Below, one piece after another: positions 1 to 56,612 of a stretch of DNA of 56,612 nucleotides. Position numbers and translations under genes: made by a program. This stretch comes from Geobacter sp. (GTDB taxonomy: Bacteria; Desulfobacterota; Desulfuromonadia; Geobacterales; DSM-12255). The notes beneath the pieces are model-generated. The model worked only from the letters and a program-made list of their open reading frames with translations, made no database searches and was not told the DNA's origin. Every line of letters begins with the position of its first letter. Position 1 is the stretch's first letter. The stretch covers positions 1 through 56,612 of the forward strand of contig VFJK01000158.1 of assembly GCA_009886125.1 (NCBI GenBank), given 5' to 3'.

Positions 1-521
1 CGGCCAACCGGATTGTGCGGGGAGCAGAGGAGCAGCATCCGGGTGCGTGGGGTGATGGCCTGCTCCAGAGTTTCCATATCCATGATCCAGCGTCCCTTTT
101 CCATCTTCAGCGGCACCTTGACCGTTGTGCGGTCAGTGAGGGTCGGCGCCGACATGAAAGGAGGATAGACCGGTGTAAAGGTGATGACCTCGTCACCCTC
201 CACCCCGACAGCCTTGCAGAGGACATTCAGCCCGCAGACCAGGCCGGGAAGCCAGACCAGACACGCCGGCTCTGTCCGCCACCCGAAATCCCGCTCCAGA
301 TGCTCCAGCACCGCTGTTACCAGCCCTTGCGGCGGGCAGGTATAGCCGAACACGCCGTGCTCGACCCGCTCGTGCAGCGCCGCAATTATTGCCGGCGGCG
401 AGCGGAAATCCATGTCCGCCACCCAGAGCGGAATGATATCCCGGCCGGAGTACCGGTCCCACTTCTCGCTGGCCGTACCACTGCGGTCGACTACGCTATC
501 GAAATCGAATTGCTCGGGCAT
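1..521 (-). CDS. patB: PatB/MalY-type cystathionine beta-lyase (PLP aminotransferase fold), truncated by window edge
   Basis: The reading frame opens at an ATG (521) with GGAGC five bases upstream and stays open to the left edge, giving about 173 N-terminal residues; the 3' part lies outside. The start MPEQFDFDSVVDR, then WVADMDFRSPPAI, FGYT and the final SPHNPVG are the pattern of class I/II PLP aminotransferases of the MalY/PatB group, which cleave the C-S bond of cystathionine or cysteine S-conjugates to a thiol, pyruvate and ammonia in the cytosol. The PLP-binding lysine is not in view, so catalytic competence cannot be judged. It follows the yehS-like gene by 14 bases and could be the last gene of the minus-strand run starting at the efflux genes. 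A general class I aminotransferase is the alternative. Confidence 0.85.
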   Translation of the reverse strand, partial: MPEQFDFDSVVDRSGTASEKWDRYSGRDIIPLWVADMDFRSPPAIIAALHERVEHGVFGYTCPPQGLVTAVLEHLERDFGWRTEPACLVWLPGLVCGLNVLCKAVGVEGDEVITFTPVYPPFMSAPTLTDRTTVKVPLKMEKGRWIMDMETLEQAITPRTRMLLLCSPHNPVG

Positions 522-535
522 ACTTGCTCCGCCGG

Positions 536-1003
536 TCATACCCGGTAGCGGTTCGTCAGTCCCGTGAGGAAACTGCGCAGGAACTGATCACCGCACTCCT
601 TGTAGTTTTTGTGCCCTCTGCTGCGAAAGAGCGCCCCCAGTTCCGATTTGGTAACAGTGACCCCGGCCAGGTTCATGACCGCGATCATGTCGTCGTCCTT
701 CATCTCCAGGGCGATGCGCAGTTTGCGCAGGATGATGTTGTTGGTCCGCTCTCCGCCCGACCTGACCGGTTCAGCCGGGACACCATCACGAGGCCCCCTT
801 TTGAGGGTGATCAGTCCGTCAAAAAAATCTTCCAGCAGTCTGTTGCTGCATTCGAGGCAGCCTTCTTCCTCTTCCTTTTTCAGTAGAGCGATCAAGGCGT
901 CCTGATCCATGTCGTGACCGGAGAGGCTGAAGATCTCAAGCATCTTCGGATTGCTTATATCGAGGGCATAGCGGAAGCGGCGTAATATATCGTTATTGGT
1001 CAC
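536..1003 (-). CDS. yehS: YehS family protein (DUF1456)
   Basis: A 155-residue cytosolic protein made of two tandem DUF1456 repeats: residues 1-70 begin TNNDILRRFRYALDIS and residues about 85-155 begin TNNIILRKLRIALEMKDD, each ending in a conserved GC/CGDQFL-type helix. Length and repeat arrangement match E. coli YehS, whose biochemical role is unknown. The ATG at 1003 follows AAAGGAG at good spacing. It lies between a DUF4403 lipoprotein gene and the PatB-type lyase on the same strand. A palindromic repeat sits just upstream and may separate its expression from the efflux genes. No signal peptide or membrane segment is visible. Family assignment is firm; function is not known. Confidence 0.9.
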   Translation of the reverse strand: MTNNDILRRFRYALDISNPKMLEIFSLSGHDMDQDALIALLKKEEEEGCLECSNRLLEDFFDGLITLKRGPRDGVPAEPVRSGGERTNNIILRKLRIALEMKDDDMIAVMNLAGVTVTKSELGALFRSRGHKNYKECGDQFLRSFLTGLTNRYRV

Positions 1004-1019
1004 TGCTGCTCCTTTTATG

Positions 1020-1064
1020 CTGAGGCGTTGTAGTGAGGAGCGGTTCTCACCGTCACGGATTGAG
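1020..1064. repeat. Interspersed palindromic repeat, copy A
   Basis: This 45-base segment fills the gap between the DUF4403 gene and yehS. Its right half (TCTCACCGTCACGGATT) matches the arms of three other intergenic copies at 11255-11300, 37656-37679 and 37782-37826. GTGAG and CTCAC in the centre form a short stem. Lying directly after a stop codon, it could act as a weak terminator or mRNA stabiliser; that is inference. Confidence 0.7.
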
Positions 1065-1066
1065 GG

Positions 1067-2467
1067 TTACTGGAAGAAAACAGCTGCTTCACCCTCGGTG
1101 TACACCTGGATGGAGATCCTCTCCTTCTGGACGATCATATCACTGAAGTGCAGTTTCTTTATATCCCCCTTCAGATAGAGATGCTCCGCCAGCGGCACCC
1201 TGGCAAGAGCTTTGCCGGCCATCTGCCGGGTCTGCTCCAGCTGCGCGTTCAGGTTCATATTGAGCTTTTCATGGATCGTATCCCGGATCGTGCCGTGCAG
1301 CATCCATGCAGCAGACTGCAGCAGCATACTCTGGCTCTGCAGGTCAAAATCCACATCCTCCACAGAGAAGATGTTGGTCTGCGGATTGACCACCGGCCGG
1401 GCGGTCAGATAGAACACCCCTTCCAGCGAGCCCTCGGTCTGCAGCTTTATGACCAGCTTGTCACCGTTGCCATAGAGGTCGATACCCTTGATGACAATGC
1501 TTTTCCCGTCGGCATCAAACTTTTTGCCCAGCAGCAGGGTCGAGGCAATGGCCTGCAGATCCTTGTAGGGTAGGTCGGCGTTCAGGGCGATGCGGAAGGT
1601 TTTGTCGAAAGCGCTGGCCTGCTTGAGTTCCGGCAGCGGCAGCAGCGGCCGCGGCGCCGGCTGCGGGCCGACGACCATTTCGGCATAGGTGCTGACGCCG
1701 ACGCTGACGCGCACCTTGTTGTTCTGGGCATAGAGCGGATAGAGCATCAGCGCGCGCGGGGTCAGTACCAGCCAGGCGTTGTAGTTCCTGTCCAGCAGCA
1801 CCGGCTTCTGGGCCGTATTCCAGACCTGGACGACCTCGTTTTTCAGCGGAAAGAGCTCGTTGACCTTCTGGGCAAGCAGGTCGGACAGGACCTTCTGCAC
1901 CGGCTGGGTGAAGCTCTCGATGATGCTGCGCGGCTTGATCTTCACCGGGCCGATGCCGAGCTCATCCAGCAGCTGCTCGCTGAGGCCGACGTAACTGACG
2001 TCGGTGTGCAGTTTCCAGTCGGGTGTGATGCCGGCTCTGGCCCTGAATTTCAGGGTCAGGGGGATGGCGCGCGATTCGAACACGCTGTAGCTCAGTGACA
2101 TGGCCAGCGGCAGCGTTACATAGATGTAGTTGTCGCTGGCACTGACGACAATCGACCCGCTCCTGACCACTTCGGCGGTCAGTCCCCTGGTGCCGGTCGA
2201 GCCCTTGTACAGGTCTTTGCGAACCGTCTTGTTGAGGGCCCTGGCCAGATCATCCGTCGAGGCCTCGATCGGGATGTTGATTATGGAGGCTTCCTTTTTC
2301 AGCTCCGAGCGGAACGCCTCGTCCAGGGGGCGCTCGGCCGTGAGTGTCTTGACGCTGGCTGCACAGGAGCAGAGCGTCATGGCAGCCAATAGTAACACAA
2401 CCAACCTGACAACCTGATTCACAGAACCCTTTGTACGTTTTTTCATCCTGCAGCTTTCATACTTCAT
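1067..2467 (-). CDS. DUF4403 family lipoprotein
   Basis: A 466-residue exported protein. The N-terminus has a basic stretch (KKRTKG), a hydrophobic core (VVRLVVLLLAAMTL) and a lipobox-like CSC, so it is probably a lipoprotein. The rest resembles the DUF4403 family: an early PIEAS segment, many beta strands, and DVSYVGLSEQ and VWNTAQKPV stretches. The family's function is not established. The ATG overlaps the stop of the RND permease gene as ATGA, with AAGGA seven bases upstream, so translation is coupled to the pump. An internal ATG seven codons in gives a tidier signal peptide and could be the real start. Context suggests an envelope accessory to the efflux system; this is inference. Confidence 0.8.
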   Translation of the reverse strand: MKYESCRMKKRTKGSVNQVVRLVVLLLAAMTLCSCAASVKTLTAERPLDEAFRSELKKEASIINIPIEASTDDLARALNKTVRKDLYKGSTGTRGLTAEVVRSGSIVVSASDNYIYVTLPLAMSLSYSVFESRAIPLTLKFRARAGITPDWKLHTDVSYVGLSEQLLDELGIGPVKIKPRSIIESFTQPVQKVLSDLLAQKVNELFPLKNEVVQVWNTAQKPVLLDRNYNAWLVLTPRALMLYPLYAQNNKVRVSVGVSTYAEMVVGPQPAPRPLLPLPELKQASAFDKTFRIALNADLPYKDLQAIASTLLLGKKFDADGKSIVIKGIDLYGNGDKLVIKLQTEGSLEGVFYLTARPVVNPQTNIFSVEDVDFDLQSQSMLLQSAAWMLHGTIRDTIHEKLNMNLNAQLEQTRQMAGKALARVPLAEHLYLKGDIKKLHFSDMIVQKERISIQVYTEGEAAVFFQ

Positions 2468-5400
2468 AATTCATCCTTCATAATTGTATTTCGCGGCCTT
2501 ACCTTCTGCAGCAGCCGGTCCATGTAGTAGTAGACCACCGGCGTTATGTAGAGTGTCAAGAGCTGGGATGTCAGGAGACCGCCGACAACGGCAAGTCCGA
2601 GCGGCTGCCGGGACTCCCCTCCTGCCCCCAGTCCCATGGCAATGGGAAGGGTCCCCATCAAGGCGGCCATGGTGGTCATCATGATCGGCCGGAAACGGAC
2701 GATCGCCCCCTCAAAAATGGCGTCCAGCGGACTCTTCCCCTCCTCCCGTTCAGCTTCCAGGGCAAAATCGATCATCATGATGGCGTTCTTCTTGACGATG
2801 CCGATCAGCAAGATGATGCCGACAAAGGCATAAATGTTCAGATCACACTTGAAGATCATCAGGGTGATGAGCGCCCCGAAACCTGCTGCCGGCAGCCCTG
2901 AAAGGATCGTGATCGGGTGGATATAGCTTTCATACAGCACACCGAGCACGATGTAGATGACAAAGATGGCCATGGCCAGCAGCATCCATAAGCCGGAGAA
3001 CGAGGATTTGAAGGCTTGGGCTGTGCCCTGAAAGCTGGTGCTGACTGTTGCCGGAAGTGATGTCTCCGCCATCTTGTCCACCAGCTTCATTGCATCTCCC
3101 AATGCGACACCGGGGCGGAGGTTGAACGAAAGTGTTACCGCGGGGAGTTGTCCCAGGTGGTTGACAGCCAGCGGGCCGATGGTTTTGGAAATGGTGGCGA
3201 TGGTTTCCAGCGGAATCAGCTGATTGGTTTTGCCACGTATATAGAGCATCCCCAGCGCTGCCGGGTCGCCCTGGTAGAGCGGATCAAGTTCGAGGATCAC
3301 CTGGTACTGGTTGGTCGGGGCAAAGATGGAGGAGACCTGCCGTGATCCATAGGCATAGGCCAGGGCGTCTTCAACCTGCAGTACGGAGAGCCCCAGTGCT
3401 GCAATCTTGTCCCGGTTGAGCTCCACATGGACCTGCGGATTACTGATCTGCAGGTCGCTGGTCACATCCATCAGCTCCGGCAGTTCCCGCAGCTTTGCTT
3501 CCAAAGCTGACGAGGAGCGGTAGAGCTCATCCGTATCCTGGCCCTGGAGGGTGAACTGGTACTGGCTTTTGGAGCTGGTGCCACCGATCTGGATCGAAGG
3601 GACGTTTTTCAGGAAGGTGCGGACCCCGGCAACCTCGGCAAGTTTGGGGCGCAGTTCCTGAATGATCTGGTCGGCAGAGAGTTTGCGCTGGTCGCGGGGT
3701 TTCAGGCGCATGAAGAACCGGCCGGTGTTGCTGCTGCCGCCGCCGCTGCCGATGGATGACATGAACCCCTCAATATTGGGATCTTTGGCGATAATGGCTG
3801 CCAATGCTTCCTGGTGCAGCTTCATGTCGGCATAGGAGGTTCCCTGGGCTGTCTCGGTGTCGGCGTTGAGCCGGCCGGTGTCTTCAGTCGGCAGGAAGCC
3901 CATGGGGATTATTGTAAAGAGCCAGACGGTCAGGAGGGTGATGAGCAGCGTAGCAACCATGGTCGTCCGCCGGAAGTGCAGTACTGTTTTCAGGGAACTC
4001 TCGTAAAGATGCAGCACAGCGTCAAAGAACCGCTCCAAGGTCATGAACAGCCGGCCGTGATGGGCAGTGGCCGGTGGTTTCAGAAAACGGCTGCAGAGCA
4101 TAGGGGTCAGGGTCAGGGAGACAAAACAGGAAACCAGGATCGCCACGCTGATGGTGATGGCAAATTCGTGCAACAGCCGGCCTAGAATCCCCCCCATGAA
4201 CAGAACCGGGATAAAGACCGCCACCAGGGAAATGGTCATGGAGACGATGGTGAAGCCGATCTCTTTTGAGCCCTTGAAGGCGGCCTCCATGGCACTGGCG
4301 CCCTTTTCCATGTGGCGGACGATATTCTCCAGCATGACAATGGCGTCATCCACCACAAAGCCGACCGCCAGAGTGAGGGCCATCATGGAGATGTTGTTGA
4401 GAGAGAAGCCCAGAAGGTGCATGACGGAGAAGGTGCCGACGATGGACATCGGCACCGCCAGAGAGGGGATAATGGTGGCGGAAAGATTGCGCAGAAAGAG
4501 AAAGATCACCATGATGACCAGACCGATAGTCAAAATCAGGGTGAACTTGACGTCATGCATCGATTCCCGGATCAGGGTCGAACGGTCAAACAGCACGCTG
4601 AGCTCGACCGCAGCCGGTATCTGGCTGCGGAACCCTGGCAGCAGATTCCTGACGTTGTCCACCACCTCGATGGTGTTTGTTCCGGGTTGGCGATAGACGG
4701 CCAGAACAATGGCGCGGGTGCCGTTGTACCAGCTGGCGGTTTTGGTGTTCTCCACACTGTCGAGCACTGTCCCGAGCTCTTCCAGGCGGACCGGGGAGCC
4801 GTCCCGGTAGGCAACAACCACTTTCCGGTAGGCGGCTGCCTTGAACAGCTGGCCGCTGGCTTCAATGGTATAGGCCTGTTTGGTGCCGTCCAGGGTCCCG
4901 GTAGGCAGATTGACATTGGTTTCGTCAATGGCGGTCGCCACTTCATCGATGCCTATCAGGCGTGAGGCGAGCGCTTTTGGGTCGAGCTGGGCCCTGACGG
5001 CGTATTTCTGCGAGCCGAAGACATTGACCTGGGCCACGCCGCTGATGGTGGAGATGCGGCGGGCGATCAGGGTCTGGGCATACTCGTCGACTGTGGAAAG
5101 GGGCAGGGTGGGGGAGCTGAGCGCCAGGTAAAGGACCGGCTGATCAGCCGGATTCACCTTGCGAAACGACGGCGGTGTCGGCATGTTTTTCGGTAAAGAA
5201 CGGATGGCCAGGGAGATGGCCGCCTGGACATCCTGGGCAGCGGCATCGATATCCCGGTCCAGGTTGAACTGGAGGGTGATCCTGGTCGAGCCGATGCCGT
5301 TGGTGGAGGTCATGGAATCGACCCCGGAAATGGTGGAGAGCTGGTTCTCCAGCGGGGTCGCAACTGCCGATGCCATGGTGTCCGGATTGGCTCCGGGCAG

Positions 5401-5550
5401 ATTGGCATTTACCTGAATGGTGGGAAAATCGACGTTTGGCAGGTCATTCACCGGCAGGAGACGATAGGATGCCACCCCGAAAATGAAGATGGCGATCATG
5501 ATCAGTGAGGTCATGATCGGGCGGCGGATGAAGATGTCAGCGATGTTCAT
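2464..5550 (-). CDS. RND-family multidrug efflux permease (AcrB/MdtB type)
   Basis: At 1028 residues this is full length for a hydrophobe/amphiphile efflux-1 RND pump of the inner membrane, which uses proton influx to extrude substrates from the periplasm. It begins with the family signature MNIADIFIRRPIMTSLI, followed by a large periplasmic porter domain (from about residue 35), the proton-relay Asp pair in GFVVDDAIVMLENI in TM4, a second porter domain (residues about 560-860), and the relay Lys in GIVKKNAIMMIDFA in TM10. It starts two bases after the adaptor gene and overlaps the DUF4403 gene. No TolC-type outer-membrane channel gene lies in the window, so the pump must use one encoded elsewhere. 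Substrate cannot be told from sequence. Confidence 0.96.
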   Translation of the reverse strand: MNIADIFIRRPIMTSLIMIAIFIFGVASYRLLPVNDLPNVDFPTIQVNANLPGANPDTMASAVATPLENQLSTISGVDSMTSTNGIGSTRITLQFNLDRDIDAAAQDVQAAISLAIRSLPKNMPTPPSFRKVNPADQPVLYLALSSPTLPLSTVDEYAQTLIARRISTISGVAQVNVFGSQKYAVRAQLDPKALASRLIGIDEVATAIDETNVNLPTGTLDGTKQAYTIEASGQLFKAAAYRKVVVAYRDGSPVRLEELGTVLDSVENTKTASWYNGTRAIVLAVYRQPGTNTIEVVDNVRNLLPGFRSQIPAAVELSVLFDRSTLIRESMHDVKFTLILTIGLVIMVIFLFLRNLSATIIPSLAVPMSIVGTFSVMHLLGFSLNNISMMALTLAVGFVVDDAIVMLENIVRHMEKGASAMEAAFKGSKEIGFTIVSMTISLVAVFIPVLFMGGILGRLLHEFAITISVAILVSCFVSLTLTPMLCSRFLKPPATAHHGRLFMTLERFFDAVLHLYESSLKTVLHFRRTTMVATLLITLLTVWLFTIIPMGFLPTEDTGRLNADTETAQGTSYADMKLHQEALAAIIAKDPNIEGFMSSIGSGGGSSNTGRFFMRLKPRDQRKLSADQIIQELRPKLAEVAGVRTFLKNVPSIQIGGTSSKSQYQFTLQGQDTDELYRSSSALEAKLRELPELMDVTSDLQISNPQVHVELNRDKIAALGLSVLQVEDALAYAYGSRQVSSIFAPTNQYQVILELDPLYQGDPAALGMLYIRGKTNQLIPLETIATISKTIGPLAVNHLGQLPAVTLSFNLRPGVALGDAMKLVDKMAETSLPATVSTSFQGTAQAFKSSFSGLWMLLAMAIFVIYIVLGVLYESYIHPITILSGLPAAGFGALITLMIFKCDLNIYAFVGIILLIGIVKKNAIMMIDFALEAEREEGKSPLDAIFEGAIVRFRPIMMTTMAALMGTLPIAMGLGAGGESRQPLGLAVVGGLLTSQLLTLYITPVVYYYMDRLLQKVRPRNTIMKDEL

Positions 5551-5552
5551 AG

Positions 5553-6683
5553 TTACTTGCTTCCGCTCGGCTTTTTCTCTGTTTCCGGCTTCTCTTTCGA
5601 CTCCACTGTCGCACCGGGGGTCAGCCGCAACTGGCCGTCAATCACCACCGTTTCACCGGCTGCCAGCCCTTTCTCGATGACGGTCTCCTCACCGGAAGCC
5701 GCGGCAGATGTCACCTGACGCATCTCTACCTTGTTATCCTGCGCCACCACATAGACGAACTCTCCCTGCTGGCCGGTCTGGATGGCCTGGGTCGGGACGA
5801 CCACGGCATTCTGGCGAGAAGCGAGCGTCAGCACCACATCGGTATACTGACCCGGCCAGAGCTTGCGTGACTTGTTGGCAAAAACACCTTTCAGCTTGAT
5901 CGTCCCGGTAGCCTGATTCACGGCATTATCCAGAAAGCTGATCGTCCCGACCTCCGTTGCCCCCGGCTCGTTCGGGATCCGGGCTTCTATCTTCAACTGA
6001 CCGGCTGCCATGGCCCGTTTTATCTCCGATAGTCGTTTTTCAGGGAGAGCAAAAGTGACATAGATAGGACTCACCTGATTGACGGTCACTATGGCCAGAT
6101 CGTTTGACTTCACCAGGTTGCCCGGCTGCAGGGCGATCGTACCGGTCCGGCCGGAGATCGGCGAGCGGATGGAACAGTACCCGAGCTGGATCCTGGCGTT
6201 CTTGATAGCAGCACGACCGGCAACGACCGTTGCAGCCAGTGATTCCGCATTCGATTTCAGCAGATCGTACTGGTCATGGGTCACGATGCCGTCCTTGAGC
6301 AGACCTTCGTACCTCTTCGCCTGCTCGACTGCGAATCGTGCCTGTGCCTGGTCCCTGGCAAGCGTGGCCTCACTTTGATTCAATGTTGCCTGGAACGGTT
6401 CAGGATCGATGCTGATCAGCAGAGCACCCTTCTCCACATCGCTCCCTTCGGAGAAGTGTACCCGTGCTATCTGGCCGCTTACCTGCGACTTGATGGCAAC
6501 GCTGGTGAATGCCTCGATGTTGCCGATCGCTTTTACCTGGACCGGGAGATCTTTTTGCAGGGCATGTGCTACTTTCACCGGTACCGGCAGCTTTGCCTTC
6601 GGCTTCTCTTTCTTGCCGGTGCAGCCGGCAGTGGAGAGGAGTAACAGTGATGTGACAAGGGAGAGTATGACGATTCTATTCAT
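5553..6683 (-). CDS. RND efflux periplasmic adaptor (membrane fusion) lipoprotein
   Basis: A 376-residue HlyD/AcrA-type adaptor that links an RND permease to an outer-membrane channel. The N-terminus has a signal sequence ending in the lipobox LLSTAGC, so it is anchored in the inner membrane by lipid. Order: barrel-sandwich half (VAIKSQVSGQIARVHFSEGSDVEKG, about residues 60-90), alpha-helical hairpin (about 95-165), second lipoyl half (SIRSPISGRTGTI), then beta-barrel and membrane-proximal domains, and a Lys/Glu/Pro-rich tail. It is the first gene of the efflux cluster. A 67-base gap separates it from comM upstream; I saw no convincing promoter there, so read-through from comM is possible. 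Confidence 0.95.
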   Translation of the reverse strand: MNRIVILSLVTSLLLLSTAGCTGKKEKPKAKLPVPVKVAHALQKDLPVQVKAIGNIEAFTSVAIKSQVSGQIARVHFSEGSDVEKGALLISIDPEPFQATLNQSEATLARDQAQARFAVEQAKRYEGLLKDGIVTHDQYDLLKSNAESLAATVVAGRAAIKNARIQLGYCSIRSPISGRTGTIALQPGNLVKSNDLAIVTVNQVSPIYVTFALPEKRLSEIKRAMAAGQLKIEARIPNEPGATEVGTISFLDNAVNQATGTIKLKGVFANKSRKLWPGQYTDVVLTLASRQNAVVVPTQAIQTGQQGEFVYVVAQDNKVEMRQVTSAAASGEETVIEKGLAAGETVVIDGQLRLTPGATVESKEKPETEKKPSGSK

Positions 6684-6750
6684 GGGCTCTTCTTTCCGGG
6701 AAATATTCTCTCCGGGACAGGTGTCAGGGTACTTTCAAAGTAAACGCTGT

Positions 6751-8280
6751 CTATTGCGTCTTCCGGTCGAGACTCCGGTACTGGATCGCTTCGGAGAGGT
6801 GCTGTTCGCGGATGTTATCACTGTTTTCCAGGTCTGCAATAGTGCGGGAGACCTTGAGTATCCGGTTGTAGGAGCGGGCGGAGAGACCGAGCCGGTCGGT
6901 GACGAGTTCGAGAAGGCGGTTGCAGGCAGAATCAAGTTCGCAGTGCTTGCGGATCAGGCGCGGTGTCATCTGGGAGTTTGAATGGATTTTCAAGCCGTTG
7001 AACCGCTCCCGCTGAAGATTTCGGGAGTTTTCCACCCGTGCGGCAATGGCTGCGGAGCTTTCGCTGTCTGTCCGGTCGGCAAGATCGCGGTACTTGACTG
7101 CCGGGACTTCGATATGGATGTCTATTCTGTCCATGAGCGGGCCTGATATGCGGGAACGGTAGCGGTGGATATCACGCGGCGAACAGGAGCAGGAGTGGGC
7201 CGGATCACCGAGATAGCCGCAAGGACAGGGATTGAGCGCAGAGACCAGCATCACTCTGGCTGGATAGGTGATCGAGGCCAGAGCACGGGAGATAGTGACC
7301 CTTCCGTCTTCGAGCGGCTGGCGGAGGACTTCCAGGACATGCTTCTTGAACTCCGGCAGCTCATCCAGAAACAGTACTCCGTTATGAGCAAGAGAGACCT
7401 CTCCGGGCTTCGGGGTATTCCCGCCGCCGATCAGTCCGACATCGGAAATCGTATGATGCGGGGAACGGAACGGCCTCTGGGCGATGAGAGCCCTCTCCCG
7501 GTCGAGAAGCCCCATGATGCTGTAAATCATGGTGGTTTCGATAGCCTCTTGAAAGGACATCTGCGGCAGGATAGTCGGAAGCCGCCTTGCCAGCATGGTC
7601 TTGCCCGATCCAGGCGGCCCGAGCATCAGAAGATTATGTGCTCCGGCTGCAGCGACTTCCAGCGCCCGCTTTGCGTTTTCCTGCCCCCGGACCTCGGAGA
7701 AATCCTCATGGTATTCGGCTTCCTGCCTGAAAAGTTTATGGATATCCACCTTATGAGGTAAAACATCAATCTCCCCGTTCAGAAAGCCTACAACTTCGGC
7801 CAGATCGGATACCCCGATTATGTCGATCCCCTCTACGACTCCGGATTCATTTATATTCTCGACAGGTACGATTATCCCTTTCAGCTTCTCCGCTTTTGCC
7901 GTTACCGCAACAGGGAGTGAGCCGCGTACCCCCTTGATCGAACCGTCAAGCGAAAGCTCCCCGATGACAAGATAGTCGGAAAGCTTCTCCTTCCTGACTA
8001 CGCCGGTCGCTGCAAGAATGCCGACAGCGATCGGAAGATCGAATGATGTCCCCTCTTTCTTGAGATCGGCAGGGGCCAGATTCACCGTTATTCTGCGGGC
8101 CGGGAACTCATATCCGGAATTCTTCAATGCTGCCTTGACACGGTCCTTGCTCTCCTTGACCGCTCCGTCCGGCAGCCCGACAGTCGAAAACTGCGGCAAT
8201 CCCTGGGCAATATCGACCTCTACCTGAATGGTGACTGCATCTATTCCAATAAGGGCGGAGCTCAGGACTTTGGCTAGCAT
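6751..8280 (-). CDS. comM: YifB/ComM family Mg-chelatase-like AAA+ ATPase
   Basis: A 509-residue protein of the YifB/ComM family. Residues about 1-170 are the Lon-protease-like (ChlI) domain; the AAA+ core has Walker [16 protein letters not shown] and Walker [11 protein letters not shown] cysteine cluster ([18 protein letters not shown]) and the C-terminal Mg-chelatase lid ending with [15 protein letters not shown] complete the family plan. In naturally competent bacteria ComM is a hexameric helicase promoting branch migration during integration of transforming DNA; in others the role is unclear. The ATG follows GAGG by seven bases. Length is normal and no motif is missing. It lies between trxB and the efflux operon on the same strand. 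Confidence 0.95.
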
Positions 8281-8291
8281 TAGAGAACCTC

Positions 8292-8370
8292 GTGAAGGGT
8301 GAAAAGTGAGGGGTGAAGAGTGAAAAGGCTAAAGCAGGGCCTTGATTCACGTTTCACTTTTCACATTTCA

Positions 8371-8371
<1 letters not shown>
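8292..8371. repeat. Inverted arrays of a GTGAAAA-type heptamer
   Basis: The comM-trxB gap consists of a left array of GTGAA(A/G)(A/G)-like units at 8292-8326 and a right array of the complementary units (TTTCACTTTTCAC) at 8346-8371, separated by about 20 bases. The arms can fold on each other. The right array runs into the trxB stop codon. It may work as a terminator-like structure after trxB or may simply be a simple-sequence expansion. Confidence 0.65.
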
Positions 8372-9411
<1,040 letters not shown>

Positions 9412-10764
9412 CTAGAGGCTCTCCCTGTTGGACCGATTCCGTCGTCTGTTCCTCCTCCGTCGCGTCTTCACGGGTTCCTGCCGGACATTCGACTGCTCGC
9501 CCTGAAGGAGCCCGTCGCCGGCATAGCGCTCCCACCAGGCGATCACTTTTTCAAGGGAGCTGTCACTGACTGCCCTGAAGCGAAGATAATTGAGAGCATC
9601 CGTAAAACCCGGTCTTGAGACGATATTCTGCGGCCTTCTCCCGGGAAGCTTTGCGAGGCGCTCCTCAAGAAGCAGGATCTCGCGAAGCCTCATGACGGTC
9701 CTCTGCGGGATCTGCATAAATCCGGATACTTCCTTCAGGAAACCGGAGAGCGCATGATCCACGCAATCCTGAAATGATCCGGAGTGTGCCGCGAATCCCT
9801 CCGTCCGGCTCGCCAGGTAATTTCCGAAAAAAACAGCCAGAAACAGCTGCGGGGAGATTGCCACGCCTGTTGCCAGGCGGCTGTCGATCCAGTCCAGGGA
9901 GAGATCTGCCGTGTCATCACCACTCTCATCATGCCACTCATCAAATACCGGCAGGAGCGCTTTGAGCAGACCGCCTTCCTTGAGCAGCCTGCAGCACTCT
10001 TTTGCGGATCCGGAGAGAAACAGCTTGAGAAACTCATCAAACAGTCTGGCAGGAGAAGCATGCGTGATCCTGACTGACATCTCGACAAGCGCCTTCCAGC
10101 TGCTCTTTTCGATCGTGAAGCGGAGCTGGGCTGACAGCCTGACTGCCCTGAGCATCCTGACCGGGTCCTCGGTGAACCGTTCCCACGGGTCGCCGATCGT
10201 CCGTATGAGCCTGAGATCCAGATCTTCAAGCCCGCCGACATAGTCAATGACTGAGAAATCGGCAATGCTGTAGGAAAGAGCATTTACCGTGAAATCCCGT
10301 CGCCAGGCGTCCTCTTCGGGAGTGCCGAAGAGATTGTCCCGCAGCAGCATCCCCCCCTCGTTTTTCAGCAGGCGGCCATTATGCCGGTCATTGTCAGCTT
10401 CGGGCTCAGACTCTCCCTCATCACTCTCGAATTCGTCCGGCTCAGGCTCTGCGCCGCTCGCCCGGAAGGTCGCAACCTCAATGACTTCATCTTTGAAATG
10501 CAGATGAGCCAGCCTGAAACGGCGACCGACCAGTCGACAGTTCCGGAAAAGTCTTTTGATCTCAGAGGGGGTCGCATCGGTGACGATATCGAAGTCTTTC
10601 GGAGCCCTGTCGATGAGCAAATCCCTTACCGAGCCCCCTACCAGACAAGCTTTGAACCCGTTGTCGCGCAGGCGGTACATGATCCGTAAGGCATTCGGGC
10701 TGATCATGCTCCTTGAAATATTATGTGATGCGCGCTTTATTAGTATCGGCAGAGTCGGTTGCAT
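9412..10764 (-). CDS. pcnB: Poly(A) polymerase I / CCA-adding-type nucleotidyltransferase
   Basis: The core matches PcnB: SHNISRSMISPNALRIMYRL, the nucleotidyltransferase signature LVGGSVRDLL with DFDIVTDATP (metal-binding Asp pair), LFRNCRLVGRRFRLAHLHF, and RRDFTVNAL. Such enzymes add 3' poly(A) tails that promote RNA decay. Between the catalytic strands lies an acidic insert (PEPDEFESDEGESEPEAD). The C-terminus ends in an Arg-rich tail (KTRRRRNRRRNR), as in other PcnB proteins, probably for RNA binding. The start is uncertain: neither the ATG at 10764 nor one at 10797 has a good Shine-Dalgarno; 10764 is the shorter choice that keeps the conserved N-terminal block. In Deltaproteobacteria some homologues act as CCA enzymes, so the activity is not settled. 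Confidence 0.88.
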   Translation of the reverse strand: MQPTLPILIKRASHNISRSMISPNALRIMYRLRDNGFKACLVGGSVRDLLIDRAPKDFDIVTDATPSEIKRLFRNCRLVGRRFRLAHLHFKDEVIEVATFRASGAEPEPDEFESDEGESEPEADNDRHNGRLLKNEGGMLLRDNLFGTPEEDAWRRDFTVNALSYSIADFSVIDYVGGLEDLDLRLIRTIGDPWERFTEDPVRMLRAVRLSAQLRFTIEKSSWKALVEMSVRITHASPARLFDEFLKLFLSGSAKECCRLLKEGGLLKALLPVFDEWHDESGDDTADLSLDWIDSRLATGVAISPQLFLAVFFGNYLASRTEGFAAHSGSFQDCVDHALSGFLKEVSGFMQIPQRTVMRLREILLLEERLAKLPGRRPQNIVSRPGFTDALNYLRFRAVSDSSLEKVIAWWERYAGDGLLQGEQSNVRQEPVKTRRRRNRRRNRSNRESL

Positions 10765-10837
10765 AATGATTATTTCATAGCACACTAAAACAGACATGGC
10801 AAAGTGAGTATCACCGTCGTGCTGATTTTACAGATTT

Positions 10838-10851
10838 TTGACCTGGGTCAT
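10838..10851 (+). promoter_or_regulatory. FNR/CRP-family-like operator upstream of the ygbA-type gene
   Basis: TTGACCTGGGTCAT is a near-perfect dyad (TTGAC, four bases, GTCA) of the type bound by FNR, DNR and HcpR regulators that respond to oxygen, NO or nitrosative stress. It ends 34 bases before the ATG of the ygbA-type gene. The match to an NO-linked gene family makes a functional site plausible; no binding data can be inferred. Confidence 0.5.
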
Positions 10852-10885
10852 GCATAATAAGGTTTTTAGCTGATAGGGTAATCAC

Positions 10886-11245
10886 ATGAAGGAACTTGAT
10901 AAAAAACAGATCAGCGACCTCAGGACAGTTGCACGCTTCATTCAGCTTTTCTGCGATGACAACCATGACCGGAAAACTGCCGGCGAAACAACTCTGCCTG
11001 ACTTCCTCTGTTCGAGAGATGCACGCAGAGACAGTCTCTGCCCGGAATGTGCCGCACTGCTTGAACACGGGATCAAAAAAAGATCGCTCTGCCCGTTAAA
11101 CCCGAAACCCTCGTGCAAAAGCTGTCACATACACTGCTACGCGCCGGAATACCGTGAAAAGATCAGAATGATAATGGCATACTCCGGCAAGAGAATGATC
11201 CTGAGGGGAAGGCTGGATTACCTGTTTCACTACTGGTTCATGTAA
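10886..11245 (+). CDS. ygbA: YgbA family protein (nitrous oxide-stimulated promoter family)
   Basis: A 119-residue cytosolic protein rich in cysteine. The conserved core is LCPECAALLEHGIKKRSLCPLNPKPSCKSCHIHCYAPEYREKIRMIMAYSGKRM, here described by its parts: Cys pairs at CPEC, CP, CKSC and HCY, followed by the RMIMAYSG helix. This is the YgbA_NO family; E. coli ygbA belongs to the NsrR regulon and is linked to recovery from nitric oxide stress. The cysteine spacing suggests a metal or Fe-S site. Start at ATG 10886 follows GATAGGG. The gene is single, divergent from pcnB, with an FNR-like palindrome upstream and a palindromic repeat after its stop. Confidence 0.88.
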   Translation: MKELDKKQISDLRTVARFIQLFCDDNHDRKTAGETTLPDFLCSRDARRDSLCPECAALLEHGIKKRSLCPLNPKPSCKSCHIHCYAPEYREKIRMIMAYSGKRMILRGRLDYLFHYWFM

Positions 11246-11254
11246 TAGATAATT

Positions 11255-11300
11255 CTGAATCCGCGACAATGAGAACCGTCTCTCACCGTCACGTATTCAG
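11255..11300. repeat. Interspersed palindromic repeat, copy B (compact hairpin)
   Basis: A 46-base imperfect palindrome: arms at 11255-11274 and 11281-11300 match at 16 of 20 positions around a six-base loop, starting CTGAAT and ending ATTCAG. It shares the TGAGA...TCTCACCGTCACG core with copies A, C and D. It lies nine bases after the ygbA-type stop codon and 33 bases before the ferredoxin start, where it could attenuate read-through. Confidence 0.75.
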
Positions 11301-11333
11301 GATAAAATAAACCTAAAAAAGGAGAAATTGGAT

Positions 11334-12104
11334 ATGCTCAGGAAAATAGTACAGATTGACCAGGACAGATGTAACGGATGCGGGCTCTGTGTCCCTTCGT
11401 GTGCTGAAGGTGCAATAAAGATGATCAACGGCAAGGCCGTACTTTCGGCTGACAATCTCTGTGACGGACTTGGCGCATGCCTGGGAGAGTGCCCGCAGGA
11501 TGCGATCAGGATCATTGAGCGCGAAGCCGACGAGTTTGACGAGGCTGAAGTAGCGAAACATCTTACGTCGATTGACAAGGCTCCGGCAGAAGAACATGGC
11601 CATCATGGCCACGGACATCATGGGCATCATGGGCATGGACATCATCAAGGCCATGGTCACAGCGGCGGCTGCCCTGGTTCAAGAGCAATGAGTTTTGAAC
11701 CGAAAACAGCTCCGGTTGCCGCAGAAGCAGGCTCACGTCAGAGCATGCTTGCTCAGTGGCCTGTCCAGCTCCATCTTGTACCGACCTCTGCCCCTTATTT
11801 TCAGGACGCAGACCTGCTTATCGCCGCTGACTGCGTGCCGTTTGCCTACGCGGATTTCCACAAGGACTACCTTGCGGGTAAAGCTGTTGTCATAGGCTGC
11901 CCCAAACTCGATGACAACCAGTTCTATCTACAGAAATTGACAGAACTGTTCCGCAACTCTTCCCTGAAGAGCATCACCGTCATGAGGATGGAGGTGCCCT
12001 GCTGCGGAGGCATCGTTATGGCCGCAAGACAGGCGCTTGCCGCCTGCGGAAAGGATATCCCCTTTAAAGAGATCACCGTAGGAATACAGGGAGAAATCAG
12101 GTAA
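11334..12104 (+). CDS. Ferredoxin-domain protein with His-rich linker
   Basis: A 256-residue cytosolic protein. Residues about 8-65 form a two-cluster ferredoxin domain: CNGCGLCVPSC binds one [4Fe-4S] cluster, but the second motif is CDGLGACLGECP, lacking one cysteine of the usual pattern. A linker around residues 84-107 is almost only His and Gly (HGHHGHGHHGHHGHG), a likely nickel/zinc-binding stretch. The C-terminal domain (residues 130-256) contains DLLIAADCVPFAYADFHKDY, VVIGCPKLDD and EVPCCGGIV with further cysteines. The whole plan occurs in ferredoxin-like proteins of anaerobes; the substrate is unknown. ATG 11334 sits nine bases after GGAG; a TTG two codons earlier is possible. Confidence 0.8.
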   Translation: MLRKIVQIDQDRCNGCGLCVPSCAEGAIKMINGKAVLSADNLCDGLGACLGECPQDAIRIIEREADEFDEAEVAKHLTSIDKAPAEEHGHHGHGHHGHHGHGHHQGHGHSGGCPGSRAMSFEPKTAPVAAEAGSRQSMLAQWPVQLHLVPTSAPYFQDADLLIAADCVPFAYADFHKDYLAGKAVVIGCPKLDDNQFYLQKLTELFRNSSLKSITVMRMEVPCCGGIVMAARQALAACGKDIPFKEITVGIQGEIR

Positions 12105-12135
12105 GCGGACTAAAGAGACTTTTTTTATCTTTTTC

Positions 12136-12167
12136 AACTTGACAAGTTTGTACCCGGTTGGTATTTT
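12136..12167 (+). promoter_or_regulatory. Promoter with overlapping operator for the peroxiredoxin gene
   Basis: TTGACA (12139-12144), a 17-base spacer and TATTTT (12162-12167) form a good housekeeping promoter 44 bases before the peroxiredoxin ATG. The -35 is embedded in the perfect 13-base palindrome AACTTGACAAGTT (12136-12148), a placement typical of a repressor site. The regulator is unknown; PerR, OxyR-like or Rrf2-type control are all open. Confidence 0.65.
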
Positions 12168-12211
12168 TTTACTATGCTTGACACCCATATCAGCCAAGGA
12201 GAATTAATATT

Positions 12212-12808
12212 ATGAGCGTATGCACACTCGTTACCCAGCAGGCACCCGATTTTACCGCTGACGCAGTCATGCCGGACAATAGTTTCGGGCAGATAACCCT
12301 GTCATCCTTCAAAGGGAAGTATGTAGTTCTCTTCTTCTATCCGCTTGATTTCACTTTTGTCTGTCCTTCCGAGATCCTGGCTTTCAACAAGAAACTGGCA
12401 GATTTCAAGAGCAGGAACTGTGAAGTGATCGGTGTTTCAGTAGATTCAAAGTTCACCCATCTCGCCTGGAAAAACACGAAACTTGAAGATGGCGGAATAG
12501 GCGACATCCAGTATCCTCTTGTTGCAGACCTGAGCAAGACCATCGCCAGAGAGTACGGCATTCTGTTCAATGACGCAGTTGCACTGCGAGGTCTCTTCCT
12601 TATCGATACCAATGGGATCATTCGTCATGCCGTCATAAACGACCTACCGCTTGGGAGAAGTGTTGATGAGGCGATCAGAATGGTGTCAGCTCTTCAGTTC
12701 GTCGAAACTCACGGAGACCAGGTGTGCCCTGCCAACTGGAAAGAGGGTGAGGATGCCATGAAACCGACCGCAGACGGGGTTGCATCCTACCTTTCAACGC
12801 ACGCATAG
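12212..12808 (+). CDS. Typical 2-Cys peroxiredoxin (AhpC/Prx1 type)
   Basis: A 198-residue thiol peroxidase that reduces hydrogen peroxide and organic peroxides in the cytosol. The peroxidatic cysteine lies in FYPLDFTFVCPSEI near residue 50; the resolving cysteine is in GDQVCPANW near residue 170. The full C-terminal arm marks the typical 2-Cys class. It includes LRGLFLIDTNGIIRHAVINDLPLGRSVDE, here noted for GLFLID and LPLGRS. Electrons probably come from thioredoxin, since no AhpF is nearby and trxB lies 3 kb away. The gene is monocistronic: it has its own promoter with palindromic operator and an intrinsic terminator just after the stop. Confidence 0.96.
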   Translation: MSVCTLVTQQAPDFTADAVMPDNSFGQITLSSFKGKYVVLFFYPLDFTFVCPSEILAFNKKLADFKSRNCEVIGVSVDSKFTHLAWKNTKLEDGGIGDIQYPLVADLSKTIAREYGILFNDAVALRGLFLIDTNGIIRHAVINDLPLGRSVDEAIRMVSALQFVETHGDQVCPANWKEGEDAMKPTADGVASYLSTHA

Positions 12809-12830
12809 AGAAAACGGCTTTTTGCAGGAA

Positions 12831-12862
12831 ATGGCGCAGTCTGATGACTGCGCCATTTTTAT
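12831..12862 (+). terminator. Rho-independent terminator after the peroxiredoxin gene
   Basis: A perfect ten-base stem (ATGGCGCAGT with ACTGCGCCAT, 12831-12840 and 12847-12856), a six-base loop and a following T run form a strong intrinsic terminator 22 bases after the stop codon. Confidence 0.93.
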
Positions 12863-12928
12863 TGCGGGATATTCAGTTTCCGTCCAGAGCTGCTTGCCAC
12901 CCCGTATTTATTGTGTTACAAGGAGATA

Positions 12929-12967
12929 ATGTTCAAAATCAACACGATCCTGCACCCAATGCATTAA
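12929..12967 (+). CDS. Possible 12-codon leader peptide upstream of the TIGR04073 pair
   Basis: An ATG preceded by AAGGAGATA opens a short frame encoding MFKINTILHPMH and stopping at TAA 12965-12967. That stop overlaps the Shine-Dalgarno (AAAGGAG) of the first TIGR04073 gene. The arrangement would allow translational coupling or attenuation, but short frames with chance ribosome sites are common and nothing else supports it. Confidence 0.3.
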   Translation: MFKINTILHPMH

Positions 12968-12983
12968 AGGAGAATCATTGCCA

Positions 12984-13394
12984 ATGAAGACTCTTTTTTT
13001 AGCCCTTATCATCTCCGTCTCAATACTGACTGCCCTGCCGGCAGCAGCCGAAACTCCAAACCCTGATTCTATTGCCGAAAAGATGTCCTTCAAACTCGTC
13101 AGGGGGGTGGCAAACATTACCACTTCTATCGTCGAAATCCCGAAACAGACATATATCACCGGGAGAAACCATGGTGCAGTCGGGTATCTCGTCGGCCCCA
13201 TAAAAGGCACAGGAATGGCGCTTTACCGCTGCTTCATCGGCATTACCGAAACATTGTTCTTTATGGTTCCTCAACCCGGATATTACGATCCTATGATCGA
13301 ACCGGAGTTCGTCTGGAAGGGCTGGGGAAACCCGAAGACCGTTCCGGTCAAGACAGGCGAAGAGCCTCAGCTGACGTCAAAAACAATAGAGTAG
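12984..13394 (+). CDS. Exosortase system-associated protein, TIGR04073 family (copy 1)
   Basis: A 136-residue exported protein with a clear signal peptide (MKTLFLALIISVSILTALPAAA, cleavage after AAA). The mature part carries the family pattern: KLVRGVANITTSIVEIPKQ, a GYLVGPIKGTGMALYR turn, then a hydrophobic stretch and the close PGYYDPMIEPEFVW. TIGR04073 proteins occur in species with exosortase/PEP-CTERM systems; their role is unknown, and no exosortase or EPS gene is in the window. AAAGGAG precedes both this ATG (11 bases) and a TTG two codons earlier (5 bases), so the start is uncertain by two residues. It is followed by a paralogue after 17 bases. Confidence 0.85.
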   Translation: MKTLFLALIISVSILTALPAAAETPNPDSIAEKMSFKLVRGVANITTSIVEIPKQTYITGRNHGAVGYLVGPIKGTGMALYRCFIGITETLFFMVPQPGYYDPMIEPEFVWKGWGNPKTVPVKTGEEPQLTSKTIE

Positions 13395-13411
13395 CCACCC
13401 GGAGAGAATCA

Positions 13412-13783
13412 ATGCGCAAAACCATCATCGTTCTCTCGTTTCTCCTCCTGGCGCTGGCCCTTGCGGACAGGGATGCATCAGCTTCTGGATATCAGACCGT
13501 CGAGAACTCATCACCACAGGATGTTGTTGACAGCATGGCCGCAAAAGGTGTGCGCGGTGCAGCCAACATAGTAACCGGGTGGGTCGAGCTGCCCAAGCAG
13601 ATCTATCTGACCGTAGACAGGGACGGGTGGCTGCGCGGGACGATAATCGGTCCTTTGAAAGGGATCGGGATGACTGTTGTAAGGACAGTCAGCGGGGCGG
13701 GTGAGCTTGCTACATTTTTTATCCCGTTTCCGGGGTTTTTCGACCCATGGATAGAGCCGCGTTTCGTCTGGCAGAAAGAGTAG
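13412..13783 (+). CDS. Exosortase system-associated protein, TIGR04073 family (copy 2)
   Basis: A 123-residue exported paralogue of the preceding gene. Signal peptide MRKTIIVLSFLLLALALADRDASA, then the same blocks: GVRGAANIVTGWVELPKQIY, RGTIIGPLKGIGMTVVRT, and the end PFPGFFDPWIEPRFVWQ. Copy 2 lacks the hydrophilic tail present in copy 1. The tandem arrangement suggests duplication and joint expression, and a bidirectional terminator follows 37 bases after the stop. The pair may form an envelope assembly; the family has no established activity. Shine-Dalgarno GGAGAG lies at good distance from the ATG. Confidence 0.85.
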   Translation: MRKTIIVLSFLLLALALADRDASASGYQTVENSSPQDVVDSMAAKGVRGAANIVTGWVELPKQIYLTVDRDGWLRGTIIGPLKGIGMTVVRTVSGAGELATFFIPFPGFFDPWIEPRFVWQKE

Positions 13784-13819
13784 ATTCAGACCTGCCTTCC
13801 AAAAAAACTAAATCGAATA

Positions 13820-13853
13820 AAAAAAAGCCGCATCCGAAGATGCGGCTTTTTCT
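13820..13853. terminator. Bidirectional intrinsic terminator between convergent genes
   Basis: AGCCGCATC and GATGCGGCT pair around a CGAA tetraloop (13826-13847), with an A run on the left and a T run on the right. It can stop transcription of the TIGR04073 pair from the left and of the Lys/Ala-rich gene from the right. Confidence 0.93.
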
Positions 13854-13872
13854 GTATCCAGTATAAACTGGA

Positions 13873-14127
13873 TTATTTCTTTGCAGGAGCAGGAGCAGCA
13901 GCAGGAGCAGCAGCAGGAGCAGCTTCTTCAGCTTTCTTCTCAGCAGCTTTTTTCTTTGCTTTCTTTACTTTTTTAGCTGCTTTCTTCTCAGCTTTTACTT
14001 CTTCTTTCTTCTCAGCAGCAGGGGCAGCAGCAGGAGCTACAGTTTTTGCAGGCTCAGCAGCAAAACATACACCAGCAAAAGCAACTGCTACGATAGCGGC
14101 AACGATGGAAGACATAACTTTTTTCAT
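13873..14127 (-). CDS. Exported Lys/Ala-rich low-complexity protein
   Basis: An 84-residue protein: signal peptide MKKVMSSIVAAIVAVAFAGVCFA, then a mature part of about 60 residues that is almost wholly Ala, Lys, Glu and Pro (AEKKEEVKAEKKAAKKVKKAKKKAAEKK in the middle, PAAAPAAAPAPAKK at the end). It is strongly basic in the centre and probably disordered in the periplasm. No domain is recognised. The start is well supported by AAAAAGGAG six bases before the ATG. Similar small Ala/Lys-rich exported proteins occur in related bacteria; roles in binding nucleic acid or polyanions are guesses. A promoter-like TATATA with an inverted repeat lies upstream and a terminator follows. Confidence 0.7.
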   Translation of the reverse strand: MKKVMSSIVAAIVAVAFAGVCFAAEPAKTVAPAAAPAAEKKEEVKAEKKAAKKVKKAKKKAAEKKAEEAAPAAAPAAAPAPAKK

Positions 14128-14178
14128 TTTAATTCTCCTTTTTGAGTGTGATGCATAATTAATGTTTCAATGACTTTC

Positions 14179-14207
14179 TATATAGCAGATGTCGTGCCAA
14201 CATCTGC
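14179..14207 (-). promoter_or_regulatory. Candidate -10 element with adjoining inverted repeat
   Basis: On the minus strand TATATA (14184-14179) lies about 50 bases before the Lys/Ala-rich gene. Immediately upstream, where a -35 would be, is a perfect eight-base inverted repeat (GCAGATGT and ACATCTGC, 14185-14192 and 14200-14207). No TTGACA-like -35 is present, which would fit an activator-dependent promoter. Confidence 0.4.
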
Positions 14208-14414
14208 CCAAACACACAACATTCTGTAATCATGAGACCTACCCCTACCGGTAGTCATTTAAAAAGTCGAAAAGCTTCAGATATCAGACTCATTTAGGAC
14301 AGCAGATACCTTATTTGAGGTATCTGCTTGTTGACAACACTTGCCTCAATCTGATCCAGCTGTTAGTATTGCCCGCCGTACCTGCTGTGCCAAGTTGATC
14401 CACCAGGAGAACCC
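14208..14414. other. Non-coding gap with two dyads
   Basis: No gene is seen here. The gap has a ten-base palindrome CTACCGGTAG (14245-14254) and a hairpin with an 11-base perfect stem, AGCAGATACCT and AGGTATCTGCT (14301-14311 and 14318-14328), with a six-base loop and no T run. The hairpin could be a protein-binding dyad or leader structure for the radical SAM gene, which starts 86 bases later. Confidence 0.5.
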
Positions 14415-16922
14415 ATGAAAGATAAAACCCTTCTCAAAACCGAGAAACCTGCACGATATATGGGGGGTGAAGTCGGGATAATAAGAAAATCATCCCCGGA
14501 AATACGCTTTGCTCTCGCATTTCCTGACGTATATGAAATCGGTATGAGCCATCTCGGATTCCAGATCCTCTACAGTATCCTCAACCGACTTGAATGGCTT
14601 GCAGCGGAACGGGTCTACACCCCCTGGCCGGATCGTGAAGCCCAAATGAACGAGAGCGGGGTTTCTCTTGCGACCCTTGAAAGCGGATCTTTGCTTTCAG
14701 AAGTAGACATCCTCGGTTTTACCCTCCAGCACGAACTCTCCTACACCAACATCCTGCAGATGCTCAGACTCTCCGGCATCCCGCTGCGCGCTGAAGACCG
14801 CGACGACTCCTGGCCGCTCGTTATCGCCGGCGGGCCCTGTGCATACAACCCGGAACCGCTGGCTGACTTTTTCGACGCATTCCTGATAGGAGACGGGGAG
14901 GAAGCTGTCGTCGAAATAGCCGGGATCTGCCGCGAGCATAAAAAAGCCGGTCTGGGCAGGCATGACCTTCTCGAAAAACTTGCAACTGTCCGGGGGGTCT
15001 ATATCCCCTCCTTCTTTAATACCGAATATCATGACGACGGCCGCATATCGAAAATCTCCCCCCTCAAAAAGGGCTACAGCTCTGTACGACGACGATTTGT
15101 CGCTGATCTGGAGTCAGCCCCGTATCCGACCTCACCGGTGATCCCTTTTCTGAAAACTGTTCACGACAGGGTCAGCATGGAGATTGGAAGAGGCTGCACC
15201 AGAGGCTGCCGCTTCTGTCAGGCCGGCTACATCTATCGGCCGGTTCGGGAGCGCTCCCCTGAAAAGATCCTTGAGACCGTGGAAGCGACGCTGAAGCATA
15301 CCGGTTACGACGAGATCTCCCTCCTCTCGCTTGCAACCGGCGATTACGGCTGCCTCACTCCGCTCCTGAAAGATCTGATGTCAAAGTATGCCGAGAGCCG
15401 GGTGGCCGTCTCCTTCCCGTCACTTCGGGTCGGCTCGCTCTCTGATGAGCTGATGGAAGAGGTCAAGAAGGTCAGGAAAACAGGTCTCACCCTTGCCCCT
15501 GAAGCCGGGAGTGAGCGCCTCCGTAAAATCATAAACAAGGGTATTACGGAAGAAGCGCTGCTGAAAGATGCTAACGCTGCATTCAGCGCGGGATGGCGAC
15601 TCATAAAACTCTATTTCATGATCGGTCTTCCGACAGAGACCATGGACGATATTATCGAAATCATCGAGCTCTCCAGGCGGGTCAAGTATGAAGGCAAGCT
15701 CTGCGGCAAAATGGGAGAAGTAAATGTCTCAGTCTCAAGCTTTGTCCCGAAAGCACACACTCCGTTTCAGTGGGTGGAACAGATCAGCTACGAGGAGATT
15801 CTTACCAAACAGGAGTTTCTGAGAAATGAACTGAAAAGGCGAAAGCTGAACTTCAAGTGGCATGATGCGCCGCTTTCAGTCATCGAAGGGGTTTTTGCAC
15901 GAGGGGACCGAAAGCTTGGAAAAGTCCTGGTCGAAGCCGTCAATCTGGGCTGTCGCTTTGACAGCTGGGGAGACCATTTCAGCTTTTCTGCATGGCAGAA
16001 AGCATTTTCCAAAGCAGGCATCGACCCCAGGTTCTATCTCCGCAAGCGTGAAACAGACGAGATCCTCCCATGGGACCATCTCGACAGCGGTGTAAGTAAA
16101 GAGTTCCTCCTTGCTGAGCTCAACAAGTCGTTACACAGCGAATATACTCAGGACTGCCGTGAAGGGACCTGCCATGGCTGCGGCGTTTGTGACTTCAAAG
16201 AGATTCGCAATCGCCTTGCAGACGGGAGTTGCAGGAAAATGCCTGCCCCGGAGCAGATCCCGGACTCTTCAAGCAACGCTGAAGAGTCGCTGCGTGTCAG
16301 GCTCAGATACTCCAAAACCGGGCCAATGATTTTCCTCAGCCACCTGGAACTGATAACTCTTTTTACACGAGCGGTAAAAAGAGCTGAAATCCCGGTAAAA
16401 TATTCTCTGGGATTTCATCCTCACCCCAAATTCTCGTTTGCAACTGCACTCTCTGTGGGTGTAGAATCTGTGGCCGAATATCTTGACATAGAGGTCTCGG
16501 CAGAGTCCGGTCCTGAGAGCATAAAGGAAAGGCTCAACGCAACACTTCCTGAAGGGATAGCAGTAATTGATGCCTGGATAACCCCGGCAAAGTCGCCTTC
16601 ACTTTCGACAATAATGGAGAGGGTGCGCTACAGGGTTTATCTTCCCGAGTCCATCAATTGCAATCTCGAACTGTTGAGTGCGGCATTTCTCTCAGCTGAC
16701 AGTCATCCGTTCAAGAGAGTGAAGAAGAGTTGCATACAGGAGTATGACCTCCGGCATGAGCTCCAATCCCTGACCCCTGCGGGGAGAACCCTTGAAATGG
16801 AGATCAGCCGAGGCAAGCCGCTTGAGTTCGTATCCGCGATAACAGGGATCCCGATACAAGATCTTGCAGACTGCCGGATCGAAAAACTCGAAGTTATTTT
16901 TAACGATTCTGTTTCTATATAA
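14415..16922 (+). CDS. TIGR03960 radical SAM protein fused to a TIGR03936 (DUF2344) domain
   Basis: An 835-residue two-part protein. Residues 1-600 are a TIGR03960 B12-binding-type radical SAM enzyme: an N-terminal Rossmann-like region (ALAFPDVYEIGMSHLGFQIL) and the radical SAM cluster GRGCTRGCRFCQAG (CxxxCxxC), followed by a TIM-barrel with SLRVGSL and TLAPEAGSERLR. A second cysteine group, CREGTCHGCGVCDF, lies near residue 580. Residues 635-835 are the DUF2344 domain (RLRYSKTGPMIFLSHLELITLFTRAVKRA). In many bacteria these are separate neighbouring genes upstream of rng and rplU, as here. The product and reaction are unknown; a tRNA or protein modification role is only suggested by the linkage. 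GGAG precedes the ATG. Confidence 0.92.
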   Translation: MKDKTLLKTEKPARYMGGEVGIIRKSSPEIRFALAFPDVYEIGMSHLGFQILYSILNRLEWLAAERVYTPWPDREAQMNESGVSLATLESGSLLSEVDILGFTLQHELSYTNILQMLRLSGIPLRAEDRDDSWPLVIAGGPCAYNPEPLADFFDAFLIGDGEEAVVEIAGICREHKKAGLGRHDLLEKLATVRGVYIPSFFNTEYHDDGRISKISPLKKGYSSVRRRFVADLESAPYPTSPVIPFLKTVHDRVSMEIGRGCTRGCRFCQAGYIYRPVRERSPEKILETVEATLKHTGYDEISLLSLATGDYGCLTPLLKDLMSKYAESRVAVSFPSLRVGSLSDELMEEVKKVRKTGLTLAPEAGSERLRKIINKGITEEALLKDANAAFSAGWRLIKLYFMIGLPTETMDDIIEIIELSRRVKYEGKLCGKMGEVNVSVSSFVPKAHTPFQWVEQISYEEILTKQEFLRNELKRRKLNFKWHDAPLSVIEGVFARGDRKLGKVLVEAVNLGCRFDSWGDHFSFSAWQKAFSKAGIDPRFYLRKRETDEILPWDHLDSGVSKEFLLAELNKSLHSEYTQDCREGTCHGCGVCDFKEIRNRLADGSCRKMPAPEQIPDSSSNAEESLRVRLRYSKTGPMIFLSHLELITLFTRAVKRAEIPVKYSLGFHPHPKFSFATALSVGVESVAEYLDIEVSAESGPESIKERLNATLPEGIAVIDAWITPAKSPSLSTIMERVRYRVYLPESINCNLELLSAAFLSADSHPFKRVKKSCIQEYDLRHELQSLTPAGRTLEMEISRGKPLEFVSAITGIPIQDLADCRIEKLEVIFNDSVSI

Positions 16923-16938
16923 ATTCAATTCAATTGCA

Positions 16939-17056
16939 GGGACATTGATTTTTCGTCCTGGCAAGGCTGTCAAGGGTAAGCGCGGAGGCGTAGCATCGCT
17001 ACGCCGCACAAGCGAACCCGAAGACTTACGCAGCCAGGGCGGAAAAGCAGTGTCCC
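16939..17056 (+). ncRNA. Long hairpin in the leader of rng
   Basis: Two 24-base arms at 16939-16962 and 17033-17056 pair along their length with one mismatch and three G-U pairs as RNA. The enclosed 70 bases hold a second perfect eight-base hairpin (16987-16994 with 16998-17005). The structure ends 12 bases before the rng ATG, so it could control RNase G translation or mRNA decay, or could be an inserted palindromic repeat. It is a DNA-level palindrome as well. Confidence 0.6.
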
Positions 17057-17068
17057 CCAGAGGTAAGA

Positions 17069-18580
17069 ATGGCTAATGAGCTGGTAATCAATACAACCTC
17101 CCACGAAACCCGAGTAGCCCTCATAGAGAACGGAACAATTTCCGAACTCTATATCGAACGGACAAAGGTGAAGGGCATTGTTGGAAACATCTACAAAGGC
17201 CGGGTAGTGAGGGTCCTTCCCGGGATGCAGGCAGCGTTTGTGGATATCGGTCTTGAGAAAGCCGCATTCCTCTATGTTGCCGATGTCTATGACCCGCTGG
17301 AAGAGTTCGAAGCCTTCATGGAGCGTAACGGCAATGGTGACGAGCATGTAGACGGTGAAGCTCCTGACATGCAGCCGATGCACCCTATAGAAGAACTCCT
17401 TCAGGAAGGGCAGGAACTTCTGGTGCAGATATCCAAGGAACCGATAGGCACGAAAGGTGCGCGGATCACTGCACATATATCCCTGCCCGGCCGCCATCTT
17501 GTATATATGCCGACAGTCGATCATGTCGGAATCTCACGGCGTATCGAGGATGAAGCCGAGCGTGAACGGCTGAAGGAGATAGTCGACCGGATCAAGCCTG
17601 TCGGCAGCGGATTCATTGTCAGGACGGTCTCCGAAGGTAAAAGCGAGGAAGATCTCCAGGCTGACATGAAGTATCTGATCAAGCTCTGGGATGAGATCGC
17701 CAAAAAGAAGGACAAAGGAAACCCTCCGCTCCTTATTCACTCTGATCTCGACATGACCCAGAAGGTCGTCCGGGATATCCTTACCGAATCAGTAGACCGG
17801 ATAGTCGTCGATTCAAAGCCGGAGCATGACCGGATCGTCCAGTTCATAACCACCTTCATGCCCAAGATGAAGTACTCGATAGAGCTTTACGACGAAGAAG
17901 AGCCGATGTTCGACAACTACGGCCTCGAAGTGGAGATAAGCCGGGCTCTGGGGCGGAAGGTCTGGCTCAAAAGCGGCGGGTACATCATCATCGAGCAGAC
18001 TGAGGCCCTGACAGCTATTGACGTCAATACCGGTCGATATGTCGGCAAACACAATCTGGAAGACACGATCCTCAAGACCAATCTTGAAGCGGTAAAAGAG
18101 ATCGCCTACCAGTTACGGCTCCGGAATATCGGCGGCATAATAATCATCGATTTCATCGACATGGAAAAAGAGGTGAACCGGGAGAAGGTCTTCGGCGCCC
18201 TGGAAGAGGCGTTGAAGAGTGACAAGTCAAAAACCAACATCCTGAAGATCTCTGAACTCGGACTGGTCGAAATGACCAGAAAACGTGTCCGGGAGAGCAT
18301 GGGCAGGATGATGTGCGAGCCCTGCCCTTACTGCGAAGGTCGTGGCTATGTAAAATCCAAGACAACGGTCTGCTACGAGATCTTCCGTGAACTGCGCCGC
18401 GAAATGCTCGACATCCGCGGGACCAAGGCAACCCTTACGGTGCATCCGCAGGTTGCGGACCTGCTCTATGATGAAGAACGCAGGGGCCTGGAAGAGTTGG
18501 AGAAGAAGTTCAAGAAGAGGATAACCGTCCGGGCGAAGCCGGGGTTCCATCAGGAACAGTTCGAAATAGCCATAAGTTAG
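17069..18580 (+). CDS. rng: Ribonuclease G (RNase E/G family)
   Basis: A 503-residue single-strand endoribonuclease that trims 16S rRNA 5' ends and degrades mRNA in the cytosol. N-terminal RNase H-like part (ELVINTTSHETRVALIENG), an S1 RNA-binding domain (VKGIVGNIYKGRVVRVLPGMQAAFVDIGLEKAAFLY, here noted for GNIYKGRV), the 5'-sensor region, the DNase I-like catalytic domain with the metal ligands in TAIDVNTGRYVG and IIIDFIDM, and the zinc link CEPCPYCEG near residue 410. There is no long C-terminal scaffold, so it is RNase G-like rather than RNase E-like. The leader contains a long hairpin, reminiscent of autoregulated rne leaders. Confidence 0.96.
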   Translation: MANELVINTTSHETRVALIENGTISELYIERTKVKGIVGNIYKGRVVRVLPGMQAAFVDIGLEKAAFLYVADVYDPLEEFEAFMERNGNGDEHVDGEAPDMQPMHPIEELLQEGQELLVQISKEPIGTKGARITAHISLPGRHLVYMPTVDHVGISRRIEDEAERERLKEIVDRIKPVGSGFIVRTVSEGKSEEDLQADMKYLIKLWDEIAKKKDKGNPPLLIHSDLDMTQKVVRDILTESVDRIVVDSKPEHDRIVQFITTFMPKMKYSIELYDEEEPMFDNYGLEVEISRALGRKVWLKSGGYIIIEQTEALTAIDVNTGRYVGKHNLEDTILKTNLEAVKEIAYQLRLRNIGGIIIIDFIDMEKEVNREKVFGALEEALKSDKSKTNILKISELGLVEMTRKRVRESMGRMMCEPCPYCEGRGYVKSKTTVCYEIFRELRREMLDIRGTKATLTVHPQVADLLYDEERRGLEELEKKFKKRITVRAKPGFHQEQFEIAIS

Positions 18581-18620
18581 AAACGCGGCTTTTTGAAAGA
18601 GTTGATATAAGGAGAAAACT

Positions 18621-18920
18621 ATGACCTTTGCCGCAAAGATATCGGAAGTCCCTAATTTCGGGAAAAAGGTTGTCGCCGTCAATGGTCTGGAGATAGTCCT
18701 GATAAACATCAAGGGGGAGATCTTCGCCTGCGAGAACGAATGTCCTCATCAAGGCTCGCCGCTGCACTCCGGCATTGTCAAAGACGGTTATCTTTCCTGC
18801 CCAAGGCATGGGTTCAGATTCGACCTCAAATCCGGGATATGCCTTGATAATCCTGCATACACACTCAAGATCTACCCGGTTACGATAAACAACGATGAGA
18901 TACATCTGGAATCTGCCTGA
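18621..18920 (+). CDS. Small Rieske [2Fe-2S] ferredoxin
   Basis: A 99-residue soluble protein that is a single Rieske domain. The cluster ligands are in CPHQGSPLH and CPRHGFRFD, i.e. CxH and CxxH separated by the usual spacing. Fold and size match NirD-like or dioxygenase-type Rieske ferredoxins, which carry single electrons in the cytosol. No signal peptide or membrane anchor, so it is not the bc1-type protein. It follows rng by 40 bases with TAAGGAG before its ATG, and is followed by the rplU promoter, so it may be transcribed with rng. Its redox partner is not evident. Confidence 0.9.
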   Translation: MTFAAKISEVPNFGKKVVAVNGLEIVLINIKGEIFACENECPHQGSPLHSGIVKDGYLSCPRHGFRFDLKSGICLDNPAYTLKIYPVTINNDEIHLESA

Positions 18921-18929
18921 TAAAACTCC

Positions 18930-18959
18930 TTGACTTACTCTCAAGAGTTGCTGTATTTT
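18930..18959 (+). promoter_or_regulatory. Promoter of the rplU-rpmA unit
   Basis: TTGACT (18930-18935), an 18-base spacer and TATTTT (18954-18959) precede rplU by 43 bases. Position between the Rieske gene and the ribosomal protein genes suits a main housekeeping promoter. Confidence 0.6.
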
Positions 18960-19002
18960 ACCAAACTCAGTCTAGTTTATGATAAAGGTGGTGAGTCTAT
19001 TG

Positions 19003-19311
19003 ATGTACGCAGTTGTCAAGACCGGAGGGAAGCAGTATAAAGTTTCCGAGGGCGATTATCTCAAAGTTGAAAAGCTGGAAGGCGCAGTGGGTGATGCCAT
19101 TACGCTTGAAGAGATCCTGATGGTTGGCGGCGATACGGTTAAAATCGGAACACCGTTAGTGCCCAGCGCCTCTGTTATCGGCAAGATTGTCGAGCAGGGT
19201 AAAGACAAGAAGATCCTTGTTTTCAAGTCCAAGCGCCGGAAGAACTCCCGAAAACTTAACGGGCACCGCCAACTCAGAACAGTCCTGAAGATAGAAAAGA
19301 TCAACGCATAA
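19003..19311 (+). CDS. rplU: 50S ribosomal protein L21
   Basis: A 102-residue ribosomal protein, start MYAVVKTGGKQYKVSEGD, with the typical end KRRKNSRKLNGHRQLRTVLKIEKI that contacts 23S rRNA. An ATG eight codons upstream is rejected because the conserved family start is MYAVVKTGGKQY, and AAAGGTGGTGAG lies at suitable distance before 19003. It is followed by rpmA after 48 bases, the standard rplU-rpmA-obgE order. Confidence 0.98.
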   Translation: MYAVVKTGGKQYKVSEGDYLKVEKLEGAVGDAITLEEILMVGGDTVKIGTPLVPSASVIGKIVEQGKDKKILVFKSKRRKNSRKLNGHRQLRTVLKIEKINA

Positions 19312-19359
19312 ACAGCTGCCGCAATGCGTCAACTGGCAATAGTTTGGAGGTAAACACCA

Positions 19360-19617
19360 ATGGCACACAAAAAAGCGGGCGGAAGTACACGAAACGGCCG
19401 TGACTCAGCCGGTCAGCGACTCGGATGCAAAAAATTCGGCGGTGAAACAGTCCGCGCCGGAAACATCCTCTACCGCCAACACGGCACATCTATTCACCCC
19501 GGAAACAATGTAGGCTGCGGTAAGGACTACACGCTGTTCTCCCTTATCGACGGCATAGTCAAGTTTGAGCGGATGGGGCGCGACCGCAAAAAGGTCTCGG
19601 TTTACCCGGCAAACTAA
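19360..19617 (+). CDS. rpmA: 50S ribosomal protein L27
   Basis: An 85-residue ribosomal protein with the invariant start [22 protein letters not shown], which reaches the peptidyl-transferase centre, and the block [26 protein letters not shown] precedes the ATG. There is no N-terminal propeptide of the Firmicute kind. An intrinsic terminator follows the stop codon, separating it from obgE. Confidence 0.98.
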
Positions 19618-19642
19618 GGGTAACTGGCATCTGACTATCGAC

Positions 19643-19678
19643 AAAAGCCCGGAGCTGCAACTCCGGGCTTTTATTGTT
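19643..19678 (+). terminator. Intrinsic terminator after rpmA
   Basis: A 12-base perfect stem (AAAAGCCCGGAG with CTCCGGGCTTTT, 19643-19654 and 19661-19672), six-base loop and T-rich end lie 25 bases after the rpmA stop. Confidence 0.93.
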
Positions 19679-19684
19679 TCCTGA

Positions 19685-20719
<1,035 letters not shown>

Positions 20720-20733
20720 TGTAGAGTCAGTTT

Positions 20734-21855
20734 ATGCGCTCAGAGCATCTGAAAATCATCAAACGGATTGTCATAAAGATCGGCAGCCGAATCCTTACTG
20801 ACGAAGACGGCAATCTCGATCGCAGCTGGATATCCGCCCTCGCTTCCGAAGTCGCTGAACTCCGCAGGAAAAATATTGAAGTGATCATGGTCTCTTCCGG
20901 TGCAGTAGCTGCCGGTCGGACACTCATGGGGATCACAGAGCGCCCCAGGACGATACCCCAGAAACAGGCCGCCGCTGCCGTCGGGCAACCGCTGCTCATG
21001 CACGAGTACGAGATGGCTCTACGAACCACCGGCTACAAGGTCGCCCAGATCCTCCTGACCCGTGACGATCTTGCCGACCGCCAGCGCTTTCTCAATGCCC
21101 GGGCAACCATTGATACCCTTCTCGAATTCGGAATAATCCCGATCATAAATGAAAACGACACGGTTGCGGTCGAAGAGATAAAATTCGGTGACAACGACAA
21201 CCTGTCAGCGCTGGTAACGAATCTGGTAGATGCCGGTCTGCTGGCGATACTGACCGATATTGACGGCCTGTACGATGCCGACCCCCGCCTGAAACCGGAT
21301 GCCAGGCTTATCCCGCTTGTCAGATCAGTCACGAAAGAGATGGAGCGCTCTGCCGGCGGAAGCGGTTCATCGGTCGGGACCGGCGGCATGGCGACCAAGC
21401 TTTCAGCAGCAAAAAAGGCCGGCAAATCAGGTGCTGCTACATTGATACTGAACGGAAAAGACCCCGGGATACTATCGCAGGCCTTGCAGGGAGCTGATTT
21501 CGGGACACTCTTTCTGCCTGCAGCCAGAAGCCTTTCAAGCCGCAAACACTGGATCGCCTTCACCGTCCGCCCGAAAGGGAGGATCTACGTGGATGAAGGA
21601 GCAGGCCGCGTGTTGCGCCAGGAAGGAAGAAGCCTCCTGCCGTCAGGAATCACAAGAGTTGAAGGGAATTTTGAGCGGGGATCAGGGGTCAGGATCTATG
21701 ACCATGAAGGGATTGAGTTTGCCAGAGGGGTGACCGACTACGACAGCAGCGAGATATCGCTGATTCTTGGCCGAAAAAGCGCAGAGATCGAGGATATTCT
21801 CGGCTACCGCTACGGTGATGAAATAATTCACCGGGACAATTTCGTCCTGCTTTAA
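20734..21855 (+). CDS. proB: Glutamate 5-kinase
   Basis: A 373-residue enzyme that phosphorylates glutamate in the first step of proline synthesis. The amino acid kinase domain shows [44 protein letters not shown] and [17 protein letters not shown]-terminal PUA domain (about residues 280-373, [20 protein letters not shown]) is present, as in E. coli ProB, where feedback inhibition by proline operates. It follows obgE closely. Its stop codon overlaps the stop of the convergent C_GCAxxG_C_C gene by four bases. The proA and nadD genes often found next are missing, so local synteny breaks here. Confidence 0.97.
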
Positions 21856-22289
21856 ACATCCTGTCTTCTGTCCAGCATTTCCGCAATCTTCCCCGCAACC
21901 TCACCGGTAAGCAGCGGACAGACACCTTTATCGTTATCAGCCCGGATTATCTTGCAGCAGGTTGTCCCGTACTTCCCCTTGAACCAGGCATGCAGTTCAC
22001 GGGTCAGCTGTGTTGTCTGCTTCTTGTCGTTCAGCACAAGCCCGATAGCCACTGTCCCGCCCGAAACTGCACCGCATATGCAGCCCGATCCGGATCCGCC
22101 ACCGAAACCGGAAACCGTCCCGACTACCGATTCCGGCGTATCCGGTGCAAAGTTCCTCCTGATGCACTCCATAACAGCTTCGGCGCAGTGATAAGTACCG
22201 GAACGATAGAGCGATTCAGCTTCCAGGCGACATTTCCCGGCCAGAGCCATCCCCTCAGCTGACTGTTTCCTGTTTTTACTCCAGAACAT
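21852..22289 (-). CDS. C_GCAxxG_C_C family protein (putative redox protein)
   Basis: A 145-residue protein of the C_GCAxxG_C_C (TIGR01909) family: cysteine in YHCAEAV (about residue 35), then [17 protein letters not shown] carrying the family GCxxG core, and late cysteines in TTCCKII and GVCP. Such proteins are thought to bind a metal or Fe-S cofactor, but no activity is proven. No signal peptide or TM segment. AAAGGAAG precedes the ATG. A near-consensus promoter overlain by a 34-base palindrome lies 60-85 bases upstream, so it is very likely repressor-controlled. The gene is convergent with proB, with overlapping stop codons. Confidence 0.85.
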
Positions 22290-22338
22290 TTTTGCTTCCT
22301 TTTACTACTGATTGTCAGAGTGATTTTCAGTAAAACTG

Positions 22339-22376
22339 CATTCATAAAATTATATATATAGTTTTACGAATGTCAA
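22339..22376 (-). promoter_or_regulatory. Near-consensus promoter inside a 34-base palindrome
   Basis: On the minus strand TTGACA (22376-22371), a 16-base spacer and TATAAT (22354-22349) form a near-ideal promoter for the C_GCAxxG_C_C gene. The region 22339-22372 is an imperfect palindrome whose ends read CATTC and GAATG, with an alternating TA centre. A dimeric or tetrameric repressor bound here would block the polymerase. Confidence 0.75.
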
Positions 22377-22415
22377 GCAGGTTTACAACATTAGCAGGAA
22401 CTTAGAAGGCTTCAA

Positions 22416-22444
22416 TTGACAAAAACAGCCGGTAGCACTAGACT
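22416..22444 (+). promoter_or_regulatory. Promoter for the DUF2062-uppP-radC unit
   Basis: TTGACA (22416-22421), a 17-base spacer and TAGACT (22439-22444) precede the DUF2062 start by 30 bases. The promoter is back to back with that of the C_GCAxxG_C_C gene. CTCCCC and GGGGAG (22443-22448 and 22461-22466) are inverted copies around the expected start point; the second is the ribosome site. Confidence 0.6.
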
Positions 22445-22473
22445 CCCCACACGTCAATGCGGGGAGAATATGT

Positions 22474-22959
22474 TTGTTCAATAAAGAGGTCTGGAAAGAA
22501 CGCTTCAGGAAAATTCTCTCGCTGGACAGCCACCCACGCCATATTGCGACCGGCTTTGCAGTCGGCGTGTTCATAAGCTTCACCCCTTTTTTCGGCATCC
22601 ACACCCCTCTGGCGATCGCAGCCGCCTTCCTGTTCCGCCTCAACAAGCTGACCTGTATTACCGGAGCATGGATCAACACGCCAATCACGATCATACCGGT
22701 ACTCGTTGCCAGCCGCTCCCTGGGGAGTATGATTCTGGGGAATCCGCCGCACTCGTTCAAGGTGAACAGCATTGAATGGTCGGCTCTCCGGGCAAATGCC
22801 ACTGAGATCCTGCTCGGCAGTTCGATTATCGGCTTCGTCCTGGCGCTGGCCGGCTATTTTCTCTGCTACTGGCTCATTGTACGCTTCCGGAAAAAAGACG
22901 AAGCACTTGATGAGCTTACCAGGGAGATGGAAGCGACCGGTGAAGCGCTCGATGAATAG
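22474..22959 (+). CDS. DUF2062 integral membrane protein
   Basis: A 161-residue inner-membrane protein of the DUF2062 family. The amphipathic start RFRKILSLDSHPRHIATGFAVGVFISFTPFFGIH with the HTPLAI turn is the family hallmark. The three to four hydrophobic segments are about residues 25-60, 65-85 and 110-135, and the charged C-terminal tail (RFRKKDEALDELTREME) is probably a cytosolic helix. The start is TTG with GGGGAG seven bases upstream; the nearby ATG runs into a stop. It is followed by uppP after 21 bases. Function unknown; linkage to undecaprenyl phosphate recycling suggests an envelope lipid role, but that is inference. Confidence 0.85.
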   Translation: MFNKEVWKERFRKILSLDSHPRHIATGFAVGVFISFTPFFGIHTPLAIAAAFLFRLNKLTCITGAWINTPITIIPVLVASRSLGSMILGNPPHSFKVNSIEWSALRANATEILLGSSIIGFVLALAGYFLCYWLIVRFRKKDEALDELTREMEATGEALDE

Positions 22960-22980
22960 CAGGCAAAGGAGCAGACTCAG

Positions 22981-23784
22981 ATGAATATTCTTCACGCATT
23001 GGTTCTCGGAGCATTACAGGGATTGACCGAGGTCCTGCCGATCAGCAGCTCTGCACACCTGATCCTTGTTCCGAAACTCCTTGGCTGGGCTGAATCAGGG
23101 CTGACGTTTGATGTTGCTCTCCATCTCGGGACATTCATAGCGCTGGCCCTCTATTTCTGGCGGGACATATTCGACCTCATCTATAACTTCATAGGAAGTC
23201 TGAGCGGAAAAGGGTTTCAGACCCCAGGAAACAGGCTTCCCTGGTATATAATCATCGCCACAATACCTGCGGCCATAGTCGGAAAGAGCTTTGAAGAGCC
23301 GATTGAAGAGATCTTCCGTCACTCTCCGACAATAATCTGCACTGTTCTGATGGCATTTGCGCTGCTGCTCGCCTTTGCAGACACTACCGGTGCAAAGCGA
23401 TGGAAACTCGACCGGATAACCCTCAAATCGGCTACTCTCGTTGGTCTTGCCCAATGCCTGGCCCTTATCCCCGGCGTCTCCCGCTCCGGGATCACGATTA
23501 CTGCAGCCCTGCTGCTCGGATTTAACCGGGAGACCTCTGCTCGCTTTTCGTTCCTGCTTTCTCTCCCCATTGTCTTCGGCGCAGCCGTCCTGAAGGTTGG
23601 ACACCTCCTTAAGACAGGAATCCCGCCAGGCGAGACGACCCCGCTGCTTGTCGGCGTAGCAAGCTCTGCCGTTTTCGGCTACTTGAGCGTCATGTTCCTC
23701 CTGAAGCTGGTCCAGCGTTATTCGCTCTACCCATTTGTCTGGTACAGGCTGGCAGTCGGGGTGCTTTTTCTGATTCTTCTTTAG
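22981..23784 (+). CDS. uppP: Undecaprenyl-diphosphatase
   Basis: A 267-residue multi-spanning membrane enzyme (BacA/UppP) that removes a phosphate from undecaprenyl diphosphate so the carrier can be reused in peptidoglycan and polysaccharide export; overexpression gives bacitracin resistance in E. coli. Signatures: GLTEVLPISSSAHLIL near the N-terminus with the catalytic Glu and Ser residues, and PGVSRSGITITAALLLG near residue 165 with the Arg. About eight hydrophobic segments are visible. AAGGAG precedes the ATG. It lies in an apparent operon with DUF2062 and radC. Confidence 0.97.
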   Translation: MNILHALVLGALQGLTEVLPISSSAHLILVPKLLGWAESGLTFDVALHLGTFIALALYFWRDIFDLIYNFIGSLSGKGFQTPGNRLPWYIIIATIPAAIVGKSFEEPIEEIFRHSPTIICTVLMAFALLLAFADTTGAKRWKLDRITLKSATLVGLAQCLALIPGVSRSGITITAALLLGFNRETSARFSFLLSLPIVFGAAVLKVGHLLKTGIPPGETTPLLVGVASSAVFGYLSVMFLLKLVQRYSLYPFVWYRLAVGVLFLILL

Positions 23785-23811
23785 GAGACTTTCGGACTGA
23801 ACGAGGAAGTT

Positions 23812-24498
23812 ATGAAAGGTGGTATCAAAGAGTGGCCTGAAGATGAACGGCCACGGGAAAAGATGCAGAAGAGCGGGGCTGACTCTCTCAGCGATGCTGA
23901 ACTTCTGGCCCTGATCATCAGGACCGGTGACCATGCTTCACATCAGAGTGCCATCGATCTTGGCCGGAACCTGTTGCAGACCTTCGGTGATCTGCGAAAA
24001 CTCTCCGTCGCAACACTGAAAGAGATCTGTGAAGTCAAAGGAGCCGGTCCGGCAAAAGCGGCATCTGTTCTGGCAGCACTCTCCCTTGCAAGACGCGTGA
24101 ACACCGGCAAGCTGGAAAGCCTTGAACGGTTCACCGCCCCATCCCAGATATTCAACCATTTCCACTACCGCTTCCGTGACCGGCGCAGGGAGTACTTCAT
24201 TGCGCTGCTTCTCGACGGCAAGAACAGGATAATCCTTGAAGAGCAGGTCTCAGAAGGCTCTTTGAACCAGAGTATCGTCCATCCGAGAGAGGTTTTCAGC
24301 AGAGCGGTGAAAGAATCAGCAGCGGCAGTCATCCTCGTCCACAACCACCCGTCGGGAGATCCCTCACCCAGCCGCGAAGACCGGGAGATAACACGGCGAC
24401 TGAAAGAGGCAGGTGAGATTCTCGGGATAAAGGTGCTCGATCACATCATCATCGGTGACGGCAGTTATCTGAGTTTTGTGGAGCAGGGGCTGCTGTAG
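23812..24498 (+). CDS. radC: RadC/JAB domain protein
   Basis: A 228-residue protein with an N-terminal UPF0758 region with helix-hairpin-helix motif (EICEVKGAGPAKAASVLAALSLARR) and a C-terminal JAB/MPN+ metalloprotease-like domain with HNHPSGDPSPSRED, in which the two His, the Ser and the Asp would bind zinc. Despite its name the family has no proven role in DNA repair; DNA-linked or TA-like roles have been proposed. GAGGAAG precedes the ATG. It is the last gene of the uppP unit. Its stop lies three bases from the stop of the convergent histidine kinase gene, with no terminator visible between them. Confidence 0.95.
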   Translation: MKGGIKEWPEDERPREKMQKSGADSLSDAELLALIIRTGDHASHQSAIDLGRNLLQTFGDLRKLSVATLKEICEVKGAGPAKAASVLAALSLARRVNTGKLESLERFTAPSQIFNHFHYRFRDRRREYFIALLLDGKNRIILEEQVSEGSLNQSIVHPREVFSRAVKESAAAVILVHNHPSGDPSPSREDREITRRLKEAGEILGIKVLDHIIIGDGSYLSFVEQGLL

Positions 24499-24501
24499 GG
24501 C

Positions 24502-26676
24502 TTACGCACCGTCCAGCACCTTCCGGACCTTCCGCAGCAGCTCCCGCGGAGAAACGGGCTTGCTGATTATATTCACACCTTTTTCAAGCGACACTTTCTC
24601 CTCCAGGGTCTCGGGTGCATAGCCGCTGGAGAAGATGACCCTGATTTCCGGACGGATCTTCCTGATCTCGTCAATTGCCTCCTTGCCATTCATCTTCGGC
24701 ATGATGAGATCCGAGAGGATGAGATCGATTTCAGCATTCCGCTCCCTGAACCGTGCCACTGTTTCCAAACCGTCAACAGCCTCGATGACTGTATAGCCGA
24801 ACTCCGTCAACAGTTTCTTTGTAAGCACCCGTAAAGCGTCATCATCTTCAGCCAGAAGGATTATCTCTGTGCCGCCGACGGGATCTTCCTCCAGCGGTTT
24901 GAGGATGACTTCAGCCGCTTCCGGCTGAACGAGCGGCAGATATATCCTGAAGGTAGTGCCCCTGCCCGGCTCACTGTAGACGGCGATGTAGCCTTCGTGC
25001 TGTTTGATTATGCCGTAGGAGACCGCAAGCCCCAGACCGGTCCCTTTACCGACCTCTTTGGTGGTAAAGAATGGTTCGAAGATCCGCTCCCGGGTTGCCT
25101 CATCCATCCCCTCGCCACTGTCTGAGACAGTTATGAGGGCAAAGGACCCGGGTGCAAGGTAGCCATGGGCAGATACGAAATCGCTGTCAAGGGTTATCTC
25201 TGCCGTGGTCACCGTCAAAGCCCCCCCTTGAGGCATTGAATCACGGGCATTGGTCGTCAGGTTCATCAGCACCTGTTCGAGCTGATGGCCATCTGCCAGG
25301 AGCGGCAAGGGCTCTTCATTGAGCACGGTCTTGTACGTTATATCCTCGCCGATGATCTTTTTAAGAAAATTCTCGATTCTGGCAACCACTTCATTAAGGT
25401 CGATCGGCTTTCGGTCGCTGCCCTGCTTCCTGCTGAAGAGCAGCATCTCCTTGGTCAGGTGGGCCGCCCGATCCGCTGCTTCGAGTATGCTCTCGATATA
25501 AGTGCGCAGCTGGTCATCTGCCGGCATTTTCATGAGGGTGAACTGGCCGTAGCCGATGATGGCGGAGAGGATGTTGTTGAAATCATGGGCGATTCCGCCG
25601 GCCAGAGTACCGATAGACTCCATTTTCTGGCTCTGGCGGAGCTGCTCTTCCATTTTTTGATGCTCGCTAAGGTCACGTTTGATGGCAATGAAGTGGGTGA
25701 CGGTCCCATTTGCGTCTTTTACCGGCGTGATGGTCTGTTCTTCGGGATACAGAGATCCATCCTTATGTCGATTCATTATCTGACCTCGCCAGACATCCCC
25801 TTTGAGAATTGTAGTCCACAGCTTCCTGAAGAATGCCTGGTCATGAACGTCTGACTTGACCAGCTCCCGGGGGTTCCTGCCGACTGCCTCTTCAAAGGTG
25901 TAACCGGTAAGGTCCGAGAATGCCGGGTTGACCCACTTGATAGAGCCGCTGAGATCGGTTATGACGATGGCATTGGCAGCAGCCTTGAGTGCAGCACTCT
26001 GCAGGCGGAGATCCTCATCTGAAAGTTTCTGCCTGGTGACGTCATTCAGGGTCTCGATGACTGCATGGATTTCTCCACTGCTGTCATAGACCGGAGCAGC
26101 ATCGAACAGAATATACCTGTCATGCCCGTTCATGTTCTGATACCACCCTTCCGCATGCAGACCATCAGGGACCAGAGTCGACCTCTCAAAGCTGGGATAC
26201 AACCTGGAAAGCCTGTCAATGGCGGCATCAAGCACTATATCCGCGAGGCACGGACGTTCATGGTCATAAAACGCCTGCCAGTGATTAGAGGTCCCGACCA
26301 TGGCTGAAGAGGCACTCCCAGTCAGCTCTTCGCAGGCCTTGTTCCACATGGTCACCTTGTGCTGGGCGTCCAGAACAAAGGTTGCTGCGGCAGAGTTTTC
26401 GATGAGGTTTTCAGTTAACTGCTTTTGTTCCTGCAAAGTTTCTTTAACCTGCTCCACTTTCGCAAATTGGCGCCTGATGAGGTGGTGTAGCAGCAGGGCA
26501 GTGAGCAGAATAAAAAGCCATCCTTTGGCGATGGACAACGTCGCCAGATATCTCTCAGGCACCAGCTGTACCATCAGAAGGTCAGAGAAGATAATCCATA
26601 ACCCCCCGAATATTGCGTACCCAAGGGCGATCCTCAAAGGCAAGGAGGGGAGAAGTGCAAACCTGTCAGGCTTCAT
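24502..26676 (-). CDS. Hybrid sensor histidine kinase: 2 TM, PAS, PAS, HisKA, HATPase, REC
   Basis: A 724-residue inner-membrane hybrid kinase. Two hydrophobic segments near residues 12-35 and 45-65 enclose a short periplasmic loop. PAS domains lie at about 85-205 ([22 protein letters not shown]) and 225-345 ([27 protein letters not shown]). The dimerisation helix has the phospho-accepting His in [11 protein letters not shown]. The ATPase part shows [33 protein letters not shown] and [12 protein letters not shown]. The receiver domain carries [14 protein letters not shown] with the Asp and a late SKPVSP Lys. It is the last gene of a three-gene operon; its C-terminal half is closely related to that of the first gene, so the two arose by duplication. 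No DNA-binding output domain is present. Confidence 0.95.
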
Positions 26677-26694
26677 GGAAGCTCCTCTGTAAAG

Positions 26695-27759
26695 CTATTG
26701 ATCAAGCAGTGCTGCAAAAGCAATGGCGAATTCTGACTCCATCTGCCTGAACGTTTCCAGGACCTGAGGGTCAAAATGAATCGGAAGGGTTCTCCCGTCC
26801 CCTTCCAGAATGATCCGGCAGGTCTCTTCGTGACTAAAGGGTTTCTTGTAGGGACGTTGTGACCGCAAAGCATCGTACTGGTCCGCCAGCATGACGATTC
26901 TCCCTTCAATCGGGATTGCCGCACCGCTCAAACCATTCGGGTAACCGCTGCCATTCCAGCGTTCATGATGATTCAAAGCGATAGATTCGGCCAGGCGGAT
27001 GACCGCGTGAGCCGAACCTTCAAGCATCTTCGCCCCGATCGCCGAATGGCTCTTGATAATGGTAAACTCCTCCGGCGTCAGTGCTCCAGGCTTCAGGAGG
27101 ATGCTGTCCGGTACCGCCACCTTGCCGATGTCATGGAGGGTGCTGGCGAGAAAAAGGGTCTCCACAAAATCGGACGGCAACCCGAGGCCATTGGCGATGA
27201 TGGCTGAAAAGCGACCGATCCGCCAGTTGTGCAGTCCAGTATCCGTATCACGGTATTCGGCAACCACAGTCAAGCGGCGGATGATCTCCCTGTTCAGATC
27301 ATTAAGTTCCTCAGTCTTCTTTCTCACTTCGGCTTCAAGATCCAGCCGGTAGTTTTTTTCGATCCTCTTCATCGCGCAGAATGCAGCCGCCTTATCGATG
27401 GCATGAACCAGCAGTTCATGGTTGAGCGGTTTGTAAATGAAATCGAATGCGCCGCTTTTCAAGGCACCGACGACGACATCAGTGTCAACGAATGCCGTCA
27501 TGATCAGCACCGGAAGATCCGGATCACGTTCGTGAATCCTCATGGCCAGTTCGATACCATCCATGTCCGGCATCCTGATGTCGGTCAGGACGATCGTGAT
27601 ATCCCGGTCATCGAGCCGGTCCAGTGCCTCGGCTGCGCTGTCAGCGGTGACTACCTGATAGCCATGATCGCTCAACCGCAACAGAATAGATTCGAGAACA
27701 TGGTGATCATCATCGACAACCAGAATAGTCGGCCGGCCAAGTGACGCTTCCTTATCCAT
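26695..27759 (-). CDS. Response regulator with HD-GYP phosphodiesterase domain
   Basis: A 354-residue cytosolic protein. Residues about 10-125 are a receiver domain with DDDHHVL and the phospho-accepting Asp in TIVLTDIRMPDMDG. A coiled linker (KTEELNDLNREIIRRL) leads to an HD-GYP domain with LHDIGKVAVPDSILLKPG and the loop HHERWNGSGYPNGLSG. HD-GYP proteins usually hydrolyse cyclic di-GMP (or cGAMP in some Geobacter proteins). The loop has Asn where many enzymes have Asp (WNGSGYP), a tolerated variant. It sits between two hybrid kinases, 18 bases from each, and is the obvious receiver for their phosphate. GAGGAGG precedes the ATG. Confidence 0.95.
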   Translation of the reverse strand: MDKEASLGRPTILVVDDDHHVLESILLRLSDHGYQVVTADSAAEALDRLDDRDITIVLTDIRMPDMDGIELAMRIHERDPDLPVLIMTAFVDTDVVVGALKSGAFDFIYKPLNHELLVHAIDKAAAFCAMKRIEKNYRLDLEAEVRKKTEELNDLNREIIRRLTVVAEYRDTDTGLHNWRIGRFSAIIANGLGLPSDFVETLFLASTLHDIGKVAVPDSILLKPGALTPEEFTIIKSHSAIGAKMLEGSAHAVIRLAESIALNHHERWNGSGYPNGLSGAAIPIEGRIVMLADQYDALRSQRPYKKPFSHEETCRIILEGDGRTLPIHFDPQVLETFRQMESEFAIAFAALLDQ

Positions 27760-27777
27760 GAACGCCTCCTCTTGAAC

Positions 27778-30471
27778 TCATTGTTTCTCATCCAGCACTT
27801 TTCTGACCTTACTCAGCAGCTCTGTCGGGGATACCGGCTTGGTGATCAGAACGGCACCTTTCCCCAGCGAGACTTTCTGCCGGATCGTTTCCGGAGCATA
27901 CCCACTGGAGAAGATGACCTTTATTCCGGGGCTCATTTCCCGGATCTCATCCAAAGCCTCTTTCCCGTTCATTTTGGGCATGATGAGATCCAGCACCAGC
28001 AGGTCGATTTCATCACTTTTTTCACGGAACCGGCTCACCGCTTCTACGCCATCCAGAGCCTCTATGACCGTATAACCGAACTCCGTCAGCACGCTTTTTG
28101 TGAGGACCCTCACCGCTTCATCATCTTCAGCCAGAAGGATCGTCTCTGTGCCGCCAACCGGAGCTTCGTCCTGCGCCTGGCTGAGATCTTTCCCGAGTTC
28201 AGACACTATGAGCGGCAGGTATATCTTGAACGAAGTGCCTCTGCCCGGCTCACTGTACACGGTGATATAGCCGTCGTGCTGCTTGATTATGCCGTAGGTT
28301 ATCGCCAGTCCAAGACCAGTCCCCTTGCCGACCTCTTTGGTAGTAAAGAACGGCTCGAAAATCCTTTTCGTTGTTGCTTCATCCATTCCCGTCCCGGTAT
28401 CAGCAATGGTCAAAAGTGCATACGTCCCCATCTTGACGTATCCATGGGAAGCTACGAAATCGGTGTTCAGCTTGACAATCCCAGTAGTTACTGTCAATAC
28501 CCCCCCCTGCAGCATGGCATCACGGGAGTTGGTCGCCAGATTCATCAGCACCTGTTCGATATGATGATCATCCGCAAAAATCTGGATAGGGGATTCATCG
28601 AGAATTGTCTGCAACGCTATATCCTCACCGATAACCTTTGTCAGAAATTTCTCGACCTTTGTTACGACCTGATTCAGGTCCACCGCTCTTCGGTCAATGA
28701 CCTGTTTCCGGCTGAACAGCAGAAGTTCTCTGGTAAGACGGGCCGCCCGGTCGGCCCCTTCGAGCATACAGTCGATATTGTGTCGCAGCGGATCATCAGC
28801 CTGCATTTTCATCAGAGCGAACTGGCCGTAACCGATTATGGCGGTCAGGATGTTGTTGAAATTATGGGCAACTCCGCCGGCCAGGGTGCCGATAGACTCC
28901 ATCTTCTGACTCTGGCGAAGCTGCTCTTCCAGCTTCCGGTGTTCGGTTATGTCACGGCTTAATTCGATGACATTAGCTACAGTCCCCTGTTCATCGGTCA
29001 ACGGGACAGTCCGGATATCCCAGATGCTCCCATCCGGCCTGGTGACAGTCTCATTGCATGCCATTCCGGTCGAGAAGCTTTGCATGGCGGGGCAGGGGTC
29101 ACAGGGCGTTGCGCGTTTGTGGCATAACGTGTAACAACATTGCTCTTCAATGGTGTCAGAGCTTAGCCCCAGACCTTCGATTGAGGCCTTGTTTGCCCAG
29201 AGCAGTTTCATATCCCTGTCAACCAGCATGAGACTGTCGGGTATTGCATCAAGCAGTCCGTGGAACTCAAGCGACAGCCGGCGAAACTCTGCTTCACTTG
29301 CCGCGAGCTTCTCTCCTGACTTCTTGCGCTCGGTAACGTCAAGAACGAAGGCGACAATGTGGCCTTCAGACCCCGGCAAGAGGGCATCTGACAGGAATAC
29401 CGAAACCCGGGTCCCGTCCCTGCGGAGATACTCCTTTTCATACGCCATGCTGATACCGACTTCACGGAGCTCCGTGAGCGCCTGCTCGTCAACCGCAAGC
29501 CATTCCGGCGGGGTTATGGCCCGCCAGTTCACCATACCCTGCTCAAACTCCTCGCGAGAGTACCCGATCATATTCAGGTAATAGTCGTTCGCCTCGATAA
29601 TCCCCCCGGCCGGGTCGGCAACAACCACACCGACGATGTTGGCATCGATAAACCCCCGGAGCCGGTCATGGGCGGAGCGTAAGGCCATTTCGATATGCCG
29701 GCGCTCGGTGATATCCTGAAATACTCCGAATATTTTTCTGTTTTTACCAGGCTCCTGATGCAGATCACCTATAGCATGAACCCACTTATGATTCCCCTTT
29801 GCGGTAATGATCTCGAGTTCCAGATCAAACGGCTCACTGAAATCGAAAGCCCGCTGAACCGCACGTTCAATAACCGGCCTTGATGCGGGAGCATAGAAAT
29901 GTATTGCGTCACCCACTGTCGGCTGGCAGGTCACATCGACTTCATGGATCCGGCAGACCTCTTCCGTCCAGGTCAAAACATCAGTTTCAGCATCCAACTC
30001 CCAGCCGCCTATCTTTGCCAGCTTCCCGGCTTCATTGAGCAGACGCTGGCTCATATTCAGCTCATTCGTTTTGTGCCTCAGCTCTTCATTGATCCTGCTG
30101 ATCTTCAGGTGAATACCTGCGCGAGCCAGCAGCTCCTTCGACTGAAACGGCTTGCTTACAAAATCAACCGCGCCGACAGTGAACCCGTGTACCTTGTCCT
30201 TGACGGAATCTTCTGTGGCCAGAAAGATAACCGGGATAGCGGAAGTCTCCTCCTGAGCCTTCAGGCGACTGCATACTTCAAAGCCGTCCATACCCGGCAT
30301 CAGAATATCCAGCAGGATAAGATCAGGTTTTTTTGCAGCTACAGAGGCAAGAGCCTGCTCTCCATTCTCGGCACGGCTCACTTCGTAGCCGGCCGTGATG
30401 AGAACATCCGAGAGCAGTGAAAGCACCACAGGAGAGTCGTCTACAATCAGAATCGTGCCGTTTTTGTCCAT
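27778..30471 (-). CDS. Hybrid histidine kinase: REC, three PAS, HisKA, HATPase, REC
   Basis: A soluble kinase of about 897 residues. Order: receiver ([14 protein letters not shown], Asp in [15 protein letters not shown]), PAS 1 (around 150-265), PAS 2 (275-390, [22 protein letters not shown]), PAS 3 (405-525), HisKA with [11 protein letters not shown] (Asn instead of the Asp after His), HATPase ([20 protein letters not shown]) and a second receiver ([13 protein letters not shown]). PAS 3 carries a cysteine cluster [19 protein letters not shown] that could bind a metal or sense redox. No TM segment. The second ATG ([10 protein letters not shown]) has AGGA six bases upstream and is preferred to the one two codons earlier. 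First gene of the operon. Confidence 0.95.
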
Positions 30472-30548
30472 GATCATTCCTGTAATTTCTTCTGAAAACA
30501 GTCCGCAAAGAGAAGCCGGAACAATTTCATTTAATTATTTGCCTCTTA

Positions 30549-30576
30549 ATTGTAGCAGGCAAGCGTAACTATTCAA
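30549..30576 (-). promoter_or_regulatory. Promoter of the kinase/HD-GYP operon
   Basis: On the minus strand TTGAAT (30576-30571), a 16-base spacer and TACAAT (30554-30549) lie 78 bases before the first kinase ATG, giving a leader of about 70 bases. The rest of the gap to the SDR gene shows only a short hairpin (GGCAGAACTCTGCC, 30624-30637). Confidence 0.55.
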
Positions 30577-30704
30577 ATTATGTATAGAAAATTCATGGTG
30601 GGGAAACAGCCGGAGAGGGCAGGCAGAACTCTGCCGGATATTTTTCATGAGGAGTACTTGTGCATGACAGATCAGGCAAAAAAAGGCACGTGCCGCTCTT
30701 CCTG

Positions 30705-31586
30705 CTATCGAAGGTATTTTCTGATCCCTTCTTCAAATCCAGTCGGGTCGAATCCGAATGTACCCTGCCAGCTTCCATCACAGATGCTCTCCTCAAGCAG
30801 CATGGTTATCTGGTCTGATGTGACCGGATAGAAGGGAAACTGCTCCAGAATCGAAGTTGCCAGCTTCATCAGGATCAACGGGTTTTTGATCTTCAGAACG
30901 AAAGATCTTCCGAGAACCTTTGCAACAACATCGACGATTTCGAGATAGTTCAGCCTGTCAGGGCCGCAAAGATTGAATGCTTTCCCTGAAGTCTCAGGTT
31001 TTTCAAGGGAGAGGGCAAAACATCGTGCCACGTCATCCGCAGCAATCGGCTGCAGCCGGTATGTACCGTCGCCGATGACCGGGACGGCGGAAAACCTGCT
31101 TATGAACCCTGCGATCATATTCACAAAAGCATCCTCCGGGCCGAAGACCAGAGATGGCCTGAAGATCGTGTAATCGAGTCCTGATGAAACCACCAGCTCT
31201 TCTGCCTGATATTTGCTCCGGTGATATCCCGAAACTGCTCCCGGCCTGCTCCCGAGCGCAGACATCTGCAGATAGCGCTCAATTCTGTTCTGTTTTGCCG
31301 CTTCGATCATATTCCTTGTCGCTTCGACATGAAGAGCTGAAAAGGTTACTCCGCGCTGCGGGAACTCCCGTATAATCCCGACCAGATTGATTATTGCATC
31401 ACAACCTGCCGCGCCCTTCAGGCAGCTACCTTCCGAGGTCACATCGCCGGGCATATATTCGACAGCATCTGCATCTGACACTCTGGCGCTGTGTGACAGG
31501 AGTCTCAGCTGATGACCTCTTGAGAGCAGCTCCCTGCAAAGATGCCCACCGACAAATCCTGTCCCGCCACTGATGAAAATCTTCAT
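30705..31586 (-). CDS. Atypical SDR NAD(P)-binding protein (NDUFA9/SDR_a5-like)
   Basis: A 293-residue Rossmann-fold protein of the atypical short-chain dehydrogenase group related to the complex I subunit NDUFA9. Motifs: MKIFISGGTGFVGGHLCREL (nucleotide-binding), DVTSEGSCLKGAAGCDAIINLVGI, the YHRSK active-site-like motif (in GYHRSKYQAEEL), and FRPSLVFGPEDAFVN. Members act as epimerase-like enzymes or chaperones for quinone-related complexes; the substrate here is unknown. The chosen ATG has GGGAGGGG just upstream; a longer frame overlaps the divergent gene and is rejected. It shares a 135-base divergent promoter region with the lipoprotein gene. Confidence 0.9.
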   Translation of the reverse strand: MKIFISGGTGFVGGHLCRELLSRGHQLRLLSHSARVSDADAVEYMPGDVTSEGSCLKGAAGCDAIINLVGIIREFPQRGVTFSALHVEATRNMIEAAKQNRIERYLQMSALGSRPGAVSGYHRSKYQAEELVVSSGLDYTIFRPSLVFGPEDAFVNMIAGFISRFSAVPVIGDGTYRLQPIAADDVARCFALSLEKPETSGKAFNLCGPDRLNYLEIVDVVAKVLGRSFVLKIKNPLILMKLATSILEQFPFYPVTSDQITMLLEESICDGSWQGTFGFDPTGFEEGIRKYLR

Positions 31587-31721
31587 AACCCCTCCCGCAA
31601 AACTGCAATGATTGCCTGTCAAGTGTACCTCCGGAAAGGATAATTTCCACCCCCGGACTTGCATTCCACACTGAATTACCATAATCTTATCTTCACTCTA
31701 AAATTGAAGGGGTTGAATCAT

Positions 31722-32864
31722 ATGCTCAGACAAAACAATGCTCTTCCGGCAGTAGCACTTATAGTGGCTCTCACCCTGCTCTCCGCATGCAGGACCCTGC
31801 CGATCGACGGCAGACTTCCTGACGGTCTGGCTGCAGAGAAAATCACGTCAGTCGATGAAGCGTCGCCGTTTGCACTCTCACCTGACGGTAATGTCGTTGC
31901 ACTGGTCAGTTCAGGGCTGAAAATGTTTCATCTCGGGCTGAAAGAGCAGATCGATATCAGCGTGGAGATCCCGAAAAAACTCGCCTGGTCTCCATCTGGA
32001 AACTTCCTTGCTGCGGTCTACCGGAAAGAGCAGAAAAGCACCATTATCACATACGACCAGTACGGGGTGCGCATAGCAGAGACAACCATGGACAGCGAGC
32101 TCACAGATCTTTTCTGGATCTCCGAGAACGAGCTGCTTGCTGGAGGGATCACCGTAAAGAACTACAAATTCGGGAGCAATTACAAAAGCGTTTTCTACCG
32201 ATGGAAACCAGGCCAGGATGTCCCGGTCGCTTACGACCTGAGGGATACAACGATTCAACCTTCAACCTTCAACAAGTGGAAAACCGCCCTGGAACGTGGT
32301 CCCATGCTTGAGCCAGTCGGTCAGTCAGCACAGATCCTCTATCTGCATCCGGTGGATCCGCCGCTCTTCACCCCCTACTACAAACTGATCATAAGAGATC
32401 TTGACACAGGGAAAGAGCTGGAACCGGCAAATGTCAGCATCAACTCAGGCGGGGGAAGCTTTGCTGCAGACGGAGAGTCTCTTCTTTTCGGTGACGGGAC
32501 CGGCTCGACAAAGCTCTATAACCCCTGGACTGAGGATATTCTGCAGAGCATCACGACTCCAGGGAGGAACCCGGCGCTTTCACCGGACGGCTTTACCTGG
32601 TTTGCTGACGGGACACTCTTTAGCAATAGCAAAATGGTAGCGCCACTTGCACCGGGAGTCGCTCTATTCGCACCGGACGGCAGTCGTCTCTTGCTCAGGA
32701 GCGGAGAGTCACTGTATCTGCTTACCGGACTGAAACCGGCAGAAGGATCACTGTTCGTCCCCTCTATTGCAGAAAAGATCCAGAAGCTCAGATCCATGAG
32801 ATTGCAAGGGCTGCTCACTCCCGCTGAATACCGGGAGACCATGAAAAAGATTATTGCGCCATGA
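31722..32864 (+). CDS. Exported lipoprotein with beta-propeller-like repeats and SHOCT-like tail
   Basis: A 380-residue protein with a lipoprotein signal (LIVALTLLSAC, lipidated Cys at about residue 24). The mature part has repeated SPDGN-type strands (ASPFALSPDGNVVALVSSG, LAWSPSGNFLAAV, PALSPDGFTWFADG, ALFAPDGSRLLLRSG), suggesting a WD40/TolB-type propeller. The last 35 residues (KIQKLRSMRLQGLLTPAEYRETMKKI) resemble a SHOCT oligomerisation motif. Its stop overlaps the ATG of the cytochrome gene as ATGA, so the two products are made together and probably interact. No close named relative is recognised; outer-membrane or periplasmic location is inferred. AAGGGG precedes the ATG. Confidence 0.7.
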   Translation: MLRQNNALPAVALIVALTLLSACRTLPIDGRLPDGLAAEKITSVDEASPFALSPDGNVVALVSSGLKMFHLGLKEQIDISVEIPKKLAWSPSGNFLAAVYRKEQKSTIITYDQYGVRIAETTMDSELTDLFWISENELLAGGITVKNYKFGSNYKSVFYRWKPGQDVPVAYDLRDTTIQPSTFNKWKTALERGPMLEPVGQSAQILYLHPVDPPLFTPYYKLIIRDLDTGKELEPANVSINSGGGSFAADGESLLFGDGTGSTKLYNPWTEDILQSITTPGRNPALSPDGFTWFADGTLFSNSKMVAPLAPGVALFAPDGSRLLLRSGESLYLLTGLKPAEGSLFVPSIAEKIQKLRSMRLQGLLTPAEYRETMKKIIAP

Positions 32865-34150
32865 AAACATTCAATACCATCCTTGCAGTGACAGGAGCCT
32901 CCCTGCTCCTCTCCTTTTCGTCACTCTCCGCTGAAGAGTGCATACCCTGTCACCGGGAGAAGACCCCGGCAGCGGTCAGGCAGTGGGAGAACAGCGCCCA
33001 CTTCAAGGCAGGGGTCGGTTGTGAAAAGTGCCACGGCATTGATCATGAAAAGATGAAAAGGGGTGAGGCCCGGGTAGACATGAAAGCCTGCGCCCCCTGC
33101 CACAAAAAAGCATTTGAGACCCACCGCAGCAGCAGACACGGCATGGGACTGCACTCCGGGTGGGGGTGTACGAGAAACCTAGCCAATCGCAATCAGAAAG
33201 AGTGTGCCTTTTGCCATGACAAAGATAGCGCAGAACCTCTCTCCCAGGTTCAGTGCGCCCGTTTTCTGAAACAGAGTGCCGAGATGGCCGAAGTGGGCTG
33301 CAACTACTGTCACAGCGTTGAGAACTCCTGCGCTTCATGCCATACCAACCACAATACAGACCTGAAGATAGTCCGTGACCCGGCATCGTGCGCCAAGTGC
33401 CATATGGGGCCGGACCATCCCCAGTGGGAAATGTGGCAGACATCACTTCACGGGACTCTCTACGGCACCCTTGGCCTGGCAACAGGGCCGACCTGCCAGA
33501 CCTGCCACATGCCGAGCGGGACCCACGACGTCTCCAGAGGCATCACCATGAGCTCGGGCGGAGCCGCCTATCCACCTGAGATAGCGAAGCCGCAGCGGGA
33601 GCAGATGATCTCGATCTGCAGCCAGTGCCACGCCCCCGCTTTTGCCTCCCGCGAACTGAACCGTGGAGACGCCATCCAGAAGCAGAGCCTTTCCATCGTC
33701 AAAGAGGCAGAGAAGATAATCCTCGACCTGGATGACCGGAATCTCCTCGACCCGATGCCGGAAAACCGTCCTCCCCACCCCTTGAGCGGGAACAAACTCG
33801 TCCTCGACAGTCAGCTCCTCTATGAAGACACCTCCCACATCGAGCGGCTTCTTTTCAAAATGAAGAAATACGATTATGCCCGGACCATCAAGGGAACCTA
33901 TCATCAGAACCCGGCCTATGCCCACTGGTACGGCAACGCCGAACTGAAGATGGACCTGATTGATATAAAGGCTGAAGCGAGCAGACTCCGTAAGGCTGGC
34001 CAGGCGCAGGCCGCCCCTGTCAAGGGCGTTGGCAACAGCACGGAGACAGGACTGAAGGTGCTGCAGAAGAAGCTTGAACGGGGGGCGATCAGCGAGACGG
34101 AGTATCAGGAGCAGAAGCAGAAGGTGCTGGAGGAGTTCTTGAAGAAGTGA
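32861..34150 (+). CDS. Multihaem c-type cytochrome, hydroxylamine oxidoreductase-like, with SHOCT-like tail
   Basis: A 429-residue periplasmic cytochrome. A signal peptide (ILAVTGASLLLSFSSLSA) is followed by nine CxxCH haem sites: CIPCH, CEKCH, CAPCH, CAFCH, CNYCH, CASCH, CAKCH, CQTCH and CSQCH. The block HPQWEMWQTSLHGTLYG followed by PTCQTCHMPSGTHDVS is the pattern of the HAO-like octahaem group, some of which oxidise hydroxylamine and others reduce nitrite. The P460-type cross-linking tyrosine cannot be judged. The last 33 residues (LQKKLERGAISETEYQEQKQKVLEEFL) are a SHOCT-like helix pair. Coupled to the preceding lipoprotein gene (ATGA). A diverged copy of its 3' end lies 0.9 kb downstream. 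Confidence 0.88.
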   Translation: MKTFNTILAVTGASLLLSFSSLSAEECIPCHREKTPAAVRQWENSAHFKAGVGCEKCHGIDHEKMKRGEARVDMKACAPCHKKAFETHRSSRHGMGLHSGWGCTRNLANRNQKECAFCHDKDSAEPLSQVQCARFLKQSAEMAEVGCNYCHSVENSCASCHTNHNTDLKIVRDPASCAKCHMGPDHPQWEMWQTSLHGTLYGTLGLATGPTCQTCHMPSGTHDVSRGITMSSGGAAYPPEIAKPQREQMISICSQCHAPAFASRELNRGDAIQKQSLSIVKEAEKIILDLDDRNLLDPMPENRPPHPLSGNKLVLDSQLLYEDTSHIERLLFKMKKYDYARTIKGTYHQNPAYAHWYGNAELKMDLIDIKAEASRLRKAGQAQAAPVKGVGNSTETGLKVLQKKLERGAISETEYQEQKQKVLEEFLKK

Positions 34151-34194
34151 TGTGGTTAAGGTTAACAGCCAAAGGCTTTCAATTCAAATGTTTG

Positions 34195-34234
34195 TTGACT
34201 GAAGGCAGGTCATATTGTACAGTATTTCTGTACA
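34195..34234 (+). promoter_or_regulatory. Promoter and YefM-type operator
   Basis: TTGACT (34195-34200), 17 bases and TACAGT (34218-34223) form a promoter for the TA pair. Two TGTACA palindromes (34216-34221 and 34229-34234) lie on and after the -10, 13 bases centre to centre. In E. coli, YefM binds paired TGTACA cores about one helical turn apart, so this looks like conserved autoregulation. Confidence 0.75.
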
Positions 34235-34254
34235 TGTCAAGGAGGTAAACAAAC

Positions 34255-34533
34255 ATGCTGCAGACAACCTATACCAATGCCAGAGCCAATTTTGCCGGTC
34301 TCTGTGACGAAGTCATCGAGAATCGGGAGATTGTCCTCATACGTCGCCGCAAGGGAAGCAATGTAGCCATGATTGCAGCAGATGAACTGCAAAGTTTGGT
34401 GGAAAGCTCTCACCTGATGCGTTCCCCAAAAAATGCCGAAAGACTTCTTTCTGCGCTGGAACGTGCTCTGAAGGGGAGTGGTACGGCATCTTCAGTGAAA
34501 TCGCTTCGTTCCGAGATGGGCCTTGAAGAGTAA
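34255..34533 (+). CDS. yefM: YefM/Phd-type antitoxin
   Basis: A 92-residue antitoxin of the Phd/YefM family. The N-terminal DNA-binding part (TTYTNARANFAGLCDEVIENREIVLIRRRKGSNVAMIAADEL) keeps the family order, with YTNARANF, IVLIRRR and NVAMI recognisable. The C-terminal half is helical and would wrap the toxin. GGAGG precedes the ATG. The toxin gene overlaps its last 11 bases. Together with the toxin it represses its own promoter, through the TGTACA repeats just upstream. The pair sits as a cassette between the cytochrome gene and a copy of that gene's end. Confidence 0.92.
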   Translation: MLQTTYTNARANFAGLCDEVIENREIVLIRRRKGSNVAMIAADELQSLVESSHLMRSPKNAERLLSALERALKGSGTASSVKSLRSEMGLEE

Positions 34534-34792
34534 AGATCGGGATACTGTTTTTCAGCCGGAGTTCCGCGAAGACCTGCGTTATTGGGTGGAGACCGACCGA
34601 AAAGTAGCTCTGCGGGCTTTCGATCTGATTGAAGCAATCATGCGCGATCCATTCACAGGCATTGGCAAGCCGGAGCCGCTCAAATACCTTGCTTCCGGCA
34701 CCTGGTCACGACGCCTTACCCAAGAACACCGCATCGTCTATCTTGTTCGTGATGACCGAATCGATTTTCTTCAGGCACGATATCATTATTGA
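34523..34792 (+). CDS. yoeB: YoeB/Txe-type mRNA interferase toxin
   Basis: An 89-residue RelE-superfamily toxin that cleaves mRNA on the ribosome. Blocks VFQPEFREDLRYWVETDRK, GIGKPEPLKYLASGTWSRRLTQEHRIVYLV and the C-terminal RYHY (with catalytic His/Tyr) match YoeB/Txe. It starts at TTG 34523 inside the antitoxin gene (11-base overlap), which keeps toxin output low and coupled. No truncation: length is close to E. coli YoeB. The weaker start codon and overlap agree with family habit. Confidence 0.93.
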   Translation: MKSKDRDTVFQPEFREDLRYWVETDRKVALRAFDLIEAIMRDPFTGIGKPEPLKYLASGTWSRRLTQEHRIVYLVRDDRIDFLQARYHY

Positions 34793-34931
34793 GCAATCTC
34801 CCTAGTTCCCTGATAGCCGACTGAGTCCCGACTTGTCACCTAAAAACCATGTAAAGCCTTGCAGTTAAAGGCTTCACGTGGTTTGGGAAGTCAACTGTTT
34901 CGTGTCAGGAAAAACAGCCAAAAGTAAAATG

Positions 34932-34985
34932 TGTAGCCTCGACACCGTTGTTACTGGTTGTAGCCTCGACACCGTTGTTACTGGT
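34932..34985. repeat. Perfect tandem duplication of a 27-base unit
   Basis: Two identical copies (34932-34958 and 34959-34985) of a unit beginning TGTAGCCTCGACACCG and ending TACTGGT. They abut the copied cytochrome tail. Identity of the copies indicates recent duplication or replication slippage. Confidence 0.9.
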
Positions 34986-35060
34986 GAACGGGGAGCGATC
35001 AGCGAGACGGAGTACCAGCAGCAGAAGCAGAAGGTGCTGGAGGAGTTTTTAAAGAAGTGA
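34986..35060 (+). pseudogene. Fragment: copy of the cytochrome gene's SHOCT-like tail
   Basis: These 75 bases match 34076-34150, the end of the cytochrome gene, with five differences. Four of the five are synonymous and one changes Glu to Gln, and the copy ends with the same stop codon. The pattern shows that the copy diverged while still coding, so it came from a related gene or allele rather than from a fresh duplication. No start or upstream part of the gene remains. Confidence 0.8.
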
Positions 35061-35159
35061 GCATAACCAGCGCGGCGGCGTTTGCCGCGTCAGAACCTCG
35101 GTGTCGGGCCGCACTGGCGAAGTGAAACGAAGTCCTGCCGCCGTTGGTTCGGCAAAACT

Positions 35160-35465
35160 CTAAGCAGCAAGCGAAAGTGGATGAACTTCCTTGTCAAGCC
35201 TGTCTTCCAGAAAATCCATTGCCATCTCCATATCATAATGCGTCTGAAGATTTAGCCAGAATTGGGCCTCCATGTTGAAAAAGCGCCCAAGCCGGAGAGC
35301 AGTATCAGCGGTTATCGCCCGCCTGCCATGCACTATTTCATTTATGCGCCGCGGGGTTACGCCGATATCTTTTGCCAGCCGATACTGGCTGATTCCCATC
35401 GGGTCCAGAAATTCCGTCAGAAGGATTTCGCCTGGGTGGATTGGGGGGAAATCACGTTTAGTCAT
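35160..35465 (-). CDS. higA: HigA-family antitoxin (XRE helix-turn-helix)
   Basis: A 101-residue antitoxin. The start KRDFPPIHPGEILLTEFLDPMGISQYRLAKDIGV and the HTH GVTPRRINEIVHGRRAITADTALRLGRFF (noted for PPIHPGEIL and INEIVHGRR) are typical HigA/VapI. It binds the HigB toxin and represses the operon. It follows higB after 12 bases, in the reversed toxin-first order characteristic of higBA. The C-terminal part (FWLNLQTHYDMEMA) is the family dimerisation helix. Gene length and motifs are intact. Confidence 0.94.
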   Translation of the reverse strand: MTKRDFPPIHPGEILLTEFLDPMGISQYRLAKDIGVTPRRINEIVHGRRAITADTALRLGRFFNMEAQFWLNLQTHYDMEMAMDFLEDRLDKEVHPLSLAA

Positions 35466-35477
35466 AATGTCACCTCT

Positions 35478-35759
35478 TTAGTGGTAATCAACGATCTCGA
35501 CGTCATACACATCATTGCCTTGCCACACAAAGCAGATGCGCCACTGCTTGTTGATCCTGATGCTATGCTGTCCCTCCCTGTCGCCGCGCAACGCCTCAAG
35601 ATAATTGGAAGGAGGAATACGCAACGTTTCAAGGAGAGTTGCAGCATTCAGGATCTTCAGCTTTATTGCCGCAGCCCGCTGAATAGCCTGTGGCAGCTTA
35701 GCGGAGAATCGCCCATGAAAAAGCTTTTCTGTCTCCTTTTCTTTAAAGGACTTGATCAT
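35478..35759 (-). CDS. higB: HigB-family mRNA interferase toxin
   Basis: A 93-residue RelE-fold toxin that cleaves translated mRNA. MIKSFKEKETEKLFHG, ALRGDREGQHSIRINKQWRICFVW and the end VEIVDYH match the Proteus/Vibrio HigB group. The His and Arg/Lys residues of the active surface (RINKQWRI, DYH) are present. No good ribosome site precedes the ATG, and a promoter-like -10 (TAACAT at 35771-35766) lies so close that the mRNA could be nearly leaderless. It is the first gene of the pair. Confidence 0.92.
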   Translation of the reverse strand: MIKSFKEKETEKLFHGRFSAKLPQAIQRAAAIKLKILNAATLLETLRIPPSNYLEALRGDREGQHSIRINKQWRICFVWQGNDVYDVEIVDYH

Positions 35760-35780
35760 AGAGTCATGTTATCCTGCAGG

Positions 35781-35804
35781 GATATTATCGTCAAGAGATA
35801 TTAT
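35781..35804 (-). promoter_or_regulatory. Candidate HigA operator and promoter
   Basis: Two direct GATATTAT repeats (35781-35788 and 35797-35804) lie 16 bases apart, with a TTGACG -35 on the minus strand (35794-35789) between them and TAACAT 17 bases on. Repeats bracketing the -35 suit autorepression by HigA. Confidence 0.5.
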
Positions 35805-35847
35805 TGGTAGGATTGCAGGTTGCCTGCCGAACGTAGTAGAAATTGAC

Positions 35848-36957
35848 CTACAAAGACCGCTTCAAGGACTTCAGCAGCCTCTCATTCTCCTCCCAGGTCC
35901 GCACTGCCACCCGGAAAAACCGCTCATCAAGTCCGGTAAAGTTGCTGCAGTCCCGGATCAATATCCGCTCCGCAAGCAATTTCTCCTGTAGCACGGCGGC
36001 TGTCATGCCGCTCGTGATCCGCAGCAGCAGGTAGTTGGCCGCGCCGGGGTAGACCGTCACCCCCGGCAGAGCGGCCAACCGCGCAGCCAGACGCTCCCGC
36101 TCAGCATGGACATACTCCCGTGTCCGGCGGATGTGCTCAAGGTCCCCCAACGCAGCCAGCCCGGCCGCCTGGGCCAACGCCCCCACGTTCCACGGAGGAA
36201 GAAGCTGCTGCAACCGCGCAATCAGTGCCGATGAAGCCACAGCATAGCCGAGGCGCAGGCCGGGGAAGCCGAAAAACTTGGTCATGGAGCGGAGGATCAG
36301 CCAGTCGTCGTCACCCTCCGGCAGCAGATGCTTGGCCGACTGTTCCTCAACAAAATCCATAAAGGCCTCGTCGAGGACGAAAAAACAGCCGGTCTGGCAA
36401 CAAAGATCGTGCAGAGCAGCCACCTCCAGAGCAGGGTAAAGCCTGCCGGTCGGATTTCCGGGGTTGCAGAAAAAGAGGAGGTCGTATCCCTTTGCAAGCT
36501 CCGCTGCCACCTGTGCAAGGTCAAGTGTGAAGCCGTTGTCCGGGGAGAGGCAGAGATAGTCGATCCGCCAGCCTGCCAGCTCCAGCGCGTGGGCATACTC
36601 GGAAAAAGTGGGGGCGATCAGCAGCGCACGACCGGCGCTCTTACCGGTGAGGCGGGGGAGAAGGTGAATCAGTTCGGTCGAACCGTTGGCAACAGCGATC
36701 CGCTCCGCAGGAAGAGCATGGTAAGCGGCCAGCGCCCGGCAGAGGCCGGGAGAGCCGATTTCGGGGTAGTGTACGACCCGGTCGAAAGCGGTAGCCACAG
36801 CTGGCCGGACGCCCGGCGCCGGGCCGAGCGGGTTGATGCTGGCGGAGAAGTCGAGGAGGCTTTCCGGCTCGATCCCCATCGCCGCAGCAAGGGCTAAGAG
36901 TGTGCCGCCATGTGCAAACCTGCTATTCTTCAGGACTGCCCCTTTTTTGTGGGTCAT
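35848..36957 (-). CDS. cobD: L-threonine-O-3-phosphate decarboxylase / CobC-CobD-like aminotransferase
   Basis: A 369-residue PLP enzyme that makes (R)-1-aminopropan-2-ol phosphate for the cobamide nucleotide loop. The N-terminal HGGTLLALAAAMGIEPESLLDFSASINPLGP is the CobD hallmark (HGG, DFSASINPLG). Fold I motifs: NGSTELIHLLPRL, FFCNPGNPTGRLYP, VLDEAFMDF, and the PLP Lys in RSMTKFFGFPGLRLGYA. HisC is the main alternative, but HGG and SASINP favour CobD. No other cobalamin gene is in the window. The upstream spacer has a paired GC-rich repeat. Confidence 0.93.
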   Translation of the reverse strand: MTHKKGAVLKNSRFAHGGTLLALAAAMGIEPESLLDFSASINPLGPAPGVRPAVATAFDRVVHYPEIGSPGLCRALAAYHALPAERIAVANGSTELIHLLPRLTGKSAGRALLIAPTFSEYAHALELAGWRIDYLCLSPDNGFTLDLAQVAAELAKGYDLLFFCNPGNPTGRLYPALEVAALHDLCCQTGCFFVLDEAFMDFVEEQSAKHLLPEGDDDWLILRSMTKFFGFPGLRLGYAVASSALIARLQQLLPPWNVGALAQAAGLAALGDLEHIRRTREYVHAERERLAARLAALPGVTVYPGAANYLLLRITSGMTAAVLQEKLLAERILIRDCSNFTGLDERFFRVAVRTWEENERLLKSLKRSL

Positions 36958-37015
36958 TTCAGCAGGAACTCCCTGATATTATTAAGCGTTGCGATCAAGA
37001 TGGCAGCAAACCCAA

Positions 37016-37089
37016 CCACCCCCAACCCCTCCTTTGTAAGGAGGGGAGCTTAAAGTCCCCCTCCTGTTTCAGGAGGGGCTAGGGGTGGT
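37016..37089. repeat. GC-rich double-hairpin repeat between cobD and yajQ
   Basis: Two hairpins stand in series, CCCCTCCTTTGTAAGGAGGGG-like (37026-37045) and CCCTCCTGTTTCAGGAGGG-like (37059-37077), enclosed by an outer pair of ACCACCCC and AGGGGTGGT. The sequence type (CCTCC/GGAGG with AACCCC) recurs as an intergenic repeat in many bacteria. It could stop transcripts of yajQ or stabilise their ends. Confidence 0.8.
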
Positions 37090-37107
37090 AAGGTGTTGTC
37101 TTGAATG

Positions 37108-37593
37108 CTACTCCCTGAAGTTCACAAACTGCATCTCAATATCAAGATCCTTCCCTTTCAGGAGGGCAATTGCCTCCTGGAGGTCATCGCGGTTCTTGCC
37201 GGTCACCCTGACCTGTTCATCCTGGATCTGGGCCTGTACCTTGATCTTGCTCTCCTTGATGGCAGCGATTATCTCTTTCCCCTTCTCCTTGGAGATACCC
37301 TGCTGCACGGTGATGATCTGACGCGCCATCCCGCCTGAAGCAGACTCGACTTTCCCGTACTGAAGAGATTTTATCGAGATATTCCGCTTTATGAACTTGG
37401 TCTGGAGCACATCTATCACTGCTTTGAGCTTGAAGTCGTCATCAGCCAGGACCTTGATCGAATCGCTCTCGCGGGTTATCTCGGACTTTGATCCCTTGAA
37501 GTCGTAACGCTGACCGATCTCCTTCACCGACTGGTTGACCGCATTATCAACCTCCTGCATATCAACCTTTGAAACAATATCAAATGACGGCAT
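37108..37593 (-). CDS. yajQ: YajQ family nucleotide-binding protein
   Basis: A 161-residue cytosolic protein of the YajQ/UPF0234 family, full length. Features: [21 protein letters not shown] start, [11 protein letters not shown], and the second half-repeat ([35 protein letters not shown], noted for KVQAQIQ and VRVTGK). Xanthomonas homologues bind cyclic di-GMP; E. coli YajQ binds nucleotides. The window also encodes an HD-GYP regulator, but a link is only speculative. GGAGG precedes the ATG. A MITE-like repeat lies 60 bases upstream. Confidence 0.95.
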
Positions 37594-37655
37594 AATCCCT
37601 CCACATTGAAAATCAGGTTAAGGTAGAGATAGAGAGGTTTGCTTTATCTCTATCA

Positions 37656-37825
37656 TGAATCCGTGACGGTGAGAGCCGTATCGAACGGAAACAGCCGGGG
37701 CTGATCGCCGCAAAATCTGCTCCTGTCGTTTTTGCCGGGTAATCTGTGCCTGCTACGGAACAAATACTAACGGTCCAAAAGCAGAGGCGTTGTAGTGAGA
37801 GACGGTTCTCACCGTTACGGATTCA
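37656..37825. mobile_element. MITE-like element with 24-base terminal inverted repeats (repeat copies C and D)
   Basis: The ends (37656-37679 and 37802-37825) are inverted copies matching at 22 of 24 bases, beginning TGAATCCGT. They enclose 122 bases with no reading frame of note. TCTCTAT occurs on both sides (37647-37653 and 37830-37836) like a target duplication, though a few bases off the ends. The right end is part of the same palindromic repeat seen at 1020-1064 and 11255-11300. A non-autonomous transposon is inferred; no transposase is present. Confidence 0.55.
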
Positions 37826-37847
37826 GATCTCTCTATTCTGTCTCGAC

Positions 37848-38573
37848 CTACTGGTTTATGACTTCGACCCCGCTCGGAGCTTTAAAATGAAATTTTTCGT
37901 TGGCTAATTTTCCGTTTACCTTGATTTTGCTGTACTCGATGGTTGTCCTGTTGCCCATCTGGTCGTACAGCACTGATGAGGCAATCGGGAAAAATGCCTC
38001 CGTGACCTTTGATCCCCGCGCTTTTTCGACTGCTTCGGCAGGAACGGAGAGGTGAAGCTTCGCTACCGAGTTATTCTGTTTTTTCGGTATCAGTTCCAGC
38101 AGGTAATTACCTTTTTTGTCCGGAGACTCAGAGCTGAGTCTGATGGTGAAATCATCAGAAAGGTTGCCCAGACCGGTCAGGTAACTAAGCGCCATGCCAT
38201 TCCCGCCGGAGAAGAGCTTTGCAGTGTCCGAGATTATGACCTGCCTGTTTTCAGGAAGATAGTACCAGACGTTCCGGCCGTTTGAAATGATCTGCTGTTT
38301 CGGCCTGGTATAATTGAAGCGGAACATGGCCGTGCCCCCCTGCTTCTTGAGAAAGACCTCTCCGCGCCCTTTCTCCTCCCTCTTCAGAGCAGCGACATAC
38401 GTCCGCTGACTGAATTCGGCATGAAGGTTTTCCATCGAGGCATAGCCGGTTTTCACTGCGGAGAGGATGTCCAGAAGGAGTGCCTGTTGCGCAGCAGGCA
38501 CAGGGGAATGAAGCATGAGCAGGATGGCCAGGAACAGGGCAGTGACCCACTTCTGAAAACCAGACCCTACCAT
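37848..38573 (-). CDS. LolA-like outer-membrane lipoprotein carrier (copy 2)
   Basis: A 241-residue periplasmic protein: signal peptide VTALFLAILLMLHSPVPAA, then a LolA-type half-barrel with NLHAEFSQRTYVAALKREEKGRGEVFLKKQG, FRFNYTRPKQQIISNGRNVWYYLPENRQV (noted for the NYTRPKQQ and YYLPENRQV motifs), and DFTIRLSSES. LolA ferries lipoproteins across the periplasm to LolB. Its ATG overlaps the end of the paralogous upstream gene by seven bases. Two such genes after cheA are unusual; one may serve a special cargo. The C-terminus (KFHFKAPSGVEVI) matches the family end. Confidence 0.82.
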   Translation of the reverse strand: MVGSGFQKWVTALFLAILLMLHSPVPAAQQALLLDILSAVKTGYASMENLHAEFSQRTYVAALKREEKGRGEVFLKKQGGTAMFRFNYTRPKQQIISNGRNVWYYLPENRQVIISDTAKLFSGGNGMALSYLTGLGNLSDDFTIRLSSESPDKKGNYLLELIPKKQNNSVAKLHLSVPAEAVEKARGSKVTEAFFPIASSVLYDQMGNRTTIEYSKIKVNGKLANEKFHFKAPSGVEVINQ

Positions 38574-39379
38574 CTGCGTCCCCCGGGGCGAACAACCTGA
38601 ACTTCAGGCGGCACATCAAACCTGAAAGTCATGTCTGAAACCATTTCATTTGATTTAATGTTGCTGAACTCCATAGTTGTACTGTTGCCGTCATGGTCAA
38701 CGACTGTCGTGGAAAGAATCGGAAAAAGGTGCGATTCAGGTGCTCTTGCAGCCGGTGCATTCAACTGCGGACGGCTTCCTGTTCTATCAAAAAGCGACTC
38801 TTTGTTGACCGTTATGAAAAGTTTTTCGATTGTTGCGCTCGACCTGAGCGGTGTCAGTTCAAGGATGAAGTTCCCTGCCGGATCACTCATCCGGCTGTTG
38901 AATATAATTGAAAAGTCCCTTGAAATCCTGCCGAGTCCCTGCAAGAAGTTAACCGCCCTGCTCCTTGAAATATCGTGCGTCACCGGGTTGAAGAACTCAG
39001 CGACATCGCTCAGGATAACCTCCCTGTTCTCAGGGAGATAGACCCAGAGCGTCTTGCCGTCACAGATAACTTCCTGGCGTGTCGGGCGGAAATATTCGAA
39101 CCGGAATTTAAGCGGCTCCGTACCTGACGCTGGCTTTAGATACATCTGCCCGTCTGCACGGAACTCTTTCTTCTTTTCGGCAATGGTAGACCTCTGGAAG
39201 AAGTCTGCCCTTACGCTGGTCAGTTCTGTCAGTCCGCTCCTGTCAGGCTTGAACGGTTTTTCGACTGCATTGATCACATCGCTGAGACTGACGTTGTACT
39301 GCGGGATCTGGAGTGCAAAGACAGGAGTGACAGCAAGCTGCAAGGAAATCAGAAGGAATGCAAGGCTGGAAAACCTCAT
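38567..39379 (-). CDS. LolA-like outer-membrane lipoprotein carrier (copy 1)
   Basis: A 270-residue exported paralogue of the next gene. Signal peptide SSLAFLLISLQLAVTPVFA, then VRADFFQRSTIAEKKKEFRADGQMYLKPASG, FEYFRPTRQEVICDGKTLWVYLPENREVILSD, LQGLGRISRDFSI, and the C-terminal FRFDVPPEVQVVRPGG. An insert of about 25 residues (SLFDRTGSRPQLNAPAARAPE) relative to copy 2 carries a proline-rich loop. It starts 11 bases after cheA ends, so it is probably in the chemosensory operon. Sequence similarity between the two is clear in motif order but moderate, implying old duplication. Confidence 0.82.
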   Translation of the reverse strand: MRFSSLAFLLISLQLAVTPVFALQIPQYNVSLSDVINAVEKPFKPDRSGLTELTSVRADFFQRSTIAEKKKEFRADGQMYLKPASGTEPLKFRFEYFRPTRQEVICDGKTLWVYLPENREVILSDVAEFFNPVTHDISRSRAVNFLQGLGRISRDFSIIFNSRMSDPAGNFILELTPLRSSATIEKLFITVNKESLFDRTGSRPQLNAPAARAPESHLFPILSTTVVDHDGNSTTMEFSNIKSNEMVSDMTFRFDVPPEVQVVRPGGRRW

Positions 39380-39390
39380 ATATGGCCCCT

Positions 39391-41019
39391 TTATAAAGTC
39401 TTGCTCAGGATATCCACTATAAACACGACCTCTCCATCGCCAAGAACGGTTGCACCGCTGAGCCGTTCGAATGCAGAGAGCGGCCTTGGAAGGGGTTTCA
39501 CAAAAACCTCATGATTCCCCAGGAGCCGGTCAACCTTCACCCCGATCTTGCGCCCCTTTATCTCGGCAATAAAGATCGGGGACGTATCTTTGTTTTGAGC
39601 GCCTGTATCAATATCAAGAATAGTACTCAAAGAGACAACTGGAACCATACCTTCATCAAGGAAGAAAACCTCTTCATCATCTATCAAGGCAATCTCGTCG
39701 CTTTTCAACTCCAGAGTACGCTCTACAGCAGTAAGCGGCACAGCAAGAGTCAGCTTGCCGGCCGTCACAAGAAGGACATTTATTATCGCTACCGTAAGCG
39801 GAAGCCGAAGGACAAAAGTTGAACCTTTCCCGGTCTCAGACTCTATCGACATCGATCCGCTCAAGGACTGGATGGTCGTTCTGACCACATCCATCCCTAC
39901 CCCCCGACCGGAGATGCCGGTTACTTTTTCTGCCGTCGAAAACCCGGGATGACAGATCAGAAGGAGTTTTTCCTCTACGGAAAGGGAAGATGCTTTTTCT
40001 TTCGGGATAAATCCTTTAGCCACTGCAACTGAGGCTATCTTGTCAGGATCGATACCTCTCCCGTCATCCTGCACCCTGATCTCGACCTGGTCCTTGTCCC
40101 GTGCAACTGAAATACTGACCCTTCCGGTCGAGACCTTGCCGATTGCCTCCCGCTCCGAAGGTGTTTCAATGCCGTGATCCAGAGAGTTCCGCAAAATGTG
40201 CGCCAGAGGATCCCCCAGAAGCTCCAGAATGCTCCTGTCCAGCTCTATCTCGACACCGGACATGGAGAATGTGACCTCTTTGCCCGATTCCCGGGCAAGA
40301 TCACGGATCATTCTGGGGAAGCGCTCCGTGATCAGCGAAAGGGGTATCAGCCTTACTGCCATGACCTGATCATGAAGCTCCCGGATATACTTTCCGAGTG
40401 ACTCCATCGCTTCGGAAAAATCTCTGTTACGGAGCGATTTTGAGGTCATGGAGAGTCGGTGCTTCACCGTTACAAGCTCTCCGGTAGTCTGCAGCAAACG
40501 GTCAAGAACCGTAGTCTTGATTTTTACCGTCTGCTGAAAAACCGGAGATTCACCTCTTGCAGCGAGCGGCGTTTCGATGCCGGCTGTTCCCACTTCATCA
40601 CGGGCATCCGCAACAGCTGACGCACTCTCTGAAGCTGTTCTGTCTGAAGGATCATACGCGGCAATCTTCGCAAGGAGATCCGCTGTATCCCTTCCAGCGC
40701 CAGTGCCGTTTTCTATGTCGTCTACCATGGAAGAGAGTGCGGATTCACCGGAAAGAAGGATGTCAAACAGGGCGGCGTCTACGTCAAGACCCTGCCTTAC
40801 CCTGTCCATAAGATTCTCCATCCCGTGGGCAAGCTCTGCGATCTGCTTGAAGCCCATCGAAGCGGCCATACCTTTTACGGAGTGGGCAGACCTGAAGAGA
40901 GAATCAATAGTCGCACGGTCTTTATGATCTGACTCAAGAACGAGAACGAGCTCCGATATACTCTTGAGATGCTCGCGCACCTCACTGATAAACAGGTCAT
41001 GATATTGGCTCATGTCCAC
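39391..41019 (-). CDS. cheA: CheA-type chemotaxis histidine kinase
   Basis: A 542-residue kinase without the P2 response-regulator docking domain. P1/HPt has the phospho-His in LFRSAHSVKGMAASMGF (His46), followed by an Ala/Ser-rich linker (125-165). P3 dimerisation lies at about 165-235, then the P4 ATPase (HILRNSLDHGIE, VQDDGRGID, GRGVGMDVV, GSTFVLRLPLT) and the P5 CheW-like domain (from about 405). The start is GTG with GGAG eight bases upstream; an ATG two codons later lacks this spacing. Absence of P2 means CheY docking differs, and no CheY gene is in the cluster. It follows cheW after 21 bases. Confidence 0.96.
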   Translation of the reverse strand: MDMSQYHDLFISEVREHLKSISELVLVLESDHKDRATIDSLFRSAHSVKGMAASMGFKQIAELAHGMENLMDRVRQGLDVDAALFDILLSGESALSSMVDDIENGTGAGRDTADLLAKIAAYDPSDRTASESASAVADARDEVGTAGIETPLAARGESPVFQQTVKIKTTVLDRLLQTTGELVTVKHRLSMTSKSLRNRDFSEAMESLGKYIRELHDQVMAVRLIPLSLITERFPRMIRDLARESGKEVTFSMSGVEIELDRSILELLGDPLAHILRNSLDHGIETPSEREAIGKVSTGRVSISVARDKDQVEIRVQDDGRGIDPDKIASVAVAKGFIPKEKASSLSVEEKLLLICHPGFSTAEKVTGISGRGVGMDVVRTTIQSLSGSMSIESETGKGSTFVLRLPLTVAIINVLLVTAGKLTLAVPLTAVERTLELKSDEIALIDDEEVFFLDEGMVPVVSLSTILDIDTGAQNKDTSPIFIAEIKGRKIGVKVDRLLGNHEVFVKPLPRPLSAFERLSGATVLGDGEVVFIVDILSKTL

Positions 41020-41040
41020 TGCGATTACTCCAATGGCAAC

Positions 41041-41451
41041 TTATAATACAAAAGACTTTTCCATGGAATCGACAAGCAGTTCAACGTCAAGGAGTTCAGC
41101 CGTGCCGTCCGCCAGTTGAATAGTCGTGGCTCCCGGCTCGAATGAGAGGATTTCATCGCCAGAGATCATTCGCTCCATCTGCTCGACAACTATGGCCAGC
41201 AAAGTCTCCGGCATCTTGAGCAGGAGCAGGTTGCACCCCTTCTTTACCGGACCTGTACCGACATACATCGAAAGATCAAAGACCGCCGCAAGCTTCCCGT
41301 GGATATTGACCACGCCGCGCAAAAACCTCGGTGCCTGCGGGATGGGATACTCAGGCAGCATCTCCGATATCTCACCCAGATAATCGACATTCACGGCATA
41401 GCGCAGGCCGCCTGTTGTAAAAAGCATGTAACTGGATGCAGGGCTATTCAT
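41041..41451 (-). CDS. cheW: CheW-type coupling protein
   Basis: A 136-residue single CheW domain that links the MCP to CheA. It begins [21 protein letters not shown], then [21 protein letters not shown] (noted for RGVVNIHG), and [11 protein letters not shown]. The ATG overlaps the end of the MCP gene by eight bases, so the two are translated together. It is full length and has no extra domain. Together with the MCP and CheA it completes a minimal signalling array. Confidence 0.95.
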
Positions 41452-42727
41452 ACTCTACCGGCAGGTCCTCCGGCAGTCTGAATCTCTCGGCAGTCTTTAA
41501 CAGTGCCGACGAAAGGATTGCAAGTTCCCGACTGGCAGCAGCCATCTCCTGCATCGCTGCTGACTGTTCCTCGGTAGCCGCAGATACCTGCTCTGTTGAA
41601 GCAGCATTATCCTCAGCAACTTTTGCGATCTCGTCAATAGCCCTTACTACCTTCTGAGCACCCTCACTCTGCATGCTGGAGAGATCTGCAATACTGTTAG
41701 CCTTACGCTCAGCCTCCATAACGGTCTGGACAATCGACTGAAAAACCTCCGCAGTACTGTTGATCTTCTTCTTCCCCTCATTTATCTGCCGTGAGCTTGA
41801 AGCGAACGTATCTCTGACCTTGACACTGTCCTCCTTGATCAGGGAGACGAGATCGATAATCTCGGAAGCAGAACGGCTGGTACCGTCTGCAAGCTTGCGG
41901 ACCTCCTCGGCAACAACGGTGAACCCTTTTCCGTACTCGCCGGCACGTACCGCCTCGATAGAAGCATTGAGCGCCAGCATGTTCGTCTGGCGTGCGATCT
42001 CGACGATGATATCAGCGATCTTCCCCACCTGCTGGAGCTTGCCGTTCAGTTCGGCAAACTGCTGTCCGGTGTACTCGACATTATTGAGGAACTCTTTCAT
42101 AAGCTCCATAGTCTGCTTCGCCAGATCAGTCCCCTGCTGTGCAGTTGCAGTAGTATCACGCGCAGACTGAGAAGACTCTTTCGCTCTTTTTGCGACAAGC
42201 TCGACAGATACAGCCAGCTCATGGATCAAGGTGGATCCTCTTCCTGACATCTCCGCCTGTACCTCTGCGCCATGAGAGATCTGCTCCAGCGCCTTGGCAA
42301 TCTCTTCCGTAGTTGCATTGACCTCAAGAGTCGAAGACGAGAGAGTCCGTGCAGATTCGGTGACCTGCCCGGATGCCGAGCGGATCTGGCTAACGAGCCC
42401 CCTCAAATTTTCAACCATCACATTTATGGAGCTGGCAATGGCAGTTGTCTCGTCAGGAAAGCGGTTTGACTTCACCTCAATATCATGGGAAAGATCCCCG
42501 TCACTGATCGCCTCCATTGAAGAGGTGATCTTTCCGATGTTCTTGCTGAGCCTTTTCGTAAGGATCCAGCCAAGCAGAAGACCGGTCGTGAGTGCTACCG
42601 CATAGGCAAAGACATTGGTCATCTCCTGAGAGTAACCAAGAGCAATTACCATAGCAGGGGAAAATGCCACTGCAGCGACAACGACTACAATACCAAGGAT
42701 GAATTTATACCCGATCGGAATGAACAA
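41444..42727 (-). CDS. Methyl-accepting chemotaxis protein with almost no periplasmic domain
   Basis: A 427-residue MCP. Two TM segments (about 9-30 and 38-57) enclose a loop of under ten residues (GYSQEMTN), so there is no periplasmic sensor. A HAMP domain (about 58-110, [23 protein letters not shown]) leads into the signalling helices. The kinase-control tip is [38 protein letters not shown]. Methylation helices are present ([12 protein letters not shown]). Sensing must come from the membrane, the HAMP region or a partner. The start is TTG with a strong AAGGAGG. Confidence 0.95.
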
Positions 42728-42758
42728 GCTGCACCTCCTTACATCATGATATCCTGTC

Positions 42759-43652
42759 TTATACAGAAGCCGGGGCCAGACGGTATATACGCTCTACCGG
42801 GCAGACCGTCTGGAACAATGACCGGCTCTCTCCAAGAATCGTTTCCGACTTTCCAAGCATGAGGAAAGCATCTTTGCCCAGGGTACGGGCAATATTGCGA
42901 AATACCTTTTCCTGCTGCTCCCGGGCAAGATATATTAGGACATTTCTGCATAAGAGCAGATCACATCCGTGATAGATGAGACCATTGAACATCTCGCCCT
43001 GGCTGAAACTGACCATCTTTCTTATTGAAGGAGAAAGCCTGTACTGTTCACCCTCTTCGTCAAAATATTTCTGTATGTAGTTCAGAGGGGCTTCAAGAAG
43101 ACGATCATGATGGTAAAGAGCAGTTTCTGCACTCAGAAGCGTAGCTGCATCGATATCAGTCGCATCGATAATAACAGGAATCTCCTCCATCTCGTGAGAG
43201 AAATGCTCTGCGAGAATCAGTGCCAGGGTATAAGGCTCCTCGCCGCCTGCACAACCAAGGCTCCAGAACCGAAGACTTTTTTTTCCTTTTTGCCGTGCCG
43301 TTGAAAAAAGATGAGGGATTATATCGGTACGCAACTTCTCAAATGCGGACAGATTGCGGAAAAACTGGCTTACATGGATTGTCAGGACTTTAACGAGATT
43401 ATCAACTTCTGATTTACTGCTGAGGAGCAGATCGCAGTAATCATTTACCGTCTCACAATGAGTCGACCTGATCCGGATCGAGATCCTTCTGCGAATGCAT
43501 CTATCCTTGTACGCATCAAGGTTGAATCCGCGATTGAACAAGAGTACCTGCCTGATCCTGGCAAACTCGCTCTCCGAAATCTCAACATTGGCATTTGCTG
43601 TGACAAAAAGCGGCTCACTTGCTGAACTATTTATGGCTTCATCACAATCCAA
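42759..43652 (-). CDS. cheR: CheR-type MCP glutamate methyltransferase
   Basis: A 297-residue SAM-dependent enzyme. The N-terminal helical domain ([32 protein letters not shown], noted for [10 protein letters not shown]) precedes the Rossmann part with [19 protein letters not shown] (SAM site), DIDAATL and [21 protein letters not shown] (noted for [10 protein letters not shown]). It methylates MCP glutamates for adaptation. The matching demethylase CheB is missing from the cluster, so adaptation must use an enzyme encoded elsewhere or be one-way. Start TTG with AGGGG upstream; 14 bases after thiL. Confidence 0.95.
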
Positions 43653-43666
43653 TTTCAGACCCCTGT

Positions 43667-44656
43667 TCAGACATGGGCAAAATGATCATAACCGGATGAC
43701 TCAGGGGTATAATGCCCCCCAGCTGAATCTACCAGAATGATCCCGTTTCCCGAAGTTATCCCGCCAATAGCCGTAACCGCTGTACCTGAAGCTTCAGCGG
43801 CACTTCGCGCATCATCCAGACGCTCAGGGGAGACTGTGAAAAGCAGTTCGTAATCCTCTCCCCCGGAAAGGGTATACCGTCGGAACTCCGGAGAGCTGCT
43901 TTCTACAGCACGCTTGAAGCAGGAAGAGAGTGGCAGAGAGTCAATAGCTACACGCGCGCCTGTCCCTGACTTTGCAAGAATATGTCCAAGATCGGCAAGT
44001 AATCCATCACTGACATCTATCATCGAAGAGGGTATTGCTGCATCGGCAAGTGTTCTGCCAAGCACGTTCCTTGGCTGAGGGTCAAGGTGACGCATGATTG
44101 CCGCACCGCTCCGCTCACCTTTTATCAGCATCTGCAGGCCGAGCGCGGAGTCACCAAGTGTGCCGCTCACACAGATGATATCTCCTGCACAGGCCCCGCT
44201 GCGTCTGACTACCTTTTCAGGATACTGCTCGCCCTGAAGGGTGACACTGATGACAAACCCGCCCCTTGATGATGAGGTATCACCTCCGGTGAGAGTGACC
44301 CCGTAGCTGACAGCCTGCGCGATAAAACCTTCAATGAAACGCTCCAGAAAATCGAGGGGCAACTCCGGAGGGATTGCCACGGAAAGAAGGGCAAACTTCG
44401 GGATCCCACCCATTGCCGCAATATCCGACAGATTCACAGAGAGCGATTTGCGCCCCAGACTGTACGGATCGCTCCAGGCAAGATCGAAATGGACCCCTTC
44501 CACCAGCATGTCTGAAGTTGAAAGAAGGACCATCCCGGGAGAAAGCACCGTTACGGCTGCATCATCACCGATTCCGACAACAACTTCTTCAGGATTCCCC
44601 ACTCGTCCCGAAATCCTGTCAATAAAACCAAACTCCCCTATTTCGGAAAGCCTCAA
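43667..44656 (-). CDS. thiL: Thiamine-monophosphate kinase
   Basis: A 329-residue ATP-dependent kinase that makes thiamine diphosphate from the monophosphate. Motifs of the PurM-like fold: [44 protein letters not shown] (noted for VEGVHF and [10 protein letters not shown]), [23 protein letters not shown] and GGEDYELLF. The TTG start overlaps the lon stop (TTGA), indicating coupling to Lon. No other thiamine gene is nearby, so its place between lon and cheR is probably only an operon convenience. Length is normal. Confidence 0.96.
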
Positions 44657-47106
44657 GCAGATGCTCCCTTGCGGGCGGTGACAAGGACCTTTCCTACGGG
44701 AGCTTTTTTCTTCTGGATTACCGGCTCAACCCCAGTAGGCCGGGAAAAAGGATCGCTTTCGAGGGCCACCTTGAAAACTTCTTCCACCTCTCTGGCAGTG
44801 ATGACTTTGATTTTTTTGAGTATCGCTTTTGGGATGTCGACAAGATCCTTTTCGTTCTGGGCAGGTATGATAACCGTCTTTATCCCCCCCCTGATGGCTG
44901 CAAGAATCTTCTCTTTGAGTCCTCCGATAGGCAGTACTTTCCCTCTCAGGGTGATCTCTCCGGTCATAGCCACATCTTTGCAGACCGGTGTCTTGGTAAG
45001 TGCCGACACAAGAGCTGTCGCCATGGTTATCCCCGCAGAAGGACCGTCCTTCGGAATCGCTCCGGCAGGGACATGCACATGTATCTCGATACTCTGGAAA
45101 AGATCATCTGACAGGTTCAGCTCCTTGCCTTTCGAGCGGATCCATGACAACGCGGCCTGGACAGACTCCTTCATGACATCGCCCAGTTGACCGGTAAGGA
45201 TCAATCCACCCTTGCCGCTCATTATTGTCGCTTCGATATGGAGCGTCTCTCCGCCTACCGGAGTCCAGGCAAGCCCTGTTACAAGACCGATTTCGTTTCT
45301 GTCGGTTTCAGGCTCCCGGATGAATTTCGGCGGACCAAGGTACTTGTTGACATTGGCAGCATTTATCATGAAACGCCGGGTTTCACCTTCTGCCACCTGC
45401 CGGGCAATCTTTCTGCAGATGCTCCCGATTTCACGCTCCAGATTCCTGAGCCCCGCCTCTCTGGTATAGCTGGAGATAAGCGCCCTTATCGCTTCATCCG
45501 TGAAGGTTATATGCCTTCCAGAGATGCCGTTATCACTCGTCTGACGAGGGACAAGGTATCTTTTTGCTATCTCCAGCTTCTCCTCTTCCGTATACCCGGA
45601 GAGATTGATAACCTCCATCCGGTCAAGCAGCGGCCCGGGAATCGTATCCACCTGATTGGCAGTTGCTATGAACATGACGTTTGAAAGATTGAACGGCAGA
45701 TTGATGTAATGGTCCGAAAACATGTAATTCTGTTCCGGATCGAGCACCTCTAAAAGTGCCGAAGACGGATCGCCCCGGAAATCAGACCCGAGCTTGTCGA
45801 GTTCATCGAGCATGAAGACAGGGTTGTTCGTTCCTCCCTGCTTCAGACCCTGAATGATCCTTCCGGGCAGGGCTCCCACATATGTACGCCTGTGGCCGCG
45901 GATCTCCGCCTCATCCCGCATCCCGCCGAGTGACATCCGGACGAACTTGCGCCCCATTGCCCTGGCTATCGACTTGCCAAGTGATGTTTTGCCGACACCC
46001 GGAGGACCGACAAAGCAGAGTATCGGCCCCTTCATCTTCTTTCTCAGCTTGCGGACCGCCAGGAACTCCAGAATCCGCTCCTTGATCTTCTCCAGACAGT
46101 AATGGTCCTCATCGAGGATCACCTGCGCTTTTTTGATATCAAGCGAATCACGAGTAGTCCTGCTCCAGGGGATCTCAACCATCCAGTCCAGAAAAGTCCG
46201 TAGCATCCCGGACTCAGCCGAATCCGGGTGCATCTGTTCAAGGCGTCCGAGCTGCTTGAGCGCCTCCTTTTCTATACTCTTAGGCATCTTCGCATGCTCG
46301 ATCGCCTTGCGGATTTCGATCATCTCCTCAGAGCGCGAATCGGTCTCGCCCAGTTCATGCTGAATTGCCCTGAGCTGCTCCCGGAGGTAATACTCCTTCT
46401 GGCTTTTCCCCATCTCCTCCTTTGCGGCTGTCTGTATCTTGGCCTGCATGCTGAGGAGTTCATGCTCCTTGGCAAGCAGTTCATTGACCCGATTGAGCCG
46501 TGCGACAGGATCGGTCAGTTCAAGAATTCCCTGAGCCTCTTCGACCTTCAGCCCTATGTTGCTTGAGATAAGATCGGCAAGGCTGCCGACATCCTGCATG
46601 TTTTCGACAATTACGACAACTTCCGGAGAGACTGCTTTCCCCAGTGCGATGATCTTTCCAAGCTGATCTTTTACAGACCTGACCAGCGCCTCAATCTCCA
46701 GAGAATCCTCAGGTGCCGGAGGCTCAATGATCCGGTCTATTTTCACCTCATAAAATGCATCGACCGTCTCATAGGATATTATCCGTGCCTTCGCAAGCCC
46801 CTGGACAAGTATTTTCACACGACCGTCCGGAAGCTTCAGCATCCTCATTATCATCGCCACGGTGCCGACCTGATAGATCGCATCCGGGGTCGGTTCATCG
46901 TCCCCCACATCCTTCTGGGTAGCAAGAAAGATCAGCCTGTCGCCGGCGAGTGACTTGTCAACGGCGCTGATTGACATCTCACGCCCGACGAACAGAGGAA
47001 GGATCATGTACGGATAGACGACTACATCCCTCACGGGAAGAAGTGGCAGCATGTCCGGGATCTTAAGCTCTTCACTCTCCTGAACCGGATCAATTGATAG
47101 TTCCAT
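44653..47106 (-). CDS. lon: ATP-dependent Lon protease
   Basis: An 817-residue AAA+ serine protease that degrades damaged and regulatory proteins. Order: substrate-binding LON domain ([24 protein letters not shown], residues about 18-210), coiled region, Walker [16 protein letters not shown] and Walker [13 protein letters not shown], and protease domain with catalytic [15 protein letters not shown] (Ser in GPSAG) and the Lys in [23 protein letters not shown] precedes the ATG. It lies 29 bases after the small heat shock gene and opens a long minus-strand run of overlapping or closely spaced genes. A quality-control protease next to a small heat shock protein is a natural pair. Confidence 0.97.
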
Positions 47107-47135
47107 GTATCACTCCTTAAACTGAAAGCATATTT

Positions 47136-47543
47136 TCAGGGATTACGTCTCGGCACCCGAACCGATAGCACACCACGTTCATAAACCGACTGCATCTGTC
47201 CCGGGTCAAAACAGGAAGGGACTTCGATCGTGCGGGAAAAACGTCCGAAATGCCTTTCCAGACAGAGGTAACTCATTACAGAGTCAGACTTGTCGTGCCG
47301 CTTGAACCCTTCTATCCTGATCGACAATCCCACAACACTCACGCAGAAATCATTTTCAGAAGAGCCCGGAAGATCGAGTTCGATCACAAAAAAACCAGCG
47401 CCCTCATAGACATCGACAAGGGGAGAGAATTCGTGCAGCGCCATCCCATGATCTCTCATATGGAAGATGTGGTTGAACATCTCATCCATATACTGACGGA
47501 AAACTGATATCCATGCGGCTGAATCGTTTGGTTGAGGCGCCAT
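47136..47543 (-). CDS. Small heat shock protein (Hsp20/alpha-crystallin)
   Basis: A 135-residue chaperone holding unfolded proteins. The ATG at 47543 (MAPQPND) has GGAG five bases upstream; a TTG 12 codons earlier lacks a ribosome site. The alpha-crystallin domain runs from about residue 40: PLVDVYEGAGFFVIELDLPGSSENDF, GLSIRIEGFKR, FGRFSRTIEVPSCFDPGQ and the family motif GVLSVRVPR. It is just upstream of lon, a linkage that suits joint stress induction; I saw no convincing heat-shock promoter. Confidence 0.93.
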   Translation of the reverse strand: MAPQPNDSAAWISVFRQYMDEMFNHIFHMRDHGMALHEFSPLVDVYEGAGFFVIELDLPGSSENDFCVSVVGLSIRIEGFKRHDKSDSVMSYLCLERHFGRFSRTIEVPSCFDPGQMQSVYERGVLSVRVPRRNP

Positions 47544-47679
47544 GTCCTCTCCGGAGGAGTATGCCAGATCTGTAGTCAACAGCGTAATCGCTTACTGAAG
47601 ATTTAATCATCTTTCCTTTGAAAGTCAAGGCAATCCGCCTTCATTTGACCGCTGCCAACCCCCTTCTGAGTCTAATTAA

Positions 47680-47708
47680 TTGAACTTTTCACCTTATCCG
47701 TGTATTAT
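47680..47708 (+). promoter_or_regulatory. Promoter of the TPR protein gene
   Basis: TTGAAC (47680-47685), a 17-base spacer and TATTAT (47703-47708) lie 86 bases before the TPR gene. The leader contains ACCGG-CTAA-CCGGT (47722-47735) followed by four T, a short hairpin that could attenuate. Confidence 0.6.
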
Positions 47709-47794
47709 TTCTTACTTCGTGACCGGCTAACCGGTGTTTTCAGCTGTTTAGAAGTCATTATCCATGCAAGAACAGGCATCAGGGGCTCTGATAT

Positions 47795-49705
47795 ATGAAA
47801 AAAATAGTACTGTACCTAATGATGGCATCCTTGACCACGGGCTTCACATGGGGCAAGACCGGCTCTGAAAAATGCGAAGAGGCGAAACAGCTTGCTCTAG
47901 GAATGGTTTCCACAACTCCCCGGGAGAGCATCAGCAGTATGGTAGATTCAATAAGACAGTTATGCCCGGAAGGAGCGGCAGGACAGTATATCAACGGATT
48001 CGGCTCTGAAGTCGCCGGGAACCCCGCCCGGGCAATACAGTCATACAAGGAGGCGCTCCGCCTTGACCCTGACTTTGCACCGGCAAGCGGAAGACTCGGG
48101 CTGCTCTACCTTGAGACCGCACTTGAAGATGATGCAACCCTGGAGTTGACCCGTGCCGTCCGCAGCCATCAAGACCCTCTTTATCACAAAGCGCTGGCGA
48201 GTATCTTCAAAACAAGAAAACTTTACTCTCTTGCCATATACCATAACAGTGAAGCGGTGAAGCTCAGCCCGACAAACACGACCCTGATCTCTGCGCTTGC
48301 CGAAACCTATAGAGAAGCCGGGCAGACAGGAAAAGCCGAAGAAGCATATCGCCGGGCAGACTCACTGAAGCCGGGAGACCTGGAATCCCTTAAAGGACTT
48401 GCTTCGACCTATTCGTTATCCGGGCAGTACGATAAAGCGCTGGAAACCCTCAAAAAGGCCGAGGCTGCGGCTCCGCTTGACAAGGATGTTCATCGCCTTA
48501 AAGCTGATACCTACCTGAAAAAAGGTGACACTGCCAACGCCGAGACCGAGTACATACTGGCCGGCATGCAACCATCCAGGTCTTCAATAAAACCGGGAAG
48601 CGGCGATGTTTTTACGTCAAACAAAGATTTCGATAAAGCGATCGAGGCCTACCGGGATGAGATCTCCATGAACCCGGAAAACGCCGAACTCCGCGAGAAA
48701 CTGGGCAATGCGCTGAAGGCTGCAGGCCGTGACGATGATGCCATCGCTGCATACCGGGAGGCTTTTCGGCTGAAGGCTGACAATCAGGATCTTCACTACA
48801 ATCTCGCTATGCTCTACGAGAAAAAAGGACTGCATGATGAAGCTGTCGTGGAGTACAAGCAGGCGTTGGCTCACGGCGAAAATACCGACGTGAGGTATCG
48901 CCTCATCGATATCTACACACAGAGAGGGAGCCATCAGCAGGCAACCGAACAGTATCGGATCCTTCTCAAGGTAAACCCCGCCGACCAGGCCCTCCTGATG
49001 AAGCTCGGCAGGACTTACGTTACTGCCGGCAGCACAAAGGACGCTATCGCCACTTTCCGCGAGATTACCCGGATCAATCCTGACAACCTTGAAGCCCATA
49101 AAGAGCTGGCATCTCTTTACAAAAAGGGTAATCAGCAGGATGAGACCGAAAAAGAGTACCGTGAGATCATCCGGATAAAAAAGGATGACATGGAGACAAG
49201 GAACGCTCTCACTTCAATCTATGTGAAGAGAAAAAGCTACCCGGAACTTATTGCCCTGCTGAAAGAGAACGTGGAGATGGCTCCGAATGACTCAAACCAT
49301 CACTACAAACTTGGACTGGTCTACGAATTCCAGAAAGAGTATGAAAATGCTTCGGCAAGCTATCTTGAGTCGATCAAGCTGAAGGATGACAATGCAAAGA
49401 CCCTGAATGCTCTCGGCCGGGTCAACATGAAGACAGGCCGTATAAAAGAGGCAAAAGAGTATCTTGAAAAGGCAAAGGCAGCTGACCCGAACATGGAGGA
49501 GGCATCGCTCCTGCTCAGCAATATAAAGGATGAGCTGGCGCCTGACCCGTCGAAATACAAGAAAAGTAAAAAAGGGAAGAAGTCCAAGAAAGGCAAGACT
49601 ACCAAGAAGAGTACCAAGAAAGGCGCTGCAAAGAGCCCCTCAAAAAGCCCCACAAAGACCGTTAAAAAGCCGGCGGCAAAACCGGCTTCAGGGGCGGGGC
49701 AGTAG
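47795..49705 (+). CDS. Secreted tetratricopeptide-repeat protein with Lys-rich tail
   Basis: A 636-residue exported protein. A signal peptide (KKIVLYLMMASLTTGFTWG) is followed by about a dozen TPR repeats from residue 55 to 570, each 34 residues with the A-x3-Y/A-x11-P pattern (NPARAIQSYKEALRLDPDFAP; KALETLKKAEAAAP; AIATFREITRINPDN; AKEYLEKAKAADPN). The last 65 residues are almost only Lys, Ser, Thr, Pro and Ala (KKSKKGKKSKKGKTTKK), strongly basic and disordered. TPRs bind proteins; the tail may bind polyanions such as polysaccharide or nucleic acid. It is single-gene, with its own promoter. No strong Shine-Dalgarno is seen before the ATG; GGGGC is at about ten bases. Confidence 0.8.
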   Translation: MKKIVLYLMMASLTTGFTWGKTGSEKCEEAKQLALGMVSTTPRESISSMVDSIRQLCPEGAAGQYINGFGSEVAGNPARAIQSYKEALRLDPDFAPASGRLGLLYLETALEDDATLELTRAVRSHQDPLYHKALASIFKTRKLYSLAIYHNSEAVKLSPTNTTLISALAETYREAGQTGKAEEAYRRADSLKPGDLESLKGLASTYSLSGQYDKALETLKKAEAAAPLDKDVHRLKADTYLKKGDTANAETEYILAGMQPSRSSIKPGSGDVFTSNKDFDKAIEAYRDEISMNPENAELREKLGNALKAAGRDDDAIAAYREAFRLKADNQDLHYNLAMLYEKKGLHDEAVVEYKQALAHGENTDVRYRLIDIYTQRGSHQQATEQYRILLKVNPADQALLMKLGRTYVTAGSTKDAIATFREITRINPDNLEAHKELASLYKKGNQQDETEKEYREIIRIKKDDMETRNALTSIYVKRKSYPELIALLKENVEMAPNDSNHHYKLGLVYEFQKEYENASASYLESIKLKDDNAKTLNALGRVNMKTGRIKEAKEYLEKAKAADPNMEEASLLLSNIKDELAPDPSKYKKSKKGKKSKKGKTTKKSTKKGAAKSPSKSPTKTVKKPAAKPASGAGQ

Positions 49706-49780
49706 ACCGGCTGCCAAACTCGGATGATTAGCTGTGCTTTTATAGCCTGACAGACAGGGACTCATGGTCAACTAATCAAC

Positions 49781-49796
49781 AACGTTCCCCTTAGCC
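49781..49796 (+). repeat. Direct repeat flanking the DUF6364-PIN pair, left copy
   Basis: AACGTTCCCCTTAGCC. A copy with a single difference lies at 50562-50577, on the other side of the TA pair. The 781-base spacing encloses exactly one promoter and the two genes, like a cassette. Confidence 0.6.
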
Positions 49797-49810
49797 TTCC
49801 CGCAACAGAG

Positions 49811-49863
49811 TTGACATTAATAAAAAAGTGACGTATGTTTATAACAAAAATATACGTCACTTT
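49811..49863 (+). promoter_or_regulatory. Promoter and 12-base inverted-repeat operator of the DUF6364-PIN pair
   Basis: TTGACA (49811-49816), 17 bases and TATGTT (49834-49839). Perfect inverted copies of AAAGTGACGTAT (49825-49836 and ATACGTCACTTT at 49852-49863) flank 15 bases and cover the -10, as expected for autorepression by the antitoxin. Confidence 0.75.
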
Positions 49864-49880
49864 AGTTTTTGGAGACTGCC

Positions 49881-50123
49881 ATGCAAACCAAACTGACTCT
49901 TCGCCTAGAAGATCAATTAATCGAACAGACAAAATCTTACGCAGCACGGGCGGGGAAATCAGTTTCGCAGATTGTTGCGGAATACTTCAAACTACTGACC
50001 TCTCAAAAGGTCAAATCAAACTCTCCTTCAACACCAATAACTCAATCACTTCGAGGATTATTGCGGGAATCAAAGCTTGGTGAAAAGGATTACAAAAAAT
50101 ATCTGGAGGGGAAACACCTTTGA
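49881..50123 (+). CDS. DUF6364-type antitoxin
   Basis: An 80-residue protein. MQTKLTLRLEDQLIEQTKSYAARAGKSVSQIVAEYFKLL is a ribbon-helix-helix-like DNA-binding start (noted for KLTLRLEDQL and GKSVSQIVAEYF), as in DUF6364 proteins paired with PIN toxins. The C-terminal part (SLRGLLRESKLGEKDYKKYLEGKHL) resembles the segment that blocks a PIN active site. ATG 49881 has GGAG six bases upstream; a TTG four codons earlier is less suited. The toxin gene overlaps its stop codon (TTGA). Confidence 0.85.
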   Translation: MQTKLTLRLEDQLIEQTKSYAARAGKSVSQIVAEYFKLLTSQKVKSNSPSTPITQSLRGLLRESKLGEKDYKKYLEGKHL

Positions 50124-50539
50124 AAATACTTCTGGATACTAACATAGTCCTCGATCTGTTGATGGACCGAATGCCATTCGCGGATGTGGCAGCAGAACTG
50201 TTCTCAAAGGTGGAAGACGGGACCATCATCGGATATTTGTGTGGGACTACAATAACGACCGTATATTATCTTGCAGCAAAATCGGTAGGTGCACCAGGAG
50301 CCCAGGAAGAAATAAAAAAACTGCTGAGTCTATTTGAAGTGGCGCCTGTTAACAGACATGTTCTCGAATCAGCGCTAGTCGCCGGTTTTAGCGATTTCGA
50401 AGATGCTGTAGTCCATGAAGCAGCTTGTCATGTCGGAGCTGAAGCCATCGTTACCCGCAATCAAAAGGACTTCAGGAAATCCAGGATACCGGTTTATTCC
50501 TCGGAAGAGATGGCAAAAATACTGGCATCAAAAAAGTAG
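50120..50539 (+). CDS. PIN-domain ribonuclease toxin (VapC-like)
   Basis: A 139-residue PIN protein. Acidic metal ligands: Asp in KILLDTNIVLDLL, Glu/Asp in FSDFEDAVVHEAACHVGAEAIVTRNQKDFRK (noted for DFEDAV and TRNQKDF). The cleavage target is likely tRNA or rRNA, as for other VapC toxins. Starts at TTG overlapping the antitoxin stop. The SIPVYSSEE-type end (RIPVYSSEEMAKIL) is the usual C-terminus. Length and ligands are intact, so it should be active. Confidence 0.92.
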   Translation: MKILLDTNIVLDLLMDRMPFADVAAELFSKVEDGTIIGYLCGTTITTVYYLAAKSVGAPGAQEEIKKLLSLFEVAPVNRHVLESALVAGFSDFEDAVVHEAACHVGAEAIVTRNQKDFRKSRIPVYSSEEMAKILASKK

Positions 50540-50561
50540 TGCATGGCAGGAATGAAGCCAT

Positions 50562-50577
50562 AACGTTCCCCTCAGCC
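50562..50577 (+). repeat. Direct repeat flanking the DUF6364-PIN pair, right copy
   Basis: AACGTTCCCCTCAGCC, one base different from the left copy at 49781. Its end overlaps the left arm of the inverted repeat at 50575. Confidence 0.6.
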
Positions 50578-50636
50578 ATTTTTCGTTACTGAAGCAGCAT
50601 TGTTTGGGCTGAGCGAAGCAGCTTAAGAAAAATGGC
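50575..50636. repeat. Inverted repeat with internal direct repeats downstream of the PIN gene
   Basis: GCCATTTTTC (50575-50584) and GAAAAATGGC (50627-50636) are perfect inverted arms 42 bases apart. The interior has two direct GAAGCAGC copies (50591-50598 and 50615-50622). The structure could be a terminator-like element or a recombination site. No T run follows on either side. Confidence 0.65.
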
Positions 50637-50671
50637 AGAAAGTCAAGACCCCATATTGGCCTATAGAGAAA

Positions 50672-51055
50672 TTAGCTGGAAGCTTGAATCTTGGCGGCCA
50701 TCTGGGACACGTTGATGACGACGTATTTGTAAGATTGATGCTTAATGCTTCTGAAGCTGGTAATAAGTTCGTGTTCGTCGTCTGAAGTAAAGGGATGAGG
50801 CGGATCGGCTATCAGAAGATTTTCGGGGTTGAAGAAAAAAGTTACCGGCACTTCAAGCACTTCTGCAAGCGTTTGTATGTTTTCCACATTAAGCTTGTTG
50901 GTTCCATTCTCATAGCGCTGGATTTGTTGATATGTCACATCCAGTCGCTCAGCCAGATTTTCCTGAGACATTCCCAGCGCCATCCGGCGCAATTTGATTG
51001 CCCTTCCGATCTCCTTGCTTGAAATAAATTTTGTTGACCTCTCATTGGATTGCAT
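50672..51055 (-). CDS. Cro/CI-type XRE transcriptional regulator
   Basis: A 127-residue DNA-binding protein. Residues 14-72 form an HTH_XRE domain (IGRAIKLRRMALGMSQENLAERLDVTYQQIQRYENGTNKL, noted for MSQENLAERL and YQQIQRYENG). The tail (residues 75-127, VPVTFFFNPENL, ELITSFRSI) may be a dimerisation or ligand part, as in phage-type and PfgR-like regulators. It is divergent from a three-gene exported-protein operon, and a 24-base palindrome lies on that operon's -10. It probably represses that operon; whether it also autoregulates is unclear. ATG 51055 lacks a clear ribosome site. Confidence 0.9.
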   Translation of the reverse strand: MQSNERSTKFISSKEIGRAIKLRRMALGMSQENLAERLDVTYQQIQRYENGTNKLNVENIQTLAEVLEVPVTFFFNPENLLIADPPHPFTSDDEHELITSFRSIKHQSYKYVVINVSQMAAKIQASS

Positions 51056-51113
51056 GGCGCTGACTATACCAGATGGCTACCATAGCAACTACCTCTCCAA
51101 AAGTATCAATTTC

Positions 51114-51150
51114 TTGACCTGCACAATTTAAAAGTGTATACACCTTTAAA
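51114..51150 (+). promoter_or_regulatory. Promoter with 24-base palindromic operator for the exported-protein operon
   Basis: TTGACC (51114-51119), 17 bases and TATACA (51137-51142). A near-perfect palindrome covers 51127-51150: outer TTTAAA ends, centre GTGTATACAC and a single mismatched pair. It overlaps the -10 and would be the binding site of the adjacent XRE regulator. Confidence 0.75.
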
Positions 51151-51193
51151 TCTACTTTAATGAAAATTTATGACAATAAGGAGGGGCTACGCC

Positions 51194-52504
51194 ATGTTAT
51201 CCCGCCTGGCAGTTATCCTGACATTCCTTACCTTATCCTGGTCTTCTTTCCCTTTCTCAGCCCACGCCGATGATGAGCGCCCGAATGTTGCCTATACCGG
51301 CGTGTATCTGATGGGAAACGCGCAGACAAAAGATAAATTTCCCGTTTATACCCGAAACCAGACCAAGCTACGCGACGCCCTGAAGATTGAGATGGAGAGA
51401 GTCAACGGGCAAGGAAAACTCCCCTTCAATCTGCTGTTCAACACCGACATGGAAGAAATTAAGCAGCGCATCGACAACACCCTTTCCCTTGCGTTCGTGA
51501 TGGTGCGAGACGACATAAGTGCCGAGAGCTTCAGCGCTGTCGGGACCACTATCAACAAGACCATCATAAACGTAGGGCTTACAGCAATTCTCTACGATAC
51601 ACGTAAGATTGACGGAAAAGATCGCAATACGGTGGTCTTCTCATTTCCTCTGGTTGGCTACTCCCAACGTCTCGACGGGGACAAAAAGTGCAGCGCGGCT
51701 GACATCGATGCACTCTTTGTTGAGAGCGCCGCCTCAACCGTGCGTGAGCATCTACTTAAACGCCTTGCCGGGGCCAAACTATCCGACATTTTTGGCGAGG
51801 TAGCAGACAGCACATCTGGAACCGCTACTGTGAGCATCGGCAGCACCAACGGCATTGAAGATGGCCAGAACATTCTGTTCATAATTGACGGTAAAAAGGT
51901 TGCCTCCGGCACGATTATCAAACTCGAAAAGAATAGCGCGCTTGTCGAGTTGCCAAAGGGCTTCAAAGCGCAGACAGGAATGAAGATAAAGACCACTAAT
52001 ATGAGGGCTTCGTCGGATGAAACCTTTCAGGTTGTTGAAGTAAAGGTAAGCTCCAAAAAGGCAGCCAAGTATTTCCCTCCGGAAGTGGTCGGACCACAGG
52101 CAGCGCAATGGTTCTCGAATTTCCTGACTGATCGTGGCGGCAAAGTAGTTCTGCCGTCGCGGGTGGGCGGTGAATGGGATCAACGCGCCACCGGAACAGC
52201 CTTCAGCCTGATTGACCGTGCAGGCATAGAACATCAATTTGAGCTCCCACCCCCTAAATACCCAGTGACGCTGGATATTACCGGCATTGCCAGCAAAGTG
52301 ACTGACAGTAACGATGTCAATGACATTTGCATGTTCAAGGCGTGGATGAAGGTCAGTATCCCGAGTAAAAAATATGAAAAAGAGTTCGACATATTCACTT
52401 CCAAGTCTCTCATCAAAGGGGTGCAGAGCTTTGAAGAGAAGAATGAACTATTTGATCTGCTGTATCAGTTGACGGCAAAAATTGCGAGGGAGGCTGAAAT
52501 ATGA
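51194..52504 (+). CDS. Exported protein of unknown function, with FlgT C-terminal-like segment
   Basis: A 436-residue protein. The ATG at 51194 is chosen because AGGAGG lies nine bases upstream; an earlier in-frame ATG would put that site inside the gene. Signal peptide LSRLAVILTFLTLSWSSFPFSAHA, cleavage near residue 25. Residues about 30-160 look like a CsgG/TolB-type alpha/beta domain (RPNVAYTGVYLMGN, LSLAFVMVRDDI, VVFSFPLVGYSQRL). Residues about 205-265 (ATVSIGSTNGIEDGQNILFIIDGKKVASGTIIKLEKNSALVELP) resemble the FlgT C-terminal SH3-like fold, noted for STNGIEDGQ. The last part (270-436) is unassigned. Overlaps the next gene (ATGA). Not a described family that I can name. Confidence 0.65.
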   Translation: MLSRLAVILTFLTLSWSSFPFSAHADDERPNVAYTGVYLMGNAQTKDKFPVYTRNQTKLRDALKIEMERVNGQGKLPFNLLFNTDMEEIKQRIDNTLSLAFVMVRDDISAESFSAVGTTINKTIINVGLTAILYDTRKIDGKDRNTVVFSFPLVGYSQRLDGDKKCSAADIDALFVESAASTVREHLLKRLAGAKLSDIFGEVADSTSGTATVSIGSTNGIEDGQNILFIIDGKKVASGTIIKLEKNSALVELPKGFKAQTGMKIKTTNMRASSDETFQVVEVKVSSKKAAKYFPPEVVGPQAAQWFSNFLTDRGGKVVLPSRVGGEWDQRATGTAFSLIDRAGIEHQFELPPPKYPVTLDITGIASKVTDSNDVNDICMFKAWMKVSIPSKKYEKEFDIFTSKSLIKGVQSFEEKNELFDLLYQLTAKIAREAEI

Positions 52505-54186
52505 AGCATGTGCTCTTCAAGGTTCTCGTTGTGGCAGGGGTTTTGTCTTCGCTCTGTGGGCAGATATTTGCGGCTCAATCGGTAATAGCAGTTGGGCGGG
52601 CTGATATCGTTGGCTCAAATAAAGATGGTGCCAGAAACATTGCCCTAACAAACGCTTTTCGTGAAGCAGTTGAAAAAGGAATAGGCGTATGGGTGCAAAG
52701 CCAGACTGAGGTCAAGGATGCCGCGCTGGTGAAGGATCAAATCCTGACTCGTGCCGAAGGGTATGTAACTGAGCATGAGATCGTGAAAGAAAAAATCGAA
52801 GACAATCAGCTTGTTGTAACAATTAAAGCTCAGGTGGCAGTAGACAAAATTGGTGCTGACATCAAGTCACTGGTCGGCAGAGTCTCAACAGCAATGGGCA
52901 ATCCATCGATCACTTTTGTGCTCACGACATGGGAAAAGCGGGGGGCGCAAGGTTCTTCAAGTAAAACCGATTCAGTAGATATTTCAGCAAAGGCTGATTC
53001 AAAATCCAGTTACGATGTCGCTGACGATTCAAGTGCCAGCGCTTCTGCCAGTGCTTCCTTGAGCGCAAGGGAAAAGGCATCTTCAGATTCAAGTGTATCT
53101 ACTCGTGAAAAAGCAGCTGTAGCATCTAGGGGCAAATCATCACAAAGTAGCGCCGGTTCCGCCAGCGGACGTGTTTCGGCTGATGGTCAATATGCTGAAG
53201 GCGATGGTAATGTGTCTGGCAGAATGGGCTACGCCGCATCTGGACAGCAGTCATCAGCCCAATCAGGTAGCATGTCAGCATCTGGAAAGAGCGCTTATGA
53301 CGGCTCTGCAAAAACAAATAACTCTGCTTCTTATGAAGGTGATGTCAACTCAAGCAATACTCAATCTTCAAAATCTAAGTCGAAAGGGAGCGACAACTCT
53401 TCTGCTTCCGTGGATGCAAGTACTAAGGTCAAGCAGGACAGTTCCTATTCAAAGATTGATGAGGATATTTGGGTTAAATACCCTGACACCACAATCATTG
53501 ACTCCTTCAATCAGGAGTTTAAAGAGAAGAGCTTTAAACTCAATGCTGGTGACAAAGCCCGCGAGATTGCCTTGTCAAAATCCATCAAGGAAACTTTCGT
53601 CAACCCTTTTGATCGCAGTGCAGTCAGGCAGGCAGCAGAAAAAGAAGGTGTTAATTTTGTTGCCCGTGGTGAAGTGAAGATGCTTGATACCATGGTTTCT
53701 GAGAGTACTGGCAATACTGAAGTGACATCTGAAGTCGGCGTTGAAATAATTGATGTGGCTTCTGGAGAGATAGTTGCTGCATATCGGAATACGGTAACTG
53801 CGGGAAGCAGTAGACCAATGGAGGCTAAGTCACAGTCAATAAAAAAAGTCGCTATCCTTGCAGCACGGACATTGGCAAATCAGACCATAGAAACCTGGCA
53901 GAATGCTTCATTAAATGGCAGGGAATACACGGTAGAGGTCAGAAATATCAAGAGCAAACGCTCTCAGGAACGCCCGATTTTGAATGCTCTTGAGGCGCTT
54001 GGCTCTATATCGGGGACAACCAATCCGCAAGCATCAACACTACTGGTTAAGCTTCAGTTTAAGGGGCAAAAAAAGAAACTCGAAGACGGCATTCTTGATC
54101 AGCTTGGTTCAAAACCAGGCTTCTCTGAAAAGGAATTTGATGGCCCCGATACCGTAGACGGCAAGATCGTTTTCACATTCAAATAG
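52501..54186 (+). CDS. Exported FlgT N-terminal-like protein with a large Ser-rich insert
   Basis: A 561-residue protein. Signal peptide HVLFKVLVVAGVLSSLCGQIFA. Residues 27-125 resemble FlgT N-terminal/LPP20-type domains (VIAVGRADIVGS, DGARNIALTNAFREAVEKG, YVTEHEIVKEKI). A second alpha/beta domain begins at PSITFVLTTWEKR (135-147), is interrupted by a 168-residue Ser/Ala/Gly/Lys-rich stretch (151-318), and resumes at IWVKYPDTTIIDSFNQEF. It ends in another beta-rich part (VEVRNIKSKRSQERPILNALEALG). The insert has no stop or frameshift and would be an exposed, disordered loop. ATG overlaps the previous stop. Envelope location is inferred. Confidence 0.65.
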   Translation: MKHVLFKVLVVAGVLSSLCGQIFAAQSVIAVGRADIVGSNKDGARNIALTNAFREAVEKGIGVWVQSQTEVKDAALVKDQILTRAEGYVTEHEIVKEKIEDNQLVVTIKAQVAVDKIGADIKSLVGRVSTAMGNPSITFVLTTWEKRGAQGSSSKTDSVDISAKADSKSSYDVADDSSASASASASLSAREKASSDSSVSTREKAAVASRGKSSQSSAGSASGRVSADGQYAEGDGNVSGRMGYAASGQQSSAQSGSMSASGKSAYDGSAKTNNSASYEGDVNSSNTQSSKSKSKGSDNSSASVDASTKVKQDSSYSKIDEDIWVKYPDTTIIDSFNQEFKEKSFKLNAGDKAREIALSKSIKETFVNPFDRSAVRQAAEKEGVNFVARGEVKMLDTMVSESTGNTEVTSEVGVEIIDVASGEIVAAYRNTVTAGSSRPMEAKSQSIKKVAILAARTLANQTIETWQNASLNGREYTVEVRNIKSKRSQERPILNALEALGSISGTTNPQASTLLVKLQFKGQKKKLEDGILDQLGSKPGFSEKEFDGPDTVDGKIVFTFK

Positions 54187-54223
54187 CCTCATTTGGCTAA
54201 ATTCAACATTGGGAGGAAATAAC

Positions 54224-54946
54224 ATGAAACGGATTATCAGTCTGGTTGTTTTTGTGGTGATGCTGGCAGCAGGGCTTCAGGCATTTGGCTGGGGATTGCC
54301 TAGTGTTGGCGGTGACGACAAGAAGGAGAGCGGTGCAAAGGTCGATGTAAAAGCGCTAACGGCTCGTGAAGCTAAGATAAAAATCAGTGTAAACATGGCA
54401 ACCGAATCTCTTGCTGAAGGTTTAGTTCAAATTCAAAAGGCATGCGGCATGGCAGCTGAAGCAGCTAAGTTGCAGGCACTTATAGAGGAAGCCAAGAAAA
54501 ATCCGGCTGACATCGAACTAACCAAAAAGCTGGCAAAGGCAGTTGACGAGGCGAGCGAAGCGCTTAAAAAAGTTGATATGGCAGCGACCATGAACAAGGA
54601 AGAAGGTCGTAAAAACCTCGGCAAGTCCTTGCTTAACCTTGGTGCGGGCTCTTTGCTTGACCTGAAGGCTTCCAACGAAGCCAAAGGTTTGGTGACCGAC
54701 ATCACCAATAGTATTAAGACTGTTCAGGCTTCGCCTATGACATACGGAGCGTCGGCAGTGAAAGATCTGAATTCAGGCTTGAACACTGCCAAGTTTGTTG
54801 CCGAAACTATGCCCGGCCAGATCAGCACCATCGCTGACCTGACAAAAGGACTTACCAAATATGCCCAGACGAACAAAATAGAGTTACCGTCACAGAAGGA
54901 AATGGAGACGCAGGCAGCAAATATGGCGAAGCCTATTGATAACTAG
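54224..54946 (+). CDS. Exported alpha-helical protein of unknown function
   Basis: A 240-residue protein. GGAGG eight bases before ATG 54224 decides the start. Signal peptide KRIISLVVFVVMLAAGLQAFGWG. After a Gly/Asp/Lys-rich linker (SVGGDDKKESGAK) the rest is mainly helix: KALTAREAKIKISVNMATESLAEG, then KLAKAVDEASEALKKVDMAATMNKEEGRKNLGKSLLNLG, and a C-terminal helix (KGLTKYAQTNKIELPSQKEMETQ). Coiled-coil-like heptads suggest an oligomeric or partner-binding rod. It is the last gene of the operon; a strong terminator follows. I recognise no family. Confidence 0.65.
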   Translation: MKRIISLVVFVVMLAAGLQAFGWGLPSVGGDDKKESGAKVDVKALTAREAKIKISVNMATESLAEGLVQIQKACGMAAEAAKLQALIEEAKKNPADIELTKKLAKAVDEASEALKKVDMAATMNKEEGRKNLGKSLLNLGAGSLLDLKASNEAKGLVTDITNSIKTVQASPMTYGASAVKDLNSGLNTAKFVAETMPGQISTIADLTKGLTKYAQTNKIELPSQKEMETQAANMAKPIDN

Positions 54947-54997
54947 CTGTAATTTAACTGCCAGTTCCAGCTCAATTAACAAAATCGTTTACCAGAG

Positions 54998-55037
54998 ACA
55001 AAAAGCCCTGCTTCCATCCGGAAGCAGGGCTTTTTGT
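54998..55037. terminator. Strong intrinsic terminator after the exported-protein operon
   Basis: An 18-base perfect stem (54998-55015 with 55020-55037) and four-base loop. Flanking A and T runs (AAAAAGCCC, GGGCTTTTTG) allow action in both directions, although the next minus-strand gene ends further on, at 55124. Confidence 0.94.
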
Positions 55038-55123
55038 AGTAACCGTTGGATTACAATGCTGCAACATGTAAAACGCAAAGGTGTGAGGCTGCTAAAGAAG
55101 GATCAATGTAATTTGTTGGCTAA

Positions 55124-55528
55124 TTAAAGCGACTCGAGAAATTCTGCAACGCTCTGAATTATGATGGAATAACTGTTCTCAGGAGAATTCATAAACGGCC
55201 CGAAATGCTTGATATCAACCGTAAGCAGATGGGTTGCCCGGCAGGTAACAGCGGCCTGAAAGATTGCTTCATCCTTTTCGGCCAAGTCAGGAGGGAATGG
55301 CGAAGATGGATTTACCGGCGTGATGGTTATCTGTTCCAGCAACTTTTCAAGCTGTGGGACGAATGCGGGATATTTGGACGAAAGATTGCGGAAAGCCTCT
55401 TCGCGGGCATACGCGCTGGTGAAGAGCATAAAATGACCGGCGGCTCCCAACTCAATGACAAAGGCCGCCTTGCCGTTCGGATTGTGGGCAGCAGTGAAAA
55501 GAATATTGGCATCAAGAAATATGCGCAT
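55124..55528 (-). CDS. PIN-domain toxin (VapC-like)
   Basis: A 134-residue PIN protein. Metal-binding residues: MRIFLDANILFTAA (Asp), EEAFRNL (Glu), LAEKDEAIFQAAV (Asp), and THLLTVDIKHFGPF (Asp). It is distantly related to the PIN toxin at 50.1 kb and arose separately. The ATG shares a base with the antitoxin stop (TGATG). A ribonuclease acting on tRNA or rRNA is expected for this class. It completes a second, independent PIN-type TA pair in the window. Confidence 0.9.
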   Translation of the reverse strand: MRIFLDANILFTAAHNPNGKAAFVIELGAAGHFMLFTSAYAREEAFRNLSSKYPAFVPQLEKLLEQITITPVNPSSPFPPDLAEKDEAIFQAAVTCRATHLLTVDIKHFGPFMNSPENSYSIIIQSVAEFLESL

Positions 55529-55779
55529 CAGGGTTGGGCTGAGAGCCTCGTTAGTACAGCGGCACGGTCATCGGCAGAAAGCCTGTCCGACTCATCCCAC
55601 GCAGCAATCTGGGCATCGGAATACATCTCGATCTCCAGTACCGCAGCCGGTTTGATGACCATTTCATTATCCCTCTCCTCAAGGATAACCGCGCCGCCAT
55701 GACTGAGTCCGAACCGCTTGCGCATGTTGGCGGGCAATGTAAGCTGGCCTCGGTCTGAAACAATAACTGTTTGGCGCAT
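55528..55779 (-). CDS. AbrB/MazE-type antitoxin (VapB-like)
   Basis: An 83-residue antitoxin. Residues 1-48 are an AbrB swapped-hairpin DNA-binding domain (VIVSDRGQLTLPANMRKRFGLSHGGAVILEE, noted for RGQLTLPANMRKRFG). The helical tail (YSDAQIAAWDESDRLSADDRAAVLTRL) would neutralise the PIN toxin. GGAGG seven bases before the ATG; this ribosome site partly overlaps the first of two CTGAATTTCAG operator palindromes, so antitoxin binding could also hide the site on DNA or block the polymerase. Confidence 0.92.
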   Translation of the reverse strand: MRQTVIVSDRGQLTLPANMRKRFGLSHGGAVILEERDNEMVIKPAAVLEIEMYSDAQIAAWDESDRLSADDRAAVLTRLSAQP

Positions 55780-55790
55780 AAAGATACCTC

Positions 55791-55817
55791 CTGAATTTCA
55801 GAATGACTGAATTTCAG
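55791..55817 (-). promoter_or_regulatory. Two palindromic operators before the AbrB-PIN pair
   Basis: Perfect 11-base palindromes CTGAATTTCAG occur at 55791-55801 and 55807-55817, 16 bases centre to centre. They lie between the antitoxin start and mqnD, the place expected for autorepressor binding. A further partial copy is not seen. Confidence 0.75.
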
Positions 55818-55824
55818 TAATTCG

Positions 55825-56612
55825 TCAACACTTTCCACGCGGCAGTAGCCCGGCGGCCACGCCTCTTTCCATAAGCATCGCTACCGCCCGTCGCCCTTCA
55901 TCACCAAGGTCGCGGGAGAAATCATTCACATACAGACCGATATGAGCGTCACAGACCGCATCGCTCATCTCCTGCGAATGCGCCCTGATGTATTCCCGTG
56001 GCGCCTCAGGATTGGCAAAGGCATGGTCGATGCTCGCCGCTATCAGCTTCCCCAGCGTATCGATGACTTCCTTCCCCAGAGCAGTTTTCGCCACTATGCC
56101 GCCCAGCGGTATCGGACAGCCGCTGTCAGCCTCCCACCACTCGCCAAGATCGACCAGTTGCTGTAGTCCAGACTCCCTGAAGGTAAATCGTGACTCGTGG
56201 ATTATCACCCCGGCAGCGACCTCGCCTGAAACAACAGCAGGCATGATCCGGTCGAACGGCATGGAGACGAGATTGTCCAGCTGCGGGGCAAACAGGCGCA
56301 GCAGCAGTGCAGCGGTAGTATATCTGCCGGGAAGAGCAACCGGCTTATGGCGGAGAGAGGAGAGCTGACACGCTTCTCTGCTGACGAGAAGCGGCCCGCA
56401 GCCTCTTCCGAGTGCAGCGCCGGAGGGGAGCAGCGTATAGTCGCTCCGGATATGACCGTAAAGATGGAATGATACTTTCGTGACGTCAAGAGCTGCTGCA
56501 AGGGCATGCCGGTTCAGCTGTTCTACATCCATTAGCAGCTCGTTGAAGGATAGTCCATGAGTGTCAATCAGGCCCTTGACCAGAGCATGAAAGATAAAGG
56601 TATCATTCGGAC
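55825..56612 (-). CDS. mqnD: 1,4-dihydroxy-6-naphthoate synthase (futalosine menaquinone pathway), truncated by window edge
   Basis: The reading frame runs off the right edge; 262 residues are visible, beginning (C)PNDTFIFHALVKGLIDTHGLSFNELLMDVEQLNRHAL. The motifs PNDTFIFHAL, DVTKVSFHLYGHI, GAALGRGCGPLLVS and the C-terminal IHESRFTFRESGL are those of MqnD, which cleaves cyclic dehypoxanthine futalosine to dihydroxynaphthoate. Related MqnA lacks this N-terminus. The window does not show the other mqn genes. The presence of MqnD indicates menaquinone made by the futalosine route, as in Geobacter. Only about the first ten residues are missing. Confidence 0.93.
   Translation of the reverse strand, partial: PNDTFIFHALVKGLIDTHGLSFNELLMDVEQLNRHALAAALDVTKVSFHLYGHIRSDYTLLPSGAALGRGCGPLLVSREACQLSSLRHKPVALPGRYTTAALLLRLFAPQLDNLVSMPFDRIMPAVVSGEVAAGVIIHESRFTFRESGLQQLVDLGEWWEADSGCPIPLGGIVAKTALGKEVIDTLGKLIAASIDHAFANPEAPREYIRAHSQEMSDAVCDAHIGLYVNDFSRDLGDEGRRAVAMLMERGVAAGLLPRGKC

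Follow-up and report, generated by a model that had tools for sequence, protein, structure and literature searches.

Three adjacent genes for exported-looking proteins form a genuine conserved unit that recurred in five genomes of distantly related bacteria, and the block is most likely a compact cassette that has been horizontally transferred. To judge from their sequences, the gene products appear to be a FlgT/CsgG-superfamily protein (gene 2) and two unassigned partners (genes 1 and 3). The operon was studied in a window of 56,612 nucleotides of Geobacter sp. DNA (i.e., the whole stretch that was analyzed), and its features are listed in Table 1.

Table 1. Features of the operon and its surroundings in the window (nucleotide positions, or residues where stated)
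Feature	Position	Strand	Description
CheA-like and MCP genes	39394-42727		In the window, outside the acquired segment
Segment between TPR gene and menaquinone-biosynthesis gene	49706-55824		Contains the operon
DUF6364 and PIN_3 pair	49881-50539	+	Toxin-antitoxin-like; within segment 49706-55824
XRE/HTH_3 regulator	50672-51055	-	HTH_3, E 1.5e-15; divergent from gene 1; local neighbor
Sigma70-like promoter, TTGACC-17 nt-TATACA	51114-51142	+	Consensus match only; overlapped by the palindrome
Palindrome, 26 bp	51126-51151		Two 13-nt arms, 92% complementary; candidate operator for the divergent XRE protein
Operon, genes 1 to 3	51194-54946	+	Head to tail; three exported-looking products
Gene 1	51194-52504	+	436 aa, exported-looking; residues ~204-272 perhaps a small beta-barrel (weak), two flanking segments unmatched
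Gene 2	52501-54186	+	561 aa, exported-looking; FlgT_N and CsgG/PelC/LpoB-like middle
Gene 2, FlgT_N	Residues 28-112		Pfam PF16548
Gene 2, CsgG/PelC/LpoB-like middle	Residues ~128-147 and 318-466
Gene 2, Ser/Ala/Gly-rich linker	Residues ~148-317		Interrupts the middle domain
Gene 2, C-terminal segment	Residues 467-561
Gene 3	54224-54946	+	240 aa, exported-looking; helical by sequence inspection; no family match
Intrinsic-terminator-like repeat	54998-55037	+	Two perfectly complementary 18-bp arms around a loop of 4 nt; the 3' arm is T-rich
MazE-type antitoxin and PIN_3 pair	55124-55779	-	Within segment 49706-55824

A two-row profile search detected full-length gene 1 in 4 of the 277 genomes of the class, and relatives of genes 2 and 3 (blastp) adjoined it at all four loci. 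A gene 3 profile returned the same four copies from the 277 genomes, by construction, because it was built from them, and no other full-length copy. The fifth block, in a genome of another class (G592), was found separately with the gene 1 and gene 3 profiles in a 395-genome sample of the phylum; neither profile contained G592. Gene order and the 4-bp overlap of genes 1 and 2 (52501 to 52504 in the window) were identical in all five genomes, and the operon flanks differed at each locus. The original prediction had treated the genes as one system, and the three did recur as a unit amid different surroundings, which led us to reject a chance grouping. Weak partial matches (E 0.002 to 0.01) in G219, G065, G193, G439, G418, G257, G077, and G088 were excluded from the operon counts. 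In the first set of relatives, gene 2 was matched in 16 of 58 genomes, mostly over its N-terminal part, and 15 of the 16 had neither gene 1 nor gene 3.

The segment that contains the operon in the window had a G+C content of 46.8%, compared with 53.2% for positions 1 to 49705, and this segment with the block was absent at the matching site in three relatives. Genes 1 to 3 were not found in the plasmids searched, and gene 1 was not found in the phages or viral contigs searched.

The arrangement originally predicted, in which an XRE gene diverges from three abutting genes for exported proteins, with a palindrome at the start and a terminator-like repeat at the end, was confirmed. Genes 2 and 3 are 37 nt apart (54187 to 54223). 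The ATG at 51194 is the most likely start of gene 1 because the orthologue alignment begins there; the start codon at 51170 was rejected for the same reason. A search of 100 shuffles for the 24-base core of the palindrome, a pattern derived from the same sequence, gave no match even when 3 mismatches were allowed. The promoter-like site was absent from the listing of a promoter scan, in which such sites were no more frequent than in shuffles; the terminator-like repeat was also missing from that listing. An Rfam search of positions 47000 to 56612 gave no match. In the genome of the window, the operon is probably under repression by the divergent XRE protein, which would bind the palindrome over the promoter-like site.

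The claim that XRE control is a part of the system itself was not supported. Relatives of the XRE protein were absent from the other four of the five operon loci, and the palindrome core was present in 3 of 79 loci searched, all three from the window's own stretch. XRE relatives occurred in 17 of 57 other genomes searched; at the five loci examined, they adjoined genes other than the operon, and a weak palindrome lay upstream of one alone (L049). The designation of an XRE-controlled system was rejected: in the four genomes besides the window's, neither the regulator nor the palindrome accompanies the operon.

Gene 2 was predicted to carry parts resembling the N-terminal and middle domains of FlgT; FlgT_N was supported, as was, more indirectly, a CsgG-like middle. 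FlgT_N scored above the Pfam cut-off in all five orthologues. The middle domain matched a family of FlgT_N/CsgG-like single genes from the same taxonomic order (A7; L021, L023, L027, and L028) by hhalign (96.3%; E 1.5e-9); three of the four A7 members match Pfam CsgG (E ≤ 0.1), and a single one exceeds the cut-off. Pfam yielded no FlgT_M, FlgT_C, or direct CsgG match for the five orthologues (nor does it detect the barrel that gene 1 may have) and a match to LpoB below the cut-off in one orthologue (E 0.003). For gene 2 of the window, Pfam yielded no LPP20 match and NCBIfam nothing. The linker enters the middle domain at the same point in all five orthologues and varies from 27 to 171 residues.

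AlphaFold models were made of genes 1 and 2, each from a two-row alignment, and were of low confidence (pLDDT 46 for gene 1 and 39 for gene 2, long linker included); neither had a Foldseek match at E ≤ 0.001. For gene 2, the first match listed was FlgT (3w1e; E 0.016; 63 columns), and the best 30 included PelC, GNA1162, LpoB, and CsgG; unrelated folds (Endonuclease V and others) were also among the first matches, and families missing from the listing were not counted as absent. The middle of the model matched the PelC structure at Z 5.6 to 6.6, scores that ferredoxin-like folds equaled. The only match of the gene 2 profile in the PDB was 9hmf_C (E 3.4e-4; residues 44 to 116), which takes in the stretch that leads from the helix to the strands after it; the entry is labeled "Lipoprotein, putative" in the PDB table, and we take it to be FlgP.

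Gene 1 had been predicted to supply a middle-like and a C-like part. The latter, a FlgT_C/SH3-like barrel at residues ~204 to 272, is weakly supported: the region matched the yardstick proteins L018 and L019 (hhalign, 58.7%; E 9.5e-5), a match that is not independent because both were first found through their similarity to gene 1. The FlgT_C matches of L018 and L019 themselves are below the cut-off. The Z score of 6.7 for the barrel is within the range of common arrangements. The middle-like part was not supported by sequence; what pointed to it was the order of predicted strands and helices in a low-confidence model. In profile comparisons, the first and last thirds of gene 1 matched nothing in gene 2 and three related families (best E 0.044), and the whole protein reached probabilities of 0.5% against gene 2 and 2.1% against the 345-aa CsgG-type protein of L030. 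Searches of Pfam and, by sequence, of the PDB gave chance-level matches only for gene 1 and for gene 3 (to unrelated proteins in the PDB); NCBIfam gave a single chance match for gene 1 (E 0.11) and nothing for gene 3. The description "split FlgT" is too strong: the half in gene 2 is supported, the barrel in gene 1 is weakly supported, and the rest of gene 1 and all of gene 3 are unmatched.

The products were called exported-looking from a comparison of N-terminal hydrophobicity with the remaining chain; the most hydrophobic 12 residues were N-terminal in all 15 proteins (three genes in five genomes). A simple regular expression found no lipobox in any of the 15, the five gene 2 orthologues included. 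Nonsynonymous differences were fewer than synonymous ones in genes 1 to 3 (pN, 0.16 to 0.45; pS, 0.69 to 0.86, with saturation at synonymous sites in all but one of 12 comparisons).

FlgT_N and CsgG-related domains occur in ring-forming or outer-membrane-associated proteins, and the operon shares features with several of these. Like FlgT, the flagellar H-ring protein of Vibrio and Aeromonas (FlgT_N, PF16548; FlgT_C, PF16538), gene 2 has FlgT_N followed by a CsgG-related middle. Unlike in FlgT, the barrel, if present, sits on a separate polypeptide, the middle contains the variable linker, there are two additional partners, the set is rare, and the neighbors scanned included no flagellar structural gene. 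The FlgP/LPP20 family, which forms the Campylobacter basal disk and has an SHS2-like fold, may be linked to gene 2 through 9hmf_C, whereas gene 2 is multidomain and has no lipobox or Pfam LPP20 match. The middle resembles the PelC/CsgG/LpoB/GNA1162 superfamily through the A7 profile and the weak structural match. PelC, CsgG, LpoB, and GNA1162 are lipoproteins; gene 2 differs in its missing lipobox, its leading FlgT_N, and the low-complexity insert within the domain, and none of the 15 operon proteins resembles the acylated CsgG outer membrane pore in having a lipobox. The A7 proteins align with gene 2 along the greater part of its sequence (hhalign, 99.6%; E 1e-24), but they have no long linker, and their four loci share a neighborhood of their own without relatives of gene 1 or gene 3. 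Searches of open-access literature aimed at FlgT, CsgG, PelC, and related names turned up no description of the operon.

We give about an even chance to the reading that the exported products jointly form a ring- or scaffold-like periplasmic complex near the outer membrane, encoded by a horizontally transferred three-gene cassette. The three proteins would enter the periplasm and assemble together near the outer membrane. Gene 2 would form a ring through FlgT_N; one study ties ring formation by FlgP and FlgT to the inserted segment of this domain, describes the fold as common to the two proteins, and places FlgP-type flagellar ring accessories in a broad protein family (PMC12222027). The Ser/Ala/Gly-rich loop of gene 2 might stick out on one face of the ring or reach into its lumen. 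Gene 1 might cap or link the ring, and the helical gene 3 might be a peripheral or clamping subunit. Candidate services of such a complex are surface export, envelope stabilization, and appendage support. Against a ring or scaffold, both models are poor, the cassette has neither an outer membrane barrel nor a lipoprotein, no functional neighbor was common to all five loci, and gene 3 and the parts of gene 1 beyond its possible barrel are unmatched.

A periplasmic collar of the PelC/CsgG type, which would help to secrete a polymer or a giant protein of the cell surface, is an unlikely explanation, yet the strongest of the alternatives. Among ring proteins, PelC gave the best match to the middle of gene 2, and PMC12141448 describes it as a 12-mer that sits on the PelB barrel in the periplasm; the cassette, however, has no barrel, synthase, or lipoprotein. 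Very large open reading frames lie within ~4.1 kb of the operon in three of the five genomes (FG-GAP/RTX at L038, DUF7933/DUF11 at L039, and at least 1,339 aa with no Pfam match at L079), all running past the end of the sequence examined. They were counted after the loci had been viewed and without a control, differ from one another, and were unseen at the other two loci.

Somewhat less probable is a flagellar role, in which the three proteins would be an H-ring- or basal disk-like addition to the motor in some strains. The FlgT_N domain suggests it, FlgT and FlgP being H-ring or basal disk components according to excerpts of PMC7990780, PMC4960245, and PMC12222027, as do the CheA-like and MCP genes of the window, although these lie outside the acquired segment. 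FlgI was matched in three of the four operon genomes examined (those other than G592), but not in the fourth (85% complete). A Pfam scan of 29 neighbor proteins, a subset of the operon's neighbors, identified no flagellar structural genes, and both the 273 class genomes without full-length gene 1 and the 15 genomes that match gene 2 alone argue against this role.

We consider it improbable that the cassette encodes a flagellum-independent, mobile, outer-membrane-associated machine with a FlgT/FlgP-type ring, in which Ser/Ala/Gly-rich loops, one per subunit, would make up a soft mesh or brush that could plug the ring selectively; gene 1 would be the cap and gene 3 the clamp. Least probable of all is that the operon is mobile-island cargo for envelope defense or competition: the block is sparse and mobile, is flanked in the window by two toxin-antitoxin-like pairs, and at L079 comes 256 bp after type I restriction-modification genes accompanied by a RhuM/Fic gene, but such neighbors were unseen at the other three loci, PADLOC returned no match for genes 1 and 2 and one weak partial match for gene 3 (E 0.0047; the 25 matches of the XRE protein were taken as generic HTH matches), PHROGs returned none, and no enzymatic or toxin-like domain was found.

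The three genes offer a tractable model for the roles of FlgT_N-type domains outside flagella: the set is small and movable, it combines FlgT_N with two partners that have no significant Pfam or NCBIfam match, and flagellar structural genes were unseen among its scanned neighbors. Because the block is passed from one class to another, its three genes may be sufficient for its task, which makes the set testable in a laboratory strain.

The three genes form a real, conserved unit. In a first set of 58 relatives, neither gene 1 nor gene 3 turned up outside the window's own genome, and gene 2 had matches in 16, mostly to its N-terminal part. A scan of genome contigs with gene 1 yielded a second copy in Geobacter sp. 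UBA9964 (locus L032), which carries all three genes (70, 64, and 64% identity to window genes 1 to 3). Full-length gene 1 was present in 4 of 277 genomes in a class-wide profile search, and at all four loci it was followed by genes 2 and 3. The gene 3 profile recovered its four source copies (not an independent recovery, as the profile was built from them) and no further full-length copy in the 277 genomes. Beyond the full-length copies, each profile gave one partial match, in different genomes (gene 1, E = 0.0098; gene 3, E = 0.0063). Among 395 genomes sampled from the phylum, both profiles separately matched G592, a genome from another class whose sequences are in neither profile; its three genes have the identical order and 39, 43, and 36% identity to those of the window. 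Other genomes of this sample gave further partial matches (one with gene 1, two with gene 3). Counting G489 and L032 as one genome (their sequences are identical over the 1 kb preceding gene 1), the block is present in five genomes. Genes 1 and 2 overlap by 4 bp in all five, including the window, where gene 3 follows after 37 nt. Nonsynonymous differences were smaller than synonymous differences for all three genes, with synonymous sites saturated in 11 of 12 comparisons. A literature search not aimed at the operon itself found no account of the three-gene combination or of its being conserved as a mobile unit, and no description of the gene 1 and gene 3 families.

Because all 15 proteins (3 genes × 5 genomes) start with a hydrophobic, signal-peptide-like stretch and none contains a lipobox (regular expression only), the three products are probably free in the periplasm.

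The three-gene unit is mobile, and its flanks are not alike across the five loci (see the table). In the window, it lies with the XRE gene between a DUF6364/PIN pair and a MazE-type/PIN pair, bordered by a TPR gene and a menaquinone gene. This junction (49706 to 55824) is a variable spot: the TPR and menaquinone genes are directly adjacent in two genomes of the same genus (G001 and G003) and one of the same family (G005), and other genes separate them in G002. The G+C content of the segment is 46.8%, versus 53.2% for positions 1 to 49705.

At the same junction, G004 and G008 carry a relative of the window's hybrid kinase gene (about 25% identity). Two small genes past gene 3 in L039 were seen at no other operon locus. 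By raw count, three of five genomes have a very large ORF, running off the fetched stretch, at a distance of no more than about 4.1 kb from the operon.

Features of the window and related loci
Locus	Feature	Coordinates	Strand	Remarks
Window	Chemotaxis genes	39394-42727		
Window	TPR gene	47795-49705		Left border of segment holding operon
Window	Terminator-like long stem	49825-49863		16 pairs, T-rich tail; directly past TPR gene, near acquired segment's left edge
Window	XRE gene	50672-51055	minus	
Window	Palindrome	51126-51151		26 bp; covers promoter-like site
Window	Three-gene operon	51194-54946	plus	
Window	Perfect 18-bp inverted repeat	downstream of gene 3		T-rich arm
Window	Menaquinone-biosynthesis gene	3' end at 55825	minus	Right border of segment
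Window	Operon flanks			Toxin-antitoxin-like pairs
L032	Operon flanks			Cytochrome, TonB receptor
L038	Operon flanks			FG-GAP/RTX protein, M1 peptidase
L038	Large ORF	2-5953		FG-GAP/RTX
L039	Operon flanks			Before: DUF7933/DUF11 protein, tRNA-Pro, TIM-barrel gene; after: two more small genes
L039	Large ORF	3-5717		DUF7933/DUF11
L039	Two small genes	12117-13484		210 and 224 aa; no Pfam match
L079	Operon flanks			Type I restriction-modification set with RhuM/Fic gene; HD/GAF protein
L079	Large ORF	15482-19501		No Pfam match
L030	FlgT_N/CsgG-like cluster	3928-9088		Window's own genome, contig C183

Gene calls and repeats confirmed the layout first seen in the sequence, with the XRE gene diverging from the operon, a palindrome, and a terminator-like repeat. 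The operon most likely starts at ATG 51194, because the orthologue alignment begins there. Both the palindrome-overlapping promoter-like site and the 18-bp repeat were absent from the listing of a generic promoter/terminator scan, which found no excess of sites over shuffles. XRE repression of the operon is plausible in the window's genome. As part of the system, XRE control did not hold up: the other four operon loci contained no relatives of the XRE protein, and the palindrome core was, among 79 loci, confined to the window's own stretch.

Gene 2 is built of known domain types. FlgT_N scored above the Pfam cutoff in all five orthologues. The middle domain matched the A7 family of FlgT_N/CsgG-like single genes in a profile comparison (96.3%; E = 1.5e-9); of the four A7 members, three hit Pfam CsgG with E no higher than 0.1, one of them above the cutoff. 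The only PDB sequence relative of the gene 2 profile at E up to 1 was 9hmf_C ("Lipoprotein, putative"; E = 3.4e-4), which we take to be FlgP; the match covers the stretch that connects the helix to the strands after it. PMC12222027 describes one fold common to FlgP, Lpp20, and FlgT, and an insert at this position that correlates with ring formation. With the low-confidence gene 2 model (pLDDT 39), Foldseek gave no match at E ≤ 0.001; FlgT 3w1e was the top row (E = 0.016), and the first 30 rows included PelC, GNA1162, LpoB, and CsgG, together with unrelated folds such as Endonuclease V. VIA-align scores of this model against PelC chains (Z, 5.6 to 6.6; best, rmsd 4.1 over 100 residues) were level with those of ferredoxin-like folds on the N domain, and Z under 8 can reflect a mere common arrangement. 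The proposed N-like FlgT part is upheld, and the middle-like part appears CsgG related through the A7 family, with structural matches below Z 8. A Ser/Ala/Gly-rich, Cys-free linker (27, 61, 95, 165, or 171 residues) splits the middle domain past its apparent first strand.

By conservation, gene 1 comprises segments 27-203, 204-272, and 273-436; the second evolves faster (23 to 59% identity to the window) and the third is conserved (48 to 84%). Segment 204-272 resembles the V/F-ATPase N-terminal barrel (Z, 6.7, below 8; rmsd 2.8 over 62 residues). Against the L018/L019 proteins, our FlgT_C yardstick, it gave E = 9.5e-5 (58.7%), ranking third of 66 profile comparisons behind a true family match and a self-overlap. 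These matches point weakly to a FlgT_C-like barrel, because the yardstick proteins were fetched through similarity to gene 1 and have FlgT_C matches that are sub-threshold only. The flanking segments gave no match. In the predicted model (pLDDT 46), the first segment runs strand-helix-strand-strand-strand-helix; such an order would be compatible with a TolB/CsgG-type domain, as a lead only. Of the middle- and C-like FlgT parts predicted for gene 1, the former comes down to this modeled order and the latter to the weak barrel. Gene 3 gave no match and, judged by its sequence, looks helical.

Related genes were also seen elsewhere. The cluster at L030 contains another gene (406 aa) whose FlgT_N match is sub-threshold. 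Next come the gene for a 345-aa protein, its CsgG domain scoring above the cutoff, and three further genes that look exported, including one with an SLH domain. In G003 (L029), a similar cluster lacks the adjoining 345-aa gene. L021, L023, L027, and L028 have a gene order in common: the gene of the A7 family, which matches FlgT_N and/or CsgG, lies between what are, judging by the N-termini, presumably recA/pilT and alaS, and more large genes that look exported come after it.

We rate the operon as a FlgT/FlgP-superfamily operon without flagellar structural genes among the neighbors scanned. A flagellar link has a low probability. In its favor, FlgI occurs in three of four operon genomes examined and the window contains chemotaxis genes; against it stand the absence of gene 1 from 273 of the 277 class genomes and of flagellar structural genes among the scanned operon neighbors. 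Gene 2 would form a ring or arc lining the outer membrane on its inner side, in the manner of FlgT and FlgP around flagella (PMC7990780 and PMC4960245) and of PelC in Pel export (PMC12141448), and genes 1 and 3 may act as its partners.
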